IMG/VR virus record: IMGVR_UViG_3300020125_000460
Span: 1 to 22,932 of that record
DNA length: 22,932 nucleotides
Strand: one strand, 5' to 3'
Origin: a virus
How positions within the stretch are numbered: position 1 is the first letter of the stretch; each line of letters begins with the position of its first letter. The notes below the pieces were generated by a model that was given only the letters and a program-made list of their open reading frames with translations, had not been told where the DNA came from and searched no databases. This document shows positions 1 through 22,932 of this stretch, one piece after another. A program made the translations under genes and the position numbers.

Positions 1-97
1 GCCAGAGTTTGCGTACGTCCTCGAGCGGCACCCACTGCTTGCCCTGCGCGTACATGTAGGGGTAGGGCCGATAGCCCGGCGGCTCGGGGCTACTCAC
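1..97 (-). CDS. 5' part of a small phage protein, cut by window edge
   Basis: A leftward reading frame starts with GTG at 97-95 and stays open to the first base of the window, so only about 32 N-terminal residues are visible. It begins VSSPEPPGYRPYPYMYAQGK and continues QWVPLEDVRKLW. The start overlaps the stop of the upstream gene by 8 nt (GTGAGTAG), the same tight packing as the rest of this operon, which is the main reason to call it real. No family is recognised. It is the fifth gene of the operon that begins at 1839. Confidence 0.6.
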   Translation of the reverse strand, partial: MSSPEPPGYRPYPYMYAQGKQWVPLEDVRKLW

Positions 98-290
98 CTT
101 TTGCCTCCCAGGCCAGCAGATTGGCAGACTTGTGGACTCCCTCGGGGAGGCAGTCGCAATCTTCGAGCAGGCAGTCGTCGGGGTCACACACGTGCGCGAC
201 ACACGCGACCTGCATGCAGCCACAGTCTGGGCAGTGGTACTGACCGATTGGCAACCCGCATAGGGCCATCGGGTCCTCAGGACACTTCAT
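90..290 (-). CDS. Cysteine-rich 66-aa protein, probable zinc binder
   Basis: The chosen start is the ATG at 290-288, which overlaps the previous stop as ATGA; a longer frame from 383 runs back over the upstream gene and is not needed. The 66-residue product has ten cysteines (residues 3, 11, 20, 23, 25, 30, 35, 40, 45, 47), with CPDCGC around residues 20-25 and histidines at 19 and 33. This suggests one or two small zinc sites. No known family is recognised. It is the fourth gene of the leftward operon from 1839 and overlaps the next, edge-truncated gene. Confidence 0.7.
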   Translation of the reverse strand: MKCPEDPMALCGLPIGQYHCPDCGCMQVACVAHVCDPDDCLLEDCDCLPEGVHKSANLLAWEAKGE

Positions 291-487
291 ATCCGGTCTC
301 GTAGCAGTGTTGGTAATCCAAGCTCCTGGCGCCAGTGCACAAATACGGCTCGAGCAGCGCGCCAGGCGCTGGCCTCCTGGCACAAGCAGTGGCGGATCTT
401 CTCATCGCCGACAGCCTGAAAATCGTGGAGTTCCTCGAGCGCGTCGAGGGCCCTGCCGATCATTTCCAGGTCACGCTGATCGATCAT
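287..487 (-). CDS. Hypothetical 66-aa helical protein
   Basis: This small gene starts MIDQRDLEMIGRALDALEEL and is linked by ATGA overlaps to both neighbours (start with the gene ending at 484, stop with the gene starting at 290). The sequence is predicted from its spacing of Leu/Ile/Ala to be mostly helical and has no membrane segment or signal. I do not recognise a family. Its place in the operon behind a ParB-like protein gives no specific role. Confidence 0.65.
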   Translation of the reverse strand: MIDQRDLEMIGRALDALEELHDFQAVGDEKIRHCLCQEASAWRAARAVFVHWRQELGLPTLLRDRI

Positions 488-813
488 GGCTTCTTGGTGA
501 GTTCCAGGTACACCCTCAGGCTGCCCGCGGCCGGCTGCACCTTGGCCTTGACGATGAAGCCGCGCTTCCGCATGGTGTCGGCGATGCCGTTGCGCATGCG
601 CTTGTACTCGTCTTCATTCGGAACCCGTAGAACCGTCACCAGCCCTTGCTCCTGATCGGCGATCAATCGAGCGATCAGCTCCTGCCAGACTCCCCGCTGG
701 CCAAGCCGCTGCGCGTCCTGAGGGACGTCACTTGGAGCGATGCTCTCGAGGACTTCCACGCTAGTCGAGCTTGCCTTGGCCAGCTTTCGGATGCGGGGAA
801 AGCTTCTGTTCAC
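484..813 (-). CDS. Hypothetical 109-aa protein
   Basis: The start is GTG at 813-811, only 3 nt after the stop of the ParB-like gene, and the stop overlaps the next gene as ATGA, so translation is probably coupled. The N-terminus is basic (MNRSFPRIRKLAKASS). The second half contains NEDEYKRMRNGIADTMRKRG followed by alternating strands (GFIVKAKVQPAAGSLRVYLEL), a pattern of a small alpha/beta domain. It is not assigned to a family. Confidence 0.7.
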   Translation of the reverse strand: MNRSFPRIRKLAKASSTSVEVLESIAPSDVPQDAQRLGQRGVWQELIARLIADQEQGLVTVLRVPNEDEYKRMRNGIADTMRKRGFIVKAKVQPAAGSLRVYLELTKKP

Positions 814-816
814 GTC

Positions 817-1839
817 TCACCGCATCTCCCCTTGGGCCATCGACAGCTGCTGCGGCGCGGGATTGCGCGCGGACGAGGTCGTCCAGTTGTGGGCCACATC
901 GCGGAAGGTAACCGGGCGCAGGCGGCTCCCGAAGGCGCCGATGTTGGTTTCCCAGGCAGGCAGCAGGTCCTTGACCTTCTTTCCTTGCTTGCGCCAGCGG
1001 TCGTTGACGATGTCGACGACGGCCAGTCCGAACGTGTTGCCGCGGGTGCCGACGTCGACACGCTGCCAGATCGAAGCCGCGCGGTCATACCAGGCATTCA
1101 GCCCGACGGCGCCGACCATGCGCGCAACCTCGGTCAGCTCTACCTTGTCGGCGTAGCGCACCCAGAACCCCAGGATGCCCTCGAGCTGCATCTCGCCATA
1201 GGCGTCGCGCTCCGGGCCGAAAGCGGTGGTCAGGAAGCCCAGTACCCAGTCGAGTGCCTCGGCGCCGCCGCGGGCGTAGATCCATTCAATCCTGGCCACG
1301 GCCTGAATCTTCCCATCAGCCTTGGCATACGCACCGTTGACCTCGAGGTCGTGCTTCGCGGCGATCTCGACGATGTGCAGTGCTGCCTTGTCGCCGGCGA
1401 CCAGCTTGGAGCGGAACCTGGTCCAGGGCGTCTGGCCTAAGACCGTCCCAAGCTTGACGTACAGGTCAGCCTCCTGGGCCCGCTCGAGCCCGCTGTGGAC
1501 CATCGCCGGTAGCTGCAGCATTCCCTTCTCGTACGCGACGACGCGGCGATGATTGCCGTCAATTACGAAGAGCGTGTTGTCGGGCCTCCTGGAGATGGTC
1601 AGCGGCGAGACAGCCAGCGGATCCCATTCCACTCTGAGCTGCTTCAGGCGCGATTCTGACAAAGGCCTCGCGTACCCCTGACCGTGAGGCGGCGCGTAAT
1701 CGACATTGAGGGTCGCCACGTGCACCCTCTCAAGCTTGTAGGTCGGTAGCTTGAATGGGTGCCGCCGCACCAGCTCTCGGGCTTCAGCCTCACCCTCTGC
1801 GTCGTCCAGATCGTCCATGCGTCGTTGCTCTACAGCCAC
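817..1839 (-). CDS. ParB-like (DGxHR) protein, DUF6551-like
   Basis: The 340-residue protein begins with GTG at 1839-1837, preceded by AAGGGAG at about 6 nt, a clear ribosome site; the later ATG at 1818 has none. The N-terminal half carries a ParB/Srx-fold signature: GYARPL at 55-60, then FVIDGNHR at about 91-98, which matches the DGxHR element. A helical C-terminal region follows. The same layout (GYARPL, VIDGxHR, then LY.K.G...QTP..R) is found in the protein at 7121-8284, so the two are paralogues; this one lacks the other's C-terminal zinc motif. ParB-like phage proteins of this type are thought to be DNA-binding or nuclease-like, but the activity of this family is not established. It heads the leftward operon. 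Confidence 0.8.
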   Translation of the reverse strand: MAVEQRRMDDLDDAEGEAEARELVRRHPFKLPTYKLERVHVATLNVDYAPPHGQGYARPLSESRLKQLRVEWDPLAVSPLTISRRPDNTLFVIDGNHRRVVAYEKGMLQLPAMVHSGLERAQEADLYVKLGTVLGQTPWTRFRSKLVAGDKAALHIVEIAAKHDLEVNGAYAKADGKIQAVARIEWIYARGGAEALDWVLGFLTTAFGPERDAYGEMQLEGILGFWVRYADKVELTEVARMVGAVGLNAWYDRAASIWQRVDVGTRGNTFGLAVVDIVNDRWRKQGKKVKDLLPAWETNIGAFGSRLRPVTFRDVAHNWTTSSARNPAPQQLSMAQGEMR

Positions 1840-1866
1840 ACGTGCTCCCTTCTAGCCTTCTTGAAG

Positions 1867-1894
1867 ACTTTACGCTAAGACGTGGAAATGTAAA
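1867..1894 (-). promoter_or_regulatory. Promoter of leftward operon 1
   Basis: On the minus strand TTTACA (1894-1889) and TAAAGT (1872-1867) are separated by 16 bp and lie 27 nt upstream of the GTG at 1839, which has a good AAGGGAG ribosome site. This gives a short normal leader. The -35 matches consensus at 5 of 6 positions and the -10 at 4 of 6. Confidence 0.5.
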
Positions 1895-2019
1895 CATCGA
1901 GCCTAGCGCCATGAGTACAAAACCCGGGGGTCGCAGAGGGGAGCGTGTGTGAGGGGAGCAGCTCAACCAAAGCATCGGCGTGTAGTGCGGTTCAGCCGCT
2001 CTGGAGTACGCACAGTGCT

Positions 2020-2025
2020 TACAAT
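2020..2025 (+). promoter_or_regulatory. -10 hexamer for leaderless xre transcript
   Basis: TACAAT at 2020-2025 lies 7 nt before an in-frame GTG-ATG pair at 2033/2036, so the expected transcription start falls at or next to the start codon. No ribosome site is present. No good -35 is visible at 16-18 bp, so an activator may be involved. Confidence 0.45.
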
Positions 2026-2035
2026 TCTAGGTGTG

Positions 2036-2257
2036 ATGACGGGGGATGAAGCGCGTGCTGTCAGACGGGGACTGAAGCTGAGCGCTCGTCGAGTTGGCGA
2101 AGAGGTTGGTAGCACTGAGTCGAGTATCTACCGTTGGGAGCAACGTCGTGGCGGCGCTGTGCCCAAAATGTACGAGCGGGCGCTCCGCGACTTGGTGCGC
2201 GAGCTGAGTGAACGTGGCCGTGACAACGGCGGGAGGCGGGCTGCCAGGACTGGTTAG
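2036..2257 (+). CDS. Small XRE-type helix-turn-helix regulator
   Basis: The 73-residue product starts MTGDEARAVRRGLKLSARRV, followed by GEEVGSTESSIYRWEQRR, the typical pattern of a lambda-repressor-like (XRE) helix-turn-helix with the recognition helix around SSIYRWE. It is only the DNA-binding domain, with no dimerisation or cleavage domain. I chose ATG 2036 (or the adjacent in-frame GTG 2033) because the helix-turn-helix begins there and a -10 element sits just upstream; a frame back to 1949 adds only poor sequence. It is divergent from the ParB-like operon and precedes the recombinase, so it could be the lysogeny switch regulator or an excision factor. Which of these is not decided by the sequence. 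Confidence 0.75.
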   Translation: MTGDEARAVRRGLKLSARRVGEEVGSTESSIYRWEQRRGGAVPKMYERALRDLVRELSERGRDNGGRRAARTG

Positions 2258-2321
2258 CCCCGGAAATGGGGTGATGCCCATGTCAGGCCTGCTCATGTCG
2301 CCGCCGACCGACCATAAGAAA

Positions 2322-2347
2322 ACGCCCCTGGCCGTGACCAGAGGCGT
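2322..2347 (-). terminator. Leftward intrinsic terminator candidate
   Basis: ACGCCCCTGG (2322-2331) pairs with CCAGAGGCGT (2338-2347) with one C-A mismatch and a 6-nt loop. Read leftward the stem is followed by TTTTCTT. It would stop leftward transcription before the xre gene, although no leftward gene is visible just to its right. Confidence 0.5.
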
Positions 2348-2351
2348 GGCT

Positions 2352-2393
2352 CGCGACGAGCCTGTAGTTGGCACCCAAACGCGTCGCGCTTTT
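2352..2393 (+). terminator. Rightward terminator-like hairpin after xre
   Basis: CGCGACG (2352-2358) and CGTCGCG (2382-2388) form a perfect 7-bp stem with a 23-nt loop, followed by CTTTTC. The loop contains a small TTGG/CCAA pairing and a copy of the GGCACCCAAAC motif seen before starts of the 13-16 kb operon. It would separate xre from the recombinase promoter. Confidence 0.4.
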
Positions 2394-2431
2394 CAGTATG
2401 CCCGACGGCGCCCAATCCCTGCTGGTGATAC

Positions 2432-2463
2432 TGCGTTATTTGACACTAGAGTTCGATAACGCA
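2432..2463. promoter_or_regulatory. 32-bp dyad: operator or recombination site
   Basis: TGCGTTAT (2432-2439) and ATAACGCA (2456-2463) are perfect inverted 8-bp arms around 16 bp. Across the whole 16-bp half-sites 12 of 16 positions are symmetric. The dyad covers the -35 element and spacer of the promoter at 2440-2469, as expected of a repressor operator. Serine-integrase attachment sites are also imperfect dyads located next to the integrase gene, so an attP role is an alternative. Confidence 0.6.
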
Positions 2464-2469
2464 TATAAA
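2440..2469 (+). promoter_or_regulatory. Recombinase promoter
   Basis: TTGACA (2440-2445, full consensus) and TATAAA (2464-2469, 5 of 6) are separated by 18 bp. This is the best sigma-70-type promoter in the window. The expected start of transcription is near 2476, very close to the first ATG at 2479. Confidence 0.65.
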
Positions 2470-2489
2470 GGGAGTATCATGCGATCCCA

Positions 2490-3974
2490 ATGCAGTTCGA
2501 ATCGACCCGAAATTGGTTGGACCGAACGTCTGCCATGGTACTGAGCCAGTACGACGAGCGTCTCGCTCGTCCCGACCGTCCGCATCTCAATGTCGTCACG
2601 CCGCAGCGCGCCGTCGGCGTCATCCGCGTCTCGAAAGTCGGCAAACGCAAGCTCAAGGGCGAGGAGCATTTCGTCTCCCCGCGCGAGCAGGAGGCAAAGC
2701 TTTCTGAGTGGTGTAAGTCGCAGGGCATCACCCTGACCACCGTTCACAAGGAACTCAATGTCTCGGGCAAGACGCCGCTGGCGAAGCGCACAGGCTTGCG
2801 GCCGGCCATCGAGCAGATAGAGCGCGGTGGCGCCGACATTGTCGTCGTCGCGTACTTTGACCGACTGGTGCGCTCGCTTGCGATTCAGGCCGATGTCCTC
2901 GAGCGTGTCGAGAACGCCGGCGGCAAGGTCGTGGCGCTGGACATCGGCGAAGTCACCAACGAGACCGCCGCGTCCTGGCTAAACGCGACGCTGCACGGCT
3001 TGATGGCTGAATACCATGTCCGCATCACCCGCGAGAAAACCGATGTCGCCCGTCGCGATGCGGTCGCGCGCGGCGTCCCGCCTTTTCCCAACCTGCCGCC
3101 TGGGTATGTCAGGAACACGAGCGGGCAGCTCGTTCCCGTCGATAAAGAGGTGCCTGTCGTGATCGAGGTATTCAGGATGCGCGCCGATGGCGCCTCCCTG
3201 ACGCAGTGCCGCGACTACATGCGCGAGCATGGTATTGACCGTTCTTACCGCGGAACGCAGACGATGTTCTCGAACCGTCTGTACCTGGGGGAGATCCACG
3301 TCGGCAAGTTGGTCAACTTGATGGCCCATGCGCCCATCATCGATCGAGCGTTGTTTGAGCGTGCTCGCGACCGGGTTACGCCGCGAGGGCGGCCATCGAA
3401 ATCAGAGCGGCTCCTGGCCCGCGTGGGGGTGCTGGTGTGCGGCAGTTGTGGTGCGCGGATGACGAATGCCAATGTCTGGAACCGCACCATGAAGAAAGCC
3501 AAGGGTGGCTCTCGTCGCCGTTATGCGCTGTATCGCTGCGGCATGCCTGGTGACTGCCCGTCGCCGGTGACCATTTCCGCAACCCTGGTCGAAGACGCCG
3601 TCGAGCGTGAGGTGCGCCAGCGCCTGATCAACAAGGCGGGCTCAGCCAGTCTGGAACAGGAGATCCGTGGTGCTGCTGCCCAGGCAGATCAAGCGCAGAG
3701 GCGGCTCAAGAATGCCATTGCCCTGCTCACCGGGGACGATCTGGATGATCTCGAGGAGGCGCAGGCGAGGCTTGCAGAGATGCGTGTGGCTGCGCGCGTT
3801 GCGGCTGACCGATACGAGCAGTTGAAGGGCTCAACGGAGCCGCTGACCGTCTTGTCGGCGACTCATGACTGGGAAGAGCTGACTGTGCCTGAGCGACGCG
3901 CCCTTATCCGCGCCGTGCTGCGCCGCGTTGAGATCCACCCCGCTTCTGTGGGAGATCGGATTCGGTTTTACTGA
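2490..3974 (+). CDS. Large serine recombinase (phage integrase)
   Basis: The 494-residue protein has the large serine integrase layout. The resolvase-type catalytic domain has the nucleophile serine in VGVIRVSKVG (S48) and the arginine motif FDRLVRS (123-129). A Recombinase domain follows (about 195-300), then a zinc ribbon with C317, C320, C350 and C356, a coiled coil near 390-440, and a short C-terminal segment. It would catalyse site-specific integration and, with a directionality factor, excision. The first 39 residues precede the catalytic domain. The start is uncertain: ATG 2490 has no ribosome site, ATG 2535 is an in-frame alternative, and the good AAGGGAG site serves an out-of-frame ATG at 2479. 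A promoter, a dyad and a downstream terminator frame the gene as a single unit. Confidence 0.92.
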   Translation: MQFESTRNWLDRTSAMVLSQYDERLARPDRPHLNVVTPQRAVGVIRVSKVGKRKLKGEEHFVSPREQEAKLSEWCKSQGITLTTVHKELNVSGKTPLAKRTGLRPAIEQIERGGADIVVVAYFDRLVRSLAIQADVLERVENAGGKVVALDIGEVTNETAASWLNATLHGLMAEYHVRITREKTDVARRDAVARGVPPFPNLPPGYVRNTSGQLVPVDKEVPVVIEVFRMRADGASLTQCRDYMREHGIDRSYRGTQTMFSNRLYLGEIHVGKLVNLMAHAPIIDRALFERARDRVTPRGRPSKSERLLARVGVLVCGSCGARMTNANVWNRTMKKAKGGSRRRYALYRCGMPGDCPSPVTISATLVEDAVEREVRQRLINKAGSASLEQEIRGAAAQADQAQRRLKNAIALLTGDDLDDLEEAQARLAEMRVAARVAADRYEQLKGSTEPLTVLSATHDWEELTVPERRALIRAVLRRVEIHPASVGDRIRFY

Positions 3975-4098
3975 GCCGCTCTTCCAGGATGCGTCGCGCG
4001 GCGGCGTCCAGGATGCGCTGCACCTCGGCGTCGGCCTCCGGCGGTAACGTCGGCGGCACGTAGTCAGGGTCGACGGTGAACGGCTTGCGCAGGGGCAT
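3904..4098 (-). CDS. Possible 64-aa antisense small protein
   Basis: A leftward frame begins MPLRKPFTVDPDYVPPTLPP, continues with a helix (EADAEVQRILDAAARRILEE) and ends in a basic tail. The first 45 residues look protein-like, but the last 71 nt overlap the recombinase in antisense, and the start codon lies inside the terminator stem at 4092-4123. There is no convincing ribosome site. It may be a chance frame. Confidence 0.3.
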   Translation of the reverse strand: MPLRKPFTVDPDYVPPTLPPEADAEVQRILDAAARRILEERLSKTESDLPQKRGGSQRGAARRG

Positions 4099-4127
4099 GC
4101 ACCACGAGTGTGGGGCATGCCCCTTTT
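4092..4127 (+). terminator. Intrinsic terminator of the recombinase gene
   Basis: GGGGCATGC (4092-4100) pairs with GCATGCCCC (4115-4123). Inside, CCAC and GTGG extend the stem around a GAGT tetraloop. TTTT follows immediately. This is a strong rho-independent terminator 118 nt after the recombinase stop. Confidence 0.85.
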
Positions 4128-4135
4128 GCTGCGGT

Positions 4136-4164
4136 GCTCAAACGCTCAACGCCCGTCGATTGCG
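4136..4164 (-). repeat. 29-bp element, copy 1 (inverted)
   Basis: Read on the minus strand this copy is CGCAATCGA, six variable bases (CGGGCG), then TTGAGCGTTTGAGC. It is inverted relative to copies 2 and 3 and forms the left edge of the PAS-gene cassette, just after the recombinase terminator. Confidence 0.7.
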
Positions 4165-4217
4165 CGTTTGCGCCTCCGGGGTAATCACGCAGGGTGGGTA
4201 GCCGGCACTCGGTGAGG

Positions 4218-4244
4218 TTGTACTGAGTAGGGGACGGTTACAAT
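4218..4244 (+). promoter_or_regulatory. Promoter candidate for the PAS gene
   Basis: TTGTAC (4218-4223) and TACAAT (4239-4244) lie 15 bp apart, slightly short. The -10 hexamer is the same as that before xre. The predicted transcription start, near 4250, coincides with the first bases of repeat copy 2. Confidence 0.4.
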
Positions 4245-4248
4245 CGTG

Positions 4249-4277
4249 CGCAATCGAATTGAATTGCGTGTTTGAGC
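4249..4277 (+). repeat. 29-bp element, copy 2
   Basis: CGCAATCGA, then ATTGAA, then TTGCGTGTTTGAGC. It differs from copy 3 at 4 of 29 positions, three of them in the six-base centre. It sits at the predicted transcription start of the PAS gene, an operator-like position. Confidence 0.75.
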
Positions 4278-4345
4278 GCCCTGGGGCCGTGCAGGGGCGT
4301 AGAACATCCAATAGATAACTGACGGGCTGAAGGGGGCTTCGGGCC

Positions 4346-5308
4346 TTGTACCGCGATACGGCCGAACAACTCACATGCATCATCCTCGATGACGGAGTTG
4401 GGACGCTCCGTGGCATCAGTCAGGATTTCTGCGAGCTTCTGGGTTACCGCAACGAAGAGATGGTCCACACGCCGGCCAGCGCCTGGTTTCGGCCTGGTCA
4501 GGGGGAGAATTGCGGCGGGGACGATCAGCTTCGGGATCTGTTCGCAAGAGCCAAGGACACGCCTGGCGTGGTGCACCGCGCAGCGACGTGGGTGCCGACC
4601 AACCGCGGTGCTGGTCGTATCGGCGTGACCGTGGAAGTTCAATACACCGCGGACTATGGCGGCGCCTGGATTGGGGACGCGGTCAGGCTTGACTACCTGC
4701 CGGGGTTCGATACCACGCCGGTTCGACGCGTGCCCCAGGACCAGGCCGCTCTGGCTGTTGCACAGCTCACGGCGTTGATCGCGCAGGTCACCGATCAGCC
4801 GTATGCGAACCACGGCGACTACCTGGACGGTATGGAACGCGCACGGCGGCTCGAGGACGCTGTACGGCGGCTCGAGCAGCTCGAGGAGAAGGTCGACCAG
4901 GCGCTTCGCGTCAGGGGCCAGGCGGTGCAGCTTGATCTGGGCTTTGGGCTCAAGGCTGTCAAGGGCCGCAAGCAGCCGCAGACAAAGTACGGCCGCACGC
5001 CTGAGGAGTTCACTGAGGGGCTGCACCATTCGTTTGATTGGATCGGCGAGCATGAGGACGAGGAACCGACCATGGAAAACGTGGGCTTGCACTGGTGGCC
5101 AAAGCCGATCACGTCGGGCACGCTGCGTACAGGCCTGGAGAAGCATGGCTTTGTGCCCAAGGAGCACAGCGGCCGTGACTGCGCAGGCGTGGTGAAGCGC
5201 CTGTTCCAGGAGTACCACGGGCGCATGGAGGTCGCCGCAGCCTTCATCATCACGACCGGCTGCAACATGCTCCACCTCGGATTGCACCACTACCTGATGC
5301 GCTTCTGA
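4346..5308 (+). CDS. PAS-domain protein, probable sensor or regulator
   Basis: The 320-residue frame can only start at TTG 4346 (an in-frame TGA lies at 4328), with AGGGGG about 10 nt upstream. Residues about 10-118 resemble a PAS sensor domain: CIILDDGVGTLRGISQDF followed by CELLGYRNEE matches the usual PAS opening. A coiled coil spans about 163-190. The C-terminal part (215-300) contains a Trp-rich segment (NVGLHWWPKP, then TSGTLRTGLEKHGFVP) that could be a DNA-binding or partner domain but is not recognised. No kinase or cyclase domain is visible. The gene stands alone, between a terminator and a terminator-like hairpin, and between inverted 29-bp elements, which suggests a separately acquired regulatory gene. 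PAS proteins are uncommon in phages. Its ligand and output are unknown. Confidence 0.7.
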   Translation: MYRDTAEQLTCIILDDGVGTLRGISQDFCELLGYRNEEMVHTPASAWFRPGQGENCGGDDQLRDLFARAKDTPGVVHRAATWVPTNRGAGRIGVTVEVQYTADYGGAWIGDAVRLDYLPGFDTTPVRRVPQDQAALAVAQLTALIAQVTDQPYANHGDYLDGMERARRLEDAVRRLEQLEEKVDQALRVRGQAVQLDLGFGLKAVKGRKQPQTKYGRTPEEFTEGLHHSFDWIGEHEDEEPTMENVGLHWWPKPITSGTLRTGLEKHGFVPKEHSGRDCAGVVKRLFQEYHGRMEVAAAFIITTGCNMLHLGLHHYLMRF

Positions 5309-5319
5309 CTGGTCAGCCA

Positions 5320-5348
5320 CGCAATCGAATTCGGTTGCGCGTTTGAGC
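5320..5348 (+). repeat. 29-bp element, copy 3
   Basis: CGCAATCGA, then ATTCGG, then TTGCGCGTTTGAGC. The first 20 bp are an 18-of-20 palindrome centred on CGAATTCG. It lies between the PAS gene and the RHH gene, and its last 10 bp (GCGTTTGAGC) are the exact inverse of the outer end of copy 1, so the two bound a 1,213-bp unit. Confidence 0.75.
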
Positions 5349-5374
5349 ACCACAAGCCAATTCTGGCGATGCAT

Positions 5375-5399
5375 CCTCGGCCGACATGCCGAGGATTTT
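5375..5399 (+). terminator. Terminator-like hairpin spanning a start codon
   Basis: CCTCGGC (5375-5381) pairs perfectly with GCCGAGG (5388-5394) around a 6-nt loop and is followed by ATTTTTATT. It has the form of an intrinsic terminator for the PAS gene, yet the loop and 3' arm contain the ATG (5386-5388) of the RHH gene. It may therefore act as an attenuator or as a hairpin that hides the start codon. Confidence 0.6.
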
Positions 5400-5553
5400 T
5401 ATTGAGATCACCAAGGCAGAGCAGGCCGAGGTGTATGACCGCGCGAAGCGGGAAGGTGTCGCCCCGGGCACGCTGGCGACCTGGCTGTTCCGCGAGAAGC
5501 TCGCAGAGCTGAAGCACGAGCCGCCCGAAAACAAGCTCGAGCAGGCGGCGTAG
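5386..5553 (+). CDS. Ribbon-helix-helix-like small regulator
   Basis: This 55-residue protein begins MPRIFIEITKAEQAEVYDRA, then KREGVAPGTLATWLFREKLAEL. A short basic beta strand, a helix, a Gly-containing turn and a second helix match the ribbon-helix-helix (CopG/Arc) pattern. Members of this fold bind DNA as dimers through the strand. There is no clear ribosome site; the ATG is embedded in the hairpin at 5375-5394. It is the first gene of a seven-gene operon ending at 7048 and is followed 3 nt later by the next start. It is a candidate to bind the CGCAA/TTGCG dyad of the 29-bp elements upstream; that link is inference. Confidence 0.6.
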   Translation: MPRIFIEITKAEQAEVYDRAKREGVAPGTLATWLFREKLAELKHEPPENKLEQAA

Positions 5554-5556
5554 GCC

Positions 5557-5898
5557 ATGACCACCACCGACGACCAGGGCATCGCCATGCCCGATCTCGA
5601 CGGCATCGAGTGGCTCAACGCTGACGACGACGAGCGCGTGGTCCTGACGGACCGCGAGTGCATGTTCATCCGGAACGCGTACCGCGATGGCTATACCGAC
5701 GGTCACGGCGCTGGATACAAGGCCGGCGGCTACGACGCCATGCGCGCCGCGACGGCGCTGACGACGCTGCTGAGCAACCCGCTGTGGCAGCGCAACATCG
5801 AGCTGCTGGCGCATTTCGCCGACATGGAGACAGCGCCGAAACGTTCATCGGATCGTCCGCAGGCCAAGCTTTGGCCTGATCCAGTGGGGGCGTCCTAG
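5557..5898 (+). CDS. Hypothetical 113-aa protein
   Basis: The gene starts 3 nt after the RHH stop and its TAG shares a base with the GTG of the next gene. The product is acidic at its N-terminus (MTTTDDQGIAMPDLDGIEWL) and has a central DGYTDGHGAGYKAGGYDA segment, a Gly/Tyr-rich repeat-like stretch seen in many small phage proteins without assigned function. There is no membrane segment. The role is unknown. Confidence 0.7.
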   Translation: MTTTDDQGIAMPDLDGIEWLNADDDERVVLTDRECMFIRNAYRDGYTDGHGAGYKAGGYDAMRAATALTTLLSNPLWQRNIELLAHFADMETAPKRSSDRPQAKLWPDPVGAS

Positions 5899-6302
5899 TG
5901 GCGGCGCTGTTGGGCTTCGTCATGTTCGCCCAGGCGGTGTGCAGCGGCAGCGATGTGTGCGTCGACGTGCCCGCTGTCGAGACTCCTGCGGTCGACGAGG
6001 CCGCTGTCGACGAAGAGACGCCGGTGGTGGTCGTGCCCGCCTGCGACATGCCGATCTGCGGTGCGCTGGGCGCCCGCCTGTATTGCATCGAAGGCCTCGA
6101 GTCTCGCCACTACGGTGGCGCCGTCAATCCCTACAGCGGTGCGCGGGGGTACCTCCAGTGGATCGGCTCAACGGCAAGAGCCTGGGGCGTGGTCCCAGGC
6201 AACAGGCAGTCCGAATGGTCAACCGCGGCGCGCATGCTGGCTACCAGCGGCGAGGCGTTCTTTCGGTCACAGTGGCCGGTCACCGCGAGACTCTGCCCCT
6301 GA
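5898..6302 (+). CDS. Secreted lysozyme-like transglycosylase (Rpf/SLT type)
   Basis: This 134-residue protein starts with GTG overlapping the previous TAG. A hydrophobic N-terminus (MAALLGFVMFAQAVCSG) may be a signal or anchor, followed by a Val/Asp/Pro-rich linker. Residues 60-134 match a lysozyme-like fold: CIEGLESRHYGGAVNPYSGA then RGYLQW, with E68 as the likely catalytic acid, and a closing segment FFRSQWPVTARLC. C63 and C133 are placed as in the disulfide of resuscitation-promoting-factor-like domains. It would cleave peptidoglycan. Its location in the early small-gene operon, next to a one-helix membrane protein, rather than with tail genes, is unusual: lysis or lysogeny-related wall remodelling are both possible. 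Confidence 0.7.
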   Translation: MAALLGFVMFAQAVCSGSDVCVDVPAVETPAVDEAAVDEETPVVVVPACDMPICGALGARLYCIEGLESRHYGGAVNPYSGARGYLQWIGSTARAWGVVPGNRQSEWSTAARMLATSGEAFFRSQWPVTARLCP

Positions 6303-6307
6303 GCGGT

Positions 6308-6433
6308 GTGTATTTGTATGACGAAAACCGCGCCTTCTGGCGAGGGGTGACCGTGGCGCTGGCGCTGACGCTGCTGATGGCCATCATCGTCGGCCTGGTG
6401 GTGCTGATCGTGTGGGGTCTGCGTCAACCATGA
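6308..6433 (+). CDS. 41-aa single-helix membrane protein
   Basis: A GTG at 6308, 5 nt after the transglycosylase stop, opens a 41-residue frame: a polar start (VYLYDENRAFWRG), one hydrophobic helix of about 23 residues (residues 14-36) and a short WGLRQP end. Its stop overlaps the next ATG as ATGA. One-helix proteins next to a wall hydrolase are sometimes holins or spanin-like, but one helix and position alone do not prove this. The ribosome site is weak. Confidence 0.6.
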   Translation: MYLYDENRAFWRGVTVALALTLLMAIIVGLVVLIVWGLRQP

Positions 6434-6597
6434 CCCTGTCACTGTCGTTCACGTTGCTACTGAAGATTGCCGAGAAGGCCGCTGCCATGCGCGTGGCGCA
6501 GAGGCGGTACTTCAAGGAGCGGACGCAATCCGCGCTGGCTGAATCGAAGCGGCTCGAGCGCGAACTTGATGCGCTGCTCATGGAGCTGGAGCCGTGA
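6430..6597 (+). CDS. 55-aa coiled-coil protein
   Basis: ATG 6430 overlaps the previous stop (ATGA) and its own stop overlaps the next GTG (GTGA), which supports this start over an upstream in-frame one at 6412. The product MTLSLSFTLLLKIAEKAAAM is followed by a highly charged helix (ERTQSALAESKRLERELDAL) predicted to form a coiled coil. The first 13 residues are hydrophobic, so it may touch the membrane together with its neighbour. Function unknown. Confidence 0.6.
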   Translation: MTLSLSFTLLLKIAEKAAAMRVAQRRYFKERTQSALAESKRLERELDALLMELEP

Positions 6598-6800
6598 GCC
6601 GCTTCCTGCTCGTGGAGCTCGAGGAGGACCTGGCCAAGCACGGCACCACCCACGACACGGCGATGCTCGGCTGCAAGTACGTGCCAGGCGTCCGCTCGGT
6701 GACCGACGTGTCGGCGATCAGCCGCGAAACCCTGGATGACTGGCTGCTGCCAGCAGACCAGGCGATGCCGCGCAAGACGCGGCGAAAGCTCGGGGTCTGA
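6594..6800 (+). CDS. Hypothetical 68-aa protein
   Basis: It starts with GTG in a GTGA overlap and ends in a TGATG overlap with the next gene. The sequence MSRFLLVELEEDLAKHGTTH has a leading beta strand, and the rest includes SAISRETLDDWLLPADQAMP. No family is recognised. The operon context (small, coupled genes) supports expression. Confidence 0.65.
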   Translation: MSRFLLVELEEDLAKHGTTHDTAMLGCKYVPGVRSVTDVSAISRETLDDWLLPADQAMPRKTRRKLGV

Positions 6801-7048
6801 TGGCTGGCGGCGGCGACCGGCGGGCCTGGGTGATCGTCTCGCGTACCGAGGCGCTGGCGCTGCTGGATGCCGCGAGTGGGATCACCAGCGACAAATGGTC
6901 CGCGGCGCTGGGCAGGGCTGTACGCGTCATCGAAAACCAGCTCGGCTGGATCGAGGACGGCAGCGCGCTGCCGACACGCCATTCGGTCATCAGCGAAGCC
7001 CTCAGACGTGAGCGAGAGGAGGTACAGCCAGACGTCCAGAGCGCCTAG
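6800..7048 (+). CDS. Hypothetical 82-aa protein
   Basis: The ATG at 6800 overlaps the previous TGA by one base. The protein has an AWVIVSRTEALALLDAASGI segment and a helical C-terminal half ending in acidic and basic residues (EALRREREEVQPDVQSA). It is the last gene before a strong terminator, so it closes the operon that starts at 5386. No function can be assigned. Confidence 0.65.
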   Translation: MAGGGDRRAWVIVSRTEALALLDAASGITSDKWSAALGRAVRVIENQLGWIEDGSALPTRHSVISEALRREREEVQPDVQSA

Positions 7049-7061
7049 CTCTGTATGCACG

Positions 7062-7090
7062 CGGCACCCCACTGGGGTGCCGTCTTTTTG
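7062..7090 (+). terminator. Strong intrinsic terminator
   Basis: CGGCACCCC (7062-7070) and GGGGTGCCG (7074-7082) form a perfect 9-bp stem with a 3-nt loop, followed by TCTTTTTG. It separates the small-gene operon from the replication operon. No obvious new promoter lies in the 30 nt that follow, so partial read-through or antitermination may feed the next operon. Confidence 0.9.
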
Positions 7091-7120
7091 TCCGCCCTAC
7101 ACACACACCAGAGGTGCTGT

Positions 7121-8284
7121 ATGCGAGTTCTAGAGGCACCGGCGGCATCCCAGACCTATCCCGCGGAGGTGGTTCGCGGGACGTTCTTCGAGCACGACGT
7201 GCCGCTTTCAAAGATGTTCGTTCACTTCCGAACTGAGTCAGGCGGCTACGCCCGACCACTGCGCCCGTGGCGCGTCAACAAGCTGATGTCGGAGTTCGAC
7301 CGTCAAGCGCTCGGCGTCATCTTGCTGTCGATGCGCAATGACGGGACGTTTGCCGTGATAGACGGCCAGCATCGCAAGGACGCCGCGGAGCGTATGGGCC
7401 TGACGGCCATGGACGCCCTGGTCTTCATCGATCTGAGCCTGGAGGACGAGGCGCGCCTGTACCGCAAGTTCGGCGACTACCTGAAGCAAACTCCGTTCGA
7501 CCGCTACCACGCCGGTGTCGCCGAGCGGTTGCCTGAGTATCTCGGCATCCAGCGTGTGCTCCACGAGCTGGGCCTGCACGTGCCGCACATCGCGGGCGGC
7601 GGCCTGCACGGGGTGGACGCTGTGGACGCGCTGGTCAAGGTGGCCACCACGTACCGCCTCGAGGGCCTGAACAACGCGCTGCGCCTGCTGTTCGACGCCT
7701 GGGACGGCGAGCCGCGGGTGTACCGCAGCCTGACCATCATCGGCACGGCCATGTTCCTGGCGCGCTTCCAGGACCATCCGTCCTTCAACCGCAAGCGCCT
7801 GATCACGCGCATGAAGCGGGAAGGCCTGAGCAAGGTTGAGCGCCAGGCGTTCGTCATCCGCGACGCCAACCTGGCACCCAACCCGAACTCCGGCTGGGGC
7901 CAGGCGCTGCTGCAGCTGCACGACAAGGGCCAGCCGCCGGGCAACGAACTCGGCGAGTGGCCAAAGCGGCACCTGTCCGAGGTGGTCGTCGCGAAGATGG
8001 CCGCGACCATGCGCAAGACCATCGCGGCCATGACGCCCGAGCAGCGCTCGGCGATGGCGTACAAGGCCAACGCGGCACTCACGCCTGAGCAGCGCAGCGA
8101 GCGGTCGGTCAAGGCCAATGAGACGCGGCGGAATGGATCGGGCGCAGTGAATCCCCGCATGGTGAAGTGCCGCATCTGCCGCGCCGGCGTCGGGCAGACG
8201 TGCATCACTGACGCCGGCCGCCGCGCCAAGGCTTCGCATCGGGTTCGGTACGAAGATGCGCTGGCCGGTGGCGGCGCGCACTAG
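7121..8284 (+). CDS. ParB-like (DGxHR) protein with C-terminal zinc motif
   Basis: ATG 7121 has AGAGGTG 7 nt upstream; a frame back to 7055 would translate the terminator and is rejected. The 387-residue product carries GYARPL (42-47) and FAVIDGQHR (77-85), the ParB/Srx-like DGxHR signature, and LYRKFGDYLKQTPFDRYH as in the paralogue at 817-1839. Near the C-terminus are two TPEQRS repeats (residues about 307-338) that resemble NUMOD3-type DNA-binding repeats, then CRICRAGVGQTCITDAGRRA with a following SHRVR, a small zinc motif common in actinobacterial phage proteins. It is probably DNA-binding. As first gene of the replication operon it may help initiation, partition or nucleolytic processing; the activity itself is not known. 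Confidence 0.8.
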   Translation: MRVLEAPAASQTYPAEVVRGTFFEHDVPLSKMFVHFRTESGGYARPLRPWRVNKLMSEFDRQALGVILLSMRNDGTFAVIDGQHRKDAAERMGLTAMDALVFIDLSLEDEARLYRKFGDYLKQTPFDRYHAGVAERLPEYLGIQRVLHELGLHVPHIAGGGLHGVDAVDALVKVATTYRLEGLNNALRLLFDAWDGEPRVYRSLTIIGTAMFLARFQDHPSFNRKRLITRMKREGLSKVERQAFVIRDANLAPNPNSGWGQALLQLHDKGQPPGNELGEWPKRHLSEVVVAKMAATMRKTIAAMTPEQRSAMAYKANAALTPEQRSERSVKANETRRNGSGAVNPRMVKCRICRAGVGQTCITDAGRRAKASHRVRYEDALAGGGAH

Positions 8285-8627
8285 GTGGGGCGAAACAGAG
8301 GACAGCTTTGAAGTCGCGGTCATGCACCTGGCGCGCATGTATGGCTGGTGCGGATTCCACATTCGCTTCAGCCAGGCATCGACGCGCGGCGTGCACACCT
8401 ATCGCCGCGACGGGCACATGGACGGATGGGGCTGGCCGGACTGGGTTTTTGTCAAGGCTGGCCAGTCGCCGAAGTATCGGGAACTCAAGACGGACATTGG
8501 CCGCCAGAGTCCGCACCAGAAGCACTGGGAGCGCCATCTGCGCGCTGCTGGCGCTGACGTCGGTGTGTGGCGGCCCAGGGATATCGAACGGATCGCAGCC
8601 GAGTTTAGTGGCCGCCTCGCGCCATAG
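8256..8627 (+). CDS. VRR-NUC domain nuclease
   Basis: The 123-residue protein overlaps the previous gene by 29 nt. It shows the VRR-NUC pattern: an early glutamate (ETEDSFEVAVMHLA), a GW.GFHIRFSQ strand, WGWPDWVFV with D62, YRELKTD with E76 and K78, Q88 in SPHQKHWERHL and a closing VWRPRD. This fits the PD-(D/E)xK nuclease fold, so metal-dependent cleavage of branched DNA is the likely role, as in phage Holliday-junction or flap processing. The start is ATG 8256 or the in-frame GTG 8268; neither has a strong ribosome site, so coupling with the upstream gene is likely. Confidence 0.85.
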   Translation: MRWPVAARTRWGETEDSFEVAVMHLARMYGWCGFHIRFSQASTRGVHTYRRDGHMDGWGWPDWVFVKAGQSPKYRELKTDIGRQSPHQKHWERHLRAAGADVGVWRPRDIERIAAEFSGRLAP

Positions 8628-8649
8628 CGATGCAGGAGAACGAGAACGG

Positions 8650-9066
8650 ATGTCTATGAATGATCTGCGCACGGCCCTGGCCGAGGACGACGGCAGCCTG
8701 CCTGAGCGCTGGAACCCCGACGACGAGCCCGGCACCACGCTGATCGGGATCTACCAGCGCACCGAGACCATTTTCACCTCGATGGGCGAGGCCGAGCTGG
8801 CCGTCATCGAGGACGTCGACGACGGCACTGTGTACGGCGTGCTGCTCGGCAGGAGCGTGCTGAAGAAGCGCTTCGAAACGCTCGAGCCGCAGCCTGGCGA
8901 CACCATCGGCCTGAAGTACATCGGCATGGTCACGCCCAAGGGCAAGGACAGCCGTCCGTACCACAACTACGTGATGAAGGTGATGCGCGGCGGTGCTCCG
9001 GTTGCCGCTGCTGAACCGCGAGGTGGTCCTGCTGACGATGACGACGACGGAACACTACCTTTCTGA
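8650..9066 (+). CDS. OB-fold protein with SSB-like acidic tip
   Basis: The start is ATG 8650 (MSMNDLRTALAEDDGSLPER), 22 nt after the nuclease stop, with AGGAGAACGAG just upstream. The 138-residue protein has a beta-rich middle (GTTLIGIYQRTETIFTSMGE to GDTIGLKYIGMVTPKG), the pattern of an OB fold, and ends DDDDDGTLPF. That last segment resembles the acidic tip of bacterial single-strand-binding proteins (DDDIPF), which recruits replication partners. It is therefore a likely single-strand-binding or primase-associated protein. It lies between the nuclease and a second OB-fold gene with which it overlaps by 29 nt. Confidence 0.7.
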   Translation: MSMNDLRTALAEDDGSLPERWNPDDEPGTTLIGIYQRTETIFTSMGEAELAVIEDVDDGTVYGVLLGRSVLKKRFETLEPQPGDTIGLKYIGMVTPKGKDSRPYHNYVMKVMRGGAPVAAAEPRGGPADDDDDGTLPF

Positions 9067-9520
9067 CGGCGGCATCCAGGGCATCCACGCCCAGATGCGC
9101 CTGATCGTCAGCCACGAAGCCGCGCAGCGCTTCGATGCCGATGGCCGCGAGACTCTCGAGTTTCGCGGCCACGTCGTCGATGACGGCGGCGCCCATCCGC
9201 AGGTCGTCGTCCGCTTCCGTGGTCGCCAGCAGGACGAGCTGTATCGCTGGGCTCAGCCCGGCAAGCACGTCCTGGTGTATGGCGCCCTGGAGCTGAAGCA
9301 GTGGACGACGGCCGACGGCAAGCAGCACGCCGCGTACCTGGTGAACGCCGAGAACGTCCATCCGCTGCGCCAGCCGAACATCAATCCGAGCCACTCTGGC
9401 GTGTACGCCGCGCTGGGCAAGACCGTGCGTAATCCCGCGGCGCCGCCTCGAGGAGGCAGGCTGACCAAGGCGCAGCGGGCAGAGCAGATGCGGCTGCTCA
9501 TGGAGACCAGTAATGCTTGA
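9038..9520 (+). CDS. Single-strand-binding-like protein (second OB fold)
   Basis: The 160-residue protein starts MTTTEHYLSDGGIQGIHAQM at ATG 9038, inside the end of the previous gene. Residues 38-112 match the SSB layout: LEFRGHVVDD strand, VVVRFRGRQ, then GKHVLVYGALELKQWTTADG and a final VNAENVHPL strand. The kG..V.v.G.l....w...DG segment is typical of SSB and PriB. Unlike its neighbour it lacks an acidic C-terminal tip, ending LLMETSNA. The two adjacent genes thus could divide DNA binding and partner binding between them; that division is inference. Confidence 0.72.
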   Translation: MTTTEHYLSDGGIQGIHAQMRLIVSHEAAQRFDADGRETLEFRGHVVDDGGAHPQVVVRFRGRQQDELYRWAQPGKHVLVYGALELKQWTTADGKQHAAYLVNAENVHPLRQPNINPSHSGVYAALGKTVRNPAAPPRGGRLTKAQRAEQMRLLMETSNA

Positions 9521-9761
9521 GTATGGGTTGACCTTGAGGTCCGCCATTCAGTCGGCGCAGCAAATTCGGCAGTGGACCAGTGACCCGCGAGCACGCGCGG
9601 AAGCGGTGCGGCTGATCAGGGTGCTTGAGGTATGCGCGGATGAGCAGGCCGGGGAGCGCCTCAATCGCTGTGAAATCTGTGGTTGCAGATTGCCGCCTAT
9701 GCGGTATCGAGCAAGCAAGAATGAGCGGTGTGTCTGCTGCCAGCAGGTGGGGCCGTTTTGA
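9513..9761 (+). CDS. TraR/DksA-like zinc-finger protein
   Basis: This 82-residue protein has a helical N-terminus and a C4 zinc module, RCEICGCRLPPMRYRAS then ERCVCC (C53, C56, C73, C76). The spacing and the CG..lP..R element are typical of the DksA/TraR zinc finger. Phage and plasmid TraR proteins of this length bind RNA polymerase through the secondary channel. The characteristic acidic tip residues of TraR are not evident in the N-terminal half, so a different use of the zinc module is possible. The gene overlaps its upstream neighbour by 8 nt and its downstream neighbour by 1 nt (TGATG). Confidence 0.6.
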   Translation: MLEYGLTLRSAIQSAQQIRQWTSDPRARAEAVRLIRVLEVCADEQAGERLNRCEICGCRLPPMRYRASKNERCVCCQQVGPF

Positions 9762-12001
9762 TGGCTGGCCCCGAATTGACTTACGTCTATGTTGATACTG
9801 CCCTCGGCGCGCTGAATTATCGCAACCACCCGCGCCACTACAAGAAGCTCGGCGGTGACAGTCACGGCCCTGAGCGCTACATCAGTCATCGTCGCGCAAC
9901 CGTTGACCTGGTGGAGTGGACGCGTGCCCACGTCAACGCCAATGGCAATGGCACCGTTGAGGGGTATGACGGGCTGGTCTGGGATGCCAGCCTGCCGTTC
10001 GACTTCGACGATAAGCAGGATCCTGCTCGCGCCCTGGTATGGGTGCGCCAATTCCTGGATTGGCTCGAGTACAACGAGGTGCCCCTGGATGCGCTGCGTG
10101 TGTCTTTCAGCGGGGCCAAGGGCTTTCATCTAGAGATTCCGCACACACTGTTCGGCGGCTTCGAGCCCAGTGACCAACTCCACATTTACGAGAAAGCCGC
10201 CGCCACGGAGCTGATGCGCGGCATTCCGTTCGATACTTCGGTCTACGACAAGCTCAGACTGTGGCGACTGGATAACAGCTTCAACAAGAAGGGGCAGCGC
10301 TACAAGATCCGGCTCAGTATCCACGAAGTGCGCACCCTGGGTATGGCGGACATCCTGGAGTTGGCGAAGTCACCCAGGCCCAGGGAGTCGCTCCCCCCGG
10401 TGGAAGAGGATGACGGCTGGAATCCTAACGAGTATTTGGTCGGTGTCTGGCAACGGGCACAGGGTGTACAGGCGGCCATAAATGCGGTCGCTGACACGCC
10501 AACCTGGTCGGACGAAGAGCATAGCCGGGTCTTCCTGGCCAGCATCCAGGCCGCCATCGCCGCGAGTTGGCCGCACAACGATCCCAGGGTCAGCCGCCAC
10601 ACCGACTACCTGTTGCCGCTGAGCGGGTATCTGGCCAGGCACATGCCCGCGGCGGCCGTCAGTATGGTGCTGAAGGAAGCCGCGCGCTGGGCAGGCGATG
10701 CAAGCTTCCTGGAGGACCGTACGCGGCATTGGGAGGACGAGATCGACCGATTGGCTGAAGATTCAGCCAGACGGATCGCTACCGGCCAGCCATGCGCTGG
10801 GCTGCCGACGGTGGTCAAGCACTGGCCGGAGCTAGCTGAGGTGCTGTCGACCAGCTTTGTTGATAGCGCCAGTACGCCGAAGCCAGGCAGCGCCGCGAAG
10901 GTGAAGGGCTTCACCCTGACCGGCCTGGCCGGTGCACTGGAGGAGCCGCCTGAGGTGACCGCATACGTCGTGGACGGCATGTTCCCGGTAGGCGGCGTGT
11001 CGCTGATCGGTGCGAAGCCCAAGGTCGGCAAGAGCGTCCTGGCGCGCAACCTGGCCATGAGCGTGGCGCGCGGCGAGCCGTTCCTGGATCGAGCGTGCAT
11101 TCAGGGCACAGTGATTGTTTTGGCGCTCGAGGAGAAGCGTGCCGAAGTCATCAACCATTTCCGCATCATGGGCGGCCTGGATGAGCCGGTCCACCTGCAC
11201 ACTGGCGCGGCGCCCGACAGCACCAAAGAGGGGCTGGCAGCACTGGCCAACATCATTGCGATGTACCAGCCGGTGCTGGTCGTGGTGGATCCCGTGTTCA
11301 AGCTGGTGCGCGTCAAGGACTCGAGCGACTACGCAGAGCTGACGCACGCACTTGAGCCGGTGATCGAGCTGGCGCGTCAGACTGGCTGCCACATCGCAGT
11401 GACGCACCACCTCGGCAAGATGGTCCGCGAGGGCGGCGACGACGTTCTGGGCAGCACAGCGATCTTCGGTGCCGTCGACACGCTGGTGCTCATGCGGCGC
11501 ATGAAAGATCAGCGGCGCACCTTCGAGACGATCCAGCGTTACGGCAAGGACATCAGCGAAACCGTCGTGCCCCTGGACGAGGCCAGCGGCACCATCAGCC
11601 TTGGCGCGGCGGTGTCCGACCTGAAGATGACCGAAGCGAGGGCCAAGGTGTTGGAGGTGATCCAGAAATTTGCGGACGACTACTGGGGCGATACGTCAAC
11701 GATTGTCGAGGCGGCTGAATTGCAGCGACAGCTCGCCTTGAAGGCGCTCAACGACCTGCTCAAAGAGGGTGTTATTGAGGTCCGCGGCAGCGGGGTACGG
11801 AATGATCCGAAGCGTTACCGTCTGGCTCGCGTTCCGGACGGTTTTGAGATTGGAGAGATTCGGTTTTCGGTTCCCACCTATATAGCCGGAACCGAAAACC
11901 GAATTGTTTGCACCCAATGTCAGACCCGCGAGTTGCTGTCCCATGAGGTTGACCGCGGGGTCTGTATGGTGTGCGCCAACAAGGCGGCAGGCTTGTGGTG
12001 A
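9761..12001 (+). CDS. Primase-helicase replication protein (AEP primase + RepA-like ATPase)
   Basis: The 746-residue protein starts at ATG 9761 in a TGATG overlap. The N-terminal third resembles an archaeo-eukaryotic-type primase: LPFDFDD (metal-binding acids, 78-84), SGAKGFHLEI (117-126) and RLDNSFNKKGQRYKI (169-183). A linker is followed by a RecA/RepA-like helicase ATPase: Walker A GAKPKVGKS (417-425), LALEEKRAEV (454-463), Walker B LVVVD (506-510) and VTHHLGK (547-553). The C-terminus has a winged-helix-like region (625-690) and a C4 zinc motif (C717, C720, C735, C738). It should prime and unwind phage DNA. A perfect 17-bp inverted repeat lies in the DNA encoding residues 700-715, between the last two domains. 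It is the central gene of the replication operon. Confidence 0.88.
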   Translation: MAGPELTYVYVDTALGALNYRNHPRHYKKLGGDSHGPERYISHRRATVDLVEWTRAHVNANGNGTVEGYDGLVWDASLPFDFDDKQDPARALVWVRQFLDWLEYNEVPLDALRVSFSGAKGFHLEIPHTLFGGFEPSDQLHIYEKAAATELMRGIPFDTSVYDKLRLWRLDNSFNKKGQRYKIRLSIHEVRTLGMADILELAKSPRPRESLPPVEEDDGWNPNEYLVGVWQRAQGVQAAINAVADTPTWSDEEHSRVFLASIQAAIAASWPHNDPRVSRHTDYLLPLSGYLARHMPAAAVSMVLKEAARWAGDASFLEDRTRHWEDEIDRLAEDSARRIATGQPCAGLPTVVKHWPELAEVLSTSFVDSASTPKPGSAAKVKGFTLTGLAGALEEPPEVTAYVVDGMFPVGGVSLIGAKPKVGKSVLARNLAMSVARGEPFLDRACIQGTVIVLALEEKRAEVINHFRIMGGLDEPVHLHTGAAPDSTKEGLAALANIIAMYQPVLVVVDPVFKLVRVKDSSDYAELTHALEPVIELARQTGCHIAVTHHLGKMVREGGDDVLGSTAIFGAVDTLVLMRRMKDQRRTFETIQRYGKDISETVVPLDEASGTISLGAAVSDLKMTEARAKVLEVIQKFADDYWGDTSTIVEAAELQRQLALKALNDLLKEGVIEVRGSGVRNDPKRYRLARVPDGFEIGEIRFSVPTYIAGTENRIVCTQCQTRELLSHEVDRGVCMVCANKAAGLW
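11858..11904. repeat. Perfect 17-bp inverted repeat inside the replication gene
   Basis: ATTCGGTTTTCGGTTCC (11858-11874) and its exact reverse complement (11888-11904) flank 13 AT-rich bases (CACCTATATAGCC). Each arm contains two CGGTT units, so four copies lie in 47 bp, with a further CGGTT at 11839. The region is clearly richer in A+T than its surroundings. It is a candidate replication origin, initiator site or RNA hairpin. Confidence 0.85.
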
Positions 12002-12267
12002 AGCGTGTTGTCAAGCCGCGCTGCCGGTTCGAGTGTCGCTTCATCCAGGTCGGCGACAACCTGTGGCTGTGCCCGCACGCGAGCTTCGGCTCGGCGAGCT
12101 ACCTGAGGGGTGCCGTCGAGGAGGCCAGGGCCATGGTCGAAAGGGCCGGCGGCTACGAGGCCATTGTGCGCAGGCTCCAGGCAGAGGAGGCCAAGCGTAA
12201 GCAGGATCGAGCAGACGCGCTCGAGCAGGGCCGAGCCAACATCGCCAGGTCAGTGAGGTACGACTGA
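11998..12267 (+). CDS. Hypothetical 89-aa protein
   Basis: GTG 11998 overlaps the primase-helicase stop as GTGA; a longer frame back to 11971 would overlap more and is not needed. The N-terminal half is beta-rich with two or three cysteines (RCRFECRFIQVGDNLWLCPH), the C-terminal half is a charged helix (QAEEAKRKQDRADALEQGRA). Its stop is directly followed by the next ATG (12268). No family is recognised; it belongs to the replication operon. Confidence 0.65.
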   Translation: MKRVVKPRCRFECRFIQVGDNLWLCPHASFGSASYLRGAVEEARAMVERAGGYEAIVRRLQAEEAKRKQDRADALEQGRANIARSVRYD

Positions 12268-12597
12268 ATGGACTTGAATTCTGAGACGTTCATGCGCTTC
12301 CTGAACGAGTTCGAGCGCACGACCGATGGCTTCATTCCGACGGTGATGGTCGCGGTCAGGGCCGACGACGATCAGGACGACGCTGAGCGCCTCAAGCTCG
12401 CGGTGCTGGTGTCGATGCCGAGGGCGGTCGACGAGCTGAGCTGCAGTCTGATCCTGATGACAGCGCTCGCCGAGACGCTGAGCAAGGTACCCGCGGGCGA
12501 CAGAACTGAAGTACTGCGCACGCTTCTGGACGTACTCCAGGAGCGCTTCCCGGACCAGTTTGCTTTCACCTATGCCGCGGGCGTCAGCCCGAATTAG
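12268..12597 (+). CDS. Hypothetical 109-aa protein, end of replication operon
   Basis: The ATG follows the previous TGA without a gap. The product begins MDLNSETFMRFLNEFERTTD and has a VMVAVRADDDQDDAERLKLA segment followed by helices. It is acidic, soluble and of unknown function. A hairpin shared with the convergent operon lies 10 nt downstream. Confidence 0.68.
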   Translation: MDLNSETFMRFLNEFERTTDGFIPTVMVAVRADDDQDDAERLKLAVLVSMPRAVDELSCSLILMTALAETLSKVPAGDRTEVLRTLLDVLQERFPDQFAFTYAAGVSPN

Positions 12598-12606
12598 GGA
12601 CAAACA

Positions 12607-12639
12607 CAAACCCCCCGGCGGACGAAACCAGGGGGCTTG
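12607..12639. terminator. Bidirectional terminator between convergent operons
   Basis: CAAACCCCC (12607-12615) pairs with GGGGGCTTG (12631-12639) with one mismatch, extended inward by GG/CC. The leftward tail is TTTGTGTTTG and the rightward tail TTGTTGC, so neither has a pure U-tract. It lies between the rightward replication operon and the leftward operon that ends at 12693. Confidence 0.5.
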
Positions 12640-12692
12640 TTGCACGTGTGGGGCGAACAGCTTGGGGCTGACGGCGCTGCTCGATTCAGAGT

Positions 12693-12926
12693 CTAGCGCC
12701 CAGCGTGGGGGAGGAACAGCGCGACGGCCAGGATGATGACCAGGAAGATCAGCAGACCGAAGATGGCGTCGTGAGTCGTCCACTTCGGCTCGTCGGGGTC
12801 GTCGATGTTGGTGATGCCGATCTTCTTGGGCGCCGGCCGCTTCTGGCGTGCGCGCCGCAGGATCTCCAGGTCTTCGGCGCGGCGAGCTTCCTGCTCGGCC
12901 TCGGACTCTTGACTGTAGGGGTTCAC
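12693..12926 (-). CDS. 77-aa protein with C-terminal membrane anchor
   Basis: GTG 12926 overlaps the stop of the HTH gene as GTGA. The N-terminal 50 residues are charged and soluble (NPYSQESEAEQEARRAEDLE). Residues about 54-73 form one hydrophobic helix (AIFGLLIFLVIILAVALFLP), a tail anchor placing the charged part in the cytoplasm. It is the last gene of the leftward operon. No family is recognised; membrane-linked exclusion or lysis roles are possible but unsupported. Confidence 0.65.
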   Translation of the reverse strand: MNPYSQESEAEQEARRAEDLEILRRARQKRPAPKKIGITNIDDPDEPKWTTHDAIFGLLIFLVIILAVALFLPHAGR

Positions 12927-13270
12927 GACGGGTGCTCCTCGAGGTACTTCAGGGCGAAGTGCAGATATGACGGGACAGCCTGGGCGCCAGACTCCCAGCG
13001 CTGCACGGTGAGCCAGTGCACGCCCAGTGTGGCAGCGAGCTGGGTCTGGGTGAGCTTGTGCGCCTTGCGCCAGGTGCGCAGCTCGACAGCGGCCTGCGAG
13101 CGGCCATTGTTGCGGTTGTAGATGTCGGCGGACTTCTGCGCCTCGGCGGCGCCGGCGCTGCTGCCGGCGAAGCACGCGACCAGGTCGCCGTTTTCGGTGT
13201 CGACCACGTACCAGGCGCCGTTTTCACGACGCGTGGCGTAGCGAGGCAGGATGATGCTGTCGGCGGTCAT
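12923..13270 (-). CDS. XRE-type HTH protein with N-terminal sensor-like domain
   Basis: The 115-residue protein starts at ATG 13270 (ATGA overlap). Residues 64-112 form a helix-turn-helix of the XRE type: LRTWRKAHKLTQTQLAATLG then VHWLTVQRWESGAQAVPSYL. The N-terminal 60 residues (GAWYVVDTENGDLVACF then an Ala-rich helix ending ADIYNRNN) look like a small alpha/beta domain seen in phage proteins with no known function. It is probably a transcription regulator acting within the phage, and is the second-last gene of the leftward operon. Confidence 0.78.
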   Translation of the reverse strand: MTADSIILPRYATRRENGAWYVVDTENGDLVACFAGSSAGAAEAQKSADIYNRNNGRSQAAVELRTWRKAHKLTQTQLAATLGVHWLTVQRWESGAQAVPSYLHFALKYLEEHPS

Positions 13271-13485
13271 CGCGACTCCCAGGGCCAGCGAAAGCTTGGC
13301 CGCCGCTGCAGATCCTGCAGGGTGGCCAGGATGCGCTCCAGGACACGCGCGTTGCTGTTGGCGTAGACCCCGAAGTCTGCGCGCAGGGCCTTGAGCGTGG
13401 TGTCGATGTCGTCGAGGCTGCTCTCAATGCGATCAAGCTGGTCGAGACGCTGCTCCAGGCGGGCCACGCGTTCCTCCAGGGTCAC
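13267..13485 (-). CDS. 72-aa coiled-coil protein
   Basis: It starts with GTG 13485 (GTGA overlap) and ends in ATGA. Heptad-like leucines run through MTLEERVARLEQRLDQLDRI and continue to about residue 62, followed by a short basic WPWESR end. A parallel coiled coil and oligomerisation are likely; function is unknown. Confidence 0.65.
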   Translation of the reverse strand: MTLEERVARLEQRLDQLDRIESSLDDIDTTLKALRADFGVYANSNARVLERILATLQDLQRRPSFRWPWESR

Positions 13486-13673
13486 GAGCGCGCCTCCTCG
13501 GCCAGGTCGGCCAGGCGCTGATCGTTGTCGATGATGACCTGGCGCAGCGCGGTGAGTGTCTGGACGGCTTGCTCGAGTTCGATTGCGCGATCGAGCGCGT
13601 CCGGCCGCGCCGGGCTGATCTTGATGCTGTTGAGCCTGGCCAGCGCGTAGTCCAGGGCTTGTACGGAGTTCAC
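13482..13673 (-). CDS. 63-aa helical protein
   Basis: The GTG start at 13673 is preceded directly by the start-associated sequence GGCACCCAAAC (rather than by a longer frame from 13916). The product VNSVQALDYALARLNSIKIS continues DRAIELEQAVQTLTALRQVI and ends in a helical, acidic segment. The start also overlaps the TGA of the upstream gene. It resembles small helical accessory proteins; no family is assigned. Confidence 0.65.
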   Translation of the reverse strand: MNSVQALDYALARLNSIKISPARPDALDRAIELEQAVQTLTALRQVIIDNDQRLADLAEEARS

Positions 13674-13825
13674 AGTTTGGGTGCCTTTCGGAATGGGATG
13701 ATGTTGGCCGCCAGCGCTTGGCGACACTGTGGCGAGCATGGCTCCGAGGTATAGAAGTCGCCGCGTGCGGACACCGGAGTCTGGTGTCCGCACGGGTGGT
13801 GCAGGAGCCCGTGCTTGGGGCTCAT
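13670..13825 (-). CDS. 51-aa Cys/His protein
   Basis: The start is ATG 13825 (ATGA overlap, with AGGTG 6 nt upstream). The sequence MSPKHGLLHHPCGHQTPVSA contains HHPCGH, followed later by CSPQC, a likely four-ligand zinc site. Its last codons (KAPKL) are encoded by the start-associated sequence of the next gene, so that motif is both coding and regulatory here. Confidence 0.6.
   Translation of the reverse strand: MSPKHGLLHHPCGHQTPVSARGDFYTSEPCSPQCRQALAANIIPFRKAPKL
13674..13685 (-). promoter_or_regulatory. Start-associated sequence, copy 1
   Basis: On the minus strand GAAAGGCACCCAAACT directly precedes the GTG at 13673. The core GGCACCCAAAC is shared with copies before the starts at 15283 and 15511. 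GAAAGG at about 10 nt could be a weak ribosome site. Confidence 0.6.
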
Positions 13826-14019
13826 GGGCGCACCTGAGATGTCGCGACGCTGCGCGGTCTGTGGGCGATGGCCGGCAACTGGCAGCGATGCCAGTCTGGA
13901 GCCGGTGAGTAGGCACATGTGCGGCACAGGCCCACCCGGTGGGCCGGCTGTGATGGCACCCGGCGCAGTACGTAATCGCAGGCCTCGCCTTGGAATCCGC
14001 AGTCCGCGCAGCGCTTCAC
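13822..14019 (-). CDS. 65-aa zinc-ribbon-like protein
   Basis: GTG 14019 overlaps the upstream stop (GTGA) and has AGGTGG about 5 nt upstream; the frame is longer but the part upstream of this start overlaps the previous gene. The product VKRCADCGFQGEACDYVLRR has CADCG and later CRTCAY (two CxxC pairs) plus a third cysteine pair position, the pattern of a zinc ribbon. It ends in an ATGA overlap. Confidence 0.62.
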   Translation of the reverse strand: MKRCADCGFQGEACDYVLRRVPSQPAHRVGLCRTCAYSPAPDWHRCQLPAIAHRPRSVATSQVRP

Positions 14020-14222
14020 GAGGCCACCTCTGCGGCCTGAGAGCGCTGCGCGAGCTGCTTGCGGGCTCGAGCGAGGCGGACGACCAGGCTCAACGTCGAA
14101 GCTGGCCGCGTATCCATGACAGTGCCCTCGCGAGCGAAGCCGGTGTCGGTCGTGGACCAGACTTCCGTCCAGCCGACGACGACAGCCGGCCTGATGCGGC
14201 GGACAGTGCGACGTTGGCTCAT
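14016..14222 (-). CDS. Hypothetical 68-aa basic protein
   Basis: ATG 14222 overlaps the upstream stop as ATGA and the stop overlaps the next start as GTGA. The product MSQRRTVRRIRPAVVVGWTE is rich in arginine, with a middle GFAREGTVMDTRPAS and a helical end (RLARARKQLAQRSQAAE). No family is recognised. Confidence 0.55.
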   Translation of the reverse strand: MSQRRTVRRIRPAVVVGWTEVWSTTDTGFAREGTVMDTRPASTLSLVVRLARARKQLAQRSQAAEVAS

Positions 14223-14395
14223 GACAGCGGCTCAACCTCATGCGCGAACAGCATCACCTCGGTGCCGTCCGGCTTCTGGCAGACCACCATCGGCTCAACC
14301 CGGACGACCGTCAGCGGCGTGCGCTCCGGGTCAAGCATGGCGTAGATCGTGTCGCCGACTCGCGGGACAATGAACGGGAACTCGTGCGTGTGCAT
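14219..14395 (-). CDS. Hypothetical 58-aa beta-rich protein
   Basis: I chose ATG 14395 because a shortened start-associated sequence (GGCACCCA) directly abuts it; the upstream frame to 14536 would cover a folded leader. The product MHTHEFPFIVPRVGDTIYAM, LDPERTPLTVVRVEPMVVCQ has four or five predicted strands, an SH3- or OB-like small barrel. Function unknown. Confidence 0.65.
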   Translation of the reverse strand: MHTHEFPFIVPRVGDTIYAMLDPERTPLTVVRVEPMVVCQKPDGTEVMLFAHEVEPLS

Positions 14396-14403
14396 TGGGT
14401 GCC
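14396..14403 (-). promoter_or_regulatory. Start-associated sequence, shortened copy
   Basis: Minus strand GAAAGGCACCCA runs straight into the ATG at 14395; the AACC end of the full motif is replaced by the start codon. Confidence 0.5.
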
Positions 14404-14481
14404 TTTCAGGACCGGAAAGATTGCCCCGGACTTTGGACCGGGCGCCGGGCCTTCCACCGGCCAGAGCCGGTGCCATCGGTA
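14404..14481 (-). promoter_or_regulatory. Folded intercistronic leader
   Basis: This 78-nt gap (86 nt with the motif that ends it) is the longest inside an otherwise nearly gapless operon. Read leftward it contains CACCGGC-TCTG-GCCGGTG (14472-14455), a perfect 7-bp stem, then a second GC-rich hairpin around 14435-14451 (GG-CCGG/CCGG-CC) and two CCGG units. No U-tract follows, so it is more likely an mRNA leader structure than a terminator. Confidence 0.45.
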
Positions 14482-14718
14482 TCAGTGGCGCCCCATCACC
14501 CACGCGTACTCCGCGAAGTTCTGGTGATGCCGCCACAGCGCATAGCGGACAGTCTGGCGCCGGATGGCCGGCGTCCAGCGGGGATCCGTCTGGCCGGCCA
14601 TGGCCGCCTCAACCATGCTGACGACGTCAGCGTCAGGCGTGGCCACGTGAACGTGGCCCAACTTCCAATCAATGGCGCGTGTGGGTACCAGCGGGTCTAC
14701 GTGCGGTTTGCGAGTCAT
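14482..14718 (-). CDS. Hypothetical 78-aa protein
   Basis: ATG 14718 lies in an ATGA overlap with the upstream stop; the longer frame from 14820 runs back through that gene. The product MTRKPHVDPLVPTRAIDWKL continues HVHVATPDADVVSMVEAAMA and RQTVRYALWRHHQNFAEYAW, giving a beta strand pair and helices. The style resembles small phage proteins; no function is known. It is followed by the folded leader. Confidence 0.62.
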   Translation of the reverse strand: MTRKPHVDPLVPTRAIDWKLGHVHVATPDADVVSMVEAAMAGQTDPRWTPAIRRQTVRYALWRHHQNFAEYAWVMGRH

Positions 14719-15062
14719 GGCAGCCGGCTCCGGCACATGTCGCATGGGCAATACGCGTCCGGATGGCGCGGGGTGCAGCAGGTGCGACCGGCGAATGTCA
14801 GACGTCCGCAAACCTCGCACGGGACGTCTGTCAAGTCGCCGAGGCGCGGCCGCCCGAGGATCCTGTCCAGACCGGCGGCCGAAGCCGGTTCCGGTTTCAG
14901 GACCGCGGGCGACACTGATGAGCGCGCGAGACCGATTGCGGTCTCGACGGCTGCGCGAGTCTCGGCCTTGATTCTGGACGGCGCGCTCGTGTCATAGGAA
15001 TTGAGATAAAGGTCTGCCTGTTCGAGCGCGGCGAACAATTCCGCGATTAGCTGGTGAGACAT
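14715..15062 (-). CDS. 115-aa protein with C-terminal zinc ribbon
   Basis: The ATG at 15062 overlaps the previous TAA (TAATG). The N-terminal half is helical (MSHQLIAELFAALEQADLYL). The C-terminal half has CEVCGRLTFAGRTCC and later YCPCDMCRS, so four or more CxxC-like cysteines form a zinc ribbon or double-knuckle. It may bind nucleic acid; no named family is assigned. Stop and next start overlap as ATGA. Confidence 0.68.
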   Translation of the reverse strand: MSHQLIAELFAALEQADLYLNSYDTSAPSRIKAETRAAVETAIGLARSSVSPAVLKPEPASAAGLDRILGRPRLGDLTDVPCEVCGRLTFAGRTCCTPRHPDAYCPCDMCRSRLP

Positions 15063-15283
15063 TATCGGAATGCCCCTTGATAGGTGTCACAGCCGGTGCA
15101 ATCCGGCACTGTGCAGACGACTTCGGACAAATCGTCCGCATGGTGAAATGTGCGCGTGAGCGTCCGCAGAGCGGACAGGATGCGGATTTCGCTGGCGTAG
15201 ACATTTCCGCCATTGACGATGGGCCCGTAGGTTTTGAGCGCTTCAATCGCGACACCAATTGCTGTGGTCGTTTCGCTGGACAT
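15062..15283 (-). CDS. Hypothetical 73-aa protein
   Basis: The ATG at 15283 is immediately preceded by the full 12-base GGCACCCAAACC motif. The product MSSETTTAIGVAIEALKTYG has a helical first half and a C-terminal VVCTVPDCTGCDTYQG with three cysteines. The gap to the upstream gene is 15 nt, filled by the motif. Function unknown. Confidence 0.68.
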   Translation of the reverse strand: MSSETTTAIGVAIEALKTYGPIVNGGNVYASEIRILSALRTLTRTFHHADDLSEVVCTVPDCTGCDTYQGAFR

Positions 15284-15295
15284 GGTTTGGGTGCC
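15284..15295 (-). promoter_or_regulatory. Start-associated sequence, copy 2
   Basis: Minus-strand GGCACCCAAACC abuts the ATG at 15283, preceded by AGGAA. It is identical over 12 bases to copy 3. Confidence 0.7.
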
Positions 15296-15298
15296 TTC

Positions 15299-15511
15299 CT
15301 ATTCGCTGAAATAGCCGGGATCCTCAACGGATTCCCCAATGCTGTCGTCAAGGAAGGCGGCCGCGCCTTCCGTGTCGTCGTCGTCCCCGTCCCATCCGAA
15401 TGTCCGCGCGACGCCGGGATAGTCATAGTCGGACTGAATGAGAATCGTCTCGCCGGTATCGCTGGACAGGACGTAATCCCATCCGAAGGTGCCAGATTCA
15501 AGCGTAATCAT
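15299..15511 (-). CDS. Hypothetical 70-aa acidic protein
   Basis: ATG 15511 follows the full start-associated sequence; a frame back to 15670 would overlap the Gp88-like gene. The product MITLESGTFGWDYVLSSDTG continues LIQSDYDYPGVARTFGWDGD and then a DDDD-rich, strongly acidic end. Small acidic phage proteins can mimic DNA or bind host proteins, but there is no specific evidence here. Confidence 0.68.
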   Translation of the reverse strand: MITLESGTFGWDYVLSSDTGETILIQSDYDYPGVARTFGWDGDDDDTEGAAAFLDDSIGESVEDPGYFSE

Positions 15512-15523
15512 GGTTTGGGTGCC
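15512..15523 (-). promoter_or_regulatory. Start-associated sequence, copy 3
   Basis: Minus-strand GGCACCCAAACC abuts the ATG at 15511, preceded by GAGA. Together with a GGCCGC-TTAC-GCGGCC hairpin at 15540-15555 it fills the gap after the Gp88-like gene. Confidence 0.7.
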
Positions 15524-15545
15524 TCTCAGGGTGAACGGCGGCCGC

Positions 15546-16475
15546 TTACGCGGCCCGGGCGGACAGAACGAAACCGGTGTCGGATCCCATGCCAATGGCG
15601 CGTCCTTTGGCGGACAGTCCGACGACGACGCCGGCCGGATCCAAGAATCGCAAGTCGTCAGCGTCACCATTGATCACCCGGCGGCCGCTCCACAATTCCG
15701 GCATTAGCGCGTAATCGTGCTTTTGTCCGCAATCGAATACGACCGCAACATTTCCACCGGCCGCCAGAACATCGCGGACGTCCGCATCGTTCACCTCGGA
15801 ACGCGAGAATGTGAGGTGATAGTTGGCTGGCATCTCGCCACGTGCCCACGCAATGGCCCGGCGGGGATCCTTTGTGTAATCGTAGAACTGAATTTCAGGG
15901 AACGCTTCGAAGATTGTTCGCCTGTCCAGCATGCGCAAGCGTTCCCACGGAAGGTCTGACGTCCCGTTGAGGCGCACGACTGGCGTCAAACCGTGTTTGA
16001 GCGCTCGTCTCACGTGGGCTTGAATGGCCGCAACCAACAATGCCCAAAATTCTGGCCGGTGGTACCGGTAGTAATTGAGCCGAGCGATCCGGGCCCGCTG
16101 GACATCGTTCAGTCCGGCCGCGTCAAGTGCAATGCCACCATGGCCGGCAGTGTTGAGACATGCTGCGCGACATTCCGGCGACGCGAATTGACAGACGTTG
16201 AGCCCGGACAGCGTCGCCGGTGCAAAGTGCAGAATCGCGCTCGAATAGCCTCGCGCGCGACCCTTTTTGGTTTTGGGGTTGTACCCGTCCGGCGTGAGCA
16301 ATTCAGCGAAACCGCGCGCGGCCCGGTCGACAAGCTTGACAGCGGAGCGTTTCGCTCGGCGCTGTGCGCCTCGGCCGAACGTTGTGCAAGTGCAACGCCG
16401 GGTTTCAACGAACGTGCTAGATGAGCACGACAGGAAACTGAATTCGCACTGTGCCGCGTGAACGTGAGCGGTCAT
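15546..16475 (-). CDS. Gp88/DUF7227-like phage protein
   Basis: ATG 16475 overlaps the upstream stop as ATGA, giving 309 residues; the frame is open further but that part overlaps the first gene. The body has the conserved blocks of a phage family annotated as Gp88 or DUF7227: NVCQFASPECRAACLNTAGH (three cysteines, C95, C102, C106), VVRLNGTSDLPWE, IQFYDYTKDPRR, NYHLTFSRSE, NVAVVFDCG and RRVINGDADDLRFLDP, then VVGLSAKG. The N-terminus adds four cysteines (10, 17, 28, 30). The cysteine layout is compatible with a metal or Fe-S site, but no reaction is known for the family. It is the largest gene of the leftward operon. Confidence 0.75.
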   Translation of the reverse strand: MTAHVHAAQCEFSFLSCSSSTFVETRRCTCTTFGRGAQRRAKRSAVKLVDRAARGFAELLTPDGYNPKTKKGRARGYSSAILHFAPATLSGLNVCQFASPECRAACLNTAGHGGIALDAAGLNDVQRARIARLNYYRYHRPEFWALLVAAIQAHVRRALKHGLTPVVRLNGTSDLPWERLRMLDRRTIFEAFPEIQFYDYTKDPRRAIAWARGEMPANYHLTFSRSEVNDADVRDVLAAGGNVAVVFDCGQKHDYALMPELWSGRRVINGDADDLRFLDPAGVVVGLSAKGRAIGMGSDTGFVLSARAA

Positions 16476-16684
16476 GATTCGGCCGCGATCCGGCGTGCCT
16501 GTCGCCGAGCATTGACGAGATACCGATACGTTCGGCCGACGCGGGCGCCGGTAGCGTCCGTAAGAATGTAGAACTGTTCGCCATACTCGCGGGGAGTCGT
16601 CGGCGATGCGATGATGCGCTCGATACGGATGAATCCGTGGCGCGCGGACACGAACGTGCTGTTCGCGATCGGGTTGGGTGCCAT
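16472..16684 (-). CDS. Hypothetical 70-aa protein, first gene of leftward operon
   Basis: The ATG at 16684 lies 7 nt after the -10 hexamer TATATT and has no ribosome site, so it is probably read from a leaderless mRNA. The product MAPNPIANSTFVSARHGFIR, then EYGEQFYILTDATGARVGRT, is beta-rich with a basic helical end. The first codons contain GGCACCCAACC, close to the start-associated motif. It ends in ATGA with the Gp88-like gene. Function unknown. Confidence 0.65.
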   Translation of the reverse strand: MAPNPIANSTFVSARHGFIRIERIIASPTTPREYGEQFYILTDATGARVGRTYRYLVNARRQARRIAAES

Positions 16685-16691
16685 GACAGGG

Positions 16692-16697
16692 AATATA
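16692..16697 (-). promoter_or_regulatory. -10 hexamer of the leftward accessory operon
   Basis: Minus-strand TATATT (16697-16692, 5 of 6 to consensus) ends 7 nt before the ATG at 16684, so transcription should start at the codon. No strong -35 is seen. A palindrome, TATCGATA (16701-16708), lies just upstream, an operator-like place. Confidence 0.5.
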
Positions 16698-16708
16698 GCG
16701 TATCGATA

Positions 16709-17030
16709 GGTATTTGCGCAGGCCTGAACATGAAATCCATATGAGATATGCGCAAGCTGTGGGCGATGCGGCCGCAGCTCCCCTCACGCGTACACAAGGA
16801 TCGCGCGCGAGGCGGACGGCGGCCGCGCCGGCAGCCACCGGGTCAACCGGCAGCTGCGCGCACAGCCGGGGTGGGCATGCGCAGAGAAGGCACCCCTAGG
16901 GTGGGACATGCCCGACGTCTGTGGCCTCGCGGCCCCAGGGGGGGCTCCGGACAGGCAGGATTCGTGCTCGAGCTTGCATTCCAGCCCGATTGGCGACCCA
17001 GCCGGCTTGGTTCGTGCCCGATTGAACTAG
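16709..17030. other. Noncoding region between divergent operons
   Basis: This stretch separates the accessory operon from the virion operon. Frames across it are arginine- and proline-rich and are not credible. It contains a nested inverted repeat, GGGCATG (16873-16879) with CATGCCC (16907-16913), enclosing CACCC-CTA-GGGTG (16891-16903). It also holds a 9-bp direct repeat, GCCCGATTG, at 16984-16992 and 17016-17024, 32 bp apart, close to three helical turns. These may be binding sites for late-gene control. Confidence 0.5.
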
Positions 17031-17056
17031 CTTTAGGACAGAAAGTGACCTAAAGT
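17031..17056 (+). promoter_or_regulatory. Late operon operator and -10 element
   Basis: CTTTAGGACA (17031-17040) and TGACCTAAAG (17046-17055) form a dyad matching at 9 of 10 pairs around GAAAG. The right arm includes TAAAGT (17051-17056), a -10-like hexamer that ends 6 nt before the GTG at 17063. No -35 is present, so the promoter may need an activator or be repressed through the dyad. Confidence 0.5.
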
Positions 17057-17062
17057 GGCCCT

Positions 17063-17620
17063 GTGCATCGGCGCTGTACCGTCTGCGCCTACCCCCGAGC
17101 GGACTGGCTGAACCAGCAGCTAAGCCAGCACGCCCAGAACATCCTGAAGCTGGCCCGCGAGACTGGCCTCAATCGCAACGCTCTGGCCAATCACCGCACG
17201 CTGCACCTACCCAGCGGGCCATACAGCGAGGACGAGCAGAAGGGCGAGTTCCTCGGCGCCTTCAAGACCAGCGGTGACCTCAAGGGCTCAGCCGAGACGG
17301 CCGGCGTCAGTCGCGGCAGGGTGCAAGAGTGGCTCGAGCATGATGAAGCGTTCAGCTTCCGCTTCAACATGGCCAAGGCTGAACTTGTCGAGCACCTCGA
17401 GGTCACTGCTGTCGAGCGTGCCACCGTCGGCGGGAAGTTCGTCCGCAAGGTGTACCGCGGGGAGCACCTGTACGAGGAAGTCCACGAGTGGCGGCCGTCT
17501 GACGCAGCCCTGATCAAGCTGCTCTCGAGCCTCAAGCCCGAGGTCTACGGCGAGAAGATCAGCGTCACCCAGACCAGCATCGTCAAAGCGGTGGACATGA
17601 ATGCCTGGGCTGAAGTCTGA
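17063..17620 (+). CDS. terS: Terminase small subunit
   Basis: The 185-residue protein starts with GTG 17063, probably leaderless. Its N-terminus has a CTVCAYPR motif with a following LANHRTLHL, a zinc-binding helix-turn-helix module common in phage small terminases. The middle contains DLKGSAETAGVSRGRVQEWL, a second helix-turn-helix, then DEAFSFRFNMAKAELVEHLE and the typical terminal segment DAALIKLLSSLKPEVYGEKI. It should recognise the packaging site and deliver DNA to the large subunit encoded just downstream. It opens the virion operon. Confidence 0.85.
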   Translation: MHRRCTVCAYPRADWLNQQLSQHAQNILKLARETGLNRNALANHRTLHLPSGPYSEDEQKGEFLGAFKTSGDLKGSAETAGVSRGRVQEWLEHDEAFSFRFNMAKAELVEHLEVTAVERATVGGKFVRKVYRGEHLYEEVHEWRPSDAALIKLLSSLKPEVYGEKISVTQTSIVKAVDMNAWAEV

Positions 17621-17629
17621 CCAATGAAG

Positions 17630-17686
17630 AACCCCCGCAGCGGCATGCGCGCGAACGGCTCGTCAGCCGTGACCGCCTTGGGGGTT
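17630..17686 (+). other. Structured RNA between the terminase genes
   Basis: The 83-nt gap between the terminase genes can fold into one long nested structure: AACCCCC (17630-17636) with GGGGGTT (17680-17686), then GCGG (17640-17643) with CCGC (17673-17676), then ACGGCT-CGTC-AGCCGT (17655-17670). No U-tract follows, so it is not a simple terminator. It could modulate translation of the large terminase, protect the mRNA, or be the DNA packaging recognition site, which often lies near terS. Confidence 0.6.
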
Positions 17687-17703
17687 GATTCCAGGCTACC
17701 ACG

Positions 17704-19050
17704 ATGCCAGCGCTGAAGTCTGAACTCGTCGTCGAGCACATCACCGAGAAGCAGACCTTCGACGACGACGCCCGTCCCTACCGCCCCTTCGGCGCCAACC
17801 TCGAGCTGTTCCGCGCGAGAGATCGCGAGGTGGTGCTCGAAGGCCCAGCCGACTGCGGGAAGTCCAGGGCGTGTCTCGAGAAGCTCAACCTGGCCATGCT
17901 GAAGTACCCCGGTGCCCGCGGCGCCATCGTCCGTCAGACCAGGAAGAGCCTGACGTCGACGGCCATGAGCACCTTCGAGCGGTACGTCGTGCCGCCCGGG
18001 GCGCTCAAGCTGTGGAACGGCGAGGAGTATCGCTACACCAACGGCTCGAAGGTGTACCTGTTCGGCCTGGACGATCCTGAGCGCCTGAAGTCCTTCGAAG
18101 GCGACTTGATCTACGTCCAGGAGGTCAGCGAGGTTGCCAAAGAGGATTACGAGCTGCTGACGACGCGCGTCACCGGCCGCGGTTCCACGATGCCGTACCA
18201 GCAGATCATCGCCGATCTCAATCCGCGCGAGCCCAACTGGTGGCTGTACGAACGCGAAAGCAGCGGCGCCACCCGCTTCCTGAAGGTCACCCATGCCGAC
18301 AACCCCACCATTACCCCTGAGCGCCTGGCGCCCCTCGAAGCCCTCACTGGCTACCTCCGAGACCGCCTGCTGCTTGGTCTGCGGGTGGCCGCCGAAGGTA
18401 TGTTCTTTACCGAGTTCGATCCTCGTCACCACCTGGTCGATGCCTTCGATCCCCCGGACGATTGGGTTCGCTGGGTATGCGTCGACTACGGATTCTCCCA
18501 CCCATGGGTTGCCCTGTGGCTGGCTCGTGAGCGCCCGGGCGGCCGCATCTACGTCTATCGTGAACTGAGCCTCACCGGGCTCCGCGATGAGCAGCAGGCG
18601 CGCCTGATCCTTGATCGCAGCAAGGGCGAACAGCTCGCCCAGGTGGTGCTCGATCCGAGCATGTTCAACAACCGCGGTGAGCAGCAGCGGCCATCGATCG
18701 CTCACGTGTACGCCCAGGCTGGCGTGCCGAACATCGTCGAGGGCTTCAACCGGCGAGTTCAGGGCTGGGCGATTGTGCGACGTGCACTGGCGTGGGGTCC
18801 CGACGTCGCCGAGCAGCGGGGTGTCGAACTCGACTCACTGCCGCGGCTGAAGATCATGCACCAGCGCTGTCCAGAGCTGGTCAAGAACCTGCCGGCCATG
18901 GTGCGCGACAGATTGGACCCTGAGGACGTCGCCGACAAAGTCGGCACCACCCGCACGCCCGACGATGAAGTCGACGCCCTCAGGTACGGCCTGTGCGCGG
19001 ACGCCCAGCCAACTCGCTCCGCGGAAGCCCGCGACCTGGTGTTCGGGTGA
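17704..19050 (+). CDS. terL: Terminase large subunit
   Basis: The 448-residue protein has the ATPase and nuclease halves of the PBSX-type large terminase. The Walker A-like element is GPADCGKS (47-54), the Walker B region is LIYVQE (135-140), where a Gln precedes the catalytic Glu instead of Asp, and LLTTR (151-155) fits the coupling motif. The nuclease half has VDYGFSHPW (D261), VVLDPSM (D317) and DDEVDALRY (D420-D424), the acidic metal cluster. It should translocate and cut concatemeric DNA into the capsid through the portal. Length is usual for the family. The stop overlaps a micro-ORF (GTGA). Confidence 0.93.
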   Translation: MPALKSELVVEHITEKQTFDDDARPYRPFGANLELFRARDREVVLEGPADCGKSRACLEKLNLAMLKYPGARGAIVRQTRKSLTSTAMSTFERYVVPPGALKLWNGEEYRYTNGSKVYLFGLDDPERLKSFEGDLIYVQEVSEVAKEDYELLTTRVTGRGSTMPYQQIIADLNPREPNWWLYERESSGATRFLKVTHADNPTITPERLAPLEALTGYLRDRLLLGLRVAAEGMFFTEFDPRHHLVDAFDPPDDWVRWVCVDYGFSHPWVALWLARERPGGRIYVYRELSLTGLRDEQQARLILDRSKGEQLAQVVLDPSMFNNRGEQQRPSIAHVYAQAGVPNIVEGFNRRVQGWAIVRRALAWGPDVAEQRGVELDSLPRLKIMHQRCPELVKNLPAMVRDRLDPEDVADKVGTTRTPDDEVDALRYGLCADAQPTRSAEARDLVFG

Positions 19051-19157
19051 GGTACGCGCGGCAGCGATGGTGGTACCCAGCGTCGTGGGCCTATCGCTGG
19101 GTGCTGTTCCGCGGCTGCTGGAACTTCGACCGCCATCACACCTGGCGGCAGGCATGA
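19047..19157 (+). CDS. 36-aa Trp-rich micro-protein
   Basis: GTG 19047 overlaps the large terminase stop (GTGA) and the TGA overlaps the next start (ATGA), so both ends are tied to neighbours. The product, VRYARQRWWYPASWAYRWVL continuing FRGCWNFDRHHTWRQA, has six tryptophans and six arginines in 36 residues. This cationic, aromatic composition is unusual and suggests membrane or nucleic-acid contact, but it may also only serve translational coupling. No homologue is known to me. Confidence 0.6.
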   Translation: MRYARQRWWYPASWAYRWVLFRGCWNFDRHHTWRQA

Positions 19158-19372
19158 GCGTGGCGATCCAGATTCCGCACGGCACGACGCTGTTTCAGGG
19201 GACCTGTCGCGAGTGCACCATCGGCTTCGCCGTTCTCGAGTCGGACGAGGCGCTCCAGCACGCTGAATATCACCCCCGTTTCTGCCCATTCTGTGCCCGC
19301 CGCGCAGTCTTTCTGTGCGCTTTGCCAGTCGACACCATCACCACCACCGTTGAGGAGGCGTACGAAGGCTGA
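19154..19372 (+). CDS. 72-aa zinc-ribbon protein
   Basis: I chose ATG 19154 (ATGA overlap with the micro-ORF) over a longer frame from 18965 that lies inside the large terminase. The product MSVAIQIPHGTTLFQGTCRE has CRECTIGFAVLES and CPFCARRAVFLC, two CxxC knuckles about 27 residues apart, and a histidine-containing helix (ALQHAEYHP) between them. A small zinc-binding protein is likely. Its last codon overlaps the portal ATG (TGATG). Confidence 0.7.
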   Translation: MSVAIQIPHGTTLFQGTCRECTIGFAVLESDEALQHAEYHPRFCPFCARRAVFLCALPVDTITTTVEEAYEG

Positions 19373-21516
19373 TGCCCACGCTCACGCGTACCAAGCCGGC
19401 CCCCTGGGGCAAGGGCGCATCCGCTGAGGAAACCGCGGAGCGCCTGACGAGTGAGCTAGCCGAGCAGCTGCAGTACGACTTCCGAGCGCGCGACACGCTG
19501 TACCGCGACATCAACGCCACGCTGTTCAGCGAAGATCCGGTCGAAATCCCCGAGGCGTACCAGAAGACCGCCGCCGAGGTGCGCGCCAACCTGGCGCTGA
19601 ACATCGTCCAGAAGGTTGCCGCTGCGCTCAGCGTGAACGCGCCGGCGGTGAGTTTCCGACCGGTCGGCTTCGGCGACATTTACCAGGAGAACTCGACTCG
19701 GCGCGAGCGCTTTTTCGAGGCCTCGTGGAATCGCCAGGAGCAGGAAGCTCGCCGTCAGCTCTTCCGCCTGTTCATGTGGAGCCTGGCGGCCAAGGGCGAG
19801 GGCATCCTCAAAACGTGCGAGCGCACCAACCAGGTGTGGAACACGTACACCGAGGACGCCGACCAGTACTCCAAGCAGCTTGTCCAGGACGGTTTCGACC
19901 AGCACGCCCAGGACCTGGCGTATGACAAGCACACCGAGCAGTACAAGCTCGGGCTGCCGTACCCGCTGGCCACCACCGATGTGCCGCCGGAGACCTGGTA
20001 CTACACCAAAAACGAAAACGGCCTGACCGCCGTCGTCGAAATCAAAGAGGTGCCGTACCTGGAAGCGCTCGAGCGCTTCAGCTCGGGGCTGGATGCCTCC
20101 GGCAACGTGATCCCACCGGACACCTGGAGCGGCTACGACCCGCGGGCTGCCGAGCTGGCTCGAGCGGAGTGGACCAGGGTGATGCGCCACGCTGGCACAC
20201 ACACGCTGCGCTGCATCGAAGCGTGGGACGACGAGAAGCAGATCATCTGCCTGCAGGGTCCCAACCAGCGCGCCAAGAGCAACAGCAAGGCGACGCTGTG
20301 CCGCGTCACCCAGCATTCCTATGGAGACCCGTATCTGCACACGCTGCGGGGTCCGTACTTCCATGCGCTGGGCATCACCACCGGCAGCCGCTTGCCGGAG
20401 TACGCCGGCCTGGGTGTGCTGTTCGGCTACCTGCAACTGTTCAAGACGCTGGACTCGCTGCTGACGCAGAAGACCAACGCGGCGTACTGGACTGGCTTTC
20501 CTGCCTTCAAACAGACCCAGGCACCGGGTCAGATTCCCGGTCTACCGAACACGCCGTATGGCAATGACGGGCGTGAAGAGGCGGCCAGGGACACCATCCA
20601 GCCGGGCAAGCTGTACCCCTTCGACATCTCGCCCATCGAGCAGCCCCGTTCTGGTGCGGACCTGACCGACATGCTCGGCGACATCCAGCAGCTCATCGAG
20701 AAGGCGATGCCCGCGGCGTTCTCCGGCGCCGTCGGTTCCGACACTTCCGGGTACGCCCTCAACCAGGCGGCGTACCTGGCTGGGCTGGCGTTCAACCCCA
20801 TCGTCAGCAACGCCGAGATCGCCCTGGCCGAGCGCGTCGGCTTCGAGAGCTGGCTGATCGAGAACCGTATCGCCGAAAACGTGTACGCCTGGGGCGAGGA
20901 GCAGGGCCGGCCGGGCAAGCGCGGCGCCGGTCAGACCAAGGGCACGTGGCTGTCCATCGGCCCGGACGACCTGGACAACATCCACCGCTACACCGTCAGG
21001 CTGAGTCCGTCCACGCCGAGCAACGAGATCATCGAGATCCGCGCCATCGGCGAGAAGATGCAGCTCAAGCTCATCACCTACGAGGACGCCGTCACCGACG
21101 CGGGCGCCAATGCCGACGAGGTCGAAAAGTCCTGGCTGCTGCACGACCTGAAGCAGTCGCCGGAGATGCAGCAGGAACTCAAGAACCAGGTCTTCCAGAA
21201 GCTCGGCACCATCCAGCAGCAGAAGATCGCCGCCTCCGGCATCAGCCCGCAGGAGATGGCCGGCATGCCGCCCGGTGGACCCCCTGGGCGAGCGGTGGCG
21301 CCGCCGACAGGGGTACCAGGTACGCCGGGTACACCTCCCGGTGCGCCGGTCGGCGGCATGCCTCCGAATCCCGTACCGGGTCCAGGCAGTGGCCTCCCGA
21401 TAGCGCCACCACCGCCGCAGGCCGGCCTGGGCATGCCGCCGGGTGGAATCCCTGGCGCGCCCGGCGGAGTCCCCGGTCCACCCCAGAACGCGCTGCCGCT
21501 GCCGCCAGGACGCTGA
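19372..21516 (+). CDS. Portal protein
   Basis: The 714-residue protein follows the large terminase and shows portal-type features: an acidic helical start (AEETAERLTSELAEQLQYDF), NLALNIVQKVAAALSV with the FEASWNRQEQEARRQLFRLF helix, then a long central region and DMLGDIQQLIEKAMPAAFSG followed by ALNQAAYLAGLAFNPI, typical of phage portals before the stem and clip helices. It forms the ring through which DNA enters. The last about 85 residues are Pro/Gly-rich (GMPPGGPPGRAVAPPTG, many PGxP steps) and disordered, unusual for portals. The start is fixed by the TGATG overlap. Confidence 0.82.
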   Translation: MPTLTRTKPAPWGKGASAEETAERLTSELAEQLQYDFRARDTLYRDINATLFSEDPVEIPEAYQKTAAEVRANLALNIVQKVAAALSVNAPAVSFRPVGFGDIYQENSTRRERFFEASWNRQEQEARRQLFRLFMWSLAAKGEGILKTCERTNQVWNTYTEDADQYSKQLVQDGFDQHAQDLAYDKHTEQYKLGLPYPLATTDVPPETWYYTKNENGLTAVVEIKEVPYLEALERFSSGLDASGNVIPPDTWSGYDPRAAELARAEWTRVMRHAGTHTLRCIEAWDDEKQIICLQGPNQRAKSNSKATLCRVTQHSYGDPYLHTLRGPYFHALGITTGSRLPEYAGLGVLFGYLQLFKTLDSLLTQKTNAAYWTGFPAFKQTQAPGQIPGLPNTPYGNDGREEAARDTIQPGKLYPFDISPIEQPRSGADLTDMLGDIQQLIEKAMPAAFSGAVGSDTSGYALNQAAYLAGLAFNPIVSNAEIALAERVGFESWLIENRIAENVYAWGEEQGRPGKRGAGQTKGTWLSIGPDDLDNIHRYTVRLSPSTPSNEIIEIRAIGEKMQLKLITYEDAVTDAGANADEVEKSWLLHDLKQSPEMQQELKNQVFQKLGTIQQQKIAASGISPQEMAGMPPGGPPGRAVAPPTGVPGTPGTPPGAPVGGMPPNPVPGPGSGLPIAPPPPQAGLGMPPGGIPGAPGGVPGPPQNALPLPPGR

Positions 21517-21517
21517 C

Positions 21518-21949
21518 ATGCCACGACCTCAGAATCTGATGGACTCGATCGCTACCGACCTGGCCGCCTGGTTGGATCAGACCTCAACGCAGATCGCCGC
21601 CGCCATGGCACCCCAGGGCGTGGCTCCGTTCGCCGCGCCGCTGAGTGAGACCGACAAGCTCGAGTACTACCGCAACCAGCTCTTCAACCCGGACGGCACG
21701 CCCAATCTGCAGGGGCGTGCCGCACAGATGGCGCGCATGGGACCGGAGCAGTTCACCCAGGTGTTCAGGGCAGTGCTCAAGGCGTACCCATTCCTGAAGC
21801 TGCCGACACCACCAGGCATGGCCGGCGGAGCGGCAACGCAAGCCACGCCGCCGACTCCACCGTCTGGAGTGCCGGTGCCATACATCCCCCGCGGTCAGGC
21901 GACCGCATCCCAGGCGAACATCACCCCGGTCGTGGGTCCAGGAGAGTAA
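21518..21949 (+). CDS. 143-aa protein after portal, scaffold-like candidate
   Basis: ATG 21518 lies one base after the portal stop; the upstream in-frame start at 21443 sits inside the portal gene. The product begins MPRPQNLMDSIATDLAAWLD, has DKLEYYRNQLFNPDGTPNLQ and a helix to about residue 95, and ends in a Pro/Thr/Gly-rich tail (PTPPGMAGGAATQATPPTPP). Small helical proteins at this position are often scaffolding or head-assembly factors, but no family is recognised. Confidence 0.62.
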   Translation: MPRPQNLMDSIATDLAAWLDQTSTQIAAAMAPQGVAPFAAPLSETDKLEYYRNQLFNPDGTPNLQGRAAQMARMGPEQFTQVFRAVLKAYPFLKLPTPPGMAGGAATQATPPTPPSGVPVPYIPRGQATASQANITPVVGPGE

Positions 21950-21952
21950 GCC

Positions 21953-22932
21953 ATGCCAGATCCCATCGGGAAGAACCAGTACGGCGACGACGTCTACGAC
22001 ACGCCCAACGGAGCCAAGACCGGTACACAGATCACTCAGGAACTGCAGGCCGCCGGCTGGCAGGGTCAGGGCGATCCCGTCAGCGTCTACAACCAGACCG
22101 CAGCCGGGTCCGGAGGCGGTGGAGGATCCGGTGGAGGAGGCGGCGGGGGATCCGGTGGAGGTGGCGGTGGCGGCTCCAGCAGCGATCCATATGGTGGTGA
22201 CTACGCCAATTACCAGAACAACTCGCTGCTCCTCCAGGGCGCCAATAACGCCGCACAAGCTGCCTACAACCAGGGCATGCTCAAGTTCAACAACGACAAG
22301 CTTGCCTTTGACGCGGCGACCCAGGCGTTCAACAACGCCATCTCCGCGGCGGGGCTCACCGGCATGTACCAGGGCGCACCGACGATTCCGGCGATGCAGC
22401 AGTACGCCACCACGTTTGGTACCTGGGGGGTTCCGATACAGGGTCAGCAAACGCTGAATGCACAAAATCAGGGCTTCACCCAGCAGCAGGCGCTAGCTGC
22501 GATGTACGGCCAGTACTACGCACCGGGACAAGCCCCGACAGCCGGCATGACCACCCAGGCTGCTCAGCAGCAGGCCTGGGGCCAGCAGATGGACGCGCAG
22601 AAGCAGGCGCTGGCGCAGTGGCAGGCTCAGCAAGATGCTTCCCAGAAGTACCTGTCGATGATGGCTGGGCTGCGAGGTCCGGCTGACTGGATCCAGTACC
22701 AGAAGGTGCTCGGCGCTACACCCAACGGACTCCAGGACCTGGCCGCTGCTGCCGCCGGCCAGTATGTGCCTGGCGGCGGTGCGACGACCGGAGTCCAGCC
22801 GCAAGCCGCGAGCATGCAGAGCTTCCTGAATTCCGCCACCGGCGGCCAGTTCGGCGCTCAGCCCCAGCAGGATGCATCCCAGCAGATGCAGCCGCCGATG
22901 GGCAGCAACGCCCAGCAGACACAGGCGTTCCA
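21953..22932 (+). CDS. Gln-rich virion-operon protein with Gly-Ser linker, partial
   Basis: ATG 21953, 3 nt after the previous stop, opens a frame that stays open to the window end (326 codons). The start MPDPIGKNQYGDDVYDTPNG is followed at residues 53-77 by a run of serines separated by 5, 7 and 7 glycines, a natural flexible linker. The rest is rich in Gln, Ala, Asn and Tyr (QNNSLLLQGANNAAQAAYNQ; QQQAWGQQMDAQKQALAQWQ), with predicted long helices. It may be an internal virion or head-tail protein. The 3' end is not in the window. Confidence 0.7.
   Translation, partial: MPDPIGKNQYGDDVYDTPNGAKTGTQITQELQAAGWQGQGDPVSVYNQTAAGSGGGGGSGGGGGGGSGGGGGGGSSSDPYGGDYANYQNNSLLLQGANNAAQAAYNQGMLKFNNDKLAFDAATQAFNNAISAAGLTGMYQGAPTIPAMQQYATTFGTWGVPIQGQQTLNAQNQGFTQQQALAAMYGQYYAPGQAPTAGMTTQAAQQQAWGQQMDAQKQALAQWQAQQDASQKYLSMMAGLRGPADWIQYQKVLGATPNGLQDLAAAAAGQYVPGGGATTGVQPQAASMQSFLNSATGGQFGAQPQQDASQQMQPPMGSNAQQTQAF

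Follow-up and report, generated by a model that had tools for sequence, protein, structure and literature searches.

Three copies of a 29-bp element lie around a gene for a PAS-domain protein in the window, a 22,932-nt stretch of viral DNA (positions 1 to 22,932 of IMG/VR record IMGVR_UViG_3300020125_000460), and the question raised by this locus is whether the copies bound a mobile gene cassette or serve in regulation. The sequence-only reading had described a cassette bounded by Xer dif-like recombination sites, with a repeated operator as the alternative. The operator alternative appears probable to us (roughly 80%): a temperate serine-integrase phage would encode a single DNA-binding regulator, and the elements would be its operators, each standing directly before a promoter of the lysis-lysogeny control region.

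The 29-bp elements and the genes around them

The three copies were termed E1 (4136-4164, minus strand, the inverted copy), E2 (4249-4277, plus strand, upstream of the PAS gene) and E3 (5320-5348, plus strand, upstream of a gene for a ribbon-helix-helix (RHH)-like protein). The consensus CGCAATCGA-N6-TTGMGYGTTTGAGC matched all three with 0 mismatches and had no match in 100 dinucleotide shuffles (0/100), confirming the copies and coordinates of the sequence-only reading as exact. The best repeat pair in 3975-6174 was reached by 0/60 shuffles and 0/14 other regions of the window. The window phage is represented by three contigs (the window, G001 and G002; about 42.5 kb by overlaps). The same three copies with the same centres are present in its second contig (99.95% identity over 8419 bp); G001 gave five element matches at these three sites, both strands counted, and the same scan of G002 gave none. 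A search of other DNA with the consensus, which had been suggested as a check of the cassette idea, led back to the same phage: exact pattern scans matched only its second contig in viral_contigs and nothing in genome_contigs, very near records possibly being omitted in both collections.

The element is not symmetric about its six variable bases: 11-bp arms placed on either side of them agree at only 5, 4 and 5 of 11 positions in the three copies. A dyad of 10/11 around a 10-bp spacer was found at E1, and the best dyads of the other two copies reach 7/11 and 8/11. We read the repeated unit as a half-site, TTGMGY, which would be present once in inverted orientation and, beyond a 10-bp spacer, twice in tandem 8 bp apart. 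E1 together with 4165-4173 forms a dyad of four half-sites (4136-4173), and within the searched sequence the tandem half-site pattern occurs only at the three element places. The inverted similarity of the outer copies extends to 4130 and 5354 (35 nt, 80%), and the outer elements themselves agree at only 23 of 29 positions.

To the left of the elements, a large serine integrase is encoded at 2490-3974 on the plus strand (Pfam Resolvase 6.2e-20, Zn_ribbon_recom and Recombinase; phrog_95 integrase 2e-66). Convergent with its 3′ end is a small ORF of 64 aa (3904-4098, minus strand), a candidate first gene of a leftward unit, whose ATG lies 37 nt beyond E1; an alternative ATG, giving a 95-aa ORF, lies 17 nt beyond E1. 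That its product is a directionality factor is a guess. A 34-nt inverted repeat (4091-4124) overlaps the start of this ORF. The PAS gene (4346-5308, plus strand; 320 aa), encoding the candidate regulator, begins 68 nt after E2. E3 sits between the PAS gene and the gene for the RHH-like protein (5386-5553, plus strand; 55 aa, assigned to this fold by eye), which is the first of a rightward unit and has its ATG 37 nt beyond E3. The next ORF of this unit (5557-5898, plus strand; 113 aa) has no function assigned. The RHH-like protein generated no Pfam match and has a homologue in the related phage G010 (41% identity, phmmer 2.8e-8); the small protein at the same place in another relative, L047, generated a weak RHH_5 match (0.028). 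A terminator-like hairpin with a T-run (5373-5396, plus strand) overlaps the RHH start codon, and one such site is expected there by chance. Elsewhere in the window, a match to the Twister-P5 ribozyme at 14426-14480 (minus strand) slightly exceeded the gathering score (38.5 vs 37.6 bits), and a G-rich 12-nt unit (GGAGGCGGTGGA) is repeated in tandem at 22112-22171.

Promoter-like geometry and related phages

Each copy of the element is oriented toward the gene that it precedes, and a -10-like hexamer lies at nearly the same distance beyond each of them. The hexamers of the putative promoters are CACACT for E1 (4107-4112, minus strand; 23 nt beyond the element and 8 nt before the small ORF), GAACAT for E2 (4302-4307, plus strand; 24 nt beyond the element) and CATCCT for E3 (5372-5377, plus strand; 23 nt beyond the element and 8 nt before the RHH ATG). 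This facing of genes at near-fixed spacing speaks for the repeated operator that the sequence-only reading had offered as its alternative.

Relatives for comparison were found by TerL and primase searches of viral_contigs. A deeper alignment added nothing to the close primase set (L042-L051), and eight distant primase loci (L052-L059) were placed outside the comparison, which covered 11 phages: the window phage, L042, L043, L044, L045, L047, L048, L049 (G009), L050, L051 (the same phage as L046/G012) and G010. When the PAS, integrase and ParB-like proteins were used to query viral_contigs, only the window phage itself was returned. In genome_contigs, the primase matched 30 loci, all distant, and pointed to no host. 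In the phages collection, neither the DNA nor the PAS protein had a match, and the primase and TerL matches (11 and 308 records) were all below 60% identity. A Cro/CI-type helix-turn-helix (HTH) gene of one family is present in all ten primase-matched contigs L042-L051.

The repeat-pair shuffle test was performed for 10 of the 11 phages, L043 being omitted with its HTH gene at the contig edge. The best pair near the HTH or PAS region was reached by 0/60 shuffles in L051, L047, L042 and L050, as in the window, and also in L048, but there one member lies inside the HTH ORF; the shuffles reaching the score numbered 30/60 for L049, 7/60 for G010, 2/60 for L045 and 1/60 for L044. The score was also reached by other regions of the same locus in 0/14 cases for L042 (and for the window), 0/3 for L050, 0/13 for L048, 1/4 for L051, 2/4 for L047, 4/10 for L045, 3/14 for L044, 6/12 for G010 and 11/11 for L049. 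Since other regions reach it, the argument rests on position and geometry and not on the repeat score alone.

The element letters differ between these phages, being GGACAAA..TTTGTCC in L042 and L050, GTCAASTTGACGAATTGAC in L051 and GTAAGTCGSCRTAAATGTCGC in L047. L042 and L050 carry a trio of one inverted and two direct copies, the third copy being identical at 31/43 and 30/42 positions, and the trio surrounds the HTH gene and a gene for a 150-159 aa protein without a Pfam family. No PAS gene was recognised in L042, L050 or L047, though the element layout is present; PAS queries generated one weak match (0.028) elsewhere in L050. The sequence-only reading had named related phages with the gene but without the elements as evidence against a mobile cassette, and this is the situation in two relatives, as the PAS gene is accompanied by other repeats in L051 and by no repeat pair above shuffles in L049. 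L042 also carries two extra ORFs between E1 and the HTH gene (3642-5358), one weakly DUF6192-like (0.0012, below the cut-off) and the other of the excisionase type (HTH_17, 8e-13). The small ORF 3904-4098 of the window weakly matches the start of an HTH ORF in L044 (L044 3973-4377; EVQRILDxAARRIL), which looks as if a small protein had been fused to a repressor. The reading of the small ORF as a truncated repressor was dropped because L042, L050 and L051 have small ORFs at the matching place.

The two outer distances agree, to within one base, inside each of four phages. The gaps from E1 to the small-ORF ATG and from E3 to the RHH ATG, with start codons chosen by hand among the listed candidates, are 37 and 37 nt in the window, 38 and 38 nt in L051, 28 and 28 nt in L042, and 29 and 30 nt in L050. 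With half-site ends set after the pattern was visible, NANNNT stands 23-25 nt from the last half-site at 11/11 copies in the window and three relatives, two of which share element letters (chance 9% each), and CANNCT stands at that spacing at 8/11 copies from the four phages (chance 1.3%); these 11 copies are not independent, because L042 and L050 are related, and the count leaves out L047 and L045, where half-sites were not definable. The regulator gene of L042 and L050 has its first ATG only 3-5 nt beyond E2, ahead of the -10-like hexamer; in these two phages, translation would have to begin at a later ATG, or else the hexamer does not serve as the promoter of that gene.

A second count was made from 13 start codons, 10 of them located beyond outer elements and the other three being the RHH starts of G010, L049 and L043; it omitted the E1 copies of L047 and L045, which have no ATG-started ORF (only GTG starts were found behind the former, and no start behind the latter). 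CANNCT was present 6-8 nt before the ATG at 9/10 starts behind outer elements, versus 67/4612 ATGs and 3/380 long ORFs, and the tenth start, in L045, has CAGAGT at 8 nt. The RHH start of G010 has CAGACT at 7 nt, with a palindrome before the gene and no repeat pair above shuffles; those of L049 and L043 have GACACT at 7 nt, which is not CANNCT. The count suggests nearly leaderless mRNAs, and we read CANNCT as the -10 hexamer of their promoters. If CANNCT is the -10 hexamer, the tandem half-sites are by arithmetic centred near -42.5. The -35 boxes look poor, and a position near -42.5 would suit an activator beside a poor -35; a repressor is also possible. Comparison across these phages shows that the elements keep their position, orientation and near-fixed spacing within a common layout while their letters change.

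Candidate binders of the elements

From these features we infer that a protein binds the elements, and the genes of the region offer two candidates. The window PAS protein generated no Pfam match of its own up to E 0.1 and no HTH family, and its structural model is poor (pLDDT 38.8). The N-terminal part of the protein can be aligned with the G012 protein (blastp 3e-7; phmmer 5.9e-5), which hits PAS_9 at 1e-5, slightly under the curated cut-off (26.2 vs 27 bits). Although the model of the G012 protein has low confidence (pLDDT 46.0 overall, with block means of 48-64 over residues 51-160), its fold corresponds to that of PAS structures (best E 1.3e-5; TM, about 0.7 of target). The N-terminal PAS domain of the window protein is thus supported by homology to the G012 protein and by the fold match of the G012 model. 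A profile of the PAS protein gave nothing significant against the regulators of L042, L050 and L047 (0.2% probability). Two apparent relationships of the C-terminal part were rejected: homology to the L042/L050 regulators came from an HMM built from its own finds, and the profile that included L047 gave the 0.2% probability; a C-terminal peptide seemingly shared by the PAS and HTH proteins of G012 was withdrawn, the HTH protein ending in another reading frame.

The HTH gene of the relatives was not found in the three contigs of the window phage, where the only match to its family is a different gene (12926-13423, minus strand). This gene carries HTH_3 in the C-terminal part of the ORF, is weakly MqsA-antitoxin-like and is perhaps a second regulator; several relatives have matches to it. 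An HTH gene might be hidden, because the three contigs may not cover the whole phage genome. With no such gene seen in these contigs, elimination leaves the PAS protein or the RHH-like protein as the expected binder of E1-E3. We take the PAS protein as the first candidate and the RHH-like protein as the second.

That the RHH-like protein alone binds the elements, in Arc/CopG-like autoregulation with the PAS protein in an unrelated role, would keep the operator reading and change only the binder. RHH proteins such as MetJ form arrays on tandem half-sites 8 bp apart, and both the 8-bp spacing of the tandem half-sites and the place of E3, 37 nt before the RHH gene, suit such a protein. G010, however, has a significant RHH homologue with only the palindrome before the gene and a repeat pair within the range of shuffles (7/60), and we regard this binder as unlikely, if not negligibly so.

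With the PAS protein as binder, a wider proposal can be put forward tentatively, as one that we would not yet back over its competitors. A family of phages, probably from soil, would use a PAS-sensor protein as its own immunity regulator, and in the window phage this protein would have replaced the Cro/CI-like HTH repressor altogether. It would activate or repress three promoters, the outer two nearly leaderless, via operators of three half-sites, and couple lysogeny directly to a cellular signal, for example oxygen, a small molecule or the redox state, with operator letters turning over fully and promoter geometry fixed.

Recombination readings and known phage control regions

Inverted outer elements could in principle also flip the segment between them, so that a different gene would come to face the RHH gene. 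The PAS-HTH pair of L051 is enclosed by two inverted 31-bp elements that are identical at 28/31 positions (L051 7044-7074 and 5540-5570, corresponding to L036 11256-11286 and 12760-12790 in the G012 phage); taking the primase as reference, PAS is encoded there on the minus strand and HTH on the plus strand. Both genes have the opposite orientation in L049, and HTH is on the minus strand in L047, L042 and L050. As the inner pair of L051 is opposite between near-identical inverted elements, such elements may have served in inversion there, which is a point in favour of the sequence-only reading. In the G012 phage, both genes of this divergent pair terminate within the inverted elements, in different frames. 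Programmed inversion is opposed by the collinearity of the two window-phage contigs at this place, by the agreement between L046 and L051, which both belong to the G012 phage, and by the outer elements of the window, which match at only 23/29 positions. Moreover, one old flip is explicable by ordinary homologous recombination between inverted operators, and one such past event is the simplest account of the flipped pair in L051. Programmed inversion is accordingly rated improbable.

In Xer dif sites, a 6-bp centre separates two 11-bp arms that are inverted relative to each other. The idea that dif-like tyrosine-recombinase sites enclose a mobile module of one gene, in the manner of pdif modules, drew on the short arms around a variable centre of fixed length and on the inverted outer copies around one gene. 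Here the arms are asymmetric, with symmetry about the six bases at only 4-5 of 11 positions. A search for the Phage_integrase (tyrosine recombinase) domain was positive in 14/14 control genomes and gave no match in 6 phage records. The element occurred in only two contigs of one phage in the scans made, relatives keep the layout with other letters and no recognised PAS gene, and the copies stand in a fixed place before promoter-like sites, at a near-constant distance from the -10-like hexamers. We therefore give the Xer reading very little credence. The cassette part of the sequence-only reading found no support, and its repeated-operator part is favoured by position, orientation and promoter-like geometry.

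It is equally hard to credit that the elements are partition or replication iterons, forming a centromere of a plasmid-like phage. Two window proteins with weak ParB-like PHROG matches (7.6e-6 and 3.1e-6) would favour this, but there are only three copies, each similarly spaced from a -10-like hexamer, and a serine integrase is present. The ParB-like proteins are encoded at 817-1839 (minus strand) and 7055-8284 (plus strand), flanking the control region. Attachment sites of the serine integrase were dismissed by reasoning alone, three copies with differing centres being unsuitable.

Under the operator reading, the region would be arranged as a serine integrase gene convergent with the small ORF, E1 directed leftward to that ORF, a slot for the HTH gene, E2 directed to a regulator gene, and E3 directed to the RHH gene; in the window phage, a PAS-domain protein would take the place of the HTH protein of the relatives. 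E1 would drive the small ORF leftward, E2 the PAS gene, and E3 the RHH-led genes rightward. Every element would consist of one inverted half-site followed, after a spacer, by a tandem pair, and it stops 23-24 nt short of a -10-like hexamer; the two outer mRNAs would begin at or near the start codon. From its place beside the -35 region, the bound protein would either activate or repress transcription, and the PAS domain may couple the switch to a cellular signal.

We read the elements as phage-specific operator-promoters of a lambda-like control region. In the immunity region of lambda, outward operator-promoters flank a regulatory gene, and the OL and OR operators overlap the -10 hexamer. The window would share with it the outward-facing operator-promoters on both sides of the regulator (judged here by sequence, from the gaps, the orientation and the -10-like hexamers), a rightward unit that begins with the gene of a small DNA-binding protein (here RHH-like by eye) and operator letters that differ between related phages. 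It differs in the place of the element, which stops about 23 nt short of the -10-like hexamer and does not overlap it, in the third element before the inner regulator, and in the serine integrase; no CI-like protein was found in the three contigs of the window phage.

A phage-encoded PAS-domain protein in lysis-lysogeny control is described in PMC8284805: VqmA_Phage of vibriophage VP882 activates its own and another promoter and acts via the antirepressor Qtip. The window phage would share with it a phage-encoded PAS protein in putative lysis-lysogeny control, and it differs in that no sequence relation was found, no HTH was recognised in the window protein and no counterpart of Qtip was identified. 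No VqmA was present among sequence matches to solved structures up to E 1, with the G012 protein or a three-sequence profile as the query. In Cluster A mycobacteriophages, according to PMC6550527, stoperators are 13 bp long, asymmetric, present in up to 30 copies per genome and mostly away from promoters, and operator letters and binding specificity differ between related phages, giving heteroimmunity. On that description, the change of operator letters between related phages is shared, whereas the window has three copies, each before a promoter-like site, and not a set of stoperators. The titles and abstract openings returned by literature searches described no such control region.

If the operator reading is right, this region is a compact example of how the immunity specificity of phages evolves, in which the operator letters change while the layout, the spacing and the -10 hexamer stay. 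It would also mean that a PAS sensor may sit in a phage control region beyond the vibriophage VqmA case, in uncultured phages.

Follow-up and report, generated by a model that had tools for sequence, protein, structure and literature searches.

To our knowledge, the origin from which replication starts is not known for most environmental phages. The DNA analysed here, a complete IMG/VR record of 22,932 bp (referred to below as the window, locus W), raises the question of whether a perfect inverted repeat inside the gene for a putative primase-helicase marks such an origin, as the original prediction had proposed, and which protein would read it. The window is a piece of a probably temperate tailed phage, as it contains a serine-integrase-like gene (2490-3974, + strand), a ParB-like gene (7055-8284, +), and genes for the terminase small and large subunits (17063-19050, +).

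An Inverted Repeat near the 3' End of the Putative Initiator Gene

Inspection of the window reveals an inverted repeat at 11858-11904 with arms that are exact over 17 bp and lie 13 nt apart (Table 1). The four CGGTT units noted in the original prediction are all present, as is the fifth at 11839, and they can be refined to two tandem CGGTT(T/C)(T/C) units of 7 bp in each arm. The spacer, CACCTATATAGCC, has the 13-base length first described, but it is only moderately AT-rich (7/13). The AT content of the dyad region is 0.53 versus 0.36 for the whole record, and a long AT-rich block is absent.

The dyad is the strongest inverted repeat of the window. Under the same scoring scheme, inverted repeats in the rest of the 22.9-kb sequence score 12 at most, and neither 55 other 400-bp windows nor 60 dinucleotide shuffles of the 400-bp window that holds the dyad yielded a score as high. 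When the encoded peptide was recoded synonymously according to local codon usage, 4 of 4,000 recodings scored 17 or more; the peptide therefore does not account for the dyad, in agreement with the earlier claim that the symmetry goes beyond what coding needs.

The arm sequence is repeated nowhere else in the window, and the exact dyad is absent from every other viral contig searched. Dyads of the TGTTTT type were found in only two viral contigs, both already known, and scans of genome contigs returned no close relative and hence no host or prophage context. Elsewhere in the window, compact inverted repeats with a score of 12 occur at 4091-4124 and 13764-13794 (loops of 4 and 7 nt, respectively), and a match to the Type-P5 twister ribozyme lies at 14426-14480 on the - strand (38.5 bits versus an Rfam gathering score of 37.6 bits).

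Table 1. Features of the initiator gene and its dyad (window coordinates)
Feature	Position	Strand	Description
Initiator gene	9728..12001	+	757 codons; putative AEP-type primase, RecA/RepA-like helicase (AAA_25), winged helix, linker, zinc-motif tail
Winged-helix domain	11612..11824	+	Residues 629-699; AlphaFold pLDDT about 90 or more
Putative recognition helix	11726..11764	+	Residues 667-679; similarity among relatives tracks iteron similarity
Isolated fifth iteron	11839..11845	+	CGGTTTT
Left dyad arm	11858..11874	+	ATTCGGTTTTCGGTTCC; ATT followed by iterons CGGTTTT (11861-11867) and CGGTTCC (11868-11874)
Core/spacer	11875..11887	.	CACCTATATAGCC; candidate unwinding point
Right dyad arm	11888..11904	-	GGAACCGAAAACCGAAT; the two iterons of the left arm, inverted
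C-terminal CxxC...CxxC zinc-motif tail	11909..11974	+	Downstream of the dyad; read from sequence

Domain Organization of the Encoded Protein

As judged by homology, the initiator gene probably starts at the ATG at 9761. A primase region is located at about residues 82-224 (PHROG matches phrog_16345 and phrog_18685), and homology to PriS-like phage primases suggests that it is of the AEP type. AAA_25 spans residues 401-564 (Pfam), and the sequence matches of the helicase in Pfam and the PDB were to AAA_25 and to RSF1010 RepA/RadA/Twinkle. A profile of relatives matched RSF1010 RepA (hmmsearch against PDB sequences, E 3.6e-7), and the predicted model matched hexameric helicases, including RepA (Foldseek, TM about 0.7 on the target).

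The winged helix was also predicted with confidence in a separate model, and its fold matches were consistently to MarR, Fur, and Z-alpha proteins, although with weak E-values (Foldseek). The predicted structure suggests that this is the origin-binding domain of the initiator. Between the winged helix and the CxxC...CxxC tail, residues 707-723 were predicted with low confidence (pLDDT below 50), and the dyad encodes residues 711-726 (peptide IRFSVPTYIAGTENRI), mostly within this stretch. Structure prediction thus places the dyad over a linker between the winged helix and the zinc motif, where it had been expected. The zinc-motif tail is missing from relatives in which the gene ends ahead of the dyad. 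That a primase region, an RSF1010-RepA-like helicase, and a winged helix, as recognised from sequence and structural models, are joined in a single chain, and that these are the parts required of an initiator, was counted in favour of an origin.

The Dyad in Close Relatives

Homologous loci were gathered by searches (L003-L045, further loci, and cultured phages). In nine close relatives, with protein identities mostly of 56-63%, the letters next to the end of the winged helix differ, but this region nearly always contains an inverted repeat, in which a pair of 7-8-bp repeats flanks an AT-rich core. Each arm in this close family is built from a tandem pair of 7-8-bp units that share a loose consensus near YYGTNTT, and the cores of the relatives are CTACTAGTA, CCTATATAG, CATATACATA, and similar, CTACTAGTA or TATA-like sequences being shared. 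The dyad regions read GTATCCGTATTCCGTATT... in L012, CTTTCTGTCTTGCTGTCT... in L011 (where the entire dyad is present twice), CTGTATTGCTGTATT... in L015, GTCTTGTTTTCTTGTTTT... in L017, and TCCGTATTTCTGTATTCC... in L008; the symmetry in L010, L016, and L018 is weaker and not unique within the locus.

The strongest inverted repeat of the locus adjoins the end of the winged helix in 7 of 10 non-redundant close-family members (window included). For this count, 400-bp test windows were placed by hand just after the winged helix, and the chance of such placement, about 8e-9, is only indicative because the bounds in seven loci were set with the repeat known. The alignment of homologues that the original prediction had called for shows that the place and architecture of the dyad are kept in close relatives despite sequence change, and this conservation supports the dyad as a candidate for an origin inside its initiator gene.

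The dyad is in frame and translated in W, L007, L010, L011, L012, and L015-L018, where it falls in the disordered linker, whereas in L008/L009, L022, L031, L041, and L045 it is noncoding and lies just past the stop codon. Since it is coding in some relatives and noncoding in others, the conserved part is DNA and not peptide; across these sequences the DNA element appears as the constant part and the linker peptide as its by-product. A second long inverted repeat, CAGGTCATGGAGTCCATT...AATGGAGTCCATGACCTG, is present several kb from the initiator gene in L008 (11522-11568) and L009 (11878-11924).

Gene-end Repeats in Distant Relatives and Cultured Phages

In distant relatives (25-40% identity), paired dyads or iteron arrays often sit at the end of the gene. 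Paired dyads were found in L041, L045, and L020. The iteron is GGTTCC in L021, CGTTCCC in L023 (10 of 11 locus copies in the gene-end cluster), and CCATTGAT in L042 and L043 (9 of 9 locus copies in the L042 cluster). In the cultured Rhizobium phage RHph_N65 the iteron GCGGAGAT has all 12 of its locus copies at the gene end, and in BirdInFrench the same holds for the 5 copies of GTGTGACA. In Rhizobium phage 16-3, 13 of 13 copies of GCGTGACA lie at the end of gene p101 in both orientations (L093 4081-4408) and none in the rest of the 6.6-kb locus; on its sequence, this cluster is a candidate origin in a cultured phage. These iteron units were chosen by eye or from a 7-mer count, and the resulting copy numbers are descriptive; the 7-mer test itself had controls and shuffles.

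Among the relatives compared, the arrangement is common but not universal. Dyad and iterons are both missing in L039, L040, L044, L046, L047, L092, L098, and L100, and no dyad is present in WestPM and Pherbot, two Microbacterium phages with a related helicase whose genes end shortly past the helicase match.

Covariation of the Repeats with the Recognition Helix

With arms extracted automatically from 10 close-family members, the distance between arms (iterons) correlated with the distance between putative recognition helices (r = 0.64) and, more weakly, with that between helicases (r = 0.36). The partial correlation of arm and recognition helix was 0.57 with the helicase held constant (Mantel p = 0.0004), and hand-assigned arms agreed with the automated result. 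In this small sample (n = 10), with relatedness controlled through the helicase only, the similarity of the repeats appears to follow the recognition helix of the winged helix more than the helicase.

Two loci from different metagenomes, L011 and L014, are 100% identical over positions 1-7000. Past 7 kb their divergence grows gradually through the helicase and on into the winged helix and linker; ungapped figures exaggerate this drop past a 3-bp indel, and a gapped alignment was also made. L014 terminates within its putative dyad. Recombination fits as the cause of this switch, and an assembly chimera could be the cause.

These comparisons bear on the possibility that the symmetry arose by chance or through a selfish palindromic insertion into the linker. 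Linkers do tolerate inserts, and the letters vary among relatives. However, the place and architecture common to most close relatives, the position of the dyad just outside the gene in others, its covariation with the winged helix, and the confinement of the arm sequence to a single site in the window all speak against such an origin of the repeat, which is contradicted by the homologues and scarcely credible.

DNA or RNA, and Signals around the Dyad

The dyad strand can fold, with a folding energy z of -6.3, and the dyad lies within or beside coding sequence, as might be expected of an mRNA hairpin that affects how the message is translated or how stable it is, or that uncouples the zinc tail. 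The arms of relatives contain 19 mismatches in 352 arm pairs, of which 8 are A-C and 3 are G-T. There is therefore no preference in the mRNA sense for wobble pairs, which an mRNA hairpin would tolerate, and an mRNA hairpin was rejected on this spectrum (19 mismatches only). Moreover, the direct iteron arrays of relatives would not make one hairpin. A function in mRNA is very improbable. A transcription terminator was likewise rejected, there being no T run at the dyad, as was a known RNA family, there being no Rfam match at the dyad. Of the selection on DNA or RNA structure put forward originally, the DNA part is upheld by a place and architecture that are kept while the bases change, and the RNA part is disfavoured by the lack of wobble preference.

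A folded single strand could also act as a priming or loading hairpin for the primase domain, in the manner of the RSF1010 ssi sites or the pRN1 stem-loop, and this role may coexist with binding of an initiator. The RepB' primase recognises hairpin ssi sites (PMC4434180), and the pRN1 initiator gene is followed by an essential stem-loop whose shape is conserved and whose sequence is not (PMC4234260); the dyad strand, too, is able to fold. However, the tandem units within the arms and the unpaired extra units favour duplex binding, the arrays of relatives are mostly direct repeats, and the tracking of the recognition helix by the iterons again points to recognition of a duplex. A folded strand is accordingly rather unlikely as the explanation of the dyad. 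The self-priming hairpin of the original prediction finds no support, for related reasons: the arms are tandem direct repeats, the element can be duplicated or spread into many iterons and may sit outside coding sequence, and the arm mismatches are without wobble preference.

Alternatively, the dyad may be an operator through which the winged helix or another repressor would regulate transcription or its own expression, with no origin involved. MarR/Fur-type winged helices, the fold matched here, bind inverted repeats, and palindromic sites of 17 bp are of typical operator size. Against this, the gene is 2.3 kb long and holds the dyad at its 3' end, no sigma-70-like promoter is present near the dyad, up to 13 iterons occupy this place in relatives, and the binding domain is fused with a helicase and a primase. 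An operator is thus possible but unlikely.

The check by cumulative GC skew that had been suggested speaks neither for nor against an origin at the dyad. In G008, a complete relative with a 127-bp terminal repeat, the maximum at 1823 is 0.2 kb from the dyad at 1619, but in G001, a complete relative with its start repeated at its own end, dyad and maximum are 11 kb apart. The extrema of the window, at 1925 and 17058, do not coincide with the dyad.

A Proposed Origin and Its Relation to Known Systems

The sequence comparisons are best explained, with a probability of roughly 0.75, if the dyad is the initiator-binding core of an iteron replication origin that is read by the winged helix of its own primase/RepA-like helicase. 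The winged helix, encoded immediately upstream, would bind the 7-bp iterons, four or five in number, in inverted pairs, and this binding would position two sets of the initiator's own RepA-like hexameric helicase so that they face each other across the AT-richer core. There the helicase would open the duplex, and both strands would be primed by the AEP primase domain that the same chain contains. The comparisons show the position, geometry, turnover, and covariation of the site; we infer that the winged helix binds the dyad and that melting, priming, and replication take place there, on the basis of the domains present and of known systems. The winged helix and its site would travel as one exchangeable specificity cassette, placed in frame within the disordered linker in the window and just past the stop codon in relatives, and the site would lie in the 3' end of the gene because the two stay together.

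In phage lambda, iterons inside the coding sequence of gene O are bound by O itself (PMC4488673). Repeated sites lie inside or directly beside the initiator gene here too, and sites and DNA-binding domain vary together among relatives (n = 10). Unlike the present protein, however, lambda O is neither helicase nor primase and binds via its N-terminal half, and in lambda four iterons of 19 bp adjoin an AT-rich block, whereas the present primase-helicase gene holds, in its 3' end, two inverted pairs of 7-bp units around a short core. The SaPI Rep and SCCmec Cch2 helicases use a C-terminal domain to recognise short iterons that directly follow the helicase gene (PMC7581432). The present arrangement, as such, resembles this in combining a helicase that has a predicted C-terminal DNA-binding domain with iterons immediately 3', but the helicase here matches AAA_25 and RSF1010 RepA and has a fused primase region, and the site is an inverted pair inside coding sequence. 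By analogy, the window system most likely works like the lambda-O and SaPI-Rep origins.

The helicase of the pRN1 protein ORF904 is of the SF3 type, and a stem-loop of 100 nt begins 54 bp after the ORF904 gene (PMC4234260). As predicted for the protein described here, ORF904 combines an AEP primase, a helicase, and a winged helix in a single polypeptide, and both loci have a gene-end dyad of conserved shape and unconserved sequence. The helicase here is AAA_25/RecA-like and not SF3, however, and by helicase class the window system is not of the pRN1 type. The hexameric helicase RepA of RSF1010 is the best solved sequence relative of the helicase here, but in the RSF1010 oriV system the RepA helicase and RepB' primase are separate, whereas the domains are in one protein here. 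The iteron binder of RSF1010, RepC, is separate from both helicase and primase.

The original prediction largely holds, hairpin priming and GC skew apart, and the arrangement is best read as the lambda-O and SaPI-Rep plan realised, in varied form, in a different protein family. There is perhaps an even chance that phage initiators of this primase/RepA-like-helicase kind make up a large family whose genes bring along their own origin, a detachable 3'-end winged-helix-plus-iteron cassette in which the recognition sequence turns over fast at constant geometry. No earlier description of this initiator/iteron family, or of the general cassette pattern, was found in the open-access papers searched, which cover part of the whole literature. 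The dyad would then be a DNA element indifferent to being translated or not. If this is true, sequence alone would suffice to locate an origin and its reader in phages that carry the module, the cultured Rhizobium phage 16-3 among them, and a specificity code could be learned and tested from natural pairs of winged helix (recognition helix) and iteron.

Follow-up and report, generated by a model that had tools for sequence, protein, structure and literature searches.

The window, the whole stretch of DNA that we analysed, is a 22,932-base IMG/VR fragment with a leftward operon, whose second gene encodes GP88 (PF17338; 15546-16475, minus strand) and is coupled by ATGA to the first. The first operon gene starts with ATGGCACCCAACCC (16671-16684, minus strand), and ATGGCACCCAA was found to overlap its ATG at 16684, as the original prediction had stated. 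Because the -10 element of the operon promoter, TATATT (16692-16697, minus strand), lies only 7 nt before this ATG, the first gene is probably leaderless. Downstream of GP88, a start-associated sequence recurs on the minus strand. Exact 12/12 copies of GGCACCCAAACC abut the starts at 15511, the first gene after GP88 (15512-15523), and 15283 (15284-15295); an 11/12 copy, GGCACCCAAACT (13674-13685), precedes the GTG at 13673, and a shortened form, GGCACCCA (14396-14403), lies directly 5' of the ATG at 14395. All four copies had been claimed beforehand, and they stand far above chance: with up to two mismatches, the motif had 10 matches in the window, compared with 2.46 ± 1.53 (maximum 6) in 100 dinucleotide shuffles. 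Intergenic gaps of 34, 15, and 86 nt precede the motif-bearing starts at 15511, 15283, and 14395, respectively. At 13673, start and upstream stop overlap as GTGA; the remaining internal starts of the operon are coupled by ATGA, GTGA, or TAATG. The motif was therefore present at every gap-preceded start of the leftward operon and, among about ten coupled starts, at 13673 only, which bears out the predicted division of the internal genes. The gap before 14395 also holds a type-P5 twister ribozyme (14426-14480, minus strand; Rfam RF02684, 38.5 bits against a gathering score of 37.6). This was the only Rfam match in the whole window at gathering scores, and the tested operons of relatives gave no Rfam match. 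Elsewhere, the motif and its complement form a terminator-like hairpin, GGCACCCC-ACT-GGGGTGCC followed by a T-run (7063-7081), and the divergent region upstream of the operon contains an inverted repeat, CCCACCCTAGGGGTGCC, with GGCACCC on the plus strand (window 16880-16905; L007 3605-3630).

GAAA, GAGA, or GGAA stands directly 5' of all four upstream motif copies, so that the GG of the motif forms the 3' end of a Shine-Dalgarno (SD) sequence; the forms made with this first GG are GAAAGG, GAGAGG, or GGAAGG, 6-10 nt from the start. The SD duplex reached -7.2 to -8.2 kcal/mol with an actinobacterial 16S tail. The spacer of the motif, CACCCAAACC, is conserved and showed no pairing with 16S. The motif had been described as lacking any anti-SD match; this fails for its 5' GG, which ends an SD, and holds for CACCCAAACC, which 16S pairing does not explain. 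Of the contacts that had been envisaged for the motif, 16S rRNA would be reached via the SD part only, and a phage-encoded RNA best explains the contact.

We took relatives with GP88 from IMG/VR and read twelve records nearly whole. Their gene content varies and their junctions are conserved. The junction after GP88 reads GAGAGGCACCCAAACC-ATG in the window and L007, which carries the motif itself; in other relatives it carries AAAGGATTGGCACC(C), and in six records (L008, L010, L011, L013, L016, and L019) an SD is followed by TTGGCACC(C) and then ATG. The homologue of the gene at 14395 is preceded by GAAGGCACCCA in L009, L011, and L013; in L008, L010, and L019 it overlaps the upstream gene and has no motif. 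Most relatives also share the conserved promoter and a first gene starting ATGGCAC(C/T)C, though the encoded proteins differ. Counting 7-mers at 516 called starts placed GGCACCC third, among SD words, and its occurrence at starts was mainly limited to the GP88 operon. A near-identical pair of phages (window 15062-15511; L007 4862-6083) swaps the genes after GP88 almost exactly at the start-associated sequence, so recombination may also use this junction as a boundary.

In IMG/VR as a whole, the near-exact motif AAGGCACCCAAACCATG had no match, and matches to the shorter AAAGGCACCCAAAC and AAAGGATTGGCACC were mostly due to chance and away from starts, indicating that the element is not a general phage ribosome-binding site (RBS). 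The bare 14-mer likewise had no start association across IMG/VR, and the element is thus lineage-specific. Blastn of the operon and the small RNA region against INPHARED gave no match, and a GP88 search of GTDB genomes gave no informative host. Terminase homology was mainly to Streptomyces, Thermobifida, and Arthrobacter phages and, together with the GC content, suggests an actinobacterial host.

Beside the operon's own copies, a further copy had been predicted near the recombinase. GGCACCCAAACG does lie at 2370-2381, on the plus strand, opposite to the operon copies, and its minus-strand reading gives a GUUUGGGUGCC loop, then a stem, then an intrinsic terminator. We predict here a 75-nt small RNA (sRNA) gene (2316-2390, minus strand), in which stem-loop 1 bears the anti-motif loop. 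The seed GUUUGGGUGCC (2370-2380, minus strand) is the exact complement of GGCACCCAAAC, the start of the first operon gene is complementary to the loop as well, and the terminator hairpin (2322-2347, minus strand) is followed by TTTTCTT. The putative promoter has the -10 element CATACT (2395-2400, minus strand). The large serine integrase gene (2490-3974, plus strand; start 2490 or 2535) is divergent from the sRNA. The region 2250-2450 matched no Rfam family up to E = 1.

The sRNA was found in 11 related actinophage-like phages, beside serine integrases. G002, G003, G005, and G013 have the same layout as the window, non-coding and with a terminator, and an IMG/VR scan with the seed TTGGGTGCCAATCC yielded further records of this layout. 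Among the records retrieved via the sRNA seed, G014, G016, G017, and G018 encode GP88, and the portion of G015 that was read showed no GP88; G019, retrieved via the start motif, has both the sRNA and GP88. Retrieval from the sRNA side and from the motif side agrees. Four motif-bearing records had no sRNA (G001, G004, G007, and G010), and none of them gave an integrase match, so the sRNA region probably lies outside these fragments. A -10-like hexamer (CATACT, TACACT, TAGACT, or CATAGT) occurred in 11 of 11 loci at a distance to the loop that was constant within 1 nt, which suggests that the sRNA is transcribed directly and does not arise by processing. In the loop, GGGUGCCAA is invariant and partly closed by a GGGU/AUCC mini-stem at the apex; the stems vary. 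Both sides were altered in a compensatory way at 7 of the 22 pairs of stem-loop 1 and the terminator, and 84.9% of alignment cells were paired compared with at most 50% after sliding the partners. A covariance model scored the eleven loci at 55-81 bits and everything else in the 620 kb searched at 18 bits or less, its training set containing ten of the eleven loci that it separates. A leave-out model built without the window and G019 recovered the window at 24.7 bits (E 3.4e-5) and G019 at 56.2 bits (E 3e-15).

Serine integrase attP sites often adjoin the integrase gene. The conserved locus could accordingly be attP or another DNA element of the integrase instead of an RNA gene, as its position close downstream of the integrase in nine phages and divergent from it in two would allow, and as the inverted repeat of stem-loop 1 would fit. 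We consider this very improbable. Although the integrases of the window and G005 are only about 20-25% identical to the others, the loop does not vary. The locus also lacks symmetry, having a -10 on its upstream side and a terminator with a T-run on its downstream side, and an att function would predict no matches to gene starts.

Such matches were found. When each genome was compared with its own RNA, the matches were the locus itself, the internal starts of the operon, and the leaderless first gene, with few internal sites in G016. In eight phages (G002, G003, G013, G014, and G016-G019), the leaderless serine integrase start ATGGCACCCA(A/G)(A/G) was also matched; the integrase start of the window has no complement site. 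The integrase messages of these eight phages seem to lack a leader and to have ATGGCACCCA at their 5' ends. Complement sites of the seed nine-mer were near starts in 32 of 52 cases for ten seeds, compared with 5.2 ± 2.6 (maximum 12) in 200 shuffled-seed sets, although the ten phages do not amount to ten independent trials because their seeds are related. An enrichment of the motif at starts, as the original prediction implied, therefore holds within the phage group and not for the bare 14-mer throughout IMG/VR. Pairing of each sRNA with its cognate targets was better than when the assignments were permuted (p 0.006), and for the five targets of the window its own sRNA ranked first of ten, in duplex energies that leave out the structure of both partners. 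Loop and targets have changed together in the window: AAUCC is missing from its loop and GGATT from its internal targets, and pairing runs through AAAC instead. The core motif and the sRNA loop are so highly conserved that the flanks, together with two phages using different words, supply most of the covariation. By its sequence, the locus thus has the marks of a trans-acting sRNA gene, namely its own predicted promoter, an intrinsic terminator, a conserved seed, and targets at translation starts.

Two relatives without the motif have other start words, AGAGTCACC and CAACCGATG, each with a two-hairpin RNA bearing the complement; both relatives are single records. In G008, which scored just above background in the covariance model, the locus (L098 4110-4200) has a -10, a stem-loop with the loop UGGUGACUCUCCU, and a terminator. 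GAGTCAC(C) occurs there at the starts of the leaderless first gene and of the genes at 1308, 1627, 1817, and 2353; the G008 word GAGAGTCACC is also a plain RBS in unrelated phages, where it is common. G011 has an integrase and neither the motif nor its seed. It contains CAACCGATG eight times, compared with 0.29 expected; seven copies are exactly at gene starts, and the single antisense copy belongs to a locus of two hairpins that is divergent from the integrase. Within a word class, pairing was about 4-15 kcal/mol better than with the loops of other classes. Anti-words were not found in G009 and G012, which gave no pair, and a search for RNAs related to those of G008 and G011 gave no clear further two-hairpin member except G008's own record. 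A common architecture in which loop and target have both changed is the strongest argument for the predicted RNA pairing.

The same comparison bears on a simpler reading, in which the motif is only a favourable RBS, an SD with an unstructured C/A-rich spacer, that was copied during cassette exchange and left the antisense copy as a relic. GAAAGG is indeed an SD at a suitable distance, junctions are conserved between relatives that differ in gene content, and other phages are known with well-conserved RBS-like repeats. We nevertheless judge this reading unlikely, since it does not explain why leaderless genes for different proteins share the downstream copy ATGGCACCCAA, why 11 phages have an antisense copy equipped with promoter, hairpin, and terminator, or the matching word switch in G008 and G011.

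We consider it likely that the start-associated sequences are target sites at which an antisense RNA of the phage, acting in trans, represses GP88 operon translation and usually that of the integrase too. The genomes themselves show where the RNA is encoded, how it folds, that it is conserved and complementary to start sites, and that two relatives have different word/anti-word pairs. From these we infer expression of the RNA, a repressing and not an activating effect of the pairing, and a purpose in the control of lysogeny or immunity. With a promoter of its own beside the serine integrase, an RNA of about 75 nt would be transcribed and would fold into a stem-loop presenting GUUUGGGUGCC(AAUCC), followed by an intrinsic terminator. 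The loop of this RNA would pair with the SD and spacer of those internal GP88 operon genes that follow a gap and with the surroundings of the start codon in the leaderless first gene, in most relatives also in the leaderless integrase, and this pairing would block ribosome binding. Motif-less genes, being coupled by overlapping stop and start codons, would be silenced along with the upstream gene, and one short RNA could switch off the whole gene set at once. Translational repression is the natural expectation because the pairing covers the SD and spacer, or a leaderless start codon. Complementarity alone does not give the sign of the effect, and the RNA might instead activate or stabilise its targets, or be titrated by the mRNAs as by a sponge; we find this improbable, as pairing over an SD and spacer or an AUG normally blocks initiation. 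A protein of phage or host might also recognise the word around start codons, as T4 RegA recognises sequence around start codons, with the antisense copy being incidental. The word does occur both upstream of the start codon and just after it, but the antisense RNA gene and the joint change of word and loop in relatives would then need a separate explanation, and this account seems scarcely credible. Returning to repression by the antisense RNA, its position beside the integrase and an HTH-like gene in the window (a weak match) suggest a role in lysogeny.

If this is true, a complementary RNA in the same genomes would give start-associated sequences (SAS) a concrete function, the coordinated translational silencing of a polycistronic phage operon. 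Silencing would reach leadered and leaderless genes alike and, in relatives, the integrase too. Different word/anti-word pairs in related phages would amount to an RNA-based immunity specificity, and such pairs would be simple programmable switches in actinobacteria. A broader reading, conceivable yet on balance doubtful, is that temperate phages of actinobacteria carry lineage-private start words of 9-16 nt on lytic or early genes with one anti-word RNA each, giving word-specific silencing and heteroimmunity, and that the cluster K SAS and a hairpin in phage Anaya are another instance.

SAS have been known in phages since 2011 without an established function (PMC3203893; PMC12699233), and an earlier mention of an anti-SAS RNA is possible. 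The consensus is GGGATAGGAGCCC in cluster K mycobacteriophages (PMC3203893) and GGGAAAGGACCCC in Microbacterium cluster EF phages (PMC7302621). In cluster K, the region homologous to Anaya 59,682-60,066 (intergenic) was matched at least partly in 177 records. It holds a strong conserved hairpin (L460 34845-34912, near 59.87 kb in Anaya, and relatives L461-L465), whose apical loop, CCTCCTATCC, is the complement of the SAS part GGATAGGAGG. In Anaya, Angelica, Peanam, and Validus this loop complements the SAS, and in Amelie it nearly does. Hammy keeps the SAS, and its complementarity is broken because the loop is GCCCTCCTTCCCC; in five cluster K records that are more distant, the stretch read contained no loop of this kind. 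The extension to cluster K is thereby weakened. TM4 had no antisense SAS copy within 2 mismatches. In the cluster EF phage AnnaSerena, SAS sites are present; a search of bases 1-50,000 that allowed 2 mismatches gave no antisense SAS copy, and one of the record that allowed 1 mismatch gave no GGTCCTTTCCC. The cluster K hairpin is possibly an anti-SAS RNA, which we treat as a lead and not as a result.

The analogy to the cluster K SAS, proposed at the outset with a different sequence, is supported, and the motif at starts is conserved in relatives. As in clusters K and EF, a conserved word is repeated at the RBS of several genes, and an SD part (here GAAAGG) is joined to conserved bases unable to pair with 16S (here CACCCAAACC); the same puzzle of a conserved spacer lacking 16S complementarity was reported for the cluster K SAS (PMC3203893). 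In clusters K and EF, 17-bp inverted repeats (ESAS) stand upstream of about half of the sites. The words differ, being GGCACCCAAACC or GAAAGGCACCCAAACC here and conforming to neither GGGATAGGAGCCC nor GGGAAAGGACCCC. In the window's phage group, moreover, the word also occurs just downstream of leaderless start codons, and a candidate antisense RNA with a complementary loop was identified.

Among phage regulatory sRNAs, VpdS of VP882, PreS of lambda, and 24B_1 of phi24B are likewise trans-acting RNAs that steer phage development or the host (PMC12197685). VpdS and PreS differ in binding Hfq and belonging to phages of gammaproteobacteria, and the parts of that review covered here attribute to none of the three any pairing with a start word that is repeated inside one phage operon (PMC12197685). 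The closest likeness is to C4, the antisense immunity RNA of phages P1 and P7, which is phage-encoded, about 77 nt long, and pairs through its loops close to the RBS of the target mRNA; between P1 and P7, loop and target show matching changes, and C4 acts in immunity (PMC5320573). The loop of the window sRNA is similarly complementary to the RBS of its putative target genes. The window sRNA did not match the Rfam covariance model of C4, however, and has two stem-loops, the second being the terminator, where C4 has three. C4 is cut out of a longer transcript by RNase P, whereas the window sRNA has its own predicted promoter and terminator, and its many predicted targets, leaderless starts included, share one word.
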